DNA of 64,000 nt from Streptomyces capitiformicae (GTDB lineage Bacteria > Actinomycetota > Actinomycetes > Streptomycetales > Streptomycetaceae), in assembly GCF_002214185.1 (NCBI RefSeq), contig NZ_CP022161.1, positions 9,183,486 to 9,247,485 of the forward strand. The letters run 5' to 3'. Under the pieces are notes generated by a model, which saw nothing but the letters and a program-made list of their open reading frames with translations, searched no databases and had not been told where the DNA came from. Every line of letters starts with the position of its first letter. Position 1 is the first letter of the stretch. Shown here piece after piece: positions 1 to 64,000 of this stretch. Position numbers and translations under genes: made by a program.

Positions 1-21
1 CTCTCAGGGAGGCAGCAAGGC

Positions 22-204
22 ATGGACGCGCCTCAGAACAGCCACAACAGCATGCGGCTGGTCGATATCTCCGAGATATCGCCAGCTCTGCTGGACGCGG
101 TGGCAGGGAAGGACACGGTGCTGGGTCATGCCGTGCGACGCCACCTCCAGGAGCAAGACGGCTCGTCCAGGACGACGGGCATCGTCTTCAACAGCGCGCT
201 GTGA
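22..204 (+). CDS. fxsA: FxSxx-COOH cyclophane RiPP precursor peptide 1
   Basis: A 60-residue peptide ending in FNSAL, which fits the F-x-S-x-x-COOH signature of Fxs precursors. In that family a radical SAM enzyme links the Phe ring to the Ser side chain three residues from the C-terminus, giving a strained cyclophane. The leader is charged and helical (LVDISEISPALLDAV, HAVRRHLQEQ), with no signal peptide and no protease cleavage motif that I recognise. The ATG at 22 is supported by GGGAGG at 7-12. The stop codon overlaps the GTG start of the maturase gene (GTGA at 201-204), so the two are translationally coupled. The promoter lies upstream of the window. The family call is firm; the mature product and its activity are unknown. 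Confidence 0.9.
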   Translation: MDAPQNSHNSMRLVDISEISPALLDAVAGKDTVLGHAVRRHLQEQDGSSRTTGIVFNSAL

Positions 205-1454
205 TCACGGTGGAAGCCGGGGCCGGGGGCTTACCTCAAGTCCCTTTCCGGCAATTCCTTCTGAAAATACATAGTTTATGCAATTTGTCCTGTGACTACT
301 GCTATGTGTACTTCGCCGCCGACCAGAGCTGGCGCAGACGCCCCGGAGTGATGGCTCTCGACACCGTGCGGCAGGCCGTGGACCGCATCGCCGAACACGC
401 CCGTGAGCACCGGCTCCCCATGGTGCGGATCATCCTCCACGGGGGTGAACCCCTGCTGGTCGGCAAGGCGCACCTCGGCGAACTGCTCACCGTCCTCGCC
501 GAGCGCCTCGCCCCGGAAGTGGAGGTGCGCTGCTCGCTCCAGTCGAACGGCACCCTCCTCGACCACGACTTCCTCGAACTGCTGCTCCGCCATCGGGTCG
601 GCGTGGCGGTCAGCCTGGACGGTTCCCCCGTGGCCCACGACCGGCACCGGAGATTCGCCAACGGCCGCCCCAGCCACGCACGTGTGGCCGGGGCGCTGCG
701 GCTGCTGAACAACCCTCGCCACAGGGAACTGTTTGTCGGGCTGCTGTGCACCGTGGACCTTGCCAACGACCCCGTCGAGACCTACGAGGCACTGCTGGAG
801 TTCAGCGCACCCCGCGTCGACTTCCTTCTGCCGCACGGCACTTGGGAGTATCCGCCACCGGGCCTCGGACACCGCGAGGTTCCTCCGGCGCGGCCCCCGG
901 CCGACGGGCCACCGGACGAGCCGACACCGTACGCCCAGTGGCTGGCCGCCGCGTTCGACCGGTGGTTCGACGCGCCGCGCAAGGAGACCCGGGTGCGGAT
1001 GTTCGAGGAGATCATCTCAGGAGTGCTCGGGGGCGCCGTGCACACCGAGGCGTTCGGGCTCGCTCCGGTGGATCTCGTCGTCGTCGATGCCGACGGGACC
1101 ATGCAGCACTCCGACTCACTGAAGGTCGTGGCGGAGGGGGCACCCGAAACGGGTTTGGACATATTCCGGCACTCCTTCTCGGACGCGCTGACCACCGAGA
1201 CCGTACGGCGCCGACAGGCCGGGCTCCTCGGCCTCGGCAAGGTCTGCCGCGCATGCGCCCTCGTACAGGTCTGTGGCGGTGGCCTCTACACGCACCGCCA
1301 TCACCACACCGAGGGCTTCGCCAATCCCTCGGTCTACTGCCGTGATCTCGCCGACTTCATCACCCACGTCCGCTCCCGGCTCAGCACGGCGCTGGCGCAC
1401 CCCGACGGAACGCCGGAGGCACTCGGGCCGCACCATCCGTCAGCTCCGTCCTGA
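201..1454 (+). CDS. fxsB: FxsB radical SAM/SPASM cyclophane-forming maturase 1
   Basis: A 417-residue radical SAM enzyme expected to install the Phe-Ser crosslink in the adjacent precursor. The SAM cluster motif CNLSCDYC is at residues 27-34 (Cys27, Cys31, Cys34), and the HGGEPLL motif follows at about residue 80. A C-terminal SPASM-type cysteine cluster (CRACALVQVCGGG, then YC near residue 383) would bind auxiliary iron-sulfur centres. The GTG start overlaps the fxsA stop. Codon 11 (231-233) is TTA, the rare leucine codon read by bldA tRNA in Streptomyces, so translation may be tied to development. The protein is clearly homologous to FxsB2 at 12926-14152, but the two have diverged well beyond a recent duplication. 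Confidence 0.92.
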   Translation: MITVEAGAGGLPQVPFRQFLLKIHSLCNLSCDYCYVYFAADQSWRRRPGVMALDTVRQAVDRIAEHAREHRLPMVRIILHGGEPLLVGKAHLGELLTVLAERLAPEVEVRCSLQSNGTLLDHDFLELLLRHRVGVAVSLDGSPVAHDRHRRFANGRPSHARVAGALRLLNNPRHRELFVGLLCTVDLANDPVETYEALLEFSAPRVDFLLPHGTWEYPPPGLGHREVPPARPPADGPPDEPTPYAQWLAAAFDRWFDAPRKETRVRMFEEIISGVLGGAVHTEAFGLAPVDLVVVDADGTMQHSDSLKVVAEGAPETGLDIFRHSFSDALTTETVRRRQAGLLGLGKVCRACALVQVCGGGLYTHRHHHTEGFANPSVYCRDLADFITHVRSRLSTALAHPDGTPEALGPHHPSAPS

Positions 1455-1781
1455 GCCGGGGTGCGACTCGGGGGCGGGGGCATGGCCAATGCGGCACCCC
1501 ATGAACAAGCACACGGTGAACAGGAGTTGGGCGTGGAGATCGGGGGAAGCATGGATTCGGGCCCTGCCTGAAGGGGGCCCGTCCGGCCGGACAGGGGTAT
1601 CGTTCTCTGTCTCGGCACGACTCAACCAAGGCTATGGCTGAGGGGTACCGGTTGGGGGGTGAGGAGGTGTGGGAGGCAGCCGAAGCGTGTGCACTTCCGC
1701 CGGAATCGGCCACCTTCCGAGGCGCGAGAACCCATTCACCCCGCGATAGGGACCCCGTGAACGCGGCACGTCGGGGGCTCG
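1455..1781. other. Intergenic region between fxsB1 and fxsC1
   Basis: About 327 bases with no convincing gene. A perfect 12-base palindrome, GTCCGGCCGGAC, sits at 1581-1592 and its flanks add a few more complementary bases, so it may be a weak terminator or an operator. A 29-codon reading frame at 1482-1571 has no recognisable features and is not called. The gap suggests that fxsC1-fxsT1 may have its own promoter. Confidence 0.5.
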
Positions 1782-3101
1782 TTGGAACCATACTTCTTCC
1801 TGAGCTATGCGCGCAGGCGCGGACCGCGGGTCCTCGTCAAGCGGTTTTACGACGATCTGTGCGCGGAACTGCGGCGATTACGCAAGGGCAATCCCATGCC
1901 CTCCGACCGACCGTTTCTCGACGTCCAGTCCATTCAGGTGGGCCAGGACTGGAACGCGGCCCTCGGCGATGCTCTCGGCAACTGCCGCACCATGGTGGCC
2001 CTGTATACGAACGACTACTTCAGAAGCGACTTCTGCGGCCGCGAATGGAAGGCCTTCGAGGACCGGCAGCGCAGTCACAGAGAAGTGGCGGGAGTGGATG
2101 CGAAGGCTCTCATCCCCGTCCTGTGGGAGCCCGTACAGAGCATTCCGCCCGGCGCGGCCCACATCCAGTACGACAACCTCGCGTTCGGCGAGAACTACGC
2201 GCAATCAGGGCTGCGGCGCATCCTGGCGGCCGACCCGGGCGGCGGGGAGTACCGTCGTATCGTCAACCTCCTCGCGCGGCAGATCCTCGTCTCCGCCGAA
2301 CACTTCCGCATACCGGCCGTAAGCGGTCTGGACCTCACCGCACCGGAATCCGCCGGTCCGTTCCCGTCCGCCGCCGACCGGGCGGAGCCTGGCAGCCACG
2401 CCCTGCTGCTCGTCGCCGCCCGCACCTCCGCGAGCGCCCACAAGTGGCCAAAGGACCCGGGGTGCCACGGGGAGAGCCCCACCGACTGGAATCCCTACCA
2501 CGCCGAATCCGCAGAGCCAGTGGCCAGGAGAGCGAGCCAGCTCCTGGAGGAGCGCGGCTTCACCGTACGGACCGAGGTCGTCTCGGATGTGCTTGGCGCC
2601 ACCCTGGACGAGGCCCGTGGGCAGGGACAGGTCGCGGTCCTCCTGGTGGAGGCGCAGGCCGCCGCGGACGAACCGTTCGGAAGAGCCCTCCGCGCCTACG
2701 ACCGGAGCAACCATCCGGGCAGCGCGGCCGTGGTTCCGTGCGGTCAGGACGAGGCGGGTGACGGACCCCAGAGCAAGGCCTATTGGGAGGCGGTCCGGGG
2801 CGTCTTCCCGTTCAACTGGTCGAAAGGAGCCGGGGATCCCCTGCCCCTGCTCCAATCAGGGATCGGCTCGGACCAGTTCGACGGGGCACTCCACGCCGTT
2901 GTGGTAAAGGTGCAGAACCATCTCTTCTCCTTCCAGGAGACGCTCAAGCTCAGCTCCCTGGAGAGCGACCAGATCACGTCCACATCGCTCCCCGTCCTGA
3001 GCACAGTGGCCGTCCCACCCGACCAGACGAAGCCCGCTCCGCCGACACCTGCCCGCCCCGCCTCCGATCCGATTCTCTTAGAGCAGGAGCAGGACAGATG
3101 A
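1782..3101 (+). CDS. fxsC: TIR-like protein FxsC 1
   Basis: A 439-residue protein of the FxsC family, a constant partner in FxSxx-COOH loci. The N-terminal half begins EPYFFLSYARR and continues with FYDDL, a TIR-like fold start (hydrophobic strand, then S-Y-A-R). A second domain starts near residue 200 (LLLVAARTSA) and has a conserved W-NPY segment. The TTG start at 1782 is chosen because an in-frame stop lies at 1758-1760 and the paralogue reads LEQPYFFLSYARR at the same point. TTA codons occur at codon 33 (1878-1880) and codon 433 (3078-3080). The stop overlaps the fxsT1 start (ATGA at 3098-3101). Whether the TIR-like fold hydrolyses NAD, binds nucleotides or only mediates interactions cannot be told by eye. 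Confidence 0.85.
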   Translation: MEPYFFLSYARRRGPRVLVKRFYDDLCAELRRLRKGNPMPSDRPFLDVQSIQVGQDWNAALGDALGNCRTMVALYTNDYFRSDFCGREWKAFEDRQRSHREVAGVDAKALIPVLWEPVQSIPPGAAHIQYDNLAFGENYAQSGLRRILAADPGGGEYRRIVNLLARQILVSAEHFRIPAVSGLDLTAPESAGPFPSAADRAEPGSHALLLVAARTSASAHKWPKDPGCHGESPTDWNPYHAESAEPVARRASQLLEERGFTVRTEVVSDVLGATLDEARGQGQVAVLLVEAQAAADEPFGRALRAYDRSNHPGSAAVVPCGQDEAGDGPQSKAYWEAVRGVFPFNWSKGAGDPLPLLQSGIGSDQFDGALHAVVVKVQNHLFSFQETLKLSSLESDQITSTSLPVLSTVAVPPDQTKPAPPTPARPASDPILLEQEQDR

Positions 3102-6100
3102 CCGATGACGACCGTGGCCGGGGCACCATCATCACCTTCTACTCCTTCAAGGGCGGCACGGGCCGCACCATGGCGCTCGTCAACACCGCCTGGATCCTCG
3201 CGAGCAACGGTCTGCGCGTCCTCGTCGTCGACTGGGACCTCGAAGCGCCCGGACTGCACACCTACCTCCAGCCCCTGCTGGCCGACCCCGAGCTCACCGA
3301 GAGCGCCGGCGTCATAGAGATGGTCAGTTCCTTCGCACGGCATGCCGTCGCGCAGCGGGTGGGCTCGGGGGTGTCCGACGCGGGCGCCAGCGCACCGCCC
3401 CCGCCGAAGGGCGACCTGCCCGACGCCCCCGGCCACCGGGAGCAGGCCCGCGTCGACCGCTACGTCGTCGGTACCGAACTGCGCCTGCCAGCGGGCGGAA
3501 AACTCGACCTCCTGCCCGCGGGCGTGCAGGACGCCGACACCTACGCGGTCAAGGTCAGCACCTTCGACTGGGGCGCGTTCTACCGCATGGGCGGCCCCGA
3601 CTTCCTCACTGCCCTGCGCGACGACATGGCCGCGCGGTACGACTACGTCCTCATCGACAGCCGGACCGGCCTCAGCGACACCGCGAGCATCTGCACGATC
3701 GTCATGCCGGACATCGTCGTGGACTGCTTCACCCTCAGCCGACAGGGCATCAACGGCGCCGCCCACGTGGCACGTGCCATCCGCCTCAACTCCCACGCCC
3801 GACGCGACATCCGTATCGTCCCCGTCCCCATGCGCGTCGAGGACGCCGGGCGCGACCGCCTGGAGGCCGGCCGCTACCAGGCGCGGAGCCTGTTCGCGCC
3901 CTTCCTGGACTGGGTGCCGCCCGAGGAGCAGGACCAGTACTGGAGCAGCGTCGAGATACCGTACAAACCCAGCTACGCGTACGAGGAGATCCCCGCGACC
4001 GTCGGAGAGCGACGGCAGGACGGCACCCTCCTCGCCGCGTTCGAACGGCTGACCGCCCGGCTCACCGACAACCGGGTGACCCGCCTGAGCAACCTGCCCG
4101 AGCCCTACCGCCGTACCCTGCGCGCGGAGTACGAGCGCACCTCGCCGACCCTGCGCAAGGACTTCTACGTCAGTTACACGGCGACTGACCGGCTCTGGGC
4201 GGACTGGACCGTCAGCGTGCTGCGAGCCGCCGGCTACGAGGCGACGCTCGCTCCGATCGAGACGGACGGACTCGCCGACACGCCCCCCGCACCGACCGGC
4301 CTCGATCGCACGCTCGCCGGCGAGGGGCGCATGGTGGTGCTGCTCTCGCCGGAGTACACCGCCCATCCGCGGGCACGGGAGATCTGGCAGCAGATCAGCC
4401 GCCGTGACCCGGTCGGCCGAATCGGCATGGCCGTTCCCCTCCGTGTCGGCGACTCCCCGCCACCGCCGGAGTTCGCGCCCCCCTCGACGGTCAGTCTCGC
4501 CGGGGTCTCCGCCGAGGAGGCCGTGGCCCGACTGCTGACCAGCGTCGACCGCAGCGGCTCGACGGACCCGGCCTCCCGCCCGGCCACCGGGGGACTGACC
4601 GCCGCGGCCCGGTTGCCCGGCACTCCACCGCAGGTCATCGGCGGGCGGCCGCAACGCAACGTCGCCTTCACCGGCCGCCGGACGCTCATCGAACGGCTGC
4701 GCGACAGCCTGCTCGCCGGTACCACTGCCGTTCTGCCCCAGGCCCTCTACGGCCTCGGAGGTGTGGGGAAGACACAGGTCGCGCTCGAGTACGCGTACCG
4801 CTTCGAATCGGACTACGATCTCGTCTGGTGGATCAACGCCGCAGAGCCGACGCAGATCCGCCAGGACCTGAACACGCTGGCCGGGCATCTCGGTGTGCCC
4901 CTCGGTGGCAAGGACTTGACGGCCGTATGCAACGAGGTTCTGGACAAGCTACGGCGCGGCACCCCCCACGCGCGTTGGTTGCTCGTGTACGACAACGCCG
5001 AGAAGCCGGCCGACCTGGACGGTCTGGTTCCGGTCAGCGGGCCCGGTCACCACATCCTCATCACCTCGCGGAACCCGGCCTGGGCCGAACGCGCCGCACG
5101 CATCGAGGTCGATCTCTTCACCCGTGACGAGAGCGTCGCCCTGCTGCGCCGCTACAACCAGGCCCTCGAACCCGCCGAGGCGGCTCGGGTGGCCGAGGAA
5201 CTCGGGGACTTCCCGCTGGCCGTGAGCCTCGCCGCCGCGTCACTCCAGGAGTCGGCGATGCCCGTGGACACCTATGTGGAGATGCTCCGTACTCAGATGA
5301 CCGACATCCTGCGCAGCCAGTCTGCTCCCGATTACCCGACGTCGGCGGCGGCCAGCTGGTCACTCGACCGGCTGAAGACCCGCACGCCCGCCGCGGCCGC
5401 CCTGCTCCAACTGTGCGCGTTCTTCGGGCCCGACCCGATCCCACGGGACATGCTCAGCAGCCGGCCCGCCCTCGAACTCCTCGAACGCCACGACCCGAGC
5501 CTGTCCGACCCCCTGCTGATGAGCAGGCTGTACGGAGAGATCGTCCGCAACGGACTCGCCCAGGTGGACCAGCGGACCGACACCCTGACGCTGCACCGCC
5601 TCATCCAACGCGTGCTCCGCGATCAGCTCACCGTCGACGAGCAGACCGCCATGCGGGACCGCGCCCACGCCGTACTCGGCCAGGCCAACCCCAAGGACCC
5701 CGACGAGTCCGAGAACTGGCGACGCTACGCCGCCCTGCTGCCGCACCTGTGGCCCACCCGGGCCGAGGAGAGCGACAGCCTCCCGGTACGGCAGTGGATC
5801 TGCGACACCGTCCGCTATCTGTGGCGCAGCGGCGACGCCGACACGGCCAACCGGACAGCCGAACGGGTGCTCGCCGCCTGGCTGCCCCGCCTCGGCGAGG
5901 ACGACGCGCTGGTGCTGCGCCTGCGCACCGAACTCGGCAACGCGCTGCGCGACCAGGGCCGCCTGGCGGAGGCGTACGACGTGACCCGCGACGCCCACGA
6001 GCGGGGCAGCCGGGTCCTCGGCGAGGACCACCCCTACACCCTCGGCGCGGCCTCCAGCCTCGGCGCCGACCTGCGCGGTGTCGGCCGGTACGCCGACGCC

Positions 6101-7129
6101 ATGGAGAGCGACCGCGAGAACCTGCGCCGCACCCGGCGGGTCTTCGGCGACAGCCATCCGCGTACGCTCATGGCGGCCAACAACCTCGCCGTGTCCGAGT
6201 TCCTGTCCGGCAACCGCCAGGCGGCCCGCGACACCAACCGGGAGATGCTCAAACAGTGGCGGGAGATCTCGGGGTCCGACCATCGCTCCACACTCAACTC
6301 CGCCGTGAACTACGCCCGGGACCTACGGGCTGCCGGGGCGTTCCGCGAAGCGCTCAAGCTCACCGAGGACACCTTGGAGCGCAGCCGGCACGCGCTGGGG
6401 CCCGACCACTTGATCACCTTCCGTGCCTCCCTCGGCGCCGCGATCCTGTACCGCAGGCAGGGCGAGTACGAGAAGGCGTACGCACTGACGAACGACACCT
6501 ACGAACAGGCACTCAAGCAGCTGGGCCCGGATCACCACGACACCCTGGCCATCGCGACGAACCTGAGCGCGGACCTCTACGACCGGGGAGAGTCGGTCCG
6601 GGGCCGCGAACTCGCCAAGGAGACCCTCAACCGCTACGAGCACCGGTTCGGTCCGGATCACGTCTTCACGCTCGCCTGCGCCAACAACCTCGCCATCCTG
6701 CTCCGGCTGACCGGCGAGCAGGGAGCCGCGCTGGAACTGTCGACTCACACAGTCGACCGCTTCCGTCGACTTCTCGGACCGAGCCATCCCTACACCCTCA
6801 CCTGCATGCTGAACCACGCGACGGACCTGTCCGAGAGCGGTGACCACGCACGAGCCGTGATGGTGGGCCGGGAAGCGTACGAGGGCCTCGGCGAGGTACT
6901 CGGCCCCAACCACTATCTCGCCATCGCCGCCGCCTCGAACCTCGCGGCCGAACTGCGCGGCGATGATTCGGAGGACGCCGAGCGGCTCCACGAGGAAGCG
7001 GGCCGGCTCCACGGCGAGGCGGAGCGCCGCGCCGTCGACAGCGGGGAACTCGGCGGTGACCACCCCATGACCCGGGCGGTCACCCGCTGGCAGCCCATCG
7101 ACGCGGACATCGAACCGGCGGTCACCTGA
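3098..7129 (+). CDS. fxsT: FxsT 1: KGGTGRT ATPase, TIR-like, NB-ARC and TPR protein
   Basis: A 1343-residue multidomain protein. Residues 1-300 form a ParA/MinD-like P-loop domain with the variant motif KGGTGRT (residues 18-24) and DWDLEAPG. A TIR-like segment (FYVSYTATDRLWADW) starts near residue 354. An NB-ARC/STAND ATPase follows, with P-loop GLGGVGKT near residue 552, a Walker B-like LLVYDNAE near 628 and LITSRNP as sensor. From about 935 to the end there are TPR repeats of the N-x-A-x-x-L type. This is the architecture of the FxSxx-system TPR protein, and resembles STAND proteins of bacterial immunity and signalling. The ATG at 3098 overlaps the fxsC1 stop. Its role in Fxs biology is not established; sensing the peptide or a trigger through the TPRs is an inference. 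Confidence 0.88.
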   Translation: MTDDDRGRGTIITFYSFKGGTGRTMALVNTAWILASNGLRVLVVDWDLEAPGLHTYLQPLLADPELTESAGVIEMVSSFARHAVAQRVGSGVSDAGASAPPPPKGDLPDAPGHREQARVDRYVVGTELRLPAGGKLDLLPAGVQDADTYAVKVSTFDWGAFYRMGGPDFLTALRDDMAARYDYVLIDSRTGLSDTASICTIVMPDIVVDCFTLSRQGINGAAHVARAIRLNSHARRDIRIVPVPMRVEDAGRDRLEAGRYQARSLFAPFLDWVPPEEQDQYWSSVEIPYKPSYAYEEIPATVGERRQDGTLLAAFERLTARLTDNRVTRLSNLPEPYRRTLRAEYERTSPTLRKDFYVSYTATDRLWADWTVSVLRAAGYEATLAPIETDGLADTPPAPTGLDRTLAGEGRMVVLLSPEYTAHPRAREIWQQISRRDPVGRIGMAVPLRVGDSPPPPEFAPPSTVSLAGVSAEEAVARLLTSVDRSGSTDPASRPATGGLTAAARLPGTPPQVIGGRPQRNVAFTGRRTLIERLRDSLLAGTTAVLPQALYGLGGVGKTQVALEYAYRFESDYDLVWWINAAEPTQIRQDLNTLAGHLGVPLGGKDLTAVCNEVLDKLRRGTPHARWLLVYDNAEKPADLDGLVPVSGPGHHILITSRNPAWAERAARIEVDLFTRDESVALLRRYNQALEPAEAARVAEELGDFPLAVSLAAASLQESAMPVDTYVEMLRTQMTDILRSQSAPDYPTSAAASWSLDRLKTRTPAAAALLQLCAFFGPDPIPRDMLSSRPALELLERHDPSLSDPLLMSRLYGEIVRNGLAQVDQRTDTLTLHRLIQRVLRDQLTVDEQTAMRDRAHAVLGQANPKDPDESENWRRYAALLPHLWPTRAEESDSLPVRQWICDTVRYLWRSGDADTANRTAERVLAAWLPRLGEDDALVLRLRTELGNALRDQGRLAEAYDVTRDAHERGSRVLGEDHPYTLGAASSLGADLRGVGRYADAMESDRENLRRTRRVFGDSHPRTLMAANNLAVSEFLSGNRQAARDTNREMLKQWREISGSDHRSTLNSAVNYARDLRAAGAFREALKLTEDTLERSRHALGPDHLITFRASLGAAILYRRQGEYEKAYALTNDTYEQALKQLGPDHHDTLAIATNLSADLYDRGESVRGRELAKETLNRYEHRFGPDHVFTLACANNLAILLRLTGEQGAALELSTHTVDRFRRLLGPSHPYTLTCMLNHATDLSESGDHARAVMVGREAYEGLGEVLGPNHYLAIAAASNLAAELRGDDSEDAERLHEEAGRLHGEAERRAVDSGELGGDHPMTRAVTRWQPIDADIEPAVT

Positions 7130-7149
7130 CCTGACGGCCGGCCGAGGCA

Positions 7150-7197
7150 GGCCCTGCGGGCGATCCTGTCCGCAGGGCCCACGTGGCTGTCACGTGG
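7150..7197 (+). terminator. Two adjacent hairpins after fxsT1
   Basis: A perfect 10-bp stem (GGCCCTGCGG at 7150-7159 with CCGCAGGGCC at 7170-7179, 10-base loop) is followed at once by a 7-bp stem (CCACGTG at 7179-7185 with CACGTGG at 7191-7197). There is no T-tract, as is usual in Streptomyces. It would separate the first C-T pair from the second. Confidence 0.65.
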
Positions 7198-7315
7198 CCG
7201 AACCCGGCACCACGGATCCTCGCGGGAGCCCCTGTCACGGGAACAGCAGTCGCCGAAACGTTCATTCGCCATTCGGCAGCATGTCTGAGAGCGGCGGCGG
7301 CAGGGTAGGACCTCG

Positions 7316-8560
7316 ATGCCGTCGGTGCGGCGCGGCACGGTGGGGGGCACCTTGGAGCAGCCGTATTTCTTTCTCAGCTACGCCAGGCGGGACGACCGGG
7401 CGGCTTATGTGGGGCGGTTCTACGACGACCTGCTGGAAGCCCTCGCCATGCCGGTGACGGGATCGGCCCGGCAGCCCGCCTTCCGTGACGTCAAGAACAT
7501 CATGCTCGGTGACCAGTGGCTTCTTGAACTGAGCCGTGCGGTGGGCTCGTGCCGGGCCATGGTCGCGCTCTACTCCCCGGCCTACTTCCGGAGCGAGTAC
7601 TGCGGCAAGGAGTGGACCCACTTCGCCGCCCGCGTGGAGCGCTACCACCAACTGACCTCCGTACAGCCCCGCGCACTGGTCCCGGTGATATGGGAACCCG
7701 TCCCGCAGAGCCGGATGCCCCTCGAGGTCCGGGCCATCCAGTACACCGAGGCGGGACTGGGGGAGAAGTACCTCAGACACGGGCTGCTGCATCTGATGCA
7801 GTCCGACCCCGGCGGGCCCGCGTACCAGCACGTCGTCGCGGAGCTGGCCGAGCGGGTGCGCAGGGCGGCGGAGCCGTTCAACCTGCCTGTCGACAGACCC
7901 CCGGCGTTCGACCTGTCGAAGGTCCGGGGCTGCTTCCCGCTCGCCGAGGCAAGAAAACTCACCGGCCACGTCCGGATCTTCGTCGCGGCCGGCACTGAGT
8001 CGAAGCTTCCGGTCGGACGTTCACACACCACGTACTACGGGGAGGGCCCATGCAAGTGGACGCCGTACAGTCCGCCGCGCGACCCGACCGTGGTGGAGCG
8101 GGCCGCGCAGGTCCTCTCCCTGGAGGGACATACCGCGAGCGCGGAGGCGGTGAACCGCGAGCTGAACAGCAAGCTGGAGCGGGCCCGCCACCTCAACCAG
8201 GTGTGTGTCCTGCTCGTGGACGCCTGGTCGGCGCGCGACGAACGGTACCGAGGTCCACTCGTCAGCTACGACAAGACGCACCACCCGACGACCGCGGTAC
8301 TCGTACCCTGCAACGAGAACGACATGGAGTCGGGTACGCACAACGCGGCCCTGTGGGACGCGGTCAGAGATGTCTTCCCACGGAACTGGCTGCGCCGCAA
8401 CGACCCCCGTGACCCGGTGTTCTGGGCGCCCGTCGACCAGCACGAGTTCGACGAGATGCTGGCCAGGGCCGTGGCCGTGACCCAGAACCGAATCGCCGTC
8501 AGCGGCCATGTCCGGCGACTGCCACCGGGCGCCCCACCCGGGGCGATGCCCCGGCTGTGA
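7316..8560 (+). CDS. fxsC: TIR-like protein FxsC 2
   Basis: Second FxsC-family protein, 414 residues from the ATG at 7316. The conserved part begins EQPYFFLSYARRDD, so the TTG at 7352, preceded by a G-rich stretch, is an equally possible start and would match the TTG start of fxsC1. It has the same two-part layout: an N-terminal TIR-like region with FYDDLLEA and YFRSEYCGKEW, then a C-terminal domain starting near residue 218 (RIFVAAGTES) with a W-PY segment. It lies 186 bases after fxsT1 and 30 bases before fxsT2. The two FxsC copies share motifs throughout but differ enough to be old paralogues or separate acquisitions. Confidence 0.85.
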   Translation: MPSVRRGTVGGTLEQPYFFLSYARRDDRAAYVGRFYDDLLEALAMPVTGSARQPAFRDVKNIMLGDQWLLELSRAVGSCRAMVALYSPAYFRSEYCGKEWTHFAARVERYHQLTSVQPRALVPVIWEPVPQSRMPLEVRAIQYTEAGLGEKYLRHGLLHLMQSDPGGPAYQHVVAELAERVRRAAEPFNLPVDRPPAFDLSKVRGCFPLAEARKLTGHVRIFVAAGTESKLPVGRSHTTYYGEGPCKWTPYSPPRDPTVVERAAQVLSLEGHTASAEAVNRELNSKLERARHLNQVCVLLVDAWSARDERYRGPLVSYDKTHHPTTAVLVPCNENDMESGTHNAALWDAVRDVFPRNWLRRNDPRDPVFWAPVDQHEFDEMLARAVAVTQNRIAVSGHVRRLPPGAPPGAMPRL

Positions 8561-8590
8561 TCCGTCGACCACGACTGCCCAGGAGACCGG

Positions 8591-11500
8591 ATGAGCACAT
8601 CCAGCGAACCGGACGGCCGCGGCCAGGTCGTCACCTTCTACTCCTTCAAGGGCGGTGTCGGACGCACGATGGCCCTGGCGAACGTGGCATGGATCCTGGC
8701 CAGTCGGGGCAAGCGCGTCCTGGCCGTCGACTGGGACCTGGAGGCCCCGGGCCTGCACAGCTACTTCCACCCGCTGCTCACCGACCCCGAACTGCGTGAC
8801 ACCGACGGGCTGATCGACCTGCTGCGCGCCTACCAGCAGGCGGTACTGCTGCCCGGCCACGAGGAGGCACCACAGGACGACGGATGGTTCCGCCGGACGC
8901 TGGACCTGACGCCTTACGTGGTCGGCCTCGATCTGAAGTTCGCGAGCGGCGGACGGCTGGACTTCCTGCCCGCCGGACGGCAGAGCGCCGTGTACTCGGA
9001 CTCCGTCACGTCCTTCGACTGGCATTCCTTCTATGAACGGCTCGGCGGGGGATCGTTCCTGCTGGCGATGCGTGAGGAAATGGCCGCCCGCTACGACTAC
9101 GTCCTGATCGACAGCCGTACGGGCGTCACCGACAGTTCGGGCATCTGCACGGTCCTCTTACCCGACCACCTCGTCCTCGGCTTCGTCTACAACCTGCAGA
9201 ACATCCGGGGCTCCGCGCACGTCGCCCGCGCCGTGACCAGGGGCGCCCGACGGCCGATCCGGCTGATGCCGGTGCCCATGCGGGTCGAGGACGCGGAGCG
9301 GGAGCGGCTCGAGATCAGCCGAGACCGCGCCCGGGAGGTATTCGGTGGCCATCTGTCGTGGGTGGACGAGGGCGACGTCGAACGGTACTGGGGCGACGTG
9401 GAGATCCCGTACAAGACGTTCTACGCGTACGAGGAGATCGTCGCACCCGTCGGTGACCGCCCGTTGCAGGAAGGCACCGTACTCAAGGCCTGCGAACGGC
9501 TCACTGACTGGATCACCGACGGTGAGGTCCGGCGCGCCGCTCCCCTGCCGGACGAGGAGCGGCAACGGCTGCTGACCGCGTACATGAACAAGAGCAGGGC
9601 CACCAGCGCCCGTCTCTTCGTCAGTTACGCGCCGGAGGACCGGATCTGGGCGGAGTGGGCGGCCTGGCATCTGGGGTCCGCCGGTTTCCGCGTCACGCTG
9701 CACGACATCACAGAGATCAAGCCGGGCGAGACCGCTCCGGAGGTGGTGCGTGCCCTGGCGGAGGAAGGCAGGGTCCTCGCCCTGCTGTCCGAGGAGTACA
9801 TCGCGGTGCCGCAGTCCGTCGTGCTCTGGCGGGCGCTGACGGTCAGGGAGCGCGCGCTGGCCCCCGAACTCGTCGCGGTTCGCGTTCAGGGTGCCGAGCG
9901 GGCCCTTGAGCCGCCCTTCGACCTCGCTGCCGCGCCCAGCATCGCCCACCTCACGGCTGTGAACGCGGTACGGCGGCTGAGGCAGAGCGTCGGCCCGCCG
10001 CCCTCGGCCCCGGTGCGCGGTGCACCCGTCCTGCTGACCACGGAACCCCCGCGCTATCCGGGCGCCGATCCGACCGTGGAGTCGATGCCACCGAGGAATG
10101 TCGGTTTCACCGGCCGGAACGCGCTGCTCCACGAGTTGCGGGACCGGCTGACCTCCACCGAGGGGTCCTCGTCGCCGCAGGTCCTGGTGGGTCTCGGCGG
10201 AGTGGGCAAGACCCAGACGGCACTGGAGTACACCTACCGTTATCGCGCTGCGTACGACGTGGTGTGGTGGGTCCCGGCCGCTGAGCCCGCGGCCATCGCC
10301 TCCGAACTGGCTCGCCTCGCACCCCGACTCGGCATCGAACACGGGCAGGACACCGCGCTCACCGCTCAGCGGGTGCTCAGGGCTCTGGCCGGCGGAACGC
10401 CGTACCGCAACTGGCTGCTCGTCTTCGACAGCGCGGGTGCCCCGGGCAAGACGGCCGAGTGGCTCCCCGCCCAGACGTCGCAGGGTGGGCATGTGCTTGT
10501 CACCTCCCGCGACCGTACGTGGGAAGAGGCCGGAAACGTGCTTCCGGTCGAGGTGTTCAGCCGGGCCGAGAGTGTGGCTCTCCTGGGTCGGCACAACCCG
10601 GGCCTCGACCCGGACAGCGCGCAGCAGATCGCGCACGAACTCGGTGACCTCCCCCTCGCCGTCCACCAGGCCGCGGTGTGGCTGAGCGCCACGGCCATGC
10701 CCGTCGACCGCTATCTGCACCTGTTGCGTACACAGACCACGGAACTGCTCAAGCGCACCGAGAAACGACCGCTGGAGATGGCGGGCTGGCTGGTGTCGTT
10801 GGAGGAGATCCGGGCCAACAGCCCCGCCGCCGCGGACTTGTTGGAGATCTGCTCCTTCTTCGGCGCCGACCCCATCCCCATGGACCTGTTGTACACCCCT
10901 TCTCTGATGGACGCTCTGACGCTCGACGAGGGCGTCCCCCGGGACGAGGTGACCATCGGCAAGGTCTTCCAGGAGATCAACCGGTTCGGGCTGGCCCAGG
11001 CGGACCAGGAGGAGGGCACGCTCGTCATCCACCGGCTGGTGCAGGCGGAGGTCAGGCACTCGCTACCCGAGGAACGGTGCCGGCACTTGCGCTCGGTGGT
11101 GCATGCCGCGCTCGCCGCGGGCAACCCCGGGGCCCCTGTCGACCCCGAGAAGTGGCCGCGCTATGCGCAGTTGCTGCCTCATCTGTTGCCCAGCCGTGCA
11201 GCGGGCAGCGACGATCCGGACGTGCAGCAGTGGATCATCGACACGGTGCGCTGTCTGTGGCGCCGTAATCTGCTCGCCTCCGGGCGGGACACCGCCCAAC
11301 GCGTCCTCGAGCAGTGGACCGAGCGCCTGGGGCCGGATGACATCCAGGTACTGCGGCTGCGCACCCAGCTCGGCAACATCCTGCGTTCCCAGGGTGCTTC
11401 ACGTGAGGCCTGGGCGAACGACGTCGACGTCCACCGGCGATTCGCCGCGCACACGAATCCTGATCGCCGACGCACACTGATCGCGGCGGCGAATGTGGCC

Positions 11501-12541
11501 GCCGACCTCAACGCGCTGGGTCGTTACGCCGAAGCTCGGGAATGGGACCGCGCCACGTATGAGGCCAGCAAGGCGGTTTGGAGCCCTGACCAACTCCGGC
11601 TGTCCATGCACGCCAGTAACCTCGGTGTCTCGGAGTACCTGTGCGGGGACCGGCGTGCGGCACTGGAGATCCACAAAAGGGTGTACCACGACCGGGTCGC
11701 CCGTAGGGGCGCCATGGACGTCTACACCCTCAGCGCGGCCTCCAACTACGCCCGCGATCTGCGCGAGACCGGCTATCTCAAGACCGCTCTCCACCTCTTG
11801 GAAGAGACCTGCCAGAAGGTGGAACAGCTTGGTCCGAGGCACGCCCAGACCTTGCTCACCCAGCGCAACTACGCGGTGGCACTGCGCCGGGCCGGCTATT
11901 ACTCGGAGGCCCATGAACTCATCGCGTCCGTCCATCTGGTCTACGCGGAGGACCGCGGCCGTGACCACCCGGACACCCTGGCCGCCCGCGCCGACCTGGC
12001 CAATGTGCTCGCCGCCCTTGATAAAGTCCGCAGCGCCCGTGACCACGCCGAGCACATACTGACGCGTCAGCGGCAGACCCTGGGGGAATCGCACCCCCAC
12101 ACGCTGGGATGCCAGAACAACCTGGCGATCTATCTACGGCTCGGCAGCCACACGGACGCCGCCCGCGCCGCCTCCGAACGGGCCTTGCGGGCGCTGACCG
12201 AGACCCTCGGGGAGCGGCATCCCTACACCTTGGACGCGATGATCAACTACGCCAACTGTCTCGCCGACGCCGGTCAGCCGGAGGCTGCCATATCCCTCGA
12301 ACGCGAGGCGCTCGCGAGGGCGTTGGAGACTCTGGGCGCCGACCACTACGACATCATCACGCTGCGTTCCAACCTCGCGGTCGATCTCGCCTCGACTGGT
12401 GCGTCGGAGGAGTCGAAGGAGCAGCGCGATGAGGCCCTGCGGCTCGCTGCCCGAACCCTGCGCGACCACCATCCGACCCACGAGGCGGTGAAGAGCGGGC
12501 TGCGACTGGACGCGGACATCGAACCACCCTTCACCTTCTGA
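8591..12541 (+). CDS. fxsT: FxsT 2: KGGVGRT ATPase, TIR-like, NB-ARC and TPR protein
   Basis: A 1316-residue paralogue of FxsT1 with the same domain order. KGGVGRT is at residues 20-26 and DWDLEAPG follows. A TIR-like segment (LFVSYAPEDRIWAEW) starts near residue 341. The NB-ARC P-loop GLGGVGKT lies near residue 535 with LLVFDSAG and VLVTSRD downstream. TPR repeats run from about 913 to 1296. The ATG at 8591 follows AGGAG at 8581-8585. A TTA codon is present at codon 190 (9158-9160). Both FxsT proteins end with the same RxDADIEPP-like tail, which suggests a conserved C-terminal function. What the protein senses or controls is unknown. Confidence 0.88.
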   Translation: MSTSSEPDGRGQVVTFYSFKGGVGRTMALANVAWILASRGKRVLAVDWDLEAPGLHSYFHPLLTDPELRDTDGLIDLLRAYQQAVLLPGHEEAPQDDGWFRRTLDLTPYVVGLDLKFASGGRLDFLPAGRQSAVYSDSVTSFDWHSFYERLGGGSFLLAMREEMAARYDYVLIDSRTGVTDSSGICTVLLPDHLVLGFVYNLQNIRGSAHVARAVTRGARRPIRLMPVPMRVEDAERERLEISRDRAREVFGGHLSWVDEGDVERYWGDVEIPYKTFYAYEEIVAPVGDRPLQEGTVLKACERLTDWITDGEVRRAAPLPDEERQRLLTAYMNKSRATSARLFVSYAPEDRIWAEWAAWHLGSAGFRVTLHDITEIKPGETAPEVVRALAEEGRVLALLSEEYIAVPQSVVLWRALTVRERALAPELVAVRVQGAERALEPPFDLAAAPSIAHLTAVNAVRRLRQSVGPPPSAPVRGAPVLLTTEPPRYPGADPTVESMPPRNVGFTGRNALLHELRDRLTSTEGSSSPQVLVGLGGVGKTQTALEYTYRYRAAYDVVWWVPAAEPAAIASELARLAPRLGIEHGQDTALTAQRVLRALAGGTPYRNWLLVFDSAGAPGKTAEWLPAQTSQGGHVLVTSRDRTWEEAGNVLPVEVFSRAESVALLGRHNPGLDPDSAQQIAHELGDLPLAVHQAAVWLSATAMPVDRYLHLLRTQTTELLKRTEKRPLEMAGWLVSLEEIRANSPAAADLLEICSFFGADPIPMDLLYTPSLMDALTLDEGVPRDEVTIGKVFQEINRFGLAQADQEEGTLVIHRLVQAEVRHSLPEERCRHLRSVVHAALAAGNPGAPVDPEKWPRYAQLLPHLLPSRAAGSDDPDVQQWIIDTVRCLWRRNLLASGRDTAQRVLEQWTERLGPDDIQVLRLRTQLGNILRSQGASREAWANDVDVHRRFAAHTNPDRRRTLIAAANVAADLNALGRYAEAREWDRATYEASKAVWSPDQLRLSMHASNLGVSEYLCGDRRAALEIHKRVYHDRVARRGAMDVYTLSAASNYARDLRETGYLKTALHLLEETCQKVEQLGPRHAQTLLTQRNYAVALRRAGYYSEAHELIASVHLVYAEDRGRDHPDTLAARADLANVLAALDKVRSARDHAEHILTRQRQTLGESHPHTLGCQNNLAIYLRLGSHTDAARAASERALRALTETLGERHPYTLDAMINYANCLADAGQPEAAISLEREALARALETLGADHYDIITLRSNLAVDLASTGASEESKEQRDEALRLAARTLRDHHPTHEAVKSGLRLDADIEPPFTF

Positions 12542-12713
12542 TTCGGTGCCACGAAGCAGTGTGGGGCCCATGTGGTGCGGCGAAGTTTTCTGTGCGGTGC
12601 TTTGTGCGTATTCTTGCCGCTCTATTTAGGCCGCCGCTGCTATCCTCCGCACACGGATACGGGTACGTCCTGTTGAGTGGATGCTCTGTATCGGCTTTGA
12701 CTCTAGGAGACCG

Positions 12714-12920
12714 GTGTCACCCTCTTTGTCCTCGACAGACGTGCTTACAGGCTCCGTCATTCTTAGTGTGGGCCTCACCCGGCCTGCCGAGGACCGTCCT
12801 CGTACCGTCACCGCGAACAGTGCCCTTGGTCATGTACTGCGCCGCCTCGAACAGGAGGCCGCGAATCCGGATGTCGCACACCTCGCGGCTTTCGAATCTT
12901 CGATCGATTTCGAGGCGTAG
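12714..12920 (+). CDS. fxsA: FxSxx-type RiPP precursor 2 with extended C-terminus
   Basis: A 68-residue peptide from the GTG at 12714, chosen because AGGAGA at 12705-12710 is correctly spaced; an ATG at 12681 is in frame but has no such site. The protein ends AAFESSIDFEA. It contains FESSI, a perfect FxSxx, but four further residues (DFEA) follow before the TAG. The canonical family ends exactly at FxSxx. The leader shares the GHVLRRL pattern with precursor 1 (GHAVRRHL). It lies 5 bases upstream of fxsB2 and 172 bases after fxsT2; the gap is AT-richer (TATTTA, TATCCT) and probably holds its promoter. It may be a diverged precursor with an internal core, or may have lost its original stop codon. 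Confidence 0.8.
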   Translation: MSPSLSSTDVLTGSVILSVGLTRPAEDRPRTVTANSALGHVLRRLEQEAANPDVAHLAAFESSIDFEA

Positions 12921-12925
12921 GTGCG

Positions 12926-14152
12926 GTGAGCTTCCCGCGGGTTCCGTCAACTCCCGTTTCCTTGCGGCAGTTCATCCTCAAGGTGCACAGCCGTTGCAAC
13001 CTGGACTGCGGCTACTGCTACGTCTACCACTCCGCCGACACCAGCTGGCGCGACAAACCACGTGTCATGGACGCGTCCGTCGCGAAGCAGGTGGCCCACC
13101 GCATCGCCGAGCATGCCGCGGCCCATGATCTGCCAGACGTTCGGATCGTGCTCCACGGCGGTGAGCCGCTGCTTCTGGGGGCCGGACGGCTGGAGGAACT
13201 GCTCACCGTTCTCCGCCGAGGATTGGCGAAGACGGCGGTACCCGTCCGTTTCTCCCTGCAGACCAACGGCGTACTGCTCACCCCCGACATCCTGGACGTG
13301 CTTCGACGGCATCGGGTCGGCGTCAGTGTGAGCCTGGACGGCACCCGAGCGGGCCATGACCGGCATCGCCGGTTTCCGCACGGCGCGGGGAGTCACGGGC
13401 AGGTGATGGGAGGACTCGACCGTCTGAACGCGCCCGAGTACCGCCTGCTGTACGCGGGCCTGCTGTGCACGATCGACCTGGCCAACGACCCCGTCGAAAC
13501 CTACGAGGCACTCCTGGCCGCACGTCCCCCCCGCGTCGACCTCCTGCTCCCGCACGGCACATGGGACACACCGCCCCCAGGGCTCGGAGACCGGCGGCAC
13601 CGGCTCCCCACCGCCGCCCCGGTGACCGTCGACGGGGTGATGGCTCACCGAGGGGAGACCCCGTACGCCGACTGGCTGCGGCGAGTCTTCGACCGCTGGT
13701 ACGACTCCCCCGAGAGGGAGACGGGCATCCGGCTCTTCGAGGAACTGATGGCGGGTGTCCTCGGCGGCTCCGTACGCACCGAGTCCGTCGGCCTGGCCCC
13801 GGCGACGCTGGCCGTCATCGAGACCGACGGCTCCATCGAGCAGTCCGACTCACTCAAGGTCGCTTACGAAGGCGCGCCGGAGACAGGACTCGACGTCTTC
13901 CGCTACAGCCTCGACGACGTCCTCGGGCATCACTTGTTCCGTCAACGCCAGTCGGGCGTAGGGGGTCTGGGACCCACGTGCACACGCTGCCCCCTCCTCG
14001 GCGTGTGCGGGGGTGGGCTCTTCGCGCACCGGTACGCCTCCGGAACCGGCTTCCGCAACCCCTCGGTCTACTGTGCCGACCTGACCGCGTTGATCCTGCA
14101 CATCCGGGCCCGCGTCCAGGCCGACCTCGTCACGGCATCACAGAGCACATAG
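12926..14152 (+). CDS. fxsB: FxsB radical SAM/SPASM cyclophane-forming maturase 2
   Basis: A 408-residue radical SAM enzyme homologous along its full length to FxsB1. The SAM cluster motif CNLDCGYC is at residues 24-31 (Cys24, Cys28, Cys31), HGGEPLL follows, and a SPASM-type cysteine cluster (CTRCPLLGVCGGG) and a late YC pair sit near the C-terminus. The GTG start at 12926 lies 5 bases after the precursor stop, so translation is likely coupled. It is expected to crosslink the FESSI core of the adjacent peptide. Unlike fxsB1 it has no TTA codon that I found. Whether the two maturases accept each other's precursors is open. Confidence 0.92.
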   Translation: MSFPRVPSTPVSLRQFILKVHSRCNLDCGYCYVYHSADTSWRDKPRVMDASVAKQVAHRIAEHAAAHDLPDVRIVLHGGEPLLLGAGRLEELLTVLRRGLAKTAVPVRFSLQTNGVLLTPDILDVLRRHRVGVSVSLDGTRAGHDRHRRFPHGAGSHGQVMGGLDRLNAPEYRLLYAGLLCTIDLANDPVETYEALLAARPPRVDLLLPHGTWDTPPPGLGDRRHRLPTAAPVTVDGVMAHRGETPYADWLRRVFDRWYDSPERETGIRLFEELMAGVLGGSVRTESVGLAPATLAVIETDGSIEQSDSLKVAYEGAPETGLDVFRYSLDDVLGHHLFRQRQSGVGGLGPTCTRCPLLGVCGGGLFAHRYASGTGFRNPSVYCADLTALILHIRARVQADLVTASQST

Positions 14153-14198
14153 GGTAGGCTTCACCTGCGAGTTCACACACAACACCGTGAAAGCGCAA

Positions 14199-14272
<74 letters not shown>

Positions 14273-14490
14273 CTCGTCTGACATCAGCAAGGTCCCCACC
14301 CATAACCACACCAACGACTGAGCTGGCCAGCAGTCACGGCAAGCACCGTTGCAGTACTAAACGGCAATTTTCAGTTCTCGTGGCAAGGTGCCAGCTGTCA
14401 TGTCACAACTTCGTCGCCATCGCGATCCCGTTGGTTCTCGGTGACAACCGTCCTCGGCATGTGACAACTAACGTCGGTGGTCACACCGAA

Positions 14491-15669
14491 CTAACGCCGG
14501 ACCCGGGGCATCCCCAGACCGATCCACGAGATGATCTCGCGTTGGATCTCGTTGTTGCCGCCGCCGAAGGTGAAGATGACGGCGGAACGGTAGCCGCGTT
14601 CCAGTTCGCCGTGGAGGGCGGCGCCGGCGGAGCCTTCTTTCAGGGCGCCGGCGGTGGCGACGATCTCCATGAGCCAGGCGTAGGCGTCGCGGCGGGCCTC
14701 GGAGCCGTAGACCTTGACGGCGGAGGCGTCCTGGGGGGTGAGGGTGCCGTCCTGGACGGCGCTGACCATACGCCAGTTGAGGAGTTTGAGTGCGTCGAGC
14801 TTGGTGTGGGTCTGGGCGAGGCGGCGGCGTACCCAGGGGAGGTCGATGACGCGGCGACCGTCGGCGAGCTTGGTCTCCATGGCCCAGTGCTGGACGTTGT
14901 GCAGGGAGCGGATGGCCATGGTGCCGTGGGCGGCGAGGGTGACGCGCTCGTGGTTGAGCTGGTTGGTGATCAGCCGCCAGCCCTTGTTCTCCTCGCCGAC
15001 GCGGCGGGAGACGGGGACGCGGATGTTCTCGTAGTAGCTGGCGGTGGTGTCGTGCGAGGCGAGGGTGTTGATGAGGGTGCAGGAGTAGCCGGGGTCGGTG
15101 GTCGGGACGAGGAGCATGGTGATGCCCTTGTGGGGCGGGGCGTCGGGGTCGGTGCGGGTGGCCAGCCACACCCAGTCCGCTGTGTCGCCGTTGGTCGTCC
15201 AGATCTTCTGGCCGTTGACCACGTACTCGTCCCCGTCGCGCACCGCGCGGGTCTTCAGTGAGGCCAGGTCGGTGCCTGCGTCGGGCTCGCTGTAGCCGAT
15301 CGCGAAGTCGATTTCGCCGGAGAGGATGCGCGGCAGGAAGTACGACTTCTGCTCCTCGGTGCCGTACCGCATGATCGTCGGGCCGACCGTGTTGAGCGCC
15401 ATCAGGGGCAGCGGGACGCCCGCCTGGGCGGCCTCGTCGAAGAAGATGAACTGCTCGATGGCGGTGAGGCCGCGTCCGCCGTACTCCTTGGGCCAGCCCA
15501 CGCCCAGCCAGCCGTCCGTGCCGAGGCGGCGGATGGTCTCGCGGTAGAAGCGCTTCTGCGCCGCCGGGTCGGCGTGGCGGGTGTGGGCACCCGTCGGCAC
15601 CAAAACGGCGAAGTAGGCGCGCAGTTCGGTGCGCAACCGCTGCTGCTCGGGTGTGTATTCGAGGTGCAC
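14491..15669 (-). CDS. Acyl-CoA dehydrogenase family protein
   Basis: A 392-residue FAD-dependent acyl-CoA dehydrogenase. It starts with the helical N-terminal domain (LEYTPEQQRLRTELRAYF). The middle domain contains GYSEPDAGTDLASL, the usual GxSEPxAGSD flavin/substrate segment, and NGQKIWTTN. The C-terminal domain ends with the FTFGGGNNEIQREII motif of the FadE-like subgroup. The GTG start at 15669 is set by GGAGG four bases upstream. About 45 bases further upstream lies a KstR-like palindrome, the same operator type that controls steroid and terpenoid acyl-CoA degradation in other actinomycetes. The acyl substrate cannot be stated. There is no other gene of a degradation pathway beside it, so it looks like a stand-alone transcription unit. 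Confidence 0.88.
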   Translation of the reverse strand: MHLEYTPEQQRLRTELRAYFAVLVPTGAHTRHADPAAQKRFYRETIRRLGTDGWLGVGWPKEYGGRGLTAIEQFIFFDEAAQAGVPLPLMALNTVGPTIMRYGTEEQKSYFLPRILSGEIDFAIGYSEPDAGTDLASLKTRAVRDGDEYVVNGQKIWTTNGDTADWVWLATRTDPDAPPHKGITMLLVPTTDPGYSCTLINTLASHDTTASYYENIRVPVSRRVGEENKGWRLITNQLNHERVTLAAHGTMAIRSLHNVQHWAMETKLADGRRVIDLPWVRRRLAQTHTKLDALKLLNWRMVSAVQDGTLTPQDASAVKVYGSEARRDAYAWLMEIVATAGALKEGSAGAALHGELERGYRSAVIFTFGGGNNEIQREIISWIGLGMPRVRR

Positions 15670-15712
15670 GGCGCCTCCAGGCTCCCCAGGGCGGACCTGA
15701 CGGCGCACACGC

Positions 15713-15726
15713 TAGAACGTGTTCCA
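15713..15726. promoter_or_regulatory. KstR-like operator
   Basis: TAGAACGTGTTCCA fits the TnnAACnnGTTnnA consensus known for the TetR-family repressor KstR. It lies 44 bases upstream of the acyl-CoA dehydrogenase start. A further GTGTTCC-8-GGAACAC inverted repeat overlaps it (15720-15741). No tetR gene is in the window. Confidence 0.55.
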
Positions 15727-15756
15727 GTAATTGGGAACACATTCATGGCAACACAT

Positions 15757-16143
15757 TCAGTCGAGGACGGCGAGGAAGTCCGTACAGGCCCGGGCGCAGT
15801 CGCGGCAGGCCTTGGCGCCTTCCTCCGCGCCGGGCTGTTCGTCGAAGACGCGGGCGCACTCCAGGCAGACGGTTCGGCACCACTCCACCTGGACGCGGAT
15901 ACCGGCTTCGTCGAGGAGGCTCTGCTCGGACAGCACACGGCAGGTGGCGTCGCACACCTCCGCGCACATGATGCCCTTGCGTCGCATGCGTTCCTGGTCT
16001 TCGGGCCCGTCCGGGTCGGCGAGGCTCGCCCGCAGGGCACACGCACGCGCGCACTCGGTGCACGCCTGCGCACATGCGAAGCGGTCCTCCAGGAAGCGAA
16101 CGAGTTCCTGTTGGGATGTTTGGGATGTCGTCGTCGAGGTCAC
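15757..16143 (-). CDS. Cysteine-rich four-helix bundle protein, copper-storage (Csp/DUF326) type
   Basis: A 128-residue cytosolic protein from the GTG at 16143; a GTG at 16218 would add 25 residues of poorly protein-like sequence. Cysteines are spaced as in four-helix-bundle Csp proteins: CAQACTECARAC, CAEVCDATC, CRTVCLECARVF and CRDCARAC, one cluster per predicted helix. In that family the cysteines line the bundle core and store many Cu(I) ions. No signal peptide is visible, so it resembles the cytosolic Csp3 group. It is divergent from the DUF6479 gene, and a candidate copper operator lies between them. The ribosome site is weak, so the start is uncertain. Confidence 0.75.
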   Translation of the reverse strand: MTSTTTSQTSQQELVRFLEDRFACAQACTECARACALRASLADPDGPEDQERMRRKGIMCAEVCDATCRVLSEQSLLDEAGIRVQVEWCRTVCLECARVFDEQPGAEEGAKACRDCARACTDFLAVLD

Positions 16144-16289
16144 GACGGGCGGGTAGCCGGAGGGGACCCCGTCAAACGCGATGCTGTTTTCCGCAGACGG
16201 GCGAGGGCACCCGTGCACACCCCCGGCACGGTGGAGGTGGTTGCGGTTACCGAGCGCCTTTCAAACCGAGCCGACCTCGATTTCACCCG

Positions 16290-16304
16290 ACCCTTTGGGG
16301 GTAT
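16290..16304. promoter_or_regulatory. Candidate CsoR-type copper operator
   Basis: ACCCTTTGGGGGTAT lies between the divergent copper-storage-like and DUF6479 genes. ACCC and GGGT half-sites are separated by five bases, and the right half, GGGGGTAT, resembles CsoR operators of the ATACCCCnnGGGGTAT kind. The left half is degenerate. Confidence 0.3.
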
Positions 16305-16313
16305 TAATCCTAT

Positions 16314-16676
16314 ATGAATACAGAATGGGCTGTTTTCGTAGCAGAGCGCAGTGTGCTGGGCGGTATCGCACCGTTCATAGTCGGTGTGGTGGTCGTGGCG
16401 CTGCTCATCGGCGCTGTCTTTCTGGACGCGCGCCGACGTGCCCGTGGGCCGCGCCGTCCGCTCCCCGAGGAGCAGCCGCGGCTGCCGGAGGGGGGCCCGG
16501 TTCATGAGGAGCTGGAGAACCGCGAACCGGACGAGATACCGAAGAGCGACCTTCGACTGCTGCCCTACCAGGTGCACGGAAACCTGGGTTCCCGGCCCAG
16601 CCAGGAGAAGAAGCGGCCGCGCTGGAGCAAGGGCGGCAGCGGCTCCTTCGGCAGCGGCGGCCTCGGCGCCCACTGA
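16314..16676 (+). CDS. DUF6479 family small membrane protein
   Basis: A 120-residue protein with one membrane segment near residues 18-38 (APFIVGVVVVALLIGAVF), then a positively charged stop-transfer stretch (DARRRARGPRRP). A hydrophilic tail carries the conserved LPEEQP, EDEIPKS-like and GSFGSGGLG segments seen in the DUF6479 family of Streptomyces. The ATG at 16314 is the first possible start after the divergent intergenic region; no strong ribosome site is present. Function is unknown. The position beside the copper-storage-like gene may be incidental. Confidence 0.7.
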   Translation: MNTEWAVFVAERSVLGGIAPFIVGVVVVALLIGAVFLDARRRARGPRRPLPEEQPRLPEGGPVHEELENREPDEIPKSDLRLLPYQVHGNLGSRPSQEKKRPRWSKGGSGSFGSGGLGAH

Positions 16677-16776
16677 CCCGGAGAGGCCTCCGGCACGCGC
16701 TTGGACAGGCGCCCGCGGGCACTTACACACAGCGACCAGCCTTGCGGTGTGCGTACCCATGAGGGAGGAAGACCCA

Positions 16777-17988
16777 GTGAAGGCCGTCGTATGGCACGGC
16801 GTGGGAGACATCCGCCTGGACGACGTACCCGAGCCCAAGATCCAGGACCGCCACGACGCGGTCGTCCGCATCACCACATCGGCCATCTGCGGCACGGACC
16901 TGCACTTCGTGCGAGGCACCGTACCCGGCCTGGCGCAAGGACGGATCCTCGGCCATGAGGCGGTCGGGATCGTGGAGGAGACGGGCACGGGGGTACGGAA
17001 CTTCCGGCCCGGCGACCGGGTGGTGGTTCCGTCGACGGTCGCGTGCGGAGTCTGCAGTTACTGCCGGGCCGGCTACTACGCCCAGTGCGACAACGCCAAC
17101 CCGAACGGCAAACAGGGCAGTACGACGTTCTTCGGCGGGCCGGAGGCGGCGGGTGGACTCGACGGGCTGCAGGCCGAGTTCGCCCGGGTGCCCTTCGCTC
17201 ACACGGGGCTCGTGCCGCTGCCCGACTCCGTGGACGACGCGAGCGCCATTCTGTTGTCCGACATCATGCCGACCTCCTGGTTCGGCGCCCGCCTCGCGGA
17301 GGTGAGCAGCGGCGACACGGTCGCGGTGCTGGGCGCGGGCCCGGTCGGGCAACTGGCGGCCGTGGCCGCGCGGTTACAGGGAGCGGGCCGGGTGATCGTC
17401 GTCGACGGGGTCCCGGACCGGCTGTCGCTCGCCCGCGACCAGCATGCCGAGACGGTGGACTTCAACGCCGAGGATCCGGTCGAGGCGATCCGCGAGATGA
17501 CCGGCGGGATCGGCGTGGACCGGGTGATCGAGGCCGTCGGGGTGGACGCCGAGCACCCCGAGCGCGGGCCCGCCGCCGTTGGGGAGAGCGAGAAGCGGCG
17601 CTTCGACGAGGAAGGGGACCTCGCGGCCCCCGTGCAGAACCCCGACCGGCACGGCACCTGGCGGCCGGGGGACGCGCCCAGCCAGGCCATGCGCTGGGCG
17701 GTGGACCTGGTGGCGAAGGCGGGCACGATCGGCGTGACGGGTGTGTATCCGCCGCACGCCGACCGCTTCCCGTTCGGCGCGGCCATGCAGCGCAACCTGA
17801 CGCTGCGGATGGGCAACTGCCACCACCGCCGCTACATCCCACGGCTCGTGTCGATGGTCGCCTCGGGAGTCCTCGACACCACGCCGTTCATCACGCGCTG
17901 GGCGGACACCGAGGGCGCGATCGCCGCGTACGAGCACTTCGACCGGCGCGAGCAGGGCTGGACGAAGGTCGCGCTCGACACCGCCTGA
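16777..17988 (+). CDS. Zinc-dependent alcohol dehydrogenase (formaldehyde-dehydrogenase-like MDR)
   Basis: A 403-residue medium-chain dehydrogenase. The catalytic zinc site is marked by CGTDLHF (Cys near residue 38) and GHEAVG. The structural zinc site is a Cys cluster near residues 90-105 (CGVCSYCRAGYYAQC). The NAD-binding Rossmann motif GAGPVGQLAA lies near residue 188. The insert after the Rossmann domain and the overall length match the glutathione-independent formaldehyde dehydrogenase-like branch, though the substrate cannot be fixed. The GTG at 16777 is preceded by GGGAGGAA. A TTA codon at codon 200 (17374-17376) makes it a possible bldA target. The next gene follows 37 bases downstream. 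Confidence 0.85.
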   Translation: MKAVVWHGVGDIRLDDVPEPKIQDRHDAVVRITTSAICGTDLHFVRGTVPGLAQGRILGHEAVGIVEETGTGVRNFRPGDRVVVPSTVACGVCSYCRAGYYAQCDNANPNGKQGSTTFFGGPEAAGGLDGLQAEFARVPFAHTGLVPLPDSVDDASAILLSDIMPTSWFGARLAEVSSGDTVAVLGAGPVGQLAAVAARLQGAGRVIVVDGVPDRLSLARDQHAETVDFNAEDPVEAIREMTGGIGVDRVIEAVGVDAEHPERGPAAVGESEKRRFDEEGDLAAPVQNPDRHGTWRPGDAPSQAMRWAVDLVAKAGTIGVTGVYPPHADRFPFGAAMQRNLTLRMGNCHHRRYIPRLVSMVASGVLDTTPFITRWADTEGAIAAYEHFDRREQGWTKVALDTA

Positions 17989-18025
17989 GCCGCCCAGCAC
18001 CACGTACGTGAGGGAAGTGAGACCG

Positions 18026-18370
18026 ATGGCAGAGCGCAGCACACTGCCGCTGCCCGACTACGACCATCTGCCGCTCGGCGGCCTGGAGGGCCGCGTCCGC
18101 GCACTCACCGCCGAGGAGGTGGAGGAGCTGCTCGTGTACGAGCGTGCCCACGCCGATCGGTTGGCGGTGACCCAAGTGCTGACGGCCCGCCTGGACCAGC
18201 TGCACGCGGGCGCCGAACCGACCTCCGGAGACCCCGGCGGCGTACGGCCCGAACAGCACAGCAGCAGTTCCGGCTCGCCCGTCTCTCCGACGACCTCGCC
18301 ACAGCCGATGAGCCCGCCGCCGCACGGGACTCCGGATCAGCGGGGCAAGCCCAAGGGCGACCGCACCTAG
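18026..18370 (+). CDS. Small conserved actinobacterial protein with Pro/Ser-rich tail
   Basis: A 114-residue protein. Residues 1-60 form a conserved helical segment (LPLPDYDHLPLGGLEGRV, then LTAEEVEELLVYERAHADR and VLTARLDQL). The rest is low-complexity, Ser/Pro-rich and basic at the end. This pattern recurs in small uncharacterised Streptomyces proteins, probably the DUF8129 type, but I cannot confirm the family. The ATG at 18026 is preceded by GGGAAGTGAG. It follows the alcohol dehydrogenase by 37 bases, so the two are likely co-transcribed, and it ends just before a strong hairpin. Confidence 0.65.
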   Translation: MAERSTLPLPDYDHLPLGGLEGRVRALTAEEVEELLVYERAHADRLAVTQVLTARLDQLHAGAEPTSGDPGGVRPEQHSSSSGSPVSPTTSPQPMSPPPHGTPDQRGKPKGDRT

Positions 18371-18384
18371 GGGGTGTCGCGGGT

Positions 18385-18413
18385 GGGCGAGCCGGTCGGT
18401 TGCCGGCTCGCCC
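18385..18413. terminator. Bidirectional hairpin terminator
   Basis: GGGCGAGCCGG (18385-18395) pairs perfectly with CCGGCTCGCCC (18403-18413) around a 7-base loop. It lies between the convergent small-protein gene and pobA, so it can serve both. Confidence 0.8.
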
Positions 18414-18420
18414 GTCGTTG

Positions 18421-19611
18421 TCAGGAATTCGCGTCCAGCGACAACCCCGTGTAGTTCTCGGCCAGTTCGGCGGCGGCGTGCGGGGAGGTGGCGACGCGGT
18501 CGAGCTGGGAGAGCTGGAGCCTGGTCTCGAAGGGGGACTGCTCCGGGTCCGCGTGGAGGGTCGTGGTCATGAAGTAGGAGAAGTGCTCGGCCCGCCACAC
18601 CCGGCGCAGACAGGTGTCGGAGTAGGCGTCGAGGAGCTCGGTCGAACCGGTCTCCTTGAGCTGGGCGAAGGCGCGGGCCAGCACGATGACGTCGGTGGCG
18701 GCCAGGTTGAGCCCCTTGGCGCCGGTGGGCGGCACGATGTGGGCGGCGTCGCCGGCCAGGAACAGACGGCCGTACCGCATCGGCTCGGTGACGTGGCTGC
18801 GCATGGGCAGCACGGACTTGGCGGTGACGGGCCCGCGCTTGAGCCGCCAGCCAGGGTTGGCGGTGAGGGCGAAGCGGGCGTCCAGCTCGTCCCAGATCCG
18901 CTCGTCGGACCAGTCGGCCGGGTCGGTGCCGTTCGGAACCTGGAGGTAGAGGCGGCTCACGGACGGCGACCGCATGCTCGCCAGCGCGAAACCCCGCTCG
19001 GAGTGGGCGTAGATCAGCTCGTCGTAGACGGGCGGGGCGTCGGCGAGGATGCCGAGCCAGGAGTAGGGGTACGTCCGCTCGTACGTGGTCCGTACCCCGT
19101 CCGGGACGGCGTTCCTGGCCACGCCGTGGAAGCCGTCGCAGCCGACCACGTAGTCGCAGGTCAGGGTCTGCTCGCGGCCCTCGTGGGTGTAGCGGATCAC
19201 CGGCTGCTCGGTGTCGGCGCCCTCCACGGCGTGCACCTCGGCCTCGAACAGCAGGGGCCCGCCGTCGGTGAGCTGGAGGGCGATGAGATCCTTGACGACC
19301 TCGGTCTGGGCGTAGACCCACACCCGGCGTCCGCCGGTCAGGGAGGGGAAGTCGACGCGATGGGCGCGCCCGTCGAAGCGCAGCTCGATACCGTCGTGGG
19401 GCATACCCTCGGCGTCCAGCCGCGCACCGGCGCCGGCGGAGCGCAGGACGTCGACGGTGGCCTGCTCCAGGATTCCGGCGCGCTGCCGCTGCTCGACGTA
19501 CGCGCGGTCCTTGCGTTCCAGAACCACGCTGTCGATTCCCGCGTTGTACAGCAGACGGGCCAGCAGCAGACCGGCGGGGCCGCCGCCGATGATGCCGACG
19601 GTGGTGTGCAT
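18421..19611 (-). CDS. pobA: 4-hydroxybenzoate 3-monooxygenase
   Basis: A 396-residue FAD aromatic hydroxylase that makes protocatechuate from 4-hydroxybenzoate. The N-terminal Rossmann motif GIIGGGPAGLLLA (GxGxxG) binds FAD. RQRAGILEQ, the conserved CDGFHG (the DG motif) and GDAAHIVPPTGAKGLNLA near residue 285 (the GD motif) follow. Length matches PobA. The ATG at 19611 follows GAGGGAG. No protocatechuate genes adjoin it. The upstream spacer holds tandem and inverted repeats that could bind an IclR-type PobR, but no regulator gene is nearby. Confidence 0.92.
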   Translation of the reverse strand: MHTTVGIIGGGPAGLLLARLLYNAGIDSVVLERKDRAYVEQRQRAGILEQATVDVLRSAGAGARLDAEGMPHDGIELRFDGRAHRVDFPSLTGGRRVWVYAQTEVVKDLIALQLTDGGPLLFEAEVHAVEGADTEQPVIRYTHEGREQTLTCDYVVGCDGFHGVARNAVPDGVRTTYERTYPYSWLGILADAPPVYDELIYAHSERGFALASMRSPSVSRLYLQVPNGTDPADWSDERIWDELDARFALTANPGWRLKRGPVTAKSVLPMRSHVTEPMRYGRLFLAGDAAHIVPPTGAKGLNLAATDVIVLARAFAQLKETGSTELLDAYSDTCLRRVWRAEHFSYFMTTTLHADPEQSPFETRLQLSQLDRVATSPHAAAELAENYTGLSLDANS

Positions 19612-19664
19612 GAGTACTCCCTCGTCGTTGAGGACGAGCCGCGTCCCGTCCCCGGGCGCCGACC

Positions 19665-19701
19665 TTGTTCGTCTTGTTCGTCAGGTGAAATTCACTTCAC
19701 C
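19665..19701. promoter_or_regulatory. Repeat cluster in the pobA promoter
   Basis: Two adjacent copies of TTGTTCGTC (19665-19673, 19674-19682) are followed by GTGAA-A-TTCAC (19685-19695). GGTGAA (19684-19689) also pairs with TTCACC (19696-19701). They lie 54-90 bases upstream of pobA and are a plausible operator for an aromatic-acid regulator. Confidence 0.4.
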
Positions 19702-19775
19702 AAGTTGTACGAGTGAGTCTGCGCCCGCTCCGCCCGCCTGTCAACGGTCACACTCCCCCGACTCCTCCGAAAAGG

Positions 19776-20966
19776 TCAGTTCAGGAAGTGGAAGCTCGGC
19801 CTCGGGTGCATGAGGAAGTCGTGGTGCGAGATGTTCCAGGCGTAGGCGCCCGCGAGGGAGAAGGCCACGCGGTCCCCGGCCCGCAGCCCCGGTGCGTGGA
19901 CGTTCCGGGCGAGGAGGTCCTTCGGGGTGCACAGCTGTCCGGTGAGGCTGACGCGCTCCCCGTCGGCCGCCGGGCGCGGCCACGGGTGGGGCCACTCCCC
20001 CACCGCCAGCACGGAACAGGGCTGGTCGTGCCCCTTGGTCGCCGGAGTGCGCAGATGATGGGTACCACCCCGGACCACCGCGAACTCCTCGCCATGGCTG
20101 TGCTTCACGTCCAGCACCTCGGTGGCGTACCAGCCGCAGTACGCGGTCAGTGCTCGCCCGGGTTCGATACGGAGCGTCAGTTCGGGGTGTGCGTCGGCGA
20201 GTCGGGCCATTCCTTCGCCGTACGCCCGCCAGTCGAAGCGGCTGTCGGGGTCGGTGTAGTCCACGGCCATGCCGCCGCCGACGTTCACTTCGGCGAGGGG
20301 TACGCCCAGACCGGTCGCCCAGTCCACGATCGAGCGGGCGACGGCCAGTTGTTCGGGGGCGTCGAGTCCGCTCGCCAAGTGGGCGTGTATTCCGCGCAGT
20401 TCGAGGTGGGGGTAGGTCCCGTCCGTGAGGATCCGCATGATGTCCGGGGCCTGGGTCGGGTCCAGGCCGAACGGGGTGGGTCTGCCGCCCATCGCGAGGG
20501 AACTGCCCGCCAGCGAGCCGTCGGCCACGGCGAGGTTGAAGCGGAGCAGCACGCCGACCCGCGTGTCCGGCGCCACCTGGCGGGCCAGTCCGGCGAGCAT
20601 GCGCAGGTCGTGTGCGCTCTCCACGTGGAAGCGTTCGACGCCCTGCTCCAGGGCGGCCCGGATCTCGTCCGGGGTCTTGCCGGGCCCGCCGAAGGCCAGC
20701 GGCCGACCCGGTACCGCCTTGGCGACATGGGCGAGTTCGCCGCCGGAGGACACCTCGTAGCCGTCGACGTACGGGCCGAGCGCGGCGAGGATCTCCGGCT
20801 CGGGGTTGGCCTTGGCGGCGTAGTACAACTCGACCCGCTCGGGCAGGACGGACCGTACGTACGCGGCGTGCTCGCGCAGGGCAGCCAAGTCGTAGACGTA
20901 TGCGGGGAGTTCGATGGGAGGAAGGGACAGGACGCGGTCGCGTACGGCGAGCGTGGGGTCGGTCAT
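19776..20966 (-). CDS. PLP-dependent decarboxylase of the siderophore operon (PvsE-like)
   Basis: A 396-residue group IV/alanine-racemase-fold decarboxylase, relative of diaminopimelate and ornithine decarboxylases. The PLP lysine is Lys52 in YYAAKANP. Downstream come HVES, the phosphate-binding glycine run NVGGGMAVD, the EPGRAL motif and a late C-terminal CTPKD. In the vibrioferrin pathway PvsE decarboxylates citryl-serine to citryl-ethanolamine; by position and family this gene fits that role, but the substrate is inferred. The ATG at 20966 has AGGAG six bases upstream. An ATG at 20984 overlaps the preceding stop (ATGA) and is the alternative. It is the last gene of the operon. Confidence 0.85.
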   Translation of the reverse strand: MTDPTLAVRDRVLSLPPIELPAYVYDLAALREHAAYVRSVLPERVELYYAAKANPEPEILAALGPYVDGYEVSSGGELAHVAKAVPGRPLAFGGPGKTPDEIRAALEQGVERFHVESAHDLRMLAGLARQVAPDTRVGVLLRFNLAVADGSLAGSSLAMGGRPTPFGLDPTQAPDIMRILTDGTYPHLELRGIHAHLASGLDAPEQLAVARSIVDWATGLGVPLAEVNVGGGMAVDYTDPDSRFDWRAYGEGMARLADAHPELTLRIEPGRALTAYCGWYATEVLDVKHSHGEEFAVVRGGTHHLRTPATKGHDQPCSVLAVGEWPHPWPRPAADGERVSLTGQLCTPKDLLARNVHAPGLRAGDRVAFSLAGAYAWNISHHDFLMHPRPSFHFLN

Positions 20967-20980
20967 CGGGCGCTCCTGGC

Positions 20981-22684
20981 TCATCGGGTGCCCCAGCGGA
21001 GGATGTCCTCCGCGAGAGGCGAGGGCAGGCGGACGTAGCCGGCCTCCCGGTCGGCCTTGCGGTCCCAGCGGGTGAGGAGGTTGGCCTTCGCGGGCAGGGG
21101 GACCCCGGCGAGCAGGGCGGCGAGGCGGGGCGGGCAGCCCTCCTCGTCGGCGTACGTCCTGATGACGGCGCGGACCTCCGCCCAGAGGTCGGCCTCGGTC
21201 TCGGGGTGCAGGTCGGCGAGGGCGGCGAGCAGTTCGGCCACGTGGTTGACCAGCAGGCAGTACACGACCCGGTCCCAGCCGCGCCGGGCGTCGTACGACA
21301 TGGGGCCGGCGACCTCGGGCGGGAGTGCGGCGAGGGTGTCGTCGTGGTGGTCGGGGACGAGCTTGGTGCCCTCCAGGTCGCGGAAGAGGACCTGGGCGGG
21401 CATGCCGTCGCTGTCAACGCAGATGAGGACGTTCTGGAGGTGCGGTTCGAGGACGAGGCCGTGGTCGAAGTAGGCGGCGAGGACGGGCGGGACGAGGAGG
21501 CGCAGATACGCCTTCCACCAGGCCAGGGCGGCCTCGGGACCCGCTCCGGAGAGAAGGCGGGAGATGTGGGCGGCGCTGGTCGGGTACTCGTCGGCGACGG
21601 CGGCCGCGAGCAGCGGGGTCGTGCCGGGCAGCAGCCGTCGGGAGAGGCCCTCGCGGATGATCACTCCGAAGCCTTCGAGGAGTGAGCGCTCAGGGGTGCC
21701 GTCGGGGCCGGGGACGGCGAGGCTGCGGTAGGCGGGCTCGCGGAGCATCGCGCTGCCGGGGAAGCGGGTCTCCAGGTCGGCGAGGGCCGGGGCGAGGACG
21801 CGGGTGAGGGCGACGGCACCGGAGAGTTCGTAACTGGCGTTCTTGCGCAGGCAGTTGGTGATACGGACGTTGAGGCTGAACTTCAGGAAGGCGTCGCCGT
21901 CGAAGAGGGTCCGTACGGAGGCGGTGGCGGCGTACTCCCGGCCGCCGGGGCCGAGGTCGAGGATGTCGCCGCGGCCGAGGGCCTCGCGCAGCAGCCGGTG
22001 TTCGCGCAGCATCTCGTACTGCCAGGGGTGTGCGGGCAGCAGACGGTAGCCGTCGGGAACGTCGCCGCGGGCCCCGTCGAGGACGGCGGTGGCGCCGGGC
22101 TCGGCGCTCTCCTCGGCGATCAGGTGCTCGCGCACGGCGAGGTGACGCAGCGGGAAGGAGGCGGCGGCCTCCGGGGCGTACGACTGCCAGGCGGCCACGT
22201 CGCCGGTGCGTGCCTTGGGGGTGGGGTGGAAGCGGTGGCCGAACAGCAGGGACTGCTCGGAGGCGAGGTAGTCGGGCAGGCCCTCGGCCCCGGCCTCACG
22301 GGTGGCGAGCGCGGTGGCGAGGGTGCGGTGGCTGGAGTCGATCTGGTCCAGGAACTCGTCGTTGCACACACCGGTGCGCAGCGACAGTTCGTCGCGGGTG
22401 TACTCGGCGAGGCGGCGCCAGTGGAGTTCCGTCCAGCCGGTGTCGGACTGTTCCCGCACCGGGCCGGTGAAGCGGTGGGCGCCCAGCAGGGACGTACGGC
22501 GCAGGGCGACACGGAGGAGGAGGCCGCGGCGGGGCAGGCGGAGCAGCAGATGGCCGTCGATGACGGCGGTCTGGTGTTCGGGGCCGGAGACCTCGCGCAG
22601 CAGGCAGTTGAGGAGGGTGTGGGCCACCGCGTCGTCGGCGGTGGGGAGCTGGGTGGTACCGAGCGAGTCGGCGAGCGGGGGCAT
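20981..22684 (-). CDS. NIS siderophore synthetase, IucA/IucC family (PvsD-like)
   Basis: A 567-residue NRPS-independent siderophore synthetase, which activates a carboxylate (typically citrate) as an acyl-adenylate and couples it to an amine or alcohol. The ATP-binding signature HRFHPTPKAR is near residue 170, KFSLNVRITNCLRKN near 270, and HLQNVLI, the FhuF-like C-terminal metal/ATP motif, near 405. Its start directly abuts the stop of the exporter gene (22684/22685), and its stop overlaps the next start. In vibrioferrin synthesis PvsD joins citrate with serine; gene order puts this protein in that place. Substrate identity is inferred. Confidence 0.9.
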   Translation of the reverse strand: MPPLADSLGTTQLPTADDAVAHTLLNCLLREVSGPEHQTAVIDGHLLLRLPRRGLLLRVALRRTSLLGAHRFTGPVREQSDTGWTELHWRRLAEYTRDELSLRTGVCNDEFLDQIDSSHRTLATALATREAGAEGLPDYLASEQSLLFGHRFHPTPKARTGDVAAWQSYAPEAAASFPLRHLAVREHLIAEESAEPGATAVLDGARGDVPDGYRLLPAHPWQYEMLREHRLLREALGRGDILDLGPGGREYAATASVRTLFDGDAFLKFSLNVRITNCLRKNASYELSGAVALTRVLAPALADLETRFPGSAMLREPAYRSLAVPGPDGTPERSLLEGFGVIIREGLSRRLLPGTTPLLAAAVADEYPTSAAHISRLLSGAGPEAALAWWKAYLRLLVPPVLAAYFDHGLVLEPHLQNVLICVDSDGMPAQVLFRDLEGTKLVPDHHDDTLAALPPEVAGPMSYDARRGWDRVVYCLLVNHVAELLAALADLHPETEADLWAEVRAVIRTYADEEGCPPRLAALLAGVPLPAKANLLTRWDRKADREAGYVRLPSPLAEDILRWGTR

Positions 22685-23881
22685 TCAGTGGCTCCAGCGG
22701 GTACGCGGATGTGGGGGCAGGAGTGTCGCGAGGGTGGTGAGGGCGGCTATGGCGCCGCCTATGAGCACGGGTGCGGCGGGCCCGAAGTGGGCGCTGCCCA
22801 CGGCGGCGGTCACTCCGGCGGCGACGGCGCCGGCCTTGGAGAAGAACTCCAGCGAGCCGAACATTCCGCCGGGGGCCCGGCCCCGGGCGCACTCGGCGGC
22901 CAGGACCGACAGGCCCACCATGCCGAGCGTGAGGCCCGCGCCGAGCAGCAGCCGTACGGCGATCAGCGCGGGCAGGGTGCCGGCGACGCCGTGCCCGGCC
23001 AGGCCGAGGGCTATCAGGGCGAAGCCGAGGGCCACGCCGTGCCGGGGGCGGGTGCGTATCACGCCGTGCACGGCCATCGCCGAGACCAGGTAGCAGAGGT
23101 GGGGCAGGGCGAACAGCAGGCCGGAGAGGGCGGCGGAGGCGTTCGGGAGGCGCTCTTCGACGAGGGAGATCAGGTAGGGGAAGGAGATGACCGTGGAGAA
23201 CACGAAGGCGAACTCCAGCGCGTACAGCCTGCGCAGTGCCGTCGCCGGGGCGATGTCGGTGGTCTCCGCCTCCTGTTCCCGCTCCGCCGTGGCGGTCTCG
23301 CCCGGTTCGGGCAGCGCGGCCAGGAGGAGGGCCGCGGCGAGCGGGAGCAGGGCGAGGAGGGCGTACTGGCGATGCGGTGACATCCACGGCGACAGCGCGC
23401 CGACGACGATCGGGGCGAACACCAGCGCGGCCCGTGCGCTGCCCTGCATGAGGGTCAGGGCCTTCGACAGGTGGGCGCCCTCCAGCGCGGCGCCCAGGTA
23501 GCCGTTGGAGGCGGCGAACGTGCCGCCGAGGACGCCCTGGAGCACCAGCGCCACCGTGAACATGGTGAGTGAGTCCGCCCACCCGGCGAGCAGGAAGGAG
23601 ACGGCGAGGCCCAACTGGGCCCGCAGCAGCAGCCGTTTTCGTCCGAAGCGGTCGGCGAGCCGCCCCCACAGGGGTGCCGCGATCGCGCTGAACACGGTCG
23701 GCACCACGTACAGCACCCCCGCCCAGCGGGCCGTGCGGTCACCCAACCCGGGCAGTATCTCGGTGAAGAACGGCGGCAGCCCCAGCGCGGCGAACGACGC
23801 CACGAAGTAGCAGGCGGCCACGGCGTGCACCTGGCGCCGGCCGAACGCGGGGCGCGGCATCGGGAGCGCCTCGGCGGTCAT
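22685..23881 (-). CDS. MFS transporter, probable siderophore exporter (PvsC-like)
   Basis: A 398-residue protein with about twelve hydrophobic segments. The major-facilitator signature between helices 2 and 3 reads GRLADRFGRKR, and a charged central loop (PEPGETATAEREQEAET) splits two six-helix halves. The start ATG at 23881 overlaps the stop of the upstream synthetase (ATGA). Sandwiched between two NIS synthetase genes, exactly where PvsC sits in the vibrioferrin operon, it most likely exports the finished siderophore. Confidence 0.87.
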   Translation of the reverse strand: MTAEALPMPRPAFGRRQVHAVAACYFVASFAALGLPPFFTEILPGLGDRTARWAGVLYVVPTVFSAIAAPLWGRLADRFGRKRLLLRAQLGLAVSFLLAGWADSLTMFTVALVLQGVLGGTFAASNGYLGAALEGAHLSKALTLMQGSARAALVFAPIVVGALSPWMSPHRQYALLALLPLAAALLLAALPEPGETATAEREQEAETTDIAPATALRRLYALEFAFVFSTVISFPYLISLVEERLPNASAALSGLLFALPHLCYLVSAMAVHGVIRTRPRHGVALGFALIALGLAGHGVAGTLPALIAVRLLLGAGLTLGMVGLSVLAAECARGRAPGGMFGSLEFFSKAGAVAAGVTAAVGSAHFGPAAPVLIGGAIAALTTLATLLPPHPRTRWSH

Positions 23882-25641
23882 GCCGAACCACCGCCCGGAA
23901 GCAGGTAGTTGGGTCCGGTGGTGTAGTGCTTGTTGATGTCGGCGGCGCCCGAGCGCTCCTTGCTGAGCAGGGTCCCGGCGGTCACCATCGCCTTCACCGG
24001 CAGTTCGGGCGCGTGCAGCACCCGTCGGCGCAGTACGGCCGCCGCGTCGCCGCCGAGCCGGTCGACGGCCTCGGTGAGCCGGGTCCGTACGAGGTCCAGC
24101 AGCGACGGGAGGGGGGCGCGGCCGTGTCGGGCGAGGCCGAACGCGTAGGCGCCGGCGCACAGATGAAGGGTGATGGTGGTGAACACGTCGGCCACGGCGC
24201 GGTCGTCGGGGCCGAAGGTCCGTGCGTCGTCGAAGCCCCAGGTCCCCCCACCTTCGCCGAGTCCGGCCACCAGGCGGGCGGTGTTGACGCGCGGCCCGTC
24301 GTTGTCCTTCAGCAGCAGGCGCAGGTCGCCGGGTTCGGGGCCGAAGACCAGGGAGATGTTCTGCTGGTGCGACTCCAGCGCTATGCCGTAGCCGAAGAGC
24401 GTGGTCTGCCAGTCGAACAGCAGGGTGAGCACCGCGTCCAGCAGGGCGGTCACGTCGCCGCCGTGGAAGCGGTCGGCGAGGTGGTCGACGACCAGTCCGC
24501 CGCCGGGGGCCTCGGCGAGGAGGGCGGCCAGGGGGACGACGACCGAGTCGTCGAGGCCGGCCGGGTAACGGCGGCAGAGCACGGCGAGCAGTTCGTGTCC
24601 GGCGTGGGCGTACACGGTCTCGTCGGCGTGCAGGACGGTGTCCTTGAAGCGTGGCTCGCGGTCGATCACCGCTTGCAGCAGCCGCTGTCCGGCGGCGCCG
24701 TCGACGAGGGTGCCGGGTTTGATGGAGCGCTTGTTGCGCAGGCCCAGCGTGGCTGTCGCCAGGGGCAGTTTGAGGTGCAGCGAGGGGGCGGCGACGGGGG
24801 CGACCGTACGCATCGAGAGGGTGGGGACGACATCGAGGTACGCCCAGTCGGCGAGGACGGCGCGGTCCGCGAGTCCGGTCTCCCGGAGTGCCGCGTCGAG
24901 CGGCTCACCGACGGTCAACGGGTGGACGGGCAGGGCGACATGGGTGTGGTCGAGGTCCGCGAGGCCGAGGGCGGAGGGGGTCGGCCAGCCGTCCGGCAGG
25001 GGTCCGGCGACGGTGACCGACTCGCGGGGCAGGGCGAGCCACTGGAGTGCGAAGCTCGGGTGGAACTCGGGGGCGTGGTCCCGTAGTTGGTTCTCCCCGA
25101 GACCCGAGCGGCCGCGCGCGGTCGGGTAGACCGGGTGGTCGAGGCGCGCGGCGAGGGTCTCGTACGCCAGGCCGCCGCGCAGGCCCGTCCAGTCGGCGAG
25201 GTCGGGGCCGTAGAGCGCGATGAGTCCGTCCGCCACGTCCCGCCCCGTCGCGTCGTGCAGCCGCATCGTCGCGAGGGTCTGGCGGCACTCCTCGGTGAAG
25301 GCGTCGAAGCCGTCGCGGTCGACGGGGTCGGCCAGGGCACGCAGCTCGGCGAGGACGGTGTCGCAGGTCGTGAGGTGCGTGCCGTCCGACTCCCGTAGCA
25401 GCAGCGGCAGTCGGGCGGCGTACGCGGACTGGAAGCCGTCCTCGGTGACGGGCAGCAGCAGGGCGTCGTCACCGTCGACGGGCAGGCACAGCCAGGGGCC
25501 GTCCGGGCGTTCGACGAGCGTGCTGCGGCTGCGGAGGCCGACGACGTCCTCACGGAGCAGGGCGCCGAGCACCCGGGTGAGGAGTTCTGCTTCGGCGGTG
25601 TCCGTGGTCTCGGGTGCCACGGCTGTGGCGACGGCGGTCAC
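23878..25641 (-). CDS. NIS siderophore synthetase, IucA/IucC family (PvsB-like)
   Basis: A 587-residue second NIS synthetase. The ATP signature is a variant (YPTARGRSGLG) near residue 155, followed by LKLPLATATLGLRNKRSI near 285 and ESHQQNISL near 415. These are the same three landmarks as in its partner but with diverged residues, so it belongs to a different substrate type. The GTG start at 25641 overlaps the stop of the ATP-grasp gene (GTGA). In vibrioferrin synthesis PvsB adds 2-ketoglutarate to the citryl intermediate. That role is only a positional analogy here. Confidence 0.9.
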   Translation of the reverse strand: MTAVATAVAPETTDTAEAELLTRVLGALLREDVVGLRSRSTLVERPDGPWLCLPVDGDDALLLPVTEDGFQSAYAARLPLLLRESDGTHLTTCDTVLAELRALADPVDRDGFDAFTEECRQTLATMRLHDATGRDVADGLIALYGPDLADWTGLRGGLAYETLAARLDHPVYPTARGRSGLGENQLRDHAPEFHPSFALQWLALPRESVTVAGPLPDGWPTPSALGLADLDHTHVALPVHPLTVGEPLDAALRETGLADRAVLADWAYLDVVPTLSMRTVAPVAAPSLHLKLPLATATLGLRNKRSIKPGTLVDGAAGQRLLQAVIDREPRFKDTVLHADETVYAHAGHELLAVLCRRYPAGLDDSVVVPLAALLAEAPGGGLVVDHLADRFHGGDVTALLDAVLTLLFDWQTTLFGYGIALESHQQNISLVFGPEPGDLRLLLKDNDGPRVNTARLVAGLGEGGGTWGFDDARTFGPDDRAVADVFTTITLHLCAGAYAFGLARHGRAPLPSLLDLVRTRLTEAVDRLGGDAAAVLRRRVLHAPELPVKAMVTAGTLLSKERSGAADINKHYTTGPNYLLPGGGSA

Positions 25642-26837
25642 GGCTGGATCTCCCAGCGCTGGGCGGCGAGGAAGTCGGCGACCACCCGGTCCACGGTCTC
25701 CTGGCCGGTGCCGGTCGCGCGGAGTACGCCCAGGTAGTCGCGGTTGGTCTGGTACAGCTCGTGGCGTTCGCCGACGGGGCGCAGCGGACGGTACGTCAGG
25801 TGCACGCCGTCCACGGTGAGTTCGGTGGCCGCGGGGGCCGCGACGAGCGTTCCGGCGCGGTCGGCGCACGGGTACTCCAGGCGGGCCGCGCCGTCGCGCC
25901 GGAACTCCAGGTCCGCGGGGAGTGCCTCGCCGAGGTGGGTGCGCAGGATGTTCTCGAAGAGCGGGAGGTCGAGGAGCTGGGCGAGCAGCAGATCGCACTG
26001 GTCGCCGATGGCGCGGTAGTTGACCTCGATGATGCGGGCCCGGCCTTCGTGCACGACGAACTCGGTGTGGCAGGCGCCGAAGCCGACGCCCAGCGCGTCG
26101 AGTTGGGCGAGGATCTGGGCGACGACCGGCTCGGGGTGGGCCGGCACGAAGGTCAGCCGCTCCTCGATGAAGTAGGGCGGCGGGGACAGTTCGGTGTGGA
26201 AGCCGCCGAGGACGTGCCGAACGCGTCCGTCGCCGAGGGTCTCCAGGGTGTACAGCTCGCCCGGCAGGTACTCCTCGACGACCAGGGTGACGCCGGGGCG
26301 GCGGGCCAGGATGTCCTTGCCGCGCGCCACGAGGTCCCCGGGGGTGTCGACCAGCACGACGTCCTCACTGGCCACGCCCTCGCGGGGCTTGACGACACAG
26401 GGGTAGGGCGCGTCGCGGACGACCGGGCCGGTGAGGTCGGCCGGGTCGGTGATCTCGGCGGACCAGACGGTGTCGGCGCCGGCGGCGGACAGATGGCGGC
26501 GCATCTCGCCCTTGTCCTTGGTGCGCAGGGTGGCCCGCCAGTCCTTGCCGGGAAGTCCGAAGTACTGGGCGGCGAGGGCGGCCTGGGTCTGGAGGTGGTC
26601 GCTGTTGGTGAAGACCGCGTCGGGGCGGTCGTGGGTGGAGATCCGGGTGACGACGGCGCGGAAGTCGCGTACGTCGCACTCCAGGATCTCGATGTCCGGG
26701 TACCGCGTGTACGTGCTGCGGTGGGCGTCGGGCTGGTCGGTGAGGACGGTGACGTCGAGGCCGAGCCGGGCGGCGGCGGGCAGGAAGCCCTCGGTGACGG
26801 AGTCGGTGGGGTTCAGGGCGAGCAGGTACAGGCGCAT
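25638..26837 (-). CDS. ATP-grasp carboxylate-amine ligase (PvsA-like)
   Basis: A 399-residue ATP-grasp protein that would form an amide or peptide bond through an acyl-phosphate. The pre-ATP-grasp domain (YLLALNP, TNSDHLQTQAA) leads into VVKPREGVASEDV near residue 155, LVVEEYLPGELYTLE near 200 and IIEVNYRAIGDQ near 277, the metal/ATP ligands. PvsA is the ATP-grasp enzyme that adds alanine in vibrioferrin assembly. It is the first gene of the biosynthetic part, 88 bases after the binding-protein gene with a hairpin between. The ribosome site is poor for the ATG at 26837; a GTG at 26849 is possible. Confidence 0.85.
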   Translation of the reverse strand: MRLYLLALNPTDSVTEGFLPAAARLGLDVTVLTDQPDAHRSTYTRYPDIEILECDVRDFRAVVTRISTHDRPDAVFTNSDHLQTQAALAAQYFGLPGKDWRATLRTKDKGEMRRHLSAAGADTVWSAEITDPADLTGPVVRDAPYPCVVKPREGVASEDVVLVDTPGDLVARGKDILARRPGVTLVVEEYLPGELYTLETLGDGRVRHVLGGFHTELSPPPYFIEERLTFVPAHPEPVVAQILAQLDALGVGFGACHTEFVVHEGRARIIEVNYRAIGDQCDLLLAQLLDLPLFENILRTHLGEALPADLEFRRDGAARLEYPCADRAGTLVAAPAATELTVDGVHLTYRPLRPVGERHELYQTNRDYLGVLRATGTGQETVDRVVADFLAAQRWEIQP

Positions 26838-26877
26838 GGGAGGGTGCACGGCTTCCGCTGGCGGGTGGGGGGGTGGG

Positions 26878-26912
26878 CGGGGCGGGCCGCCCTCGTAGTG
26901 GGGCCCGCCCCG
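26878..26912 (-). terminator. Hairpin between uptake and biosynthesis genes
   Basis: CGGGGCGGGCC (26878-26888) pairs perfectly with GGCCCGCCCCG (26902-26912) around 13 bases. It follows the binding-protein stop, inside an otherwise close-packed operon. It could partly terminate or stabilise the uptake message and so set unequal expression of the two halves. Confidence 0.6.
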
Positions 26913-26925
26913 GGTACTGCGGCGG

Positions 26926-27942
26926 TTACTGCTTGGGCAGTTCGACGCCGGTGGCCTTGGCCACGTCGGCGAGCATCTCCTCGGCCGCCTGGACGCCGAT
27001 GCCGGACATCCAGGTCTCGTCCGCGACCTCGAAGACCTTGTCATCCTTGACGGCGGGCAGGTCCTTCCAGACCGGGTTGGAGGTGACCTGCTTCTGCTGG
27101 GTCTTGTCCGGGGTGTCGGCGGTGGTGACGAAGATCAGGTCGGCGTCGGCCTGGTCGATCTCCTCGGGGCTGACGTCCTTCATGGTCACGGCCGGATCGT
27201 CGGACACCTGCGACTTCGGGCGCTGGAAGCCGATGTCGTTCAGGACGACACCGCTGTAGGAGTTGGAGGCGTACAGACGGGTCGGGCCGGCGACGAAGCG
27301 GACCACGGAGACGGTCGGCATGGCGCCGTCCTTCTTCTCGATGGCCTCACCGAGCGCCTTGGCCTGCGTCTCGTACGCCTTCAGCTTGGCCTCGGCCTCG
27401 TCCTCCAGGCCCAGGGCCTCGGCGTGGACCTTGAGGTTCTCCTTCCACACACCGCCGGTGGTCTCGGTGAAGACGGTCGGGGCGATGGCGCTGAGCTTGT
27501 CGTAGACCTTCTCGTGGCGGACCTTGGAGGACAGGATCAGGTCGGGCTTGAGGGAGGCGATCTTCTCCAGGTTCGGCTCCAGGAGCGGGCCGACGTCCGT
27601 GGTGTTCTTGAGGTCGGCCTCCAGATACGCCGGGAAGCCGCCCTCGGTCTTGAAGTGCGGGGCGACGGCGCCGACCGGGTCGATGCCGAGCAGGGTGACG
27701 TCGTCCAGTTCGCCGGTGTCGAGGACGACGACCTTCTTCGGCTGGGACGGGATCTTGACGTCGCCCATCACCGTCTTGAGGGTGCGCGGGAAGGCGGCGC
27801 TGTCGGCGCCGGCCTGGGTGGTGTCGGTCGTCTTGGTGGAGTCGCCGTTGCCGCAGGCGGCCAGGACGCCCGTACCGAGCACGACGGCGAGCAGCGCGGC
27901 GACGGGCCGGCCGATTCCGCGCAGGGGAGATCGCTTGAGCAT
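26926..27942 (-). CDS. Iron-siderophore ABC transporter binding lipoprotein
   Basis: A 338-residue cluster A-II (FhuD/FepB-like) binding protein anchored as a lipoprotein: a basic start (MLKRSP), a hydrophobic stretch and lipobox VLAAC near residue 30, then a Thr/Asp-rich linker. The body has KKVVVLDTGELDDVTLLGI and the typical KPDLILSS and GIDPVGAV segments. The ATG at 27942 is preceded by GAGAAAG. Just upstream, tandem ATGTACGGG repeats occupy 27964-27988. It works with the two permeases and ATPase upstream to bring back the ferric siderophore. Confidence 0.9.
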   Translation of the reverse strand: MLKRSPLRGIGRPVAALLAVVLGTGVLAACGNGDSTKTTDTTQAGADSAAFPRTLKTVMGDVKIPSQPKKVVVLDTGELDDVTLLGIDPVGAVAPHFKTEGGFPAYLEADLKNTTDVGPLLEPNLEKIASLKPDLILSSKVRHEKVYDKLSAIAPTVFTETTGGVWKENLKVHAEALGLEDEAEAKLKAYETQAKALGEAIEKKDGAMPTVSVVRFVAGPTRLYASNSYSGVVLNDIGFQRPKSQVSDDPAVTMKDVSPEEIDQADADLIFVTTADTPDKTQQKQVTSNPVWKDLPAVKDDKVFEVADETWMSGIGVQAAEEMLADVAKATGVELPKQ

Positions 27943-28041
27943 GAGGAGTACTTTCTCGTCGACGTACGGATGTACGGGATGTACGGGATGAATCGGAGGC
28001 ACCTGGGGCCCAGGGACATACCGGATGTGAGCGATGAGCGG

Positions 28042-28857
28042 TCAGGCGGACGCGGTGATGTGCCGTGCCGCGCTGCCTTTCGGGACGACCAGCGGTGTGC
28101 CGGTCTCCGGGTCGGGGATGACCCGGCATTCCACGTCGAACACGGATCTGACGAGGTCCGCGTCGAGGACCTCGCCCGGCGCGCCGGCGGCGGCGAGGCG
28201 ACCGTCCTTGAGCACGACCATGTGGTCGGCGTAACGGGCGGCCTGTCCGAGGTCGTGCAGCACCATCACCACGGTGCGGCCGGCCTCGGCGTGCAGGGCG
28301 GCGACCAGGTCGAGGACGTCGAGCTGGTGCCGCAGATCGAGGAAGGTGGTCGGTTCGTCGAGCAGGAGCAACTCGGTGTCCTGCGCCAACGCCAGGGCTA
28401 TCCAGGCGCGTTGGCGCTGGCCGCCGGAGAGCCGGTCGACCGGCTGGTCCCGCAGCGCCGCCGTGCCGGTCCGCTCCAGCGCCTCGTCCACCGCCCGCTG
28501 GTCGGCGGCCGACCAGGGGCTCAGCAGCCGCTGGTGGGGATACCGGCCGAGTCGTACGAGCGCCTCGACGGTGATCGCCTCCGGGGTGACCGGCTGCTGC
28601 GGCAGCAGGCCCATCCGGAGTGCCAGCGCCCGGGCGGACATGCGGTGGATGTCGGCACCGTCGAGGGTGACTGAGCCGGCGGTGGGCGCGAGCAGTCGGC
28701 TCAGGCCCCTCAACAGGGTCGATTTCCCACAGGCGTTGGGGCCGACGATGGCTGTGACGGCACCGCCGGGGAGCGTCAGGTCGAGCCCGCCGACCACGAG
28801 GCGCTCGCCGTAGCGCAGGTCGAGCCCCTGGGTGGAGAGCTGGTTGGTGGGAGGCAT
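28042..28857 (-). CDS. Iron-siderophore ABC transporter ATPase
   Basis: A 271-residue FecE/FhuC-type ATPase. Walker A is GPNACGKST near residue 40 (Ala replaces the usual Gly), the Q-loop is LLPQQP, the signature is LSGGQRQRAWIA near 140 and Walker B is LLLLDEPTTFLD. The final ~20 residues (CRVIPDPETGTPLVVP) are the usual FecE-family tail. The ATG at 28857 has AGGAG seven bases upstream. It powers the two permeases encoded just upstream. Confidence 0.92.
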   Translation of the reverse strand: MPPTNQLSTQGLDLRYGERLVVGGLDLTLPGGAVTAIVGPNACGKSTLLRGLSRLLAPTAGSVTLDGADIHRMSARALALRMGLLPQQPVTPEAITVEALVRLGRYPHQRLLSPWSAADQRAVDEALERTGTAALRDQPVDRLSGGQRQRAWIALALAQDTELLLLDEPTTFLDLRHQLDVLDLVAALHAEAGRTVVMVLHDLGQAARYADHMVVLKDGRLAAAGAPGEVLDADLVRSVFDVECRVIPDPETGTPLVVPKGSAARHITASA

Positions 28858-28943
28858 ATGGGGCTCCTGGGGACGAGCGGGGCGAGGCTCCGGCCGTCCG
28901 GCCGGGATCGGGTTCGGGTTCGGGTTCGGATCGCTGAGGCCGC

Positions 28944-29993
28944 TCATGCGCCACTCCCCCGCACCGGCTTGCTCTGCCGGAGCATCAGGACCAGCAGCCA
29001 GGGCGCGCCGAGGGTGGCGGTGGCGGCGCCGACCGGGAGGCCCTCGATCGGCAGCAGGTGCTGGACGACCAGGTCGGCGCCGAGCAGCAGGACGGCTCCG
29101 GTGAGGGCGGCCAGGGCGAGGGTCGTGGCGGCGGGCGGGCCGGTGAGGAAGCGGACGATGTGCGGTACGGCGAGGGCGACGAAGGTGACGGGACCGGCGA
29201 GGGCGGCCGCCAGCGAGGCCAACGCGACAGCGATGAGGAGGAGTTGGAGGCGGGCGGCGGAAGTGTTGAGGCCGAGGGCGCCCGCCGAGTCGTCGCCCAG
29301 GTCGAGCACGGCCAGGCGGCGGTTGGTGACCAGGGCGGCGGCGAGGGCGAGCAGCACGGCCGCGGCCGCGCCCCACACCTCGGTCCAGGTCCGCCCGTAC
29401 ACGGACCCAGTCGTCCACTGGAACGCCGAGCCGGCGAGCTCGGCCGGGAAGCGCACGATCATCAGGTTCACCGCGGCGGCGAGGCCCGCCTGGACGGCGA
29501 GGCCGGTGAGGACGAGCCGGGTGACGGCGAGCCCGGAGCGCCAGGCGAACACGCCGAGCAGCAGGGCGGCCAGCAGACCGCCCGCCAACGCGCCGACAGG
29601 GATGAGCAGTTGGGAGGCGCCGGCCGCCAGCAGCGCGACCGCGCCGAACGAGGCCCCGCCGGTCACGCCCATCACGTCCGGGGACGCCAGGGGGTTGCGG
29701 AAGAGCCGCTGCAGGACGCAGCCCGCCGCGCCGAGACCAGCCCCGGCGACGATGGCGGCGACGGCACGCGGCGCACGGAACTCCTGCACCACCAGCACAT
29801 CTCCCGGATCGCCGAGCCCGGCCAGCGCGCGGAGCGCGACGGACGCGGGCATGCCCATCTCCCCGGTGGAGACGGAGACCGTGAGCAGGACCAGCAGGAC
29901 GAGGAGGCCGGTCGTGCCGTAGGCGAGGAGGCGGCCGCGGCCGGGCGTGCGGCGCGCGTCCCGTCGTACGACCGCCTTGTACGTCAGCGTCAT
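28944..29993 (-). CDS. Iron-siderophore ABC permease (FecCD family), second subunit
   Basis: A 349-residue permease with roughly nine to ten membrane helices. FecCD landmarks are visible: RAPRAVAAIVAGAGLGAAGCVLQ, NPLASPDVMGVTGGASFGA, and PVTFVALAVPHIVR, the cytoplasmic loop that contacts the ATPase. The start overlaps the stop of the first permease gene (ATGA at 29990-29993). It forms the heterodimeric channel with its neighbour. Confidence 0.92.
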   Translation of the reverse strand: MTLTYKAVVRRDARRTPGRGRLLAYGTTGLLVLLVLLTVSVSTGEMGMPASVALRALAGLGDPGDVLVVQEFRAPRAVAAIVAGAGLGAAGCVLQRLFRNPLASPDVMGVTGGASFGAVALLAAGASQLLIPVGALAGGLLAALLLGVFAWRSGLAVTRLVLTGLAVQAGLAAAVNLMIVRFPAELAGSAFQWTTGSVYGRTWTEVWGAAAAVLLALAAALVTNRRLAVLDLGDDSAGALGLNTSAARLQLLLIAVALASLAAALAGPVTFVALAVPHIVRFLTGPPAATTLALAALTGAVLLLGADLVVQHLLPIEGLPVGAATATLGAPWLLVLMLRQSKPVRGSGA

Positions 29994-31015
29994 CGGGCGA
30001 CCTTCCGGGCGAGCAGGGCCAGCAGCGGGGCGCCCAGGAAGGCGGTGACGATGCCGACTTCGAGTTCCGCCGGGCGGATGACGAGGCGGCCGAGGACGTC
30101 GGCGGTGAGCAGGAGCAGGGGGCCGGCGATCAGGCAGCCGGGGACGAGCAGTCGGTGGTCGCCGCCGAGGAGCGGGCGTACGAGGTGGGGGGCGGCGAGT
30201 CCGATGAAGGCGACGGGGCCGGCCACGGCCACCGCGGAACCGGCGAGCAGGACGACCGCGATGCCGCCGACCAGCCGGACACGGGCGACCGGGACACCGA
30301 GTGCCTGGGCCGCATCGTCGCCGAGGGCCAGGGCGTTGAGTGCCGGCGTCACGGCCAGCGCGAGCAGCAGACCGAGGACCAGGGTCGGCAGTACCGGCCA
30401 CAGTGTGTCGAGTGGGCGTCCGGCGATGGATCCGGCCAGCCAGAAGCGTGCCTCGTCGAGGGTGCGCTGGCTGGCCAGCATCACCGCCGACGTCCAGGAC
30501 AGCAGGACGAGATGGAGGACCGTGCCGCCGACGGCGAGCCGAACCGGGTCGATGTCTCCGGCCCGTTGCGCCAGCGCCTGGACGAAGACGGCGGCAGCGG
30601 CGGCTCCGGCGAAGGCGAACCACACGTACTCGACCGGGTCGGTGAGCCGGAGGGCGAAGATGGCGACGACGACCGCGAAACCGGCACCCGCGTTGATCCC
30701 GAGGGTGTGCGGTGAGGCGAGCGGGTTGCGGGTGATGCCCTGGGCCACGGCTCCCGCGGCCCCGAGCGCCGCACCGACCGCGAGGCCGATGACCGTGCGC
30801 GGCACCCGAAGCCCCGTCACCGCCAGCGCGTCACGCCCCTGTCCGTGACCCGACAGCGCGTCGAGCACGGTGGACAGTGGTACGGAGCGGGCACCGAGGG
30901 CGAGGCTCAGCGCGGCACACAGCGCCAGTGCGGCGATGCCGCCGAGGAGCAGGGGCAGGTGCCGGAAGGCACGCAGGGGTACGCCGGACGGCGCGGCCCG
31001 TTCGGTCACAGTCAC
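29990..31015 (-). CDS. Iron-siderophore ABC permease (FecCD family), first subunit
   Basis: A FecCD-type permease of 341 residues from the GTG at 31015 (VTVTERAAPSG). An ATG at 31039 would add eight residues but lies inside the iron box, so it is less likely; a leaderless or near-leaderless message is possible because no good ribosome site is seen. Landmarks are RVPRTVIGLAVGAALGAAGAVAQG, NPLASPHTLGINAGAGFAV and GPVAFIGLAAPHLVRPL. It is the promoter-proximal gene of the whole uptake and biosynthesis operon. Confidence 0.9.
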   Translation of the reverse strand: MTVTERAAPSGVPLRAFRHLPLLLGGIAALALCAALSLALGARSVPLSTVLDALSGHGQGRDALAVTGLRVPRTVIGLAVGAALGAAGAVAQGITRNPLASPHTLGINAGAGFAVVVAIFALRLTDPVEYVWFAFAGAAAAAVFVQALAQRAGDIDPVRLAVGGTVLHLVLLSWTSAVMLASQRTLDEARFWLAGSIAGRPLDTLWPVLPTLVLGLLLALAVTPALNALALGDDAAQALGVPVARVRLVGGIAVVLLAGSAVAVAGPVAFIGLAAPHLVRPLLGGDHRLLVPGCLIAGPLLLLTADVLGRLVIRPAELEVGIVTAFLGAPLLALLARKVAR

Positions 31016-31026
31016 GAAACGTGAGC

Positions 31027-31045
31027 TTAGGTTAGGCATGCTTTA
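31027..31045. promoter_or_regulatory. DmdR1/IdeR iron box for the siderophore operon
   Basis: TTAGGTTAGGCATGCTTTA matches the 19-base iron box (TTAGGTTAGSCTAACCTAA) at 14 of 19 positions, with the left half perfect. It sits at the head of the minus-strand operon, where the iron-bound repressor would block transcription. Confidence 0.8.
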
Positions 31046-31171
31046 GTTATCAAGGCTGCGCAATCCCTGTGACGCACACCGCCCTGGATCAACCCGCGAG
31101 TAACTCGGCTGGCCAGTACGGCAACACACCGATGCACACCCCGTTTGGCCATCGGGACACGATCTTGCGGC

Positions 31172-31190
31172 TAAGGTAAGCCTTGCTTTC
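31172..31190. promoter_or_regulatory. Iron box for the FhuF-like gene
   Basis: TAAGGTAAGCCTTGCTTTC matches the iron box at about 12 of 19 positions, with the AGGTnAG core intact. It lies 38 bases upstream of the ferric reductase start on the divergent side. Confidence 0.6.
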
Positions 31191-31227
31191 CTGCACCACC
31201 AAACGCCCTCACGCTCTGGAGTTGCCG

Positions 31228-32094
31228 ATGATCGCGGCACCCCCGAAGACCGCCCGACCCGGCACCGCCCCACATGTCCCCGGCCTCCTCGCCGCCGCCT
31301 ACCGCCGTCTGGACGCGGTGTGCGAGGCGCTGGCCGTCCGAGTCGTGGAACCCGGCCGCGAATCCACGCCGTCACCCCACATCACCAAGGACACAGTCCT
31401 GTTGACGGATGGTCAGGAGAGCGTCGAGGCCTTCGTGGAGGCTGAGACCGCACGCATCCAGGACCGCTACGACCACGCCGCGCCCCGGCATGTCGCGGCC
31501 TCCCGTGCCCTGCATGACTACGCGTGGTCGGTCGGCCTCCTGATGAGCGGCGCCTGGTACCTGGAGCGGCGTGTGCCGCGCATCGCCCCCGAGGACATAC
31601 GGGTCGACCTCGCGTCGGGCACGTACGAGATCACCCCCGGCACCGACCTCGTCTGTCTGGCCGACGACCCGGTGGCGGCGCTGCCGGGTACCCGACCCGT
31701 GGCCCGACAGGAGGATCTGCGAGCCGAGTTGAGGGTCGCCGTCGCGGACCACATGGCGCCGGTGCTGGACGCGATAGGCCCGTACGTCCGGCGGGGCTCA
31801 CGGGCGCTGTGGGGCATGGTCTCCGACGACCTGGTCTCCGGCCTCTGGTACCTGGGCCGCATGCGCGGCGAGGAGGCCGCCGGCGTACGGGCCGCCACGG
31901 AGGTACTGCCCTCCGCCCGGGCGCCCTTCCCCGGCGGCGCCGACTTCCGTTCCCTGCGCACGGCCGACGGCCGCGAGCACCCGACGCGTACGCGCATCGG
32001 GTGCTGCCTCTACTACACGATCCGGCCGGGCGAAGCGTGTTCCACCTGTCCCCGCACATGCGACGCGGAGCGGTTGCGGCGGCTGCAGGGCTGA
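31228..32094 (+). CDS. FhuF-like (2Fe-2S) ferric-siderophore reductase
   Basis: A 288-residue protein ending with the hallmark C-C-x10-C-x2-C cluster: CCLYYTIRPGEACSTC near residues 264-279. In FhuF relatives these four cysteines bind a [2Fe-2S] centre used to reduce and release iron from imported siderophores in the cytoplasm. The long N-terminal part is helical without membrane segments (LMSGAWYLERRVP, GLWYLGRM). The ATG at 31228 follows TGGAG. Placed divergently from the siderophore operon with its own iron box, it is the likely reductase for that siderophore. Confidence 0.85.
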   Translation: MIAAPPKTARPGTAPHVPGLLAAAYRRLDAVCEALAVRVVEPGRESTPSPHITKDTVLLTDGQESVEAFVEAETARIQDRYDHAAPRHVAASRALHDYAWSVGLLMSGAWYLERRVPRIAPEDIRVDLASGTYEITPGTDLVCLADDPVAALPGTRPVARQEDLRAELRVAVADHMAPVLDAIGPYVRRGSRALWGMVSDDLVSGLWYLGRMRGEEAAGVRAATEVLPSARAPFPGGADFRSLRTADGREHPTRTRIGCCLYYTIRPGEACSTCPRTCDAERLRRLQG

Positions 32095-32107
32095 GCGGTT
32101 CAGGATG

Positions 32108-32715
32108 TCACGAGGCCGGGTACGCGTAGAACCCCCGCACCGACTTCCTGCCGAGGTGCCCCGCCTCGACCATGCGACGCGGCAAGCGGCGATGGCGCGC
32201 ACAGCGGTTCGGCGTGCTCCTCGTACAGGGACTCGACGACGGCCTGGGCGGTGTCGAGGCCGATGAGGTCGAGCAGCCGCAGCGGGCCCATCGAGCCTGG
32301 TCCGGGGCCTGGACGGCCGTCTTCCCCAACTTTGTCGGCGCTGGTGGTGAGGGCCGGGATGAGCTCAGGGCCTGTACGGGGACGGGGTTGGACCAGTGCA
32401 GCCCGATGACCCGGTCCGGTCGGCCGGCGGCGGTCGCGAGGTCCGTCAATGGGATGGACGAGGTGTTGCTGGCGAGAATCGCGCCGGAGTCGAGGATCTT
32501 GTCGACGTCCCGGAAGAGGGCGCACTTCAGGTCGCGGTCCTCCACGGCGCGTACGGCCTTGCCGAGGGATTCCTCGATACGGCGGCGCCTGCCGCCACCG
32601 CCGGCCGGCCGACCTGGGTCACCAGCACGTCGAGCCCGCTGCGGGCCACCGTCTCGGCGATACCGGAGCCCATGAGCCCACAGCCGACGACGCCGATCCT
32701 GGAGGGGGTGGTCAT
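32108..32715 (-). pseudogene. Decayed 3-hydroxyacyl-CoA dehydrogenase
   Basis: Pieces of a 3-hydroxybutyryl-CoA dehydrogenase appear in order but in different frames. The NAD motif GVVGCGLMGSGIAETVARSG is near 32640-32700. Then come ALFRDVDKIL and GAILASNTSSIPLTDLA near 32470, VIGLHWSNPVPVQ near 32380, MGPLRLLDLIGLDTAQAV near 32270 in another frame, and MVEAGHLGRKSVRGFYAYP at the end. About 200 codons remain of a usual 280-290, so there are at least two frame changes and two internal deletions. No functional enzyme can be made. Confidence 0.85.
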
Positions 32716-32762
32716 GCGTGAGCCCTCCGTTCCAGCCTCTCACCTCGTACGGCCGCCGCGTG

Positions 32763-33122
32763 TCAGTCGTGCGGGGCCTGCCCGCTCACCCGGTGGTCCG
32801 CGTGGCTGAGCGCCTCGACCACCAGGCGCCGGAGATGGCCGTCGCTGAGGCTGTAGTGGATGTGGCGGCCCTCCCGGCGGGTGTCCACGAGGCCGGCCAG
32901 CCGTAGCTTCGCCAGGTGTTGGCTGACGGCGGTCCGGGATGCCTCGCAGCGCTCGGCGAGGGAGCCGACGTCGGACTCGCCCTGCGCGAGGAGCCAGAGC
33001 AGATGCAGCCGGGTGACGTCGGAGAGCATCGCGAACACCCCGGTCGCCTCGGTGAGCCGCGCCCTGTCGGGGGCACTCAGATGCGCACCGGGTGCAGGTG
33101 AGACGGCGTGGCGTTCAGGCAT
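32763..33122 (-). CDS. ArsR/SmtB-family metal-sensing repressor (alpha5 site)
   Basis: A 119-residue winged-helix repressor. The recognition helix reads SRTAVSQHLAKLRLAGLV and the wing REGRHIHYSL. Near the C-terminus Asp94, His96, His107 and His110 form D-x-H-x10-H-x2-H, the alpha5 metal site of SmtB, CzrA and NmtR that binds Zn(II), Co(II) or Ni(II). The alpha3 CxC site of arsenic and cadmium sensors is absent. It is divergent from an MFS gene with a perfect inverted repeat between, so metal binding should release the operator and induce the transporter. The ATG at 33122 is chosen because the upstream extension looks non-coding; the ribosome site is weak. Confidence 0.88.
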   Translation of the reverse strand: MPERHAVSPAPGAHLSAPDRARLTEATGVFAMLSDVTRLHLLWLLAQGESDVGSLAERCEASRTAVSQHLAKLRLAGLVDTRREGRHIHYSLSDGHLRRLVVEALSHADHRVSGQAPHD

Positions 33123-33198
33123 GGGCCCAGCGTAGGCGCTCCGCTTGGGGGGCCGCGACGGGTTGTCGGTCGGCTGCGGCGCCGTTGGGGCCGGTCGC

Positions 33199-33229
33199 GC
33201 AGTTCCCCGCGCCCCTGACGGGGCGCCGA
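33199..33229. repeat. Half copy of a dispersed GC palindrome
   Basis: GCAGTTCCCCGCGCCCCT followed by GACGGGGCGC. The core GCGCCCC-TGAC-GGGGCGC forms a 7-bp hairpin (33209-33226). The left arm matches the full 42-base palindrome at 38121-38162; the matching right arm is missing here. Confidence 0.6.
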
Positions 33230-33235
33230 CACAAG

Positions 33236-33263
33236 CATCATGTGCACAGTTGCGCACATGATG
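33236..33263. promoter_or_regulatory. Operator for the ArsR/SmtB-type repressor
   Basis: CATCATGTGC (33236-33245) and GCACATGATG (33254-33263) are perfect 10-bp inverted repeats with an 8-base spacer, sitting between the divergent repressor and MFS genes. Size and symmetry fit SmtB-family operators. Confidence 0.75.
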
Positions 33264-33278
33264 GGTATGCTCTTGAGT

Positions 33279-34544
33279 ATGCTCGACGTTCTGCGTCATC
33301 GCGCCTACCGGCGTCTCTTCGCCGCCCAGGTCATCGCCCTGGTCGGGACCGGGCTCGCGACCGTCGCGCTCGGGCTGTTGGCGTATGACCTCGCGGGGTC
33401 CGACGCCGGTTCGGTGCTCGGGACCGCTCTGGCGATCAAGATGGTGGCGTATGTGGCGATCGCGCCGGTGGTGGGCGCGATCGGCGATCGGCTGCCGCGG
33501 CGGGGGCTCATGGTGTCGGCGGATCTGGTCCGCGCCGGGGTGGCCGTGTTCCTGCCGTTCGTCGACCAGGTCTGGCAGGTGTACGTCCTGGTCTTCCTGC
33601 TCCAGTCCGCCTCGGCCGCGTTCACGCCCACGTTCCAGGCCGTCATCCCCGATGTGCTGCCCGAGGAGCGCGCGTACACGCGGGCGCTGTCGATGTCACG
33701 GCTCGCGTACGACCTGGAGAGCCTGCTCTCGCCCGTGCTCGCGGCCGCGCTGTTGTCCGTCGTCAGCTACAACTGGCTGTTCACCGGCACCGTGCTCGGC
33801 TTCGTCGCCTCGGCCGCGCTGGTGGTGTCCACCGCCCTGCCCGAGCGGGCCGCCCGCACCGCGCCGGGCACCGGTCGCCGCACCGGCACGGGGACCCGGC
33901 TCTTCCTCGCCGTGCCGCGGCTCCGCGCCCTGCTCGCCCTCGATCTGGCGGTCGCGGCGGCCGGTGCGATGGTGACCGTCAACTCCGTCGTCTACGTCCG
34001 TGACGTCCTGGGGTTGCCGGAGGGCGCCCTGCCGCTGGCGCTCGGGGCGTACGGGGCCGGGTCGATGGTGGTCGCCCTGATCCTGCCGCGGGTCTTGGAC
34101 AAGATGCCGGAGCGGGCGGTGATGCTGCCGGGCGCGCTGGCGTCGGCCGTCGTCTTCGCCGGGCTCGGGGCCGTCACGGCCGCCCCGGGCGGGGGCTGGC
34201 GGGTTCCCGCGCTGCTGGGTCTCTGGGCCGCGTTCGGTGCCGCGTGCTCGGCGGTGCTCACCCCGACCGGGCGGCTCATCCGGCGCTCGGTGCCGCCCGG
34301 GGAGCGTACGGCCGCGTTCGCCGCCCAGTTCTCCCTGTCGCACGGCTGCTGGCTGCTGACGTACCCCCTGGCCGGCTGGCTCGGGGCGGCGGCCGGGCTC
34401 GACTGGGCGGTACTCGCCCTGGGTTCGATCGCCCTGTCCGCCGCCCTGCTGGCCGTACGGCTGTGGCCGCGGCCGCCCGCCACCGCGGGCACCGCCCCCG
34501 TCGGGGTGCCGTGGGCGGTGCCCGCTCCTGGGGTCAGACGCTGA
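33279..34544 (+). CDS. MFS transporter under ArsR/SmtB-type control
   Basis: A 421-residue protein with about twelve membrane helices. It starts MLDVLRHRAYRRLFAAQVIALVGTGLATVALGLLAYD, typical of the MFS_3/enterobactin-exporter-like group. GAIGDRLPRRGLM is the loop 2-3 signature. Its substrate is unknown; regulation by an alpha5-site metal sensor suggests metal efflux or export of a metal chelate. The ATG at 33279 gives the family-typical N-terminus; ATGs at 33261 and 33267 are in frame but lie in or next to the operator. The last 11 bases overlap the 3' end of the convergent urtE. Confidence 0.82.
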   Translation: MLDVLRHRAYRRLFAAQVIALVGTGLATVALGLLAYDLAGSDAGSVLGTALAIKMVAYVAIAPVVGAIGDRLPRRGLMVSADLVRAGVAVFLPFVDQVWQVYVLVFLLQSASAAFTPTFQAVIPDVLPEERAYTRALSMSRLAYDLESLLSPVLAAALLSVVSYNWLFTGTVLGFVASAALVVSTALPERAARTAPGTGRRTGTGTRLFLAVPRLRALLALDLAVAAAGAMVTVNSVVYVRDVLGLPEGALPLALGAYGAGSMVVALILPRVLDKMPERAVMLPGALASAVVFAGLGAVTAAPGGGWRVPALLGLWAAFGAACSAVLTPTGRLIRRSVPPGERTAAFAAQFSLSHGCWLLTYPLAGWLGAAAGLDWAVLALGSIALSAALLAVRLWPRPPATAGTAPVGVPWAVPAPGVRR

Positions 34545-35226
34545 GCGCCGCCCGTACGGTCCCCTCCGCCCCGGTGCCACCGTCGCCGGAGGAGGTGACC
34601 CGGCCCGCTTCGAGGACGTAGTAGTGCTGGGCCGCTCGCATGGCGAAGCCGACGTGTTGTTCGACGAGGAGCACGGAGAGGCCGCCGCGGCGGGTCAGGG
34701 CGAGGATCGTCTCCTCGATCTCGGCCACCACGGAGGGCTGGATACCCTCGGTCGGTTCGTCGAGGAGGAGGAGTTTCGGGCGGGTGATCAGGGCGCGGGC
34801 GAGGGCGAGTTGCTGGCGCTGGCCGCCTGAGAGCAGACCCGCGCGGCGGCCGGACAGCTCGCGCAGGACGGGGAACAGGTCGAGTGCCTCGGCGACGGCC
34901 TCCTTGCCGTCGGGGCGGCCGTCGGCGACGAGTTGCAGGTTCTCGGCGGTGGTGAGGTGCGGAAAGGCCTGCTGGCCCTGGGGGACGTAGGCCATTCCCT
35001 TGGCGACCCGCTGGTGCGGTGCGAGGTGGGTGATGTCCTCGCCGTTCAGCAGGATGCTGCCGCTCCTCGGCTTGAGCAGGCCCATGGCGGCGCGCAGGAG
35101 GGTGCTCTTGCCGGCGCCGTTGTGGCCGAGGACGGTGGCGACGCCGTCGTCCGGGACGGAGACGGTGACGCCGTGCAGCACGGTCGTGCGGTCGTAGCCG
35201 GCGTGGACGGATTTCAGCTCCAGCAT
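34534..35226 (-). CDS. urtE: Urea ABC transporter ATPase UrtE
   Basis: A 230-residue LivF-type ATPase. Walker A is GHNGAGKST, the Q-loop MAYVPQGQQAFPHLT, the signature LSGGQRQQLALARAL and Walker B LLLLDEPTEGIQPSV. The PQGQ-x-FP-LT and DEPTEGIQPSVV segments are typical of UrtE among the branched-chain-type transporters. It is the last gene of the urt operon, starting 4 bases after urtD ends. Its tail overlaps the convergent MFS gene by 11 bases. Confidence 0.93.
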   Translation of the reverse strand: MLELKSVHAGYDRTTVLHGVTVSVPDDGVATVLGHNGAGKSTLLRAAMGLLKPRSGSILLNGEDITHLAPHQRVAKGMAYVPQGQQAFPHLTTAENLQLVADGRPDGKEAVAEALDLFPVLRELSGRRAGLLSGGQRQQLALARALITRPKLLLLDEPTEGIQPSVVAEIEETILALTRRGGLSVLLVEQHVGFAMRAAQHYYVLEAGRVTSSGDGGTGAEGTVRAALSV

Positions 35227-35230
35227 GGCG

Positions 35231-36004
35231 TCACGCCTCCTGTGCCTGGGTCGAGGGAACGGGGTCGGGGTCGGAGGCGCGGCCGAGGTAGACCTCCTGG
35301 ACCCTGGCGTCGGCCTGGACGTCGGCGACGGAGCCCTCGCTGAGGACCTTGCCGGCGTGCAGGACGGTGACGCTGCGGGCGAAGGAGCGCATGAAGTCCA
35401 TGTCGTGCTCGATGACGACGACCGTGTGGTCCTCGCTCACGCGTCGCAACAGCTCGCCGGTGGCCTCGCGTTCGTCATGGCTCATGCCGGCGACGGGCTC
35501 GTCGAGCAGGAGCAGCCGCACGTTCTGGACGAGCAGCATGCCGATCTCCAGCCACTGCTTCTGACCGTGGGCGAGCACGCCCGCCGGGCGGTCGCGCAGG
35601 TCGGTCAGGCCCGTGGTCTCCAAGGCCTTGGTCACCTGCTCGGGTACGCCCTTGCGGCGCCGGAGCATCGTCAGCGGGCCGCGTCCGGCGCCCGCCGCGA
35701 TGTCGAGGTTCTGCAGGACGGTCAGCTCCTCGAAGACCGTGGCCGTCTGGAACGTACGGCCGATACCCATGCGGGCGATCCGGTGCACGGGCTTGCCGAG
35801 GAGCTCCTCACCGCCGAAGCGGACCGACCCGGCGGACTTCACCAGGCCGGTGACCGCGTCGACGAGGGTGGTCTTGCCCGCGCCGTTCGGGCCGATGAGG
35901 AAGCGCAGGTCGCCGGGGCGGATGTCCAGGTCCACGCCGTCGACGGCCTTGAAGCCGTCGAACGTCACCCGCAGATCGCGGACCGTCAGTCCCTCGCCGC
36001 TCAT
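35231..36004 (-). CDS. urtD: Urea ABC transporter ATPase UrtD
   Basis: A 257-residue LivG-type ATPase: Walker A GPNGAGKTT, signature LAHGQKQWLEIGMLL (the unusual L-x-H-G-Q-K-Q-W-L-E-I-G of UrtD), Walker B LLLLDEPVAGM, and the LivG-type tail with SEGS and VQEVYLG. Its start overlaps the urtC stop (ATGA at 36001-36004). It pairs with UrtE. Confidence 0.94.
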   Translation of the reverse strand: MSGEGLTVRDLRVTFDGFKAVDGVDLDIRPGDLRFLIGPNGAGKTTLVDAVTGLVKSAGSVRFGGEELLGKPVHRIARMGIGRTFQTATVFEELTVLQNLDIAAGAGRGPLTMLRRRKGVPEQVTKALETTGLTDLRDRPAGVLAHGQKQWLEIGMLLVQNVRLLLLDEPVAGMSHDEREATGELLRRVSEDHTVVVIEHDMDFMRSFARSVTVLHAGKVLSEGSVADVQADARVQEVYLGRASDPDPVPSTQAQEA

Positions 36005-37122
36005 GTTGTTCCTCCGGTCGGGGTCGTGGGGGTACGGCGCCCCCGCAGGACGGTCACGAGGGACGCCAGGCCGCCGGGCAGGAAGCCGACCGCCAGCACG
36101 AACAGCAGTCCCTGCAGATACGTCCAGGCCGCGGGGAAGGCGTCGGAGAGCGTGCTCTGCGCCCAGGCGACCGCGATCGCGCCGAGCACCGCGCCCACCA
36201 GGCTGGCCCGGCCGCCGACGGCCGCGCCGATGACGAAGCCGATGGACGGGACGATGCCGATCAGGGCCGGGGAGATGATCCCGACGGCCGGGACGAAGAG
36301 GGCACCGGCGAGGCCCGCCATGCCCGCGGCGACGACGTAGGCGACAAGCTTGACGTTGGCCGGGTCGTAGCCGAGGAAGCGGACCCGTTCCTCGGAGTCA
36401 CGTACGGCGACGAGGAGTTCGCCGTAGCGGCTGACGAACAACTGGCGGGCAGCGGCCATCAGCAGCAGGAGCGCGGCGGCGATGATGAAGTACACCGTGC
36501 GCTGGTTGACGGGGTCGCCCAGGTCGTAGCCGAAGAAGCCCTGGATGTCGGTCAGGCCGTTGGTGCCGCCGGTGGTGGCCTGCTGACCGACGAGCCAGAT
36601 GGCGAGGGCGGCCGCGAGCGCCTGACTGAGGATCGCGAAGTAGGCGCCCTTGACCCGGCGGCGGAAGACGAAGAAGCCGAGCAGCGCGGCGACCGCCATC
36701 GGCAGCAGCACGGTCATCGCGAGGGCGAAGGCCGGGTTGGCGAAGGGCCGCCACCACCAGGGCAGCGCGTCGCCGGTGCCGTACAACTGCATGAAGTCGG
36801 GCAGCGTCTGGCCGGTGGCGGCGGCGTCGGCGAGCTTGAGGTGCATGGCCATGGCGTAGCCACCGAGGCCGAAGAAGACCCCCTGGCCGAGGACGAGCAG
36901 GCCCCCGCGGCCCCAGGCGAGGCTGACGCCGACCGCCACGATCGCGTAACACAGGTACTTCGCAAGGAGGTTGAGCCGGAAGTCGGTGAGGGCGAGCGGG
37001 GCGACGCCCATGAGCAGGACGGCGCCGAGGAGGAAGGCGCCGGGGACGCGGAGGCGTTCGTACCGTGACACGGTCCGCTTCGTGTCGGCGGCCGGGATCG
37101 GGGAGGTTGTGGTCGTCGTCAT
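36001..37122 (-). CDS. urtC: Urea ABC transporter permease UrtC
   Basis: A 373-residue LivM-type permease with about ten helices. SLAWGRGGLLVLGQGVFFGLGGYAMAM near residue 70 is the UrtC version of the conserved GxxSLGxAxFxGxGAY motif. A hydrophilic loop with WWWRPF is typical, and RDSEERVRFLGYDPANVKL is the conserved loop near residue 260. The ATG at 37122 overlaps the urtB stop. It forms the channel with UrtB. Confidence 0.94.
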   Translation of the reverse strand: MTTTTTSPIPAADTKRTVSRYERLRVPGAFLLGAVLLMGVAPLALTDFRLNLLAKYLCYAIVAVGVSLAWGRGGLLVLGQGVFFGLGGYAMAMHLKLADAAATGQTLPDFMQLYGTGDALPWWWRPFANPAFALAMTVLLPMAVAALLGFFVFRRRVKGAYFAILSQALAAALAIWLVGQQATTGGTNGLTDIQGFFGYDLGDPVNQRTVYFIIAAALLLLMAAARQLFVSRYGELLVAVRDSEERVRFLGYDPANVKLVAYVVAAGMAGLAGALFVPAVGIISPALIGIVPSIGFVIGAAVGGRASLVGAVLGAIAVAWAQSTLSDAFPAAWTYLQGLLFVLAVGFLPGGLASLVTVLRGRRTPTTPTGGTT

Positions 37123-38003
37123 GCCAGGCTCCGGGTGCGCAGTGTGTACAGGCCCTGGGGTCGCCACTGCAGGAAGGCGACGATCGCCACGAGCACGATG
37201 ACCTTGGCGACGCTGACCGTCGTCGAGTACTCCAGGACGGACTGGAGCACGCCGAGCGCGAAGGCCGTGATGACGCTGCCCTTCAGCTGCGCGATACCGC
37301 CGACGACCACGACCAGGAAGGCGTCGACGATGTAGTTGGTGCCCATCGTCGGGCCGATCGGGCCGACGAGCGTGAGCGCGACGCCCGCCACGCCCGCGAG
37401 GCCCGAGCCGATGAAGAACGTCATACGGTCGACGCGGCCGGTGGCGATGCCGGACACCTCGGCGAGGTCGCGGTTCTGCACGACGGCCCGGATGCGGCGG
37501 CCGAGCGGCGTCAGCCGCAGGATCAGCGTGAGGCCGAGGACGCACAGGAGGGCGAGGCCGAGGATGAACAGCCGGTTGTTGGCGAAGGTGATGCCGCCGA
37601 CCGAGATGTTGCCGGTCAGCAGGTCCGGGGCGTGGGTCTGGACGTTCGGGGCGCCGAAGATGTCCCGGGCCAGCTGCTGGAGCATCAGGGAGACACCCCA
37701 GGTGACCAGCAGGGTGTCCAGGGGCCGGGTGTACAGCCGGCGGATGAGCAGCCACTCCAGCAGCGCGCCGAGGCCTCCGGCGACGAGGAAGGCCAGCGGG
37801 AGGGCGACGAGCAGGGAGATGCCGGCGCCGCTGATGTCCTTCTGCAGGACGTACGTCGTGTAGGCGCCGGCCATGATGAACTCGCCGTGCGCCATGTTGA
37901 TCACGCCCATCTGACCGAAGGTCAGGGTCAGGCCGAGGGCGATGAGCAGGAGGACGGCGCCGATGCTGATTCCGGTGAAGGACTGGTTGAGGATGACCGT
38001 CAT
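37119..38003 (-). CDS. urtB: Urea ABC transporter permease UrtB
   Basis: A 294-residue LivH-type permease with the start MTVILNQSFTGISIGAVLLLIALGLTLTFGQMGVINMAHGEF, which is diagnostic for the family. VVQNRDLAEVSGIATGRVDRMTFF is the conserved loop. The ATG at 38003 follows urtA after 187 bases, which contain a very strong palindrome (38121-38162). It probably reduces, but does not abolish, read-through from the more highly needed binding-protein gene. Confidence 0.94.
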   Translation of the reverse strand: MTVILNQSFTGISIGAVLLLIALGLTLTFGQMGVINMAHGEFIMAGAYTTYVLQKDISGAGISLLVALPLAFLVAGGLGALLEWLLIRRLYTRPLDTLLVTWGVSLMLQQLARDIFGAPNVQTHAPDLLTGNISVGGITFANNRLFILGLALLCVLGLTLILRLTPLGRRIRAVVQNRDLAEVSGIATGRVDRMTFFIGSGLAGVAGVALTLVGPIGPTMGTNYIVDAFLVVVVGGIAQLKGSVITAFALGVLQSVLEYSTTVSVAKVIVLVAIVAFLQWRPQGLYTLRTRSLA

Positions 38004-38120
38004 GTAGCGGCTCCGGGGGGTGCGGGGTGGGTGTGCGCGGCTGCCCCTTCGGCCCCGCTTCGCCTTGGAGCTCGGGGGGTTGGGGGTGCATTGGCGGGTG
38101 CGGGTGGTTCGTGGCTGGTC

Positions 38121-38162
38121 GCTCAGTTCCCCGCGCCCCTTCAGGGGCGCGGGGAACTGAGC
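38121..38162. repeat. Perfect 20-bp palindrome between urtA and urtB
   Basis: GCTCAGTTCCCCGCGCCCCT (38121-38140), a two-base spacer TC, and its exact reverse complement (38143-38162). It can fold as a 20-bp hairpin and could attenuate the urt message after urtA. The same arm occurs as a half copy at 33199, so this is also a dispersed element. Confidence 0.8.
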
Positions 38163-38190
38163 GAGCAACCGACGACCACCCGCACCGGGC

Positions 38191-39441
38191 TCAGGACAGG
38201 CCGGATGCCCAGTCATAGTCCTTCAGGTAGGGGTCCGGCTTGATCGGCTTGCCCGAGTTCCAGACCTCCGTGATCAGCCCGTCGGCGCCGATCTTGCCGA
38301 TGCGGGCCGTCTTGTGGACGTGCTGGGTCGTGCCGTCGACGGTGACCTTGCCCTCAGGGGCGTCGAGTTCGATGCCGGCGGAGGCCTTCTTCACCTTCGC
38401 CACGTCGAAGGAACCGGCCTTCTCCACCATCTCCTTCCACAGGTAGACCGAGATGTAGGCGGCCTCCATGGGGTCGGACGTCGGCTTGTCCGCGCCGTAC
38501 GCCGCCTGGTACGCCTTCACGAACTCGGTGTTCGCGGCCCCCGGCGTGGTCTGGTAGTAGTTCCACGCTGTCAACTGGCCCTCCAGGTACTGCGTGCCGA
38601 TGCTCTTGACCTCCTCCTCGGCGATCGACACCGAAAGCACCGGCAGGCTCTTCGCAGACAGCCCGGCGGACTTGTACTCCTTGAAGAAGGCCACGTTGCT
38701 GTCGCCGTTGAGGGTGTTGAACACCGCGTCCGCGCCGGCGTCCTTGACCTTGTTGACGATGGTGCTGAACTCGGTGGAGCCGAGCGGCGCGTAGTCCTCG
38801 CCGACGACCGTCATGCCGTTGGCCTCCGCGTACGCCTTGATGATTTTGTTGGCGGTGCGCGGGAAAACGTAGTCGCTGCCCACCAGATACAGCCGCGTCA
38901 AACCCTGCTTCTTGAGGTAATCGAGGGCGGGGACGATCTGCTGATTGGTGGTGGCGCCGATGTAGAAGATGTACGGGGACTGCTCCAGCCCCTCGTACTG
39001 CACGGGGTAGAAGAGAAGCGACTTGTAACGCTCGAAGACGGGTTTGACGGCCTTGCGGCTGGCGGAGGTCCAGCAGCCGAAGGTGGCGACGACCTTGTCG
39101 TCGGTGATCAGCGCTTCGGCCTTCTCGGCGAAGGTCGGCCAGTCCGAGGCCCCGTCCTGACTGATGGGCTTCAGCTTCTTGCCGAGGACACCACCGGCGG
39201 CGTTGATCTCCTTCACCGCGAGCAACAACGCGTTGTGGACCGTCACTTCGCTGATGGCCATGGTGCCCGAGAGCGAGTTCAGCAGTCCCACCTTGACCGT
39301 GTCGCCGGAGGTGTCCGCCTTGGCGCCGGAGGACGAAGTGGCACTGCCGGTCTTGGCGCCGCACGCGCTGAGGGCGGCGGTCGTGCCGAACGCCGACGCA
39401 CCCGCGAGAAGACCGCGTCTACTGATACCGATCCCGGACAT
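38191..39441 (-). CDS. urtA: Urea ABC transporter substrate-binding protein UrtA
   Basis: A 416-residue binding protein of the branched-chain/amide type (Peripla_BP_5). The start [17 protein letters not shown] followed by lipobox LSAC suggests Tat export and lipidation. Conserved UrtA segments include [48 protein letters not shown] and [12 protein letters not shown]. The ATG at 39441 has AAGGAGG at the right distance. It is the first gene of urtABCDE, whose promoter region holds a GlnR-like box. No urease genes are in the window. Confidence 0.95.
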
Positions 39442-39502
39442 GCACTTCCTCCTTGGACGCGTTTCACGAGCGACGACTGCGCCCACAGCCTGCGAGGAAA
39501 CT

Positions 39503-39540
39503 GTTTCCCGTGCGTTTCAAGGCAATTGAAGAACAGTTTC
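39503..39540 (-). promoter_or_regulatory. GlnR-type nitrogen box upstream of urtA
   Basis: On the minus strand, five-base sites occur as GAAAC-N6-TCAAT-N6-GAAAC-N6-GAAAC, the exact spacing of GlnR boxes (gTnAC-N6-GAAAC repeated). Three of four sites are perfect GAAAC. It lies 62-99 bases upstream of urtA. Nitrogen limitation would therefore induce urea uptake. Confidence 0.6.
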
Positions 39541-39701
39541 CGGGGAAAGTATTTACGCGACGAAATGAGGAGGAGCCATGGAAATGATTACTTCCCGTGG
39601 AAAGGAGGTGATGACCGCTTTCCACGGGCGAGGGCACTGCTCGAAGGTAGGCTCGGGACATCCCCCTCGCGGGGGCGGGCGAACGCGAGTTGAGGAGTGC
39701 G

Positions 39702-40199
39702 ATGGCGAGGCGGCCCCAGGAACTGCTCCACCTGCTGAGCCGGGCCGAGCGCCTCGCCGTGCGCCGAGTCCGGTCCGTGCTCGACGAGTTCGACTGCTCC
39801 GTCGAGGCATGGCGGGTCCTGGACCTGCTCTCCGACGGGCGGGGTCACAACATGACGGCCCTCGCCGATCACGCCTTCCTTCCGGCACCGAGCCTGACCA
39901 AGCTGATCGACCAACTCGTCGACCAGAACCTGGTCTTCCGCCGCGTGGACCCCACCGACCGGCGCCGCGTACTGGCCCACCTCACCCCTCGGGGCATGCG
40001 GCGCTGGCAGCTGCTCGCGCGTGAAGTGCGCGCGGACTGGGCCGAGTTGGCGCCGCTGCTGGCGGAGGAGGACGGGGCCGGGGAGCGGCTGGAGCTGCTG
40101 CTGGACCGGCTGGCGCGGAGCCTGGAGGACGGGGCCTCAACGGATCAGGACAAAGTCACCGCAGGTCGTGCGGAGCACGCAACTGAGCGAGGACGTTGA
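39702..40199 (+). CDS. MarR-family transcriptional regulator
   Basis: A 165-residue winged-helix regulator. Helix 1 is RPQELLHLLSRAERLAVRRV, the recognition region MTALADHAFLPAPSLTKLIDQLVDQNLV, and the wing DPTDRRRVLAHLTPRG, the MarR signature D-x-R-D/R-x-R. The ATG at 39702 follows GAGGAG. The last ~15 codons (DQDKVTAGRAEHATERGR) overlap the antisense remnant of a binding-protein gene and look unlike a MarR tail, so the original C-terminus may have been lost in the same rearrangement. It shares the intergenic region with urtA, but a regulatory link is only a guess. Confidence 0.87.
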   Translation: MARRPQELLHLLSRAERLAVRRVRSVLDEFDCSVEAWRVLDLLSDGRGHNMTALADHAFLPAPSLTKLIDQLVDQNLVFRRVDPTDRRRVLAHLTPRGMRRWQLLAREVRADWAELAPLLAEEDGAGERLELLLDRLARSLEDGASTDQDKVTAGRAEHATERGR

Positions 40200-40384
40200 A
40201 GTCGTAACCGTCCGCCTCCGCCAGGTAGATGCGCTGCCGGACATGCCGCCCGTCGAGGCTCAGCAGGCCGCGCGGACCCTCGTACGAGACGCGGTCGGCG
40301 GCCGCCCCGATGACTCACCGAGGCTGCCCGGGGTCGGCGCTTCCAGGCCGAAGCGCAGGGCGTACTGGCCCTGGCCGTGGAACT
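40156..40384 (-). pseudogene. 3' remnant of a urea/amide substrate-binding protein gene (AmiC/UrtA-like)
   Basis: Reading the minus strand, 40315-40384 encodes GQYALRFGLEAPTPGSLGE, and 40156-40308 encodes, in another frame, AAADRVSYEGPRG then SLDGRHVRQRIYLAEADGYD and FNVLAQLRAPHDLR followed by TGA. Both pieces fit the end of a Peripla_BP_5 protein of the AmiC/FmdD/UrtA group, with the stretch between them deleted. The gene is cut off at about 40385, where the TPR gene begins on the other strand. The family call is from recognition of short conserved segments. Confidence 0.6.
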
Positions 40385-42099
40385 ACCTCCGCCACCTCGC
40401 GAGGGCCCACCCGGCCGTGTACGCCGTCGCCCACGCCACCGCCCTCAGCAACCTCTCCGTGGACCAGAGAACCGTCGGAGACCACTCCGCCGCTCTGGCC
40501 TCCAGCGCCGAAGCCGTCGACATTCTCCGACCGCTTGCCGAGGACGACCCCGCGCACCTGCCGCTGCTGGCCATCACCCTCAACAACCTCTCCACCCGGC
40601 AGAGCCGTGCCGGAGACGTCCAGGCAGCACTCGCCTCCGTCACGGAAGTCGTGGAGATGCGCCGAGAGTTGGCCGAGACGAACCCCACCGCCTTCCTCCC
40701 CGCCCTTGCCACTGCCCTCAACAACCGCACATACCGCCTGACCGAGACCGGGGATCGCCAGGGCGCACTGGTCTGCGTCGACGAAGCGGTGACCATCCTG
40801 CGTACCTTCGTGGACGCCCACCCCGCCGCCTACCTGCCGCGCCTCGCCTCCTTCCTGACTCACCTGTCGCAGTGTCAGGAGGATGACGGACAAGGCCGGG
40901 CCGCTGCCTCGTCAGCCACGGAAGCCGTACGTCTGTTCCGGCGTCTCACGCGGGCCAACCCCAGAGCTCACCTCTCCGACTTCGTCACCGCCCTCAACCG
41001 CTTCACCGCCCTGAGGCACGACACACAGGCCACTCTGGACGTCTGGGCGGACGCCGTCACCGCCCTCGGGGCGAACCCCGTCCCACAGGCGGAACTTCGG
41101 GCGCGCTATGCGGGTCAACTCGCCGAACACGGTGCACTGGACAAAGCCCTCGAACAGCTCGTCCACGCGGCCCTGGTCGACGACATGGAGGAACCACACT
41201 TGTTGCGCCGCGCCCGGCAGGCCATCCGCACCACGGTGGCCGAGCACGGCCTCGACGATGACCGGCTTCCCGACTGGGCCACGTCACCTCTGCCCGACGC
41301 GGCCATCGAGCTCGTGAACGAATGGGCCGCCGCATCGGACTGGCACCACGCGGAAGCGTTCCTCAGGGCACACGGCGAACAGCTCATGGCTCCCGGTCTG
41401 CGCCACGACCTTCAGGTGACCGCCGCCATCTTCCCGGGGCACGCGGAGATCGGCAACCTTACTGGTCTTCTTGACGCGATCGACTCACACGGCATCGAGC
41501 AGATCCTGGCCGGCGGCCGACGTACACACGACGCACGCCTCGCGCTTCGATCCTGGCTCGGCACCGACGACTGGCAGACGTCCAAGGACTTCCTCGACGA
41601 ACCCGAGATCGCTGTGCACTCGCCCGAGGCCAAGGGCCTCCTCAGGCACGCACGGTCTCAGGTCGCCGACCAGCACCTGGCCATCCTTGAACTTTCCGAG
41701 GTCATGCCCACCGACGAGGTCTATGCCATCGTCGTCGACCAGGGCACCGCCGTCGAACAGGCCTACCAGGCGATCGAGCGGGCGGACATCCAGGCATTGC
41801 GCCGCATTCTCGCAGCGCACGACGGGCCCGTCTCCGGTGCCCCTGCCGCTCTCTTCGAAGCCGTCAACCACCTCGCCGACGGCGACACGGAGGCAGCCCG
41901 TCGGCTCGCCGTTCTGCTCGCCCGCAACGGAGCCTTCAACCAGCGCACCGCCTACGCCATCCTCCTGCGCGCCCTCGCCTCCCACGACCCCGACTTCCTC
42001 TTCGCAGAAGAGTTGGCCGATATCGTGGCCTCGGACGGCACCGCCCTCGATCCTGCCCGTGGCACGGACGAGGGCCACGGCGAACGCGTGACCCAGTGA
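40243..42099 (+). CDS. TPR protein, 5'-truncated (chimeric reading frame)
   Basis: A frame of up to 618 residues from the ATG at 40243. Only the part after about 40380 looks real: tandem TPR units such as ALATALNNRTYRLTETGDRQ and ITLNNLSTRQSRAGDV, then a helical region (WADAVTALGANPVPQAELRAR) and a long C-terminal part with WLGTDDWQTSKDFL. Such repeats form the C-terminal half of large Streptomyces NTPase- or CHAT-TPR proteins. The N-terminal effector domain is missing, and the first ~45 codons are antisense to the binding-protein remnant. Either a fragment or a fortuitous fusion; a functional product is doubtful. Confidence 0.5.
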   Translation: MPPVEAQQAARTLVRDAVGGRPDDSPRLPGVGASRPKRRAYWPWPWNYLRHLARAHPAVYAVAHATALSNLSVDQRTVGDHSAALASSAEAVDILRPLAEDDPAHLPLLAITLNNLSTRQSRAGDVQAALASVTEVVEMRRELAETNPTAFLPALATALNNRTYRLTETGDRQGALVCVDEAVTILRTFVDAHPAAYLPRLASFLTHLSQCQEDDGQGRAAASSATEAVRLFRRLTRANPRAHLSDFVTALNRFTALRHDTQATLDVWADAVTALGANPVPQAELRARYAGQLAEHGALDKALEQLVHAALVDDMEEPHLLRRARQAIRTTVAEHGLDDDRLPDWATSPLPDAAIELVNEWAAASDWHHAEAFLRAHGEQLMAPGLRHDLQVTAAIFPGHAEIGNLTGLLDAIDSHGIEQILAGGRRTHDARLALRSWLGTDDWQTSKDFLDEPEIAVHSPEAKGLLRHARSQVADQHLAILELSEVMPTDEVYAIVVDQGTAVEQAYQAIERADIQALRRILAAHDGPVSGAPAALFEAVNHLADGDTEAARRLAVLLARNGAFNQRTAYAILLRALASHDPDFLFAEELADIVASDGTALDPARGTDEGHGERVTQ

Positions 42100-42273
42100 G
42101 CGTTTGCCGAGTCCGCACCTGGCCGATCGGACCGCCAGCGGCTGCTGATTCCCCTCCCCAATGGTGTGTGCCGCGTGGGGCTGAGGAGGCGTGCGCCGGG
42201 GCGCGTGCTGTTCAGCACCGTTTTCGCGCCCCCGACGCCGCTTGTCAGCGGCCTTGTGCGGGCACTACTGTCA
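42100..42273. other. Leader upstream of the cobalamin riboswitch
   Basis: About 170 bases without a gene. A short inverted repeat, GTGCTG-TT-CAGCAC (near 42207-42220), may end the TPR transcript. The cbi promoter should lie here, but no convincing -10/-35 pair stands out. Confidence 0.4.
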
Positions 42274-42618
42274 CCACGCCTTGGTGAACGGGAAATCCGG
42301 TGTGATGCCGGTGCGGCCCTCGCCACTGTGAATCGGGAAGTCCGGCTCCAGTCCTCGCGGACAGCCACTGGGTCCTAGGGCCCTGGCGCCACATTCCCGT
42401 CTGCCGCGCGACGCCTGGCACGCACGCTCGCCGCGTTGCCGAATCGCCCACGTGGCTCCGCCACGAGGGCGCTCCGGCGCCTTGCGATCGCACGCGCCAG
42501 ACGCCGCGCGGCCCGCCCTTCGGGCGGACGACGGGAATGTGACGCCAGGGCCCTAGCCCCGGGAAGGCGGAGCACGGGCGTGTGGTACCCGTCAGCCAGG
42601 AGACCGGCCAAGGCACGT
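42274..42618 (+). promoter_or_regulatory. Cobalamin riboswitch controlling cbiMNQO, interrupted by a MITE
   Basis: The aptamer shows GGTGAACGGGAA and CCGGTG near the 5' end (42282-42300), the conserved GCCACTGTGAATCGG at about 42340, and the B12 box GTCAGCCAGGAGACCGGCC at 42591-42609. P1 pairs ACGCCTTGG (42276-42284) with CCAAGGCACGT (42608-42618) with one bulge. Removing the 182-base insert at 42375-42556 leaves about 163 bases, with ACTGGGTC and CCCCGGGAAGGCGG brought together as an ordinary peripheral stem. The last 38 bases before cbiM would hold the expression platform. Binding of adenosylcobalamin should lower cobalt uptake; whether folding survives the insert is unknown. Confidence 0.85.
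42375..42556. mobile_element. 182-bp MITE with 27-bp terminal inverted repeats inside the riboswitch
   Basis: The ends CTAGGGCCCTGGCGCC... (42375-42401) and ...GACGCCAGGGCCCTAG (42530-42556) are inverted repeats of 27 bases with one mismatch (C/T). The interior is almost wholly self-complementary (GCGCGACGCCTGGC with GCCAGACGCCGCGC; CCCACGTGG with CCACGAGGG) and has no coding potential. CTAG at both tips may be a 4-base target duplication, as IS5-group elements use YTAR sites, but it cannot be told from the repeat itself because CTAG is palindromic. No transposase for it is in the window. Confidence 0.8.
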
Positions 42619-42656
42619 CAACCATCCACGAGGTGCTGGAGAGGGTCTGCTGAGCC

Positions 42657-43358
42657 ATGCACATAGCCGAGGGTTTCCTTCCTCCGGCGCACGCGATCGC
42701 CTGGGGCGTCGCGTCCGCGCCGTTCGTCGTCCACGGAGTACGGTCACTCACCCGTGAGGTCAGAGAGCACCCCGAGAGCACACTGTTGCTCGGCGCCTCG
42801 GGGGCCTTCACCTTCGTTCTGTCCGCGTTGAAGCTGCCGTCGGTGACCGGGAGTTGTTCGCACCCCACCGGCACGGGACTCGGCGCCATCCTGTTCCGGC
42901 CGCCGATCATGGCGGTGCTGGGCACCATCACCCTGCTCTTCCAGGCCCTGCTGCTCGCCCACGGCGGCCTGACCACACTCGGCGCCAACGTCTTCTCGAT
43001 GGCGATCGCCGGGCCATGGGCCGGTTACGGCATCTACCGGCTGCTGCGGCGGTACCAAGTGCCGCTGATGGTCACGGTGTTCTTCGGCGCGTTCGTCGCG
43101 GACCTGGTCACCTACTGCGTCACCAGCGTCCAGCTCGCGCTCGCCTTCCCCGACCCGAGCAGCGGATTCCTCGGCGCGCTCGGCAAGTTCGGCTCCATCT
43201 TCTCCGTCACCCAGATCCCGCTCGCCGTGAGCGAGGGACTTCTCACGGTGCTGGTGATGCGCCTTCTGGTGCAGTCGAGCAAGGGCGAACTGACCCGGCT
43301 CGGCGTGCTCCTGAGCGGCAAGCAGAACCGGACCGAGACGGAGGCGGTGGCCCGATGA
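42657..43358 (+). CDS. cbiM: Cobalt ECF transporter substrate component CbiM
   Basis: A 233-residue membrane protein starting [13 protein letters not shown]. The N-terminal Met-His pair is the metal-binding site characteristic of CbiM. Further landmarks are [16 protein letters not shown] (conserved histidine) and [13 protein letters not shown]. About six to seven helices are predicted. The ATG is fixed by the need for His2. It is the first gene after the cobalamin riboswitch and works with CbiN, CbiQ and CbiO to import Co(II) for B12 synthesis. Confidence 0.95.
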
Positions 43359-43750
43359 GCCGGAACACGAAGATCAACGTCCTGCTGCTGCTCGTCGTGG
43401 CCGCGCTCGCCGTACTACCGCTGGCCCTGGGCCTCGGCGACCACAAGGAGGAACCCTTCACCGGCGCCGACGGTGAGGCAGAGACGGCGATCACCGAGAT
43501 CGAGCCGGACTACAAGCCGTGGTTCTCACCCCTGTACGAGCCGCCGTCCGGTGAGATCGAGTCCGCGCTGTTCTCCCTCCAGGCCGCCCTCGGCGCGGGC
43601 GTCCTCGCGTACTACTTCGGACTGCGCCGAGGGCGACGGCAGGGGGAGCAGCAGGCGCGGGAACGGGAACGGGACGCCGAGGGCACGCCACCTGACGCCG
43701 AGAGCGCGTCAGGTGGCGCCTCCGAGGAGTCCATGGCCGAGAGGTCCTGA
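43355..43750 (+). CDS. cbiN: Cobalt transport protein CbiN
   Basis: A 131-residue protein with two membrane helices (residues 8-28 [19 protein letters not shown]; and around 78-95 [19 protein letters not shown]) flanking an extracytoplasmic loop with FTGADGEAE and [21 protein letters not shown], the CbiN signature. The C-terminal tail is long and charged. It overlaps cbiM by ATGA. It assists metal loading of CbiM. Confidence 0.93.
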
Positions 43751-43755
43751 CTCTC

Positions 43756-44505
43756 GTGCTGCCGATCGACGCGGCGGCGCACAGCAGTCGCTGGCGCCAC
43801 CGCCATCCCGTGGACAAGGCCGTGCTCGGACTGGGACTCACCGTGCTGGCGATCTCCCTACCGCCCTGGCCCGGCGCCGCCCTCGTGCTGGTGACGGCGC
43901 TCGCCGTGCTGCTGGGCCCGGCGGGCGTGCCGGGCCGTCGGCTGTGGCGCGCCTACCGGGTGCCGCTGGGTTTCTGCGTCACCGGCGCGGTGCCCCTGCT
44001 CGTCCAGGTCGGCGGGCCGGACGGGTTCGTGACCCTGGCCGAGGGCGGCCTGGTGCGTGCCGGGGAGTTGCTGCTGCGTACGTCGGCCGCTTCCCTCGGC
44101 GTTCTCCTGTTCGCCTTCACCACACCCATGTCCGACCTGCTGCCCCGCCTGGTGCAGGCCGGGGTGCCCGCGCCCGTCGTGGACGTCGCGCTGGTCACGT
44201 ACCGCATGAGCTTCCTGCTGCTCGACTCCGTGCGCAGGATCCGGGAGGCTCAGGCGGCCCGGCTGGGGCACACCACCCGTGCCGCCACCTGGCGTTCACT
44301 CGCGGGGCTCGGCGCCATCGCGTTCGTACGGGCCTTCGACCGGGCGGCGCGGTTGCAGACGGGGCTCGCCGGACGGGGCTATGACGGCACCCTGCGCGTG
44401 CTGGTGCCCGAGGCCCGGGTCTCCGTCCGCTTCGTCTGCGCGGGCCTCGCCCTCCTCGCGGCCGTCGCCGCGCTCACCTTCGTACTGGAAAGGCCGCTGA
44501 CATGA
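43756..44505 (+). CDS. cbiQ: Cobalt ECF transporter transmembrane coupling protein CbiQ
   Basis: A 249-residue protein with about five helices. It begins LPIDAAAHSSRWRHRHPVDK, a typical CbiQ start. The two coupling helices carry A-R-x motifs (EAQAARLG, RLQTGLAGRGYDG) that contact the ATPase. The GTG at 43756 is the only start near the end of cbiN, 5 bases downstream; its stop overlaps the cbiO start. Confidence 0.9.
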   Translation: MLPIDAAAHSSRWRHRHPVDKAVLGLGLTVLAISLPPWPGAALVLVTALAVLLGPAGVPGRRLWRAYRVPLGFCVTGAVPLLVQVGGPDGFVTLAEGGLVRAGELLLRTSAASLGVLLFAFTTPMSDLLPRLVQAGVPAPVVDVALVTYRMSFLLLDSVRRIREAQAARLGHTTRAATWRSLAGLGAIAFVRAFDRAARLQTGLAGRGYDGTLRVLVPEARVSVRFVCAGLALLAAVAALTFVLERPLT

Positions 44506-45335
44506 GCGAGCCCGTGCTGGTCGCCCTGCGGGGCGCGTCCTTCGCGTACGAGGACGGCCCGGCCGTGCTCAGCGATCTCGACTTCGAGGTGCGCGAGGGT
44601 CGCGCGCTGGCCCTGCTCGGCCGCAACGGCACCGGAAAGACGACGCTGATGCGGCTGCTGAGTGGTGGACTCCGGCCCCACGCGGGCCGGTTGACCGTGG
44701 ACGGGCAGCCGGTCACGTACGACCGCAAGGGGTTGACCCGGCTGCGTACGACCGTTCAGCTGGTCGTCCAGGATCCCGACGACCAGCTCTTCGCGGCGTC
44801 CGTCGCCCAGGACGTGTCGTTCGGGCCGTTGAACCTCGGGCTGCCCGACGAGCAGGTGCGGGCCCGGGTGGACGAGGCGCTCACCGCGCTCGACATCACC
44901 GCCCTCGCCGACCGGCCCACCCATCTGCTGTCCTACGGGCAGCGCAAGCGGACCGCCATCGCGGGGGCGGTCGCGATGCGGCCCCGCGTGCTGATCCTGG
45001 ACGAGCCGACCGCCGGGCTCGACCCCGACGGCCAGGAACGGCTGCTCAGCACCCTGGACCGGCTCCGCGGGTCCGGCACCACGGTCGTGATGGCCACGCA
45101 CGACGTCGACCTCGCCCTGCGGTGGGCCGACGACGCGGCACTGCTCACCCCGGCCGGCGCGCGCACGGGACCGGCGGCCACGATGCTCGCCCGCACGGAC
45201 CTCCTTCACCAGGCCGGGCTGCGGCTGCCCTGGGGAGTCGCGGCCACCCAACTCCTTCGCCACCAGGGGCTGTTGCCCGACACGACGCCAGGTCCGCGCA
45301 CTCCGGAGGAGCTTGCCGCCCTGGCCGGGGGTTGA
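44502..45335 (+). CDS. cbiO: Cobalt ECF transporter ATPase CbiO
   Basis: A 277-residue ATPase. Walker A is GRNGTGKTT, the Q-loop region VVQDPDDQLFAASVAQDVSFGPLNLG (QDPDDQ is typical of ECF ATPases), the signature LSYGQRKRTAIAGAVAM and Walker B LILDEPTAGLDPDG. It overlaps cbiQ (ATGA) and completes the importer. Nine bases separate its stop from the convergent FMN-protein gene. Confidence 0.94.
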   Translation: MSEPVLVALRGASFAYEDGPAVLSDLDFEVREGRALALLGRNGTGKTTLMRLLSGGLRPHAGRLTVDGQPVTYDRKGLTRLRTTVQLVVQDPDDQLFAASVAQDVSFGPLNLGLPDEQVRARVDEALTALDITALADRPTHLLSYGQRKRTAIAGAVAMRPRVLILDEPTAGLDPDGQERLLSTLDRLRGSGTTVVMATHDVDLALRWADDAALLTPAGARTGPAATMLARTDLLHQAGLRLPWGVAATQLLRHQGLLPDTTPGPRTPEELAALAGG

Positions 45336-45344
45336 GTGCGGCGG

Positions 45345-45794
45345 TCAGCCGAGCCAGTTGCCGTCACGCATCAGGTCGCGTCCCCGCAGCTCGTTGGCCT
45401 CGCGCCAGGCTTGGACACGGCGCGGCCGGATCAGGAAGTACTGGTAGTCGTCGAGCTTTCGCGGGTCGAAACCGGTGTGTTCCGCGAACGCGTCGCCCGT
45501 CTCGGGAAGGTCGGCGATGTCCACCGGCTCAGCTGTGCCGTCGACCACGACGACATCGCGGGTCGGGCCGAGGCTGAGCCGGACCCGGCCGTCCGCCAGC
45601 AGGTTGCGGCCGGTGATCGAGGCGCGCGGCGTCGAGACGAGGAACGCGGTCCCGTCCCAGAGGTACGACAGCGGGACGAGGTGCGCGCCGCCCGGCGAGC
45701 CCGCCGACGCGAGCCAGAGATCGACGTCGGTCTCCAGTTTCGCCCGGGTGTCCCGCAGCCTCTCCTCAAGTCCACGCGGCGGCGCGTCCGTCAT
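45345..45794 (-). CDS. Pyridoxamine 5'-phosphate oxidase-like FMN-binding protein
   Basis: A 149-residue split-barrel protein. LWLASAGSPGGAHLVPLSYLWDGTAFLVSTP gives the first strands, ITGRNLLADGRVRLSLG the FMN-phosphate region, and a Trp-rich tail (RRVQAWREANEL) follows. This group includes F420- or flavin-dependent reductases of unknown substrate. The ATG at 45794 has GGGAGG at the right distance. Not obviously linked to the cobalt or fucose genes. Confidence 0.82.
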   Translation of the reverse strand: MTDAPPRGLEERLRDTRAKLETDVDLWLASAGSPGGAHLVPLSYLWDGTAFLVSTPRASITGRNLLADGRVRLSLGPTRDVVVVDGTAEPVDIADLPETGDAFAEHTGFDPRKLDDYQYFLIRPRRVQAWREANELRGRDLMRDGNWLG

Positions 45795-45847
45795 GCTTCC
45801 TCCCGTCATCGCACAGCAAGCCCTCCCGGCGAGGGATGCCATGGTCA

Positions 45848-46060
45848 TCACGCTAGTCGCAGACCATAGGCCCGAACCGCCGTACCCGCGAAGACGTCTT
45901 CCTGTTCGGCCGGACTCAGCCCGGCCGTCAGTGCTCGGGCCGCGTCGAGGACTTGGGCGTAGTCGGCGGCGAGCCGACGGACGGGCCAGTCGGAGCCGAA
46001 CATCAGCCGACCGGGCCCGAAGGCTTCCAGGACGGAGTCCTGTGCGGTGCCCGCGGTGTT
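45848..46060 (-). pseudogene. C-terminal remnant of an amidohydrolase (L-fuconolactonase-like)
   Basis: The last ~65 codons of an amidohydrolase-2 (COG3618) protein remain: VLEAFGPGRLMFGSDWPVRR near 45970-46030, then ADYAQVLDAARALTAGLSPAEQEDVFAGTAVRAYGLRLA. GSDWPV holds the late metal/catalytic Asp of the family. More than 200 upstream codons are missing, replaced by a palindromic element and then the tail of the mutarotase gene. It should have been the lactonase of the fucose operon. Confidence 0.8.
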
Positions 46061-46062
46061 CG

Positions 46063-46142
46063 GTGCGTGCCCTCGGCGGCCGGGCCAAGGCCCTTGTAGC
46101 GGAGCTGCTTGGGTCTTTGGCCGGTGCGGCGAGGGTGCGTGC
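46063..46142. repeat. 80-bp imperfect palindrome at the mutarotase-lactonase deletion junction
   Basis: The arms GTGCGTGCCCTCGGCGGCCG... (46063-46100) and ...GCGGCGAGGGTGCGTGC (to 46142) are imperfect inverted repeats around a GGAG centre. It has no coding sense and lies between two broken genes. Likely a dispersed MITE/REP-like element. Confidence 0.6.
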
Positions 46143-46170
46143 CGGGCGCCCTGGGTGCTGTGCGGGACTC

Positions 46171-46501
46171 GGGCAGGGAGGCGTCGGTTCCCTCGGTGGA
46201 GTAGTCGTGGACGACGTCGATGAGTTCGGCCATCCTCGCCTGCCAGGCGATGTTGACCGGCAGCTTCTCCAACTCCGCGATCATCGCCGCGTAGTCGTCG
46301 ACCTCCAGGACGTGGAAGAGGTCCGTGCCTCCCCCACGCTCGACTTCGCTCGCGCGGGGGGGACCCCCACCGCCAGATGGTCCATTCGGAGACCCCGGCG
46401 GCGCGGATGGCGGCGGTCAGTTCGGCGGGGACCTCGCGGTGGGCGGCCTCGTACTCCTCGATGCGGTCGGCGCGGACCTTGGTGTGCAGGGCGACCCTCA
46501 C
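46171..46501 (-). pseudogene. L-rhamnose/L-fucose mutarotase gene, broken by a small insertion and 3' truncation
   Basis: The N-terminal half reads MRVALHTKVRADRIEEYEAAH and ends WTIWRW. After a foreign ~46-base stretch (46324-46369) the protein resumes one frame over as LFHVLEVDDYAAM, ELEKLPVNIAWQARMAELID and VVHDYSTEGTDASLP, then homology stops at about 46171. A normal RhaM/DUF718 protein is about 105 residues. The net insert of about 37 bases shifts the frame. The gene is therefore inactive. It would have interconverted sugar anomers for the pathway. Confidence 0.85.
46324..46369. repeat. Short palindromic insert inside the mutarotase gene
   Basis: The arms TCCCCCaCGCtCGA and TCGcGCGgGGGGA flank CTTCGC; two mismatches. 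It interrupts a conserved WTIWR/DLFHV segment. C/G-rich inserts of this form are scattered in Streptomyces genomes. Confidence 0.6.
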
Positions 46502-46525
46502 GACGGCTCCCTCACGACGGCGCCT

Positions 46526-47524
46526 TCACGACGGCTCCTTCGGCTGCGGGACGGGGGTGTTCGGGTGCAGAAGCCCTTCGGCGCGCAGGTCGTCCCAGAG
46601 TGCGGCCGGGAACGGACGGCTGAGCAGGTCGACCGTATCGCGCACCTCCTCGGCGGAGCGTGCGCCGGTCAGCACGGCCGCCACCGCCGGATGGGCGGAG
46701 GGGAAGGCCAGGGCCGCGCCGCGCAGCGGTACGCCGTGGCGTTCGGTGACGGCCTTCAGCCGCAGGGCGCGGTCGAGCACCGGCTGCGGCGCGGGCGCGT
46801 AGTCGTACGTGACGCCGGGCTTCGGGTCGATCAGCAGGCCGGAGTTGAACGCGCCACCGATCAGGACGCTGCGTCCGCGGGCGGCGGCCTCGGGGAGCAA
46901 CTCGGCGAGGCCCTCCTGTTCGAGGAGGGTGTACCGGCCGGCCAGCAGCACCACGTCGATGTCGGTCTCGCGCAGGAAGCGAGCGGGTACGGCGCACTGG
47001 TTCATGCCCACGCCGATCGCTCCTACGACGCCCTCGGCCCGGAGCCGTTCCAGCGCCGGGTAGGCCTCGCGCAGGGCCTGCTCGACGTGGTCGTCGGGGT
47101 CGTGGATCAGGGCCACGTCCACCCGGTCCAGGCCGAGCCGCTCCAGGCTGGCCTCCAGGGAGCGCAGGACGCCGTCGGCGGTGAAGTCCCAGACACGGCG
47201 GTGGGTCGCCGGGACCGCGAAGCCGCCTGCCAGGTCGTCGCCCTCGACGGTCTCGTTCGGCACCAGCAGCCGTCCGACCTTGGTGGAGATCGTGTACGAC
47301 TCCCGGGGGCGGCCCCGGAGCGCGGCGCCCAGGCGGCGTTCGGACAGGCCGAGTCCGTAGTGGGGTGCCGTGTCGAAGGTGCGGATCCCGGCGTCCCAGG
47401 CGGCGTCGATCGCGGCGGCGGCCTCCTCGTCGGCCACCGGCCGGTAGAGGTTGCCGAGGCCCGCGGCGCCGTATGCCAGTTCGGTGACCTCGACGCCGGT
47501 GCGGCCGAGGGTTCTCGTTCTCAT
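46526..47524 (-). CDS. Aldo-keto reductase, probable L-fucose dehydrogenase
   Basis: A 332-residue TIM-barrel aldo-keto reductase. It begins MRTRTLGRTGVEVTELAYGAAGLG. The catalytic Asp-Tyr pair is in FDTAPHYGLGLSE, and ISTKVGRL and ALIHDPDDH follow. This is the D-threo-aldose/L-fucose dehydrogenase type (galactose dehydrogenase-like), which oxidises L-fucose to L-fuconolactone with NAD(P). The start overlaps the SDR stop (ATGA at 47521-47524). It lies 24 bases upstream of the broken mutarotase gene. Substrate is inferred from the operon. Confidence 0.85.
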   Translation of the reverse strand: MRTRTLGRTGVEVTELAYGAAGLGNLYRPVADEEAAAAIDAAWDAGIRTFDTAPHYGLGLSERRLGAALRGRPRESYTISTKVGRLLVPNETVEGDDLAGGFAVPATHRRVWDFTADGVLRSLEASLERLGLDRVDVALIHDPDDHVEQALREAYPALERLRAEGVVGAIGVGMNQCAVPARFLRETDIDVVLLAGRYTLLEQEGLAELLPEAAARGRSVLIGGAFNSGLLIDPKPGVTYDYAPAPQPVLDRALRLKAVTERHGVPLRGAALAFPSAHPAVAAVLTGARSAEEVRDTVDLLSRPFPAALWDDLRAEGLLHPNTPVPQPKEPS

Positions 47525-48276
47525 GAGGCCGCCGGACGGAGCCGGAGTCCCTGCATGCCCCCGTCGACGGCGAGGGCGGTGCCGGTGACGGAGGACGCGG
47601 CGGGGCTCGCCAGATAGGCGATGGCGGCGGCGACCTCGTCGGCGGTGACGAGGCGTCCCATGGGCTGGCGGGCGTTGAGGGCGGCACGCTCGGCCTCGGG
47701 GTCGCCGGCCGCGTCGAGGAGCCGGCCGACCCAGGGGGTGTCGGTGGTGCCGGGGTTGACGCAGTTGACGCGGATGCCCTCGCGGACGTGGTCGGCGGCC
47801 ATGGCGAGGGTCAGGGAGAGGACCGCTCCCTTGCTGGCGCAGTACAGGGCGCGCTGCGGCAGTCCGGCCGTGGCGCCGATCGAGCAGGTGTTCACGATCG
47901 CCGCGTGTTCCGAGTTCCGCAGATGCGGCAGGGCGGCGCGGCTGGTGCGCACGATGCCGAGGACGTTGACGTCGAGGACCTGGTGCCACTGTTCGTCGGG
48001 GTTGTCCTCGATGGTGCCGATGGCGCCGATGCCGGCGTTGTTGACGAGGATGTCCAGGCCGCCGAGCCGTTCGACGGCGTCGCTCACGGCGGCCCGTACG
48101 GAGGCGTCGTCGGTGACGTCCGCCTTGAAAGCCAGCAGCGGCGCGGTGGCCCCGGAGGGGTTCAGGTCGAACACGGCGACCTCGGCGCCCCGCGCGGACA
48201 GCAGCCGGGCCGTGGCCAGTCCGATTCCGGACGCACCACCGGTGACGATCGCGCGCAGCCCTGTCAGTTCCGTCAT
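47521..48276 (-). CDS. SDR dehydrogenase, probable 2-keto-3-deoxy-L-fuconate dehydrogenase
   Basis: A 251-residue short-chain dehydrogenase. The NAD motif is TGGASGIGLATA near residue 12, NNAGIGA near 85, and the catalytic Ser-Tyr-Lys lies around CSIGATAGLPQRALYCASKGAVL. PGTTDTPW and the C-terminal GTALAVDGGMQ are standard. The FucD neighbour makes 2-keto-3-deoxy-L-fuconate, which this family oxidises at C4. The gap to fucD is 5 bases. Confidence 0.87.
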   Translation of the reverse strand: MTELTGLRAIVTGGASGIGLATARLLSARGAEVAVFDLNPSGATAPLLAFKADVTDDASVRAAVSDAVERLGGLDILVNNAGIGAIGTIEDNPDEQWHQVLDVNVLGIVRTSRAALPHLRNSEHAAIVNTCSIGATAGLPQRALYCASKGAVLSLTLAMAADHVREGIRVNCVNPGTTDTPWVGRLLDAAGDPEAERAALNARQPMGRLVTADEVAAAIAYLASPAASSVTGTALAVDGGMQGLRLRPAAS

Positions 48277-48281
48277 GCGAC

Positions 48282-49610
48282 TTACTCCCGTTCAGCGAGG
48301 TCGGCGGCCCAGAACGTGCCGTCGGGGTAACGATATTCGGCGAGCGATGCGGGGTGCATGGTGGCCGAGAAACCGGGCGTGACCGGTGCGACGTAGTGGC
48401 CCTCACGCATCACGACCGGGTCGGTGAAGTGCTCGTGCAGGTGGTCGACGTACTCGATGACCCGGTCGTCGGTGGTGCCGGAGAGGGCGAGACAGTCGAA
48501 CATCGCCAGGTGCTGGACCAGTTCGCACAGGCCCACGCCGCCGGCGTGCGGGCACACCGGTACGCCGAACTTCGCGGCGAGCAGCAGGATCGCCAGGTTC
48601 TCGTTGACGCCGCCGACGCGGGCCGCGTCGATCTGGAGGACGTCGAGGGCGTCGGCCTGGAGGAGTTGCTTGAAGACGATGCGGTTCTGGACGTGTTCGC
48701 CGGTGGCGACCTTCACCGGGGCGACTGCCTGGCGGATGGCGGCGTGGCCGAGGATGTCGTCGGGGCTGGTGGGTTCCTCGATCCAGTACGGGTCGAAGTC
48801 GGCGAGGGCCCGGGTCCACTCGATCGCCTCGGTGATGTTCCAGCGCTGGTTGGCGTCGATGGCGATGCGTACGCGGTCGCCGACTGCGGCGCGGGCGGTG
48901 CGCAGTCGTCGGATGTCGTCGTCGACGTCGGCGCCGACCTTGAGCTTGATCTGGGTGAAACCGTCGGCGACGGCCTGCTTCGCGAGCCGGGTGAGCTTCT
49001 CGTCGGAGTAGCCGAGCCAGCCCGGTGAGGTGGTGTAGCCGGGGTAGCCGCGCTCCAGCAGGGTCGCCTCCCGGTCCGCGAGGCCGGTCCTGCGCTCACG
49101 CAGCAACTCCAGAGCCTCCTCCGGGGAGAGGGCGTCGGCGATGTAGCGGAAGTCGACCTGGGAGACCAGCCATTCGGGGTCGGCGTGGGCGAGCAGTCGC
49201 CACAGCGGCTGCCCGGCCCGCTTGGCCGCCAGGTCCCACACGGCGTTGACGACCGCGCCGATCGCCATGTGCATCACGCCCTTCTCGGGGCCGAGCCAGC
49301 GCAACTGGCTGTCGCCGATCAGGTCGCGGTTGACCGATCCCGGGTCGGCGCACAGGTCGTCCACCGAGCGTCCCAGGAGGTGGGGCCTGAGGGCTCCGAT
49401 CGCGGCGACCTGGACGTCGTTGCCGCGGCCGATGGTGAAGGTGAAGCCGTGGCCTTCGAGCCCGTCGCCGGCGTCGGTGCGCAGCACCACGTAGGCGGCG
49501 GAGTAGTCGGGGTCCGGGTTCATCGCGTCGGAGCCGTCCAGCTCCCGCGAGGTGGGGAACCGGATGTCATAGGTGTCGACCGCGGTGATCCGGGCGGAGG
49601 TTGCAGTCAC
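48282..49610 (-). CDS. fucD: L-fuconate dehydratase (enolase superfamily)
   Basis: A 442-residue enolase-superfamily enzyme of the mandelate racemase subgroup. The K-x-K motif [10 protein letters not shown] near residue 220 supplies the base. Metal ligands follow as AIDANQRW, the conserved Glu in WIEEPT, and ATGEHVQNR. The distal His is in [10 protein letters not shown]. The N-terminal [22 protein letters not shown] region is typical of fuconate dehydratase and its ENOSF1 relatives. It converts L-fuconate to 2-keto-3-deoxy-L-fuconate. The GTG start at 49610 follows AAAGG. It is the most specific marker of the pathway in this operon. Confidence 0.92.
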
Positions 49611-49620
49611 GGGGTGCCTT

Positions 49621-50472
49621 TCACGCGTGGCCGAAGGTCTGACGCTGGCCTCCGAGACCGTCTATCTCGAGCTCGACGGTGTCACCGGGGCGGAGGAAGG
49701 GGGTGCCGGGCAGGCCGAGGGCGACGCCCGCGGGCGTACCGGTGTTGATCACGTCGCCCGGGTTCAGGACCATGTACCGGCTCAGGTACGCCACGACGTG
49801 GTGGACCGGGAAGATCATGTCGCGGGTGTGCCCGTGCTGGCGTTTGACGCCGTTGACACTCAGGCGCAGTTCCAGGTTCTGCGGGTCGCCGATCTCGTCG
49901 GCGGTGACCAGCCAGGGGCCGAGCGGGTTGAAGGTCTCGCACGATTTGCCCAGGTCCCACTGTGGCGAGTACTCCAGCTGGAACTCGCGCTCGGAGACGT
50001 CATGGCTGACCGTGTACCCCGCGATCACCTCCGCCGCGTCCTCGGGCTCCTCCAGATAGCGGGCCCGCCGTCCGATGACGACCGCGAGCTCGACCTCCCA
50101 GTCGGTCTTCACCGAGCCACGCGGGATCAGCACCTCGTCGTACGGGCCGACGACGGTGCTCGGGTCCTTCATGAAGATCACGGGCCGGGACGGGATGTCG
50201 GCGCCCGTCTCGGCGGCGTGGTCACGGTAGTTGAGCCCGACGCAGACGACTTTTCCGGGACGTGCGACGGGGGCGCCGACGCGCAGGCCTTCGGTGGGGA
50301 GCTCGGTCAGTGTGCCCGCCTCGACCGCCGCGCGGGCCCGGTCCACTCCCCCGGCGGCGAGGAAGGCGCCGTCGATGTCGGGGGTCATGGAGGACAGGTC
50401 CAGCAGTCGGCCGTCGTCGGTGCGAAGGGCGGGCCGCTCCTGTCCGGGGGCGCCGACGCGTAGCAGTTTCAC
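49621..50472 (-). CDS. Fumarylacetoacetate hydrolase-family protein, probable 2,4-diketo-3-deoxy-L-fuconate hydrolase
   Basis: A 283-residue FAH-family protein. [16 protein letters not shown] begins the catalytic domain, [16 protein letters not shown] and [11 protein letters not shown] carry the metal-binding acids, and [15 protein letters not shown] is the conserved end motif. In the non-phosphorylative fucose route it splits the diketo acid to pyruvate and lactate. The GTG at 50472 (VKLLRVG) has GGGAG nearby. First gene of the operon, facing the divergent sugar importer across a 430-base regulatory region. Confidence 0.87.
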
Positions 50473-50502
50473 TGGGGCAGCTCCCTTGTGCCTCGGAGAC
50501 TC

Positions 50503-50517
50503 ATTCATCGGAGGAAT
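50503..50517. promoter_or_regulatory. Operator copy 1 (ATnCnTCnGAnGnAT)
   Basis: ATTCATCGGAGGAAT, an imperfect palindrome 31 bases upstream of the FAH gene. Copies 2 and 3 lie in the same divergent intergenic region. Confidence 0.6.
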
Positions 50518-50560
50518 GGCGCACCGTGACTGTAAAGGCAGTTCGGCCACATGACAACGT

Positions 50561-50575
50561 ATTCCTCGGATGTAT
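50561..50575. promoter_or_regulatory. Operator copy 2 (ATnCnTCnGAnGnAT)
   Basis: ATTCCTCGGATGTAT, the same palindrome in the reverse orientation of copies 1 and 3. It lies upstream of the fucose operon, likely in or just before its promoter. Confidence 0.6.
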
Positions 50576-50743
50576 TTGATCGACTTAAAGCATAAGGGCA
50601 GATCAGGAGTGCGACATAGGGGGAATCACCGGGACGCATCGACAGTCGACCATGTCCCGCGCGCGGACCACTGCCCATCGAATTCGCGGCGAACGACCTC
50701 TTGTCAGCCCGGCGGCACCGTCGTAACGTCCTCGACGCACGAG

Positions 50744-50758
50744 ATACATCGGAGGAAT
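50744..50758. promoter_or_regulatory. Operator copy 3 (ATnCnTCnGAnGnAT)
   Basis: ATACATCGGAGGAAT, 146 bases upstream of the sugar-binding gene on the + side. Shared motifs on both sides imply one regulator for the pathway and the importer. An 11-base tandem duplication, GTCCTGGCTAA, at 50868-50889 lies just before the binding-protein ribosome site. Confidence 0.6.
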
Positions 50759-50903
50759 CGCGCCACGTGTTTTCAGGTAGTGGCCGTTCACACTCCGCTG
50801 CTCGTACACCGGTTGACCCTCACCCCGTCCCGCCGATCGGTCCACGCATCCCCCCGCGTGGCTCCCCGTCCTGGCTAAGTCCTGGCTAAGGAGAAACCCG
50901 GCC

Positions 50904-51956
50904 ATGAAGTTCGCTCGCATCCGCTCCACCGCCGTAGCGGCCTGCGCCGTCGTCACCGCCCTCACCCTCGTCACCGCGTGCAACCGCGACAGTTCGTCGT
51001 CGGGCGGTTCGGACGGTGACAAGCCCGCCATCGGGATCGACCTGCCGCGCTCCGACTCGGACTTCTGGAACTCCTACGCCGACTACCTGAAGAAGGACAT
51101 CAAGTCGGAGAGCGTCAACGCGCTGCCGCTCAGCAACTCGCAGAACGACATCACCAAGCTTGTCGCCAACGTGCAGGTCTTCCAGAACACGGGTGCCAAG
51201 GCCGTCGTCATGGCCCCGCAGGACACCGGCGCCATCGCCTCCACCCTCGACACCCTGGCGTCGAAGAAGATCCCCGTGGTCAGCGTCGACACCCGGCCCG
51301 ACAAGGGCGACGTCTACATGGTGGTGCGCGCCGACAACCGGGCGTACGGCACCAAGGCGTGCGAGTTCCTCGGCGAGCAACTGGGCGGGAAGGGCAAGGT
51401 CGCCGAGTTGCAGGGCGCCCTCGACTCCATCAACGGGCGGGACCGCTCCGAGGCGTTCGCCGCGTGTATGAAGGACAAGTTCCCGGACATCCAGGTCTTC
51501 GAGCTGCCGACCGACTGGAAGGGCGACGTGGCCTCCGCCAAGCTGCAGAGTCTGCTCGCCCAGCACCCCGATCTCAACGGCATCTACATGCAGGCCGGTG
51601 GTGTCTTCCTCCAGCCGACCCTCGCCCTCCTGGAGCAGAAAGGCCTGCTCAAGCCCGCCGGGGAGAAGGGTCACATCTCGATCATCTCCAACGACGGCAT
51701 TCCGCAGGAGCTCGACGCCATCCGCAAGGGTCAGATCGACGCCACCGTCTCCCAGCCGGCCGACCTGTACGCCAAGTACGCGCTGCACTACGCCCAGGCC
51801 GCGGCCGCGGGCAAGACGTTCGAGCCGGGCAAGACCGACCACGACTCCACGATCATCGAGATCCCGGGCGGCCTGGAGGACCAGCTGCCGGCCCCTCTGG
51901 TGACCAAGGACAACGTGGACGACAAGGCCCTGTGGGGCAACACCGTCGGCCAGTGA
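50904..51956 (+). CDS. Sugar ABC transporter substrate-binding lipoprotein (RbsB-like)
   Basis: A 350-residue periplasmic-binding-protein type I (LacI/RbsB fold) lipoprotein: signal peptide with lipobox VTAC at about residue 26, a Ser/Gly linker, then the sugar-binding fold (IGIDLPRSDSDFWNSYAD, AVVMAPQDTGAI, GRDRSEAFAACM). The ATG at 50904 follows AAGGAG. With the ATPase and permease downstream it forms a CUT2-type importer. Divergence from the fucose operon and shared operators suggest L-fucose or a related deoxysugar as ligand, which is inference. Confidence 0.9.
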   Translation: MKFARIRSTAVAACAVVTALTLVTACNRDSSSSGGSDGDKPAIGIDLPRSDSDFWNSYADYLKKDIKSESVNALPLSNSQNDITKLVANVQVFQNTGAKAVVMAPQDTGAIASTLDTLASKKIPVVSVDTRPDKGDVYMVVRADNRAYGTKACEFLGEQLGGKGKVAELQGALDSINGRDRSEAFAACMKDKFPDIQVFELPTDWKGDVASAKLQSLLAQHPDLNGIYMQAGGVFLQPTLALLEQKGLLKPAGEKGHISIISNDGIPQELDAIRKGQIDATVSQPADLYAKYALHYAQAAAAGKTFEPGKTDHDSTIIEIPGGLEDQLPAPLVTKDNVDDKALWGNTVGQ

Positions 51957-52009
51957 CCCCCGTATCCCCACGCGAAGGACGATCCACCCCACGAAGGACG
52001 GTATCCACC

Positions 52010-53683
52010 ATGGCGGACACCGCGACCGCGCCGGCGAGCGGCGGCGGGCGCCCGGGCGGCGGGAACTCCGTTCCGGTGGCGGAGGCCACCGGGATCACCA
52101 AGAGGTTCGGGGCGACGGTGGCGTTGCGCGACGCCCGTATCACCGTCGCCCCGGGCGAGGCGCACGCACTGGTCGGCCGCAACGGCGCGGGCAAGTCCAC
52201 GCTCGTGTCCATCCTGACGGGACTGCGGCCCGCCGACACCGGCACCCTGCGCTTCTCCGGCGAACCGGCGCCCGCCGTCGGGGACATCGATGCCTGGCGC
52301 TCCAAGGTCGCCTGCGTCTACCAGCGCTCCACGATCATCCCGGACCTGACGGTCGCCGAGAATCTCTTCCTGAACCGGCAGAGCGACGGCCCGCTGCGCC
52401 CCATCCACTGGAAGCAGCTGCGGGCACGGGCCGAGGAGTTGCTCGGCGAGTACGGCGTGGACGTCGACGCCGCCGCGCGGGCGAAAGATCTCACCGTCGA
52501 GCAGCGGCAGTTCGTCGAGATCGCCCGCGCGCTGTCGTTCGGGGCGCGCTTCATCATCCTGGACGAGCCGACCGCGAAGCTCGACGCCCGCGGCATCAAC
52601 CGGCTCTTCGACAAACTCCGCGACCTCCAGCGGCAAGGCGTCGCCTTCCTGTTCATCTCGCACCACCTCCAGGAGGTGTACGACCTCTGCACCACGGTCA
52701 CGGTCTACCGGGACGCAGCGCACATCCTGACGGCGCCCGTGGCCGAACTCGGTCATCAGGCGCTGGTGGAGGCCATGACCGGGGAGTCCACCGGCACGGT
52801 GGCACCGGCCCTCGACGACCGTACGGCGGTGAAGACCGACGCCGACGAACTCCTGACCGTCGAGGGCCTGACCCTGTCCGGCGCCTGCCGTGACCTCTCG
52901 CTGTCGGTCCGTGCGGGCGAGGTGGTCGGCCTGGCCGGTGCCGCCGCCAGCGGGAACGTACGGGTGGGAGAGGCCGTCGCCGGCCTGCACCGCGCCGAGG
53001 CCGGGTCCGTCTCGGTTGCCGGCCGGAGCATACGCACCGGGAGCGTCCCCTCGGCGCTGGCCGTAGGCGTGGGCTTCGTCCCGGAGGACCGCCATCTCCA
53101 GGGACTGGTCAACAACCGCAGTGTCGCGGAGAACGCGACGCTCACCGTCACCGATCAGCTCGGCCCGTACGGGACCGTGCTGCCCGCCCGGACCAGGGCC
53201 TTCGCCCGGGGCATGATCCGGGACCTCGACATCAAGACGCCGGACGCGGCAACCCCGGTCTCCGAACTCTCCGGCGGCAACCAGCAGAAGGTCGTCGTCG
53301 CCCGCGCCCTGGCCACCGATCCCCATGTGCTGGTGGCCATCCGCCCCACCAACGGGGTGGACGTGAAGTCCAAGGAGTTCCTGCTGCGGCGGATCCGCGA
53401 GGCCGCGGACGGCGGGAAGGCCGCGCTGATCGTCTCCGACGAACTGGACGACCTCAGGACGTGCGACCGGGTCGTCGTCATGTTCCACGGACGTGCCGTC
53501 GCCGACTTCGGCCGTGGCTGGACGGACGAGCAGATGGTCGCCGCCATGGAGGGCGTGGGCGACCGCGCCGAGGCTGAGGGCGTGGGTGACCGGGCCGAGG
53601 CGGAGGGCGTGGGCGACCGGGCCGAGGCTGAAGGCCTCATCGACCCAACCGAGGCATCCGACACCGAAGAGCACGGAAGGTAG
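52010..53683 (+). CDS. Sugar ABC transporter ATPase, two NBDs (RbsA-like)
   Basis: A 557-residue tandem ATPase. NBD1 is complete: GRNGAGKST near residue 66, LTVEQRQFVEIARAL, and IILDEPTAKLD. NBD2 is degenerate: the P-loop region reads GLAGAAASGNVRVGE instead of GxxGxGKS/T, and Walker B reads VLVAIRPTNGVD, lacking the Asp-Glu pair, though the signature LSGGNQQKVVVARAL is intact. This asymmetry occurs in some CUT2 ATPases. The C-terminus carries three copies of GVGDRAEAE from a 27-base tandem repeat. The ATG at 52010 is 53 bases after the binding-protein gene. Confidence 0.9.
   Translation: MADTATAPASGGGRPGGGNSVPVAEATGITKRFGATVALRDARITVAPGEAHALVGRNGAGKSTLVSILTGLRPADTGTLRFSGEPAPAVGDIDAWRSKVACVYQRSTIIPDLTVAENLFLNRQSDGPLRPIHWKQLRARAEELLGEYGVDVDAAARAKDLTVEQRQFVEIARALSFGARFIILDEPTAKLDARGINRLFDKLRDLQRQGVAFLFISHHLQEVYDLCTTVTVYRDAAHILTAPVAELGHQALVEAMTGESTGTVAPALDDRTAVKTDADELLTVEGLTLSGACRDLSLSVRAGEVVGLAGAAASGNVRVGEAVAGLHRAEAGSVSVAGRSIRTGSVPSALAVGVGFVPEDRHLQGLVNNRSVAENATLTVTDQLGPYGTVLPARTRAFARGMIRDLDIKTPDAATPVSELSGGNQQKVVVARALATDPHVLVAIRPTNGVDVKSKEFLLRRIREAADGGKAALIVSDELDDLRTCDRVVVMFHGRAVADFGRGWTDEQMVAAMEGVGDRAEAEGVGDRAEAEGVGDRAEAEGLIDPTEASDTEEHGR
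53552..53632 (+). repeat. 27-bp minisatellite, three copies, in-frame in the ATPase gene
   Basis: Units at 53552-53578, 53579-53605 and 53606-53632 each encode GVGDRAEAE with one to four base differences. They extend the C-terminus beyond the usual RbsA end. Confidence 0.85.
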
Positions 53684-53685
53684 TC

Positions 53686-54729
53686 ATGTCCGCCACCACT
53701 GATGTCACCGACCCCACCCCGAACGTGGCGCGGACGACGACCGACAAGGACAGCCGGCGCGGGCTCGACCTCGGCCGTTTCCGCGAGCTGTCCCTGATCC
53801 CGGCCATCCTGGTCCTGATGCTGATCGGGTTCATCGTCTCGCCGGCCTTCCTGACCGCCGATAACCTCATCGGAGTGGCCCAGCAGTCCACCGAACTCAG
53901 CCTGCTGGTGCTGGCCACCGCGCTGATCCTGATCGCCGGGCGGATGGACCTGTCCCTGGAGTCCACCATCGGTGTGGCGCCCGTCATCGCCGTATGGCTC
54001 GTCCTGCCCACCAGCGGCGCCCGGTTCACGGGCCTCGGACTGCTCCCCGAGTGGACGGCCGTACCGCTCTGTCTGCTGGTGGGCGTGGTGATCGGGGCCG
54101 TCAACGGGTTCCTGATCCTGAAGCTGCGCCTCAACGGGTTCATCGTCACCCTCGGCATGCTGACCATGCTGCGCGGCCTCCAGGTCGCCCTGTCGGAGGG
54201 CCAGTCCATCGTGGAACTGCCCTCCTCCTTCACCTACCTGGGCAAGGCGTCGTGGCTGGGTGTCCCCGCCGCGATCTGGATCTGCGTGGTGCTGTTCGCC
54301 CTCGGCGGCAGCGCGCTGGCCTGGCTGCGGCACGGCAGGGCGCTGTACGCGATCGGCGGCAACGCGGAGGCGGCCCGTACCGCCGGTATCCGGGTCGACC
54401 GGATCGTGTGGGCGGTGCTGATCCTCGGCAGTGTGCTGGCCGCGTTCGCCGGGATCCTGTACAGCGGGCACTACGGATCGATCTCCGCCACCCAGGGCGG
54501 CGGCTGGATCTTCCAGGTCTTCGCCGCGACCGTCATCGGCGGGGTGAGCCTCAACGGCGGCAAGGGCTCGGTGTTCGGGGCGCTCACCGGTGTGCTCACG
54601 CTGCAACTCGTCGTGAACGTCATGACGTTGGCGGGTGTGCCGCCGCTGTGGAACCAGTTCCTCAACGGCGCGATCATCATCGTCGCGCTGATCATCTCCC
54701 GCTTCGCCTCGGGCGAGAAGCAGGAGTAG
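53686..54729 (+). CDS. Sugar ABC transporter permease (RbsC-like)
   Basis: A 347-residue CUT2 permease with about nine to ten helices. RbsC landmarks: LVLATALILIAGRMDLSLESTIG, NGFLILKLRLNGFIVTLGMLTMLRGL, and GGNAEAARTAGIRVDRI, the EAA-like loop contacting the ATPase; then VIGGVSLNGGKGSVFGALTG. The ATG at 53686 is 2 bases after the ATPase stop. The operon then runs into a truncated GntR gene 5 bases downstream. Confidence 0.92.
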   Translation: MSATTDVTDPTPNVARTTTDKDSRRGLDLGRFRELSLIPAILVLMLIGFIVSPAFLTADNLIGVAQQSTELSLLVLATALILIAGRMDLSLESTIGVAPVIAVWLVLPTSGARFTGLGLLPEWTAVPLCLLVGVVIGAVNGFLILKLRLNGFIVTLGMLTMLRGLQVALSEGQSIVELPSSFTYLGKASWLGVPAAIWICVVLFALGGSALAWLRHGRALYAIGGNAEAARTAGIRVDRIVWAVLILGSVLAAFAGILYSGHYGSISATQGGGWIFQVFAATVIGGVSLNGGKGSVFGALTGVLTLQLVVNVMTLAGVPPLWNQFLNGAIIIVALIISRFASGEKQE

Positions 54730-54734
54730 ACGGG

Positions 54735-54982
54735 GTGGCGCTGACGGACGAGGCGATGGACAAGATCAAGGCGATGATCGTGGCCGGTGAGCTCGCCCCG
54801 TGCTCCCGGCTGCCCGAGGAGGACCTCGCCGGTCAGTTCGGTCTGTCGCGTGGTTCACTGCGGGAGGCGGTCCGAGTGCTGACCGCCATGCGGATCCTGG
54901 TCACCTGGCAGGGCGACGGCACATATGTGTCCAGTCTGGAGCCCCATCTCCTGCTCGAGTCGCTCTCCTTCGCCTCGGACCA
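54735..54982 (+). pseudogene. GntR-family (FadR-like) regulator, truncated after the DNA-binding domain
   Basis: From the GTG at 54735 about 83 codons are recognisable: IKAMIVAGELAPCSRLPEEDL, then FGLSRGSLREAVRVLTAMRI and GDGTYVSSLEPHLLLESL, the complete GntR winged helix and the start of an FCD-type effector domain. At about 54980 the sequence switches to the antisense of a sugar-binding-protein gene and a stop follows at 54998. The effector and dimerisation domain is lost. It was probably the regulator of the operon and the fucose genes. A short DNA-binding protein could still be made. Confidence 0.85.
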
Positions 54983-55529
54983 GCGCCGCCGTCAGTGACT
55001 TCCAGTCCTTGACCGAGGCGATGTCCACCCCGGCCTTCTTCAGGACCTCCTTGTTGTAGTAGAGGGCGAGGGTGTTGGCGCCGATCGGCGTGCCATACGT
55101 CTTGCCGCCCGACTGGCCGGCCGCGAGGAGGTTGGGGTCCACCTTCGAGGTGTACAGCTCGTTGTCGTCGGTCGTGGTGAGCACGCCCGCCTCGGCCAGG
55201 GTCGACACCACCGGGTTGTCGACGATGAGGACGTCCGCGGAGTTGTCCTGCTGCGCCGCCAGCAGCGCCTTGTTGGACAGGTCGCTGGTGTCGAAGGCGG
55301 TCCGCTTGATCTTCACTCCGGCCTCGGTGCCGCAGCCGTCCAGCAGCTTCGCCCAGGCCGAGCTCTTGTCGAACTGCGGGTACGGGTCCCAGACGGTGTA
55401 CGTGCCGCTGTCCGCCGCGTTCGCGCCGGTGCCGCCCGAGCCCGAGCCGCAGGCGGTGGCACTGGTGATGACGGCCAGAGCGGTCAGGGCTGCGGCGGTC
55501 AGACGGCGCTGTCTGGGGAACCTGTTCAT
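54983..55529 (-). pseudogene. Sugar-binding lipoprotein gene (SBP_bac_1), 3'-truncated
   Basis: The ATG at 55529 has AAAGG upstream and encodes a signal peptide with lipobox SATAC, then NAADSGTYTVWDPYPQFDKS, LLAAQQDNSADVLIVDNPVVS and IGANTLALYYNKEVLKKAG. Homology ends with DWKSLTAAL at about 54985; about 180 of the usual 410 or more residues remain. No permease genes follow, so the deletion removed the rest of the importer too. Upstream, five ~10-base GTTTCCGGC-like tandem units lie at 55543-55591. Confidence 0.87.
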
Positions 55530-55721
55530 CGTGGGTTCCTTTGTTTCCGGCTAGTTCCGGTGTTTTCGGCTGTTTCCGGCCGTTTCCGGCATGCGGGTGC
55601 CGAGGGCGGGGGTTTGCTGAGAGCGGGGGTTGATGAAGGCGGGCACGGCGAACGGCACCGATGTGCGGTTCGAACGTCGGTGGAGTGAGGCAGCAGGGGC
55701 GGGGTTTCCCGTGCGGTGTGG

Positions 55722-56777
55722 TCAGGGTGCCGCGTCGGGTCCGGCGTCCGCAGCGGGCATGGCGGGCGTGGTTCCCGCGGGCCCGGTGCTGGCCCGCAGG
55801 GAGATGGGGGGCGTGAGGAGGTGGTGCCGGGGCGGCGCGTCGGGATGGTCCAGGCGTTCCACCAGGAGCTCGACGGCGAGCCTGCCCAGCTCGGCGGCCG
55901 GTACGTCCGCGGCGGTGAGCTGCGGGGTCACCGTCTCCGCCCAGCGGCCGGCCACGACCCCGGTGACGGAGAAGTCGCGCGGCACATGGCGGCCTGCCTT
56001 GGCGAGCCCTCGGTAGAGACCGCCGAGCGCGGCCTCGTTCAGCGTGACCAGGGCCGTGGTGGACGGGTCGTCGTACAGGATCCGTTCCAGGCACGCCTGG
56101 CCCGACGCCGCGTCGTCCCCGCAGCAGTACGTCCGCACGGTCAGCCCGCGCTCGGCCGCGGCCTTCGTGAAACCGTCCAGACCGCGGTGCGCGGACTCGT
56201 ACCCGGCCCGCAGCAGCTGCTCGGGGCGGTTCACGAAGGCCACCCTGCGGTGGCCGAGATCCGCCAGGTGGTGGACGCACGCCGCGGCCAGCGCGGTGTG
56301 GTCCAGTCCCACCCACCAGCCGCCCTCCGGATGGGCGGTGCGACCGATGGCGACGGAGGGGAAGTTCAGGGCGGCCAGGTGATCGACCCGGTCGTCCTCC
56401 AGTCTGATCTCCATCAGGATCGCGCCGTCGACCCGCCGCTCCCCCAGCAGCCGCTGGAACGAGCGGTCGCTGTCCACCCCACTGGGCGACATGAGCACGT
56501 CGTAGTCGTAGGCCGCGGCGGCCTCCACCACGCTGCCGATGAAGTCCAGCTGCATCCCTGTGTAGTGGTTCCCGGCCGGCGGGAAGACCAGCCCGAAGGT
56601 GCTGGTCCGCCCGTTGGCCAGGGCACGCGCACTGGCGCTGGGCCGGTAGCCCAACTCGTCGACGACCTGCTGGATTCTGCGGCGCGTGTCCTCCGCCACC
56701 GGGCGCTTGCCGCTCAGCGCGTAGGACACGGTGCTCCGCGAGACACCGGCACGCCGGGCGATCTCACCGATGTTCAC
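55722..56777 (-). CDS. LacI-family transcriptional regulator
   Basis: A 351-residue regulator. The N-terminal helix-turn-helix reads NIGEIARRAGVSRSTVSYALSGKRPV, and the hinge helix GYRPSASARALANGRT gives the usual minor-groove contact. The sugar-binding core follows with FPPAGNHYTGMQLDFIGSVV and a C-terminal PPRHHLLTPPISLRAST, the typical LacI end. The GTG at 56777 has AAGGAG nearby. Its own promoter holds a perfect TCGAACCGGTTCGA and there are three more copies up to the divergent LamG gene, so it probably autoregulates and controls that gene. Confidence 0.92.
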   Translation of the reverse strand: MNIGEIARRAGVSRSTVSYALSGKRPVAEDTRRRIQQVVDELGYRPSASARALANGRTSTFGLVFPPAGNHYTGMQLDFIGSVVEAAAAYDYDVLMSPSGVDSDRSFQRLLGERRVDGAILMEIRLEDDRVDHLAALNFPSVAIGRTAHPEGGWWVGLDHTALAAACVHHLADLGHRRVAFVNRPEQLLRAGYESAHRGLDGFTKAAAERGLTVRTYCCGDDAASGQACLERILYDDPSTTALVTLNEAALGGLYRGLAKAGRHVPRDFSVTGVVAGRWAETVTPQLTAADVPAAELGRLAVELLVERLDHPDAPPRHHLLTPPISLRASTGPAGTTPAMPAADAGPDAAP

Positions 56778-56790
56778 GGCGACTCCTTGA

Positions 56791-56804
56791 TCGAACCGGT
56801 TCGA
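56791..56804. promoter_or_regulatory. LacI-type operator 1
   Basis: TCGAACCGGTTCGA, a perfect 14-base palindrome 14 bases upstream of the lacI-family start codon; binding here would block its transcription. Confidence 0.75.
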
Positions 56805-56874
56805 CACCCTCGGAGGAGGGAGCGCCCGCCGGTCGTGAGGGTAGAGGGAGGGAGGAGGATCGAGAGCCGGTCGT

Positions 56875-56886
56875 CGAACCGGTTCG
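56875..56886. promoter_or_regulatory. LacI-type operator 2
   Basis: CGAACCGGTTCG, the same palindromic core, in the divergent promoter region. Confidence 0.7.
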
Positions 56887-57029
56887 CGTAAAGCGAAGGT
56901 AGGAACTACCCGCACGCCTGTCAACGCCTCTGGCCGCACGTCCGCGACCGCGACGATGACCCACCGGCCCCTTGCTCAATTCCTTGCGACGCGGGGATTG
57001 CTGGCCAGTTGCCCCGGTGTTAGCTTCGC

Positions 57030-57041
57030 CGAACCGGTTCG
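57030..57041. promoter_or_regulatory. LacI-type operator 3
   Basis: CGAACCGGTTCG on the side of the LamG gene, 146 bases before its start. Confidence 0.7.
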
Positions 57042-57107
57042 ATGAAGCGATCCTTCCGGCAACCACGCGGGTCCGATCCACCCTTCCCCCGCTGGGCGCC
57101 ACATGAT

Positions 57108-57120
57108 TGAACCGGTTCGA
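57108..57120. promoter_or_regulatory. LacI-type operator 4
   Basis: TGAACCGGTTCGA, 67 bases before the LamG gene start, overlapping a second small palindrome GGTTCGAACC (57115-57124). Confidence 0.7.
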
Positions 57121-57186
57121 ACCGCCCGCCCACGTCGCTGATGTGGGCCGACCGGAACCCGTACACAAGGATTGAGGACGCGATCC

Positions 57187-58170
57187 ATGTCATCCGTTGA
57201 CAGATCCGCCCGGCGCCTGGCCCCGACCGCTGTGGCAGCGGCTCTCGGCGCGGGCCTGCTGGCCGCACCGGCCGTCCCGGCGCAGGCTGCCGAGGCGCCT
57301 CCCCCCACCGTCCACTACACCTTCGACCAGGACGACCTCTCCTCCGGAAAGATCATCGACAGTTCCGGCAACGGCCGCACTGCGAGCCTGGTCAACAGCT
57401 CCACCGCCGAGTCCGTCGAGGGCACGGACGGAGGCAAGGCACTCGCCCTGCCCGGCGGGTCGAGTGCCTCCGACGGCGCGTACGTCCGCCTGCCCCGCGA
57501 AGTGCTGGCCGATGCCACCGACTTGACGGTCTCCACCCGCGTGAAGTGGAGCGGCAGCACGTCGCCCTGGCAACGGCTCTTCGATCTGGGCACCGACACC
57601 AGCGCGTATCTCAACACGACCCCGTACAGCGGCGACGGGACACTGCGCACGTCCATGACAACCGGCGAGGGGGGCGCGGAGACACAGGTCAACGGCTACA
57701 CGACGCTTCCCGCGAACGAGTGGCGCACCGTCACCGTCACCCTCGACACCTCCGCCGACCGGCTCACCACCTACCTCGACGGCGTGGCGATCTCCTCCGC
57801 CAAGACCAGCATGAACGCCAAGGATCTGCTGGGCAGTTCGGCCACGGCGGCCGGTTACATCGGCAAGTCCTTCTGGCCGGATCAGCTGTTCAAGGGCGCG
57901 ATCGACGACTTCACCGTGTGGCACTCGGCGCTCAGCCCCGACCAGGTGGCCGGCATGTTCGAGAACATCCCCGCCTTCCAGCAGCTCTCGCGGACATCCT
58001 TCGAGGTCCGCACCACCACCGGGACCGCCCCGTCCCTGCCCGCCGCCGTCCGCTCCTCCTTCTCCGACGGCTTCGACCGCGACATGCCGATCACCTGGGA
58101 GGCCGTACCGGCCGAGAAGTACGCGCAGCCAGGGACGTTCACCGTGGCGGGAACGGCGGCCGGACGCGCT
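57187..58170 (+). pseudogene. Secreted LamG/Ig-like glycoside hydrolase, 3'-truncated
   Basis: The ATG at 57187 encodes a signal peptide (basic start, ALGAGLLAAPAVPAQAAEA), a LamG/concanavalin-like domain (VHYTFDQDDLSSGKIIDSSG, VSTRVKWSGSTSPWQRLFDLG, GAIDDFTVWHSALS) and a BIg-4-like Ig domain (ITWEAVPAEKYAQPGTFTVAGT). Then at about 58165 the sequence becomes the antisense of an alpha-galactosidase gene. The expected catalytic domain, probably of the GH127/146 arabinofuranosidase type where such domains precede it, is missing. The reading frame runs on to 58446 through foreign sequence. Confidence 0.82.
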
Positions 58171-58926
58171 GTGCAGGACGTTGCCGACGCCCATCGGATA
58201 GCTGTTGGTGTTGTTGTTCTGCCAGATGTCGAGCAGGTCCTCGGTCGTCCGCCACAGGTCGGCGACCTCGCCCCAGTTGTACTTGTCGCCGGTGGGGGCG
58301 TGGAAGCTGTTGGGGTTGATGCTGTAGACGATCGGCCGCCCCGTGGTACGCAGGGCGTCGCGCATGATGGTGAACCGTGCGACCTGCTCGCTGAGGGTGC
58401 CGCTGCCGGAGCACCAGTCGTACTTGAGGTAGTCCACGCCCCATGAGGCGAACGTGGCGGCGTCCTGGGCCTCGTGGCCCTTGCTGCCGGTGGAGCCGGG
58501 GTAGGTGCCCACGCCCTGGGCGCAGGTTTTCTCGTTGGGGGCCTGGTAGATGCCGAACTTCAGGCCCTTGCTGTGGATGTAGTCCCCGAGCGCCTTCATG
58601 CCGCTGGGGAACTTGGTCGGGTTGGCGCGGAGGTTGCCTGCCGCGTCGCGCTGCGGGTCGAACCAGCAGTCGTCGACGACGACGTACTGATAGCCCGCGG
58701 CCTTCATGCCCGAGGACACCATCGCGTCGGCGGCCTGACGCACCTGCGCCTCGGTGATCCCGCACCCGAAGCTGTTCCAGCTGTTCCACCCCAGCGGCGG
58801 GGTGAGCGCCGGGCTGCCCGGTGCGGCCGAAGCGGTGGAGTGGGCTGAAGCCGTGACGGACGCGGCGACCGCCAGCGCGGCAGCCGAGAGGAGACGGAGC
58901 AGTCGTCTGCCTGATCGTCTGGGCAC
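58170..58926 (-). pseudogene. GH27 alpha-galactosidase, 3'-truncated
   Basis: The GTG at 58926 follows AAAGGAG. The product has a signal peptide (LLRLLSAAALAVAASVTASA) and then the GH27 start TPPLGWNSWNSFGCGI, VVDDCWFDPQRDAAG, DYIHSKGLKFGIYQAPN and VDYLKYDWCSG (nucleophile Asp in YDWC). Homology ends after NNNTNSYPMGVGNVL at about 58172, where the LamG gene begins antisense. About 250 residues remain; the acid/base Asp and the C-terminal domain are gone, so it cannot be active. A continuing frame on this strand is fortuitous. Confidence 0.88.
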
Positions 58927-59123
58927 CGTGGGGCTCCTTTCGGAGGCGGGCACCGTGGGCTGGTCACCGACGGGCCCGCTAGGGGGTGTTGTGAAAGTCC
59001 AGTGCGGTGCGGGCGGAACGCGGAGGGACCGGCTTGTGCGGCTCATGGTGGGCAGACAGCGGATGACAATCGCGCGTGGTCGGCCCATGCCACGTATACG
59101 ACACGTGCAGAATGTTCGAAATT

Positions 59124-59143
59124 GCGATCCGATTTCGGATCGC
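59124..59143. promoter_or_regulatory. Inverted repeat GCGATCCG-ATTT-CGGATCGC
   Basis: Perfect 8-bp arms with a 4-base spacer, about 300 bases upstream of the GH43 gene. A candidate operator of unknown regulator. Confidence 0.5.
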
Positions 59144-59277
59144 CGACGTCATGGATGCTAGAGAGACTCGCGAGCATGTCAACACCGTTCACCCCGTCAG
59201 CTGCTTCTGCAGCCTCCGATTGACTGGCGATGGCGGAACATCGCAGGAAACGCCCCGGTCATCCATGGACGCCGACT

Positions 59278-59291
59278 TCGAAATATTTCGA
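59278..59291. promoter_or_regulatory. Palindrome TCGAAATATTTCGA upstream of GH43
   Basis: A perfect 14-base palindrome. It resembles the CGAAA-TTTCG palindromes known upstream of Streptomyces xylanase genes, differing in the centre. Confidence 0.5.
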
Positions 59292-59438
59292 CGTTACCAG
59301 CGAATCCTGCGAGGGCTATTGACGGGATGTATCAGACACCTATCATCCTGGATGCTCAACGAGCCAGCCAGCGTTCGCAATCTCGAACGCGCGAGCTCGA
59401 CCCGCCACCGGAGCACTCCCTCGCAGAGAGAACGACAC

Positions 59439-63159
<3,721 letters not shown>

Positions 63160-63173
63160 CCGACTGTGCCGTG

Positions 63174-63200
63174 GGGAGCGCTTCCGGTGGGAGCGCTCCC
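63174..63200. promoter_or_regulatory. Two CebR-type operators upstream of the GH6 gene
   Basis: GGGAGCGCTTCC (63174-63185, one mismatch to symmetry) and GGGAGCGCTCCC (63189-63200, perfect; with flanks TGGGAGCGCTCCCC). The CebR box for cello-oligosaccharide control in Streptomyces is TGGGAGCGCTCCCA. Confidence 0.85.
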
Positions 63201-63254
63201 CACACTCGCCGCCGACCTTCGGACGCACCCCTGTCAGAAAGCCGAGGTAATGTC

Positions 63255-64000
63255 ATGCGCCGCAGACTTCTCGCCCTGGCGGCAGCACTCTCCTCGCTGC
63301 CGCTGGCGCTCGCCGCCGCCCCGGCCGCCCACGCGGCCGACCCGACGACCATGACCAACGGGTTCTACGTGGACCCCGACTCCAGCGCGAAGCGGTGGGT
63401 CGCCGCCAACCCCGGCGACGGCCGGGCGCCCGCGATCAACGCCTCCATCGCCAACACACCGACGGCCCGCTGGTTCGGCTCCTGGAGCGGCACCATCGGC
63501 ACCGCCACCGGCGCGTACGTGGGCGCCGCGGACGCCCGCGACAAACTGCCCATCCTCGTCGCCTACAACATCTACAACCGCGACTACTGCGGCGGGCACT
63601 CCGGAGGCGGAGCCTCCTCGCCGTCCGCCTACGCGAACTGGATCGCCCAGTTCGCGGGCGGGATCGCCAGCCGACCGGCCGTCGTCGTCCTCGAACCGGA
63701 CTCCCTCGGGGATTACGGCTGCATGACCCAGGCGCAGATCGACGAACGCGAGAGCATGCTGACCGGAGCGCTCGCCGAGTTCAACCGTCAGGCTCCCAAC
63801 ACCTGGGTCTACCTCGACGCCGGCAACCCGGCCTGGGCGAGCGCGGCGACCATGGCCCGGCGCCTTCACGAAGCGGGCCTCCGGCAGGCCCACGGTTTCT
63901 CGCTCAACGTCTCCAACTACCTGACCACGGCCGAGAACACTGCGTACGGCAACGCCGTCAACAGGGAACTCGGCGCCCGGTACGGCTACACCAAGCCGTT
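63255..64000 (+). CDS. Secreted GH6 cellulase (partial at window end)
   Basis: The ATG at 63255 (GAGG upstream) encodes a signal peptide (MRRRLLALAAALSSLPLALAAAPAAHA) and a GH6 catalytic domain: GFYVDPDSSAKRWVAANP, PILVAYNIYNRDYCGGHSGGGA (the proton-donor Asp in NRD), VVVLEPDSLGDYGC (the second conserved Asp), and LDAGNPAWASA. About 248 residues are seen; the C-terminal part and any cellulose-binding module lie beyond the window. Two CebR-type boxes upstream suggest induction by cello-oligosaccharides. An endoglucanase versus cellobiohydrolase assignment cannot be made from the part seen. Confidence 0.93.
   Translation, partial: MRRRLLALAAALSSLPLALAAAPAAHAADPTTMTNGFYVDPDSSAKRWVAANPGDGRAPAINASIANTPTARWFGSWSGTIGTATGAYVGAADARDKLPILVAYNIYNRDYCGGHSGGGASSPSAYANWIAQFAGGIASRPAVVVLEPDSLGDYGCMTQAQIDERESMLTGALAEFNRQAPNTWVYLDAGNPAWASAATMARRLHEAGLRQAHGFSLNVSNYLTTAENTAYGNAVNRELGARYGYTKP

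Follow-up and report, generated by a model that had tools for sequence, protein, structure and literature searches.

We asked what an FXS locus of Streptomyces capitiformicae that carries every component twice might do, and whether its two sets need, back up, or exchange parts with each other. The window is the whole stretch of DNA analyzed, 64,000 nucleotides of contig NZ_CP022161.1. The original prediction that four component families (FxsA, FxsB, FxsC, and FxsT) each occur twice on one strand was confirmed: eight intact genes in the order A1-B1-C1-T1-C2-T2-A2-B2 fill positions 22 to 14152, all on the plus strand, with the following features.

22 to 204, plus strand: FxsA1 precursor, 60 amino acids (aa), FNSAL-COOH end (TIGR04268, 36.7 bits); its stop overlaps the B1 start (GTGA, 201 to 204)
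201 to 1454, plus strand: FxsB1 radical SAM/SPASM cyclophane synthase, 417 aa, without HExxH domain (profile match; eight invariant cysteines present)
1609 to 1680, plus strand: apparently noncoding 72-bp block 5′ of C1 (conservation across set 1 loci)
1782 to 3101, plus strand: FxsC1 TIR protein, 439 aa, TTG start, 4-bp overlap with T1 (ATGA) (profile matches; Glu88 in C-x-x-E-W)
3098 to 7129, plus strand: FxsT1, 1343 aa, with MinD-like (KGGTGRT), TIR-like, NB-ARC, DUF7779, and TPR parts (profile/domain matches)
7316 to 8560, plus strand: FxsC2 TIR protein, 414 aa, possible start TTG at 7352 (profile matches; Glu99 in C-x-x-E-W; structure model)
8591 to 12541, plus strand: FxsT2, 1316 aa, architecture as in T1, with KGGVGRT in the MinD-like part (profile/domain matches)
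12714 to 12920, plus strand: FxsA2 precursor, 68 aa, presumed GTG start after AGGAG, FESSI followed by the tail DFEA (TIGR04268, 18.8 bits, below cut-off)
12926 to 14152, plus strand: FxsB2 radical SAM/SPASM cyclophane synthase, 408 aa, without HExxH domain (profile match; PDB 9gm3, ChlB, E 3e-71)
14199 to 14273, plus strand: tRNA-Pro (GGG), right locus boundary in the eight genomes compared

The four families are those of the FXS system in NCBIfam, whose curated cut-offs are 28 bits for TIGR04268 (FxsA), 370 for TIGR04269 (FxsB), 130 and 55 for NF040588 and TIGR04276 (FxsC), and 300 for NF040586 (FxsT). FxsB1 and FxsB2 scored 466 and 470 bits, FxsC1 and FxsC2 192/90 and 169/141, and FxsT1 and FxsT2 936 and 921, while FxsA1 passed its cut-off with FxSxx at its C terminus. 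FxsA2 fell short at 18.8 bits, and its FxSxx is not C-terminal. The description of the locus as twin FxSxx-COOH systems thus holds for set 1 and for B2, C2, and T2 but fails for A2, and the window differs from the NCBIfam definition in having two diverged sets, the second being, judged by its B, C, and T sequences, an FXS-like system with a tailed precursor. In counts made after the A2 tail was noticed, FxSAL stood exactly at the C terminus in 8/8 A1 orthologues, while 6/6 A2 orthologues carried a tail of 4 to 9 residues after the Phe-Glu-Ser motif. As read from these sequences, A2 is not an FxSxx-COOH peptide; its position before B2, leader motif, and orthologues identify it as the set 2 precursor. 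Both A1 and A2 have a Phe-x-Ser motif, and the leader motif LGHxxRR occurs in 10 of their 14 sequences (5/8 A1 and 5/6 A2). A pattern search 5′ of C returned no precursor in loci L013, L014, L016, L026, and L075 (L023 lay outside the search).

As predicted, the copies are full length and clearly diverged, with the expected motifs; sets 1 and 2 share 16/56 residues (29%) in A, 229/397 (58%) in B, 148/399 (37%) in C, and 573/1300 (44%) in T. These identities rule out near-identical copies and, with the placement of both sets on one 10.99-Mb contig, an assembly duplication. Across orthologues, dN/dS of 0.12 to 0.35 for B, C, and T indicates purifying selection, and since both sets are also full length, diverged, and equipped with the expected motifs, we conclude that both have been functional. 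Quick trees, with long branches flagged, were built from 71 T, 54 B, and 46 C sequences after length filters. Set 2 clusters with other loci in both the T and the C tree (SH-aLRT 100 and 99), the majority of them arranged A-C-T-B-H, and constraining C1 and C2 to group together was disfavored (p-AU 0.022). These separate lineages and the constrained C tree rule out a recent tandem duplication. The best B tree joins B1 and B2 weakly (support 84), with the alternative grouping not rejected (p-AU 0.158). Altogether, the C and T trees, from which B differs weakly, suggest old and separate descent of the two sets.

Of 295 genomes sampled from the genus, 113 had FxsC, 111 of them over the cut-off. 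Spread by plasmids or phages was rejected, since FxsC2 matched 5 of 72,556 plasmid records (all below 35% identity) and none of 50,697 phage records, and the 84 plasmid records matching FxsB2 were all below 60% identity. To the left, the locus is flanked by PKS-type, catabolic, and YceI genes. An Rfam search at gathering score over window positions 1 to 16000 matched the tRNA only, and a search for an element shared 5′ of the four modules gave just 9-mers common to two of them, nothing convincing. The 72-bp block upstream of C1 is matched at 68 to 70 of 72 positions in L089, L090, and L092 and at 57/72 in L073 and L093, and has a 1-base deletion in L091; it is a possible promoter or leader of the C1-T1 module.

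What the maturases might do can be read from their relatives. Eight cysteines are invariant in 54/54 FxsB sequences, and the FxsB2-ChlB match, with the Phe-x-Ser motif, places the locus near the triceptides, the three-residue cyclophane-forming enzymes, and ChlB/ChlBH; in the available portions of this literature, Phe-to-Ser is a reported cross-link, in MscB from C4 of Phe to C-beta of Ser (PMC11002830, PMC12636437). The window locus differs in lacking a hydroxylase, and modification of A1 and A2 is a prediction. The beta-hydroxylase profile TIGR04267 had a single match genome-wide, in an unlinked third system at 2.257 Mb, and no open frame within 2.5 kb behind B1 or 1.8 kb behind B2 contained the HExxH pattern, so that neither FxsB has a fused HExxH domain or an adjacent gene for one. 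In this, both sets differ from other FXS loci: by pattern, 24/25 of the long FxsB sequences analyzed carry HExxH, and in 15 loci with the order A-C-T-B-H it follows B (profile-checked in L008, L014, L018, and L036). Work by Morishita (2024) and Ruel (2025) reportedly also belongs to the triceptide and ChlB/ChlBH literature.

The NADase-type glutamate of C-x-x-E-W is kept in 46/46 FxsC sequences and aligns with Glu86 of Roq1, which we take to be the catalytic residue. With a TIR fold and this catalytic-type glutamate, FxsC is a candidate TIR enzyme that may act as an NADase. At the matching place the TIR-like domain of FxsT has no glutamate, and in our reading of the alignment it is apparently dead; in some of these domains, including that of T1, a Glu lies two residues before the Trp. 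The NB-ARC P-loop is intact in both FxsT1 and FxsT2. FxsC with its glutamate and FxsT with its NB-ARC P-loop and TPR together resemble TIR-STAND immune proteins (plant TNLs and bacterial TIR systems such as SPARTA), a likeness extended by two Kitasatospora proteins in which the FxsC TIR is fused to the FxsT NB-ARC-TPR. Unlike in those proteins, the effector TIR and the STAND protein are here separate genes, alongside a RiPP precursor and its maturase.

The claim that FxsC and FxsT have no described function needs qualifying, since our literature search found no experimental role for either, but a role had been predicted. In the available portion of Kaur et al. 2020 (PMC7159879), such peptides are predicted to act as toxins or signals linked to AP-ATPase effectors, also in standalone systems of actinobacteria that have an AP-ATPase with an inactive MinD/ParA-like domain; by our matching of names, this ATPase appears to be FxsT in all but name. 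The systems described there share the FxSxx peptide, the radical SAM/SPASM enzyme, and an AP-ATPase with TIR, TPR, and MinD-like parts; they differ in having at their core a metallopeptidase that the window locus lacks, and neither double loci nor a TIR protein encoded on its own (FxsC) is singled out in that portion of the paper.

We compared eight genomes with an occupied locus at the same site beside tRNA-Pro-GGG (empty sites lay outside the comparison, and G248, the same locus as L011 of S. caniscabiei, was left out of the counts). Both sets are complete in the window only (1/8); two genomes have set 1 only, two set 2 only, two set 1 plus A2-B2 without C2-T2, and one set 2 plus A1 and T1. 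One complete set is therefore kept in 8/8. Set 1 is missing or disrupted in some relatives and set 2 in others, and either set can be found complete among them, so that neither is inactivated throughout. Because the relatives carry either version or stray components at this site, the system seems to consist of two halves that can be separated, A-B and C-T.

We tentatively favor, at somewhat below an even chance, a pair of mutually independent FXS conflict systems with separate origins, each an A-B plus a C-T module forming a peptide-linked, NLR-like TIR system. FxsB would cross-link Phe to Ser, side chain to side chain, within the FxS motif of FxsA, and the TPR part of FxsT would sense the stapled C-terminal peptide, directly or with a foreign molecule. 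FxsT would then assemble via its NB-ARC, and its apparently dead TIR-like domain would dock and activate FxsC, which may consume NAD+ or make a nucleotide signal, so that an infected or non-self cell is stopped or killed. The two sets may serve as mutual backup or answer different triggers, with neither requiring the other. Dissected by domain, the TPR and FxsC regions gave dN/dS of 0.16 to 0.37 with no positive selection, which argues against a fast arms race. Other observations count against the conflict reading. No PADLOC family matches FxsC, the partial matches being FxsB to pVip over the radical SAM core and FxsT to PDC-M28B, whose best stretch is the MinD-like start. The left side, which was scanned, shows no evident defence island, and FxsC2 has no phage match. 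Foldseek alone, with the FxsC model against the PDB, gave no match at E ≤ 0.001 (best, a plant TIR at 3.7e-3), and the Glu near the Trp in some FxsT sequences, T1 among them, weakens the reading of the TIR-like domain as dead.

We think it unlikely that the stapled FxsA peptide is instead a secreted antimicrobial or intracellular toxin whose release C-T controls or to which C-T gives immunity. The available text of Kaur et al. 2020 (PMC7159879) allows a "peptide toxin or signal," and antibiotics are known among the radical SAM cross-linked RiPPs, darobactin being one, as stated in the accessible part of PMC9055067. However, a profile search found no transporter or protease among the eight genes, and the C-T genes make up ~79% of their coding length. 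TIR plus NB-ARC is also, to our knowledge, not the usual architecture of an immunity protein. Peptide-TPR receptors are known from the RRNPP family, and A-B plus C-T could by comparison form a peptide-signaling circuit for hyphal growth or development with no immune role. A short C-terminal peptide motif beside a TPR protein, the conserved block preceding C1-T1 in set 1 loci, and a chromosomal position at one site in eight genomes are consistent with such a circuit, which we consider improbable given the patchy occurrence of FxsC, repeated loss at one site, and the NADase-type glutamate that FxsC keeps.

More doubtful still is that A-B of one set feeds C-T of the other, with modules exchanged between sets. 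L090 and L092 have lost C2-T2, leaving differing remnants, and keep set 1 intact with A2-B2 open and full length (B2 dN/dS 0.18 to 0.29), and in L011, A1 persists while only scraps of B1 are left. These orphan modules, with the LGHxxRR motif common to A1 and A2, make the predicted crosstalk somewhat plausible, although at least one of the losses looks recent: by dS, L090 B2 is closer to the B2 of L012 (0.21), where C2-T2 is present, than to the L092 copy (0.41), so that A2-B2 would have had little time to decay. The slightly higher dN/dS of L092 B2 (0.26 to 0.29) and trees that place the sets alike, bar the weak B difference, also speak against exchange. Just as doubtful, in our estimate, is an allele-like switch locus in which A-B "tag" and C-T "receptor" modules are shuffled into lineage-specific mixes for self/non-self hyphal recognition or peptide-keyed immunity, A2 having dropped the free C-terminal FxSxx as one element of the tag code. 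An obligate sensor-executor pair like the paired NLRs of plants, in keeping with the adjacent sets, central C-T pairs, and differing copies, is largely refuted, since the partners do not stay together (7/8 same-site genomes lack one complete set, and intact single-set genomes exist) and both C proteins keep the Glu and both T proteins the P-loop, leaving no visible division of labor.

FXS systems are thus common in this genus, and this analysis names a candidate enzyme, FxsC, a TIR protein with its glutamate. A2 represents a member of the precursor class that the current FxSxx-COOH model scores below cut-off. The window locus and its same-site relatives constitute a natural experiment, since they include loci with either set by itself, with both, and with an A-B module that lacks its own C-T, so that the part played by a peptide for a TIR-NLR becomes approachable by module swaps. 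If the switch-locus reading were true in its self/non-self form, the locus would parallel, in bacteria, the heterokaryon incompatibility of fungi.

The original prediction of eight FxSxx-COOH genes, all on the plus strand and in the order A1-B1-C1-T1-C2-T2-A2-B2 (A, FxsA precursor; B, FxsB radical SAM-SPASM maturase; C, FxsC TIR protein; T, FxsT NB-ARC-TPR protein), was borne out on the sequence. Profile scores supported its family assignments for every gene except A2; A2, at least, scored below the cut-off of the FxSxx-COOH precursor model, TIGR04268. The spacing, read off the sequence, divides the locus into four two-gene modules: A1/B1 and C1/T1 each overlap by 4 bases, C2/T2 and A2/B2 are separated by 30 and 5 bases, and successive modules lie 327, 186 to 222, and 172 bases apart, the middle range depending on the C2 start. 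Both maturases carry all eight cysteines, CxxxCxxC among them, that are invariant in 54/54 FxsB sequences, while T1 and T2 have an intact NB-ARC P-loop (GLGGVGKT), HRLxQ at the MHD position, and TPRs. In both sets, dN/dS between orthologues of B, C, and T was 0.12 to 0.35 (Nei-Gojobori) for every pair tested. The locus lies at 9.18 Mb on the single-contig chromosome of 10.99 Mb, and long aligned stretches around it share ~80 to 87% identity with S. adelaidensis, S. caniscabiei, and S. europaeiscabiei.

In trees of T and C, set 2 (C2-T2-A2-B2) falls with Streptomyces and Kitasatospora loci, most of them arranged A-C-T-B-H (H being an HExxH protein encoded separately), in a group that excludes set 1 (A1-B1-C1-T1), and joining C1 to C2 is disfavoured (p-AU, 0.022). 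The B tree joins B1 and B2 weakly (84) and does not decide between the groupings, as the alternative is not rejected (p-AU, 0.158). A third FXS system in this genome, at 2.26 Mb, has B fused to H (FxsBH). A profile search placed the genome's single match to the HExxH hydroxylase model TIGR04267 inside this system, so any hydroxylation of A1 or A2 would come from there. The genome holds two further FXS regions:

Contig C1:3097318-3100351 (L074 8680-12349), 3.10 Mb: C-T pair, with no FxsB in the 19 kb around it
Contig C1:4039105-4039542 (L009), 4.04 Mb: precursor-like ORF ending in FTSTI, with FxsB fragments

The FxsT at 3.10 Mb is 808 aa long, its stop falling before most of the TPR part, and the ORF and fragments at 4.04 Mb appear to be a decayed A-B pair.

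In eight genomes, this one included, an FXS locus has the same tRNA-Pro(GGG) on its right; these genomes also have left-flank DNA in common, including a YceI-domain gene whose stretch is absent in L092. All eight hold at least one complete set, and one of the eight holds both.

FXS loci at the shared tRNA-Pro(GGG) site.
Window: both sets complete
L089 and L091 (genomes G228 and G254): set 1 only; sequence runs from window 7130 directly to 14150
L090 and L092 (G108 and G320): set 1 and full-length A2-B2; C2-T2 lost, with unlike remnants in each
L010 (S. adelaidensis): set 2 only
L012 (S. europaeiscabiei): set 2 and a 156-base T1-like scrap
L011 (S. caniscabiei): A1 present, B1 in scraps, T1 full length, set 2 complete; C1 lost

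Set 1 alone also occurs in G007 and G275 (L073 and L093), with no tRNA within the 20-kb stretches of these loci. Among the matches listed, set-1 FxsC (≥70% identity) was present in 7 of 392 sampled genomes, its own included. Comparison of set-1 loci revealed one more feature:

Window 1609-1680: 72-base conserved block, apparently non-coding, upstream of C1

It matches at 68 to 70 of 72 positions in L089, L090, and L092 and at 57/72 in L073 and L093; the L091 copy has a one-base deletion. Such strong conservation suggests that the block may be a promoter or leader proper to C1-T1. In L012, identical copies of tRNA-Pro(GGG) at 99-173 and 15658-15732 flank the FXS region and a further 29-base 3' piece lies at 17716-17744, a pattern that integrating elements may leave.

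Separate losses of C2-T2 in L090 and L092 are suggested, since the remnants differ, T1 of L092 pairs with L011 apart from L090 (SH-aLRT, 99), and B2 of L090 is nearer to that of L012 (dS, 0.21) than to that of L092 (dS, 0.41). L012, the nearest to L090 by B2, still carries C2-T2. Both losses spared A2-B2, and B2 dN/dS is 0.18 to 0.29 in pairs with L090 or L092, compared with 0.18 to 0.23 among C2-T2-bearing genomes. Use of A2-B2 without C2-T2 is hinted at rather than proved, because the events are few and at least one is recent.

In all eight set-1 precursors, F[NED]SAL forms the extreme C terminus. By post hoc counts, made after the A2 tail had been seen, FES[STA][IL] is followed by a tail in 6/6 set-2 precursors (DFEA, EFEAPMW, YAESPMR, ECEAEASME, DYEAPK, and PSEARM), and tails of 1 to 7 residues occur in 7 of the 10 precursors found upstream of C in set-2-related loci, including L032, a locus with a fused B. 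The pattern search found no precursor upstream of C in five such loci. Each of the 25 complete long FxsB genes (>700 aa) in the sample has a precursor ending exactly in FxSxx, and an HExxH pattern is present in all but one (L076). Tailed precursors in set 2 and its relatives indicate that a free C-terminal FxSxx is no general requirement.

Other loci contain fusions and unusual neighbours:

L036 1081-4623: Kitasatospora fusion of FxsC TIR and FxsT NB-ARC-TPR
L038 990-4535: Kitasatospora fusion of FxsC TIR and FxsT NB-ARC-TPR
L014 15328-17088: AAC(3)-family acetyltransferase-like region, below curated cut-offs
L073 6862-7635: AAC(3)-family acetyltransferase-like region, below curated cut-offs

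Both fusions adjoin A-BH and a separate C-T pair. The AAC(3)-like regions adjoin FXS genes, that of L014 in frame with an HExxH domain; none was found among the scanned left-flank ORFs of the window locus. Seven loci (L018, L021, L022, L023, L024, L025, and L033) have two unlike FxsB per single C-T pair, arranged C-T-B-H then A'-B'H, most with an extra precursor upstream of C.

The Glu of the FxsC TIR motif C-x-x-E-W is invariant (46/46); its counterpart in the alignment with the plant receptor Roq1 is Glu86. No Glu immediately precedes the Trp or its equivalent in the TIR-like domain of the 17 FxsT sequences shown; we only infer that this domain is inactive, since T1 and some others have a Glu two residues ahead of the Trp. 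The MinD-like domain of T1 and T2 reads KGGxGRT, with arginine replacing the P-loop lysine, and Kaur et al. 2020 (PMC7159879) call this domain of such proteins inactive. The same paper predicts a toxin or signal role for such peptides, which qualifies the original remark of being aware of no described FxsC/FxsT function; our literature search, covering few subscription papers, returned no study of what FxsC or FxsT does, nor any of a double locus. The Fxs families and their association are already in print or in NCBIfam. We offer the following as new, since our literature search turned up none of them: the pairing of two FXS sets in one locus with its series of losses among same-site relatives, the class of tailed A2 precursors, the split between glutamate-bearing TIRs in FxsC and glutamate-less ones in FxsT, and the C-T fusion.

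The TPRs of FxsT resemble those of kinesin light chains, a type that binds short peptides. Our preferred reading is an NLR-like system: FxsT would act as the switch and FxsC as the TIR effector, with the stapled FxsA peptide serving as ligand or co-ligand.
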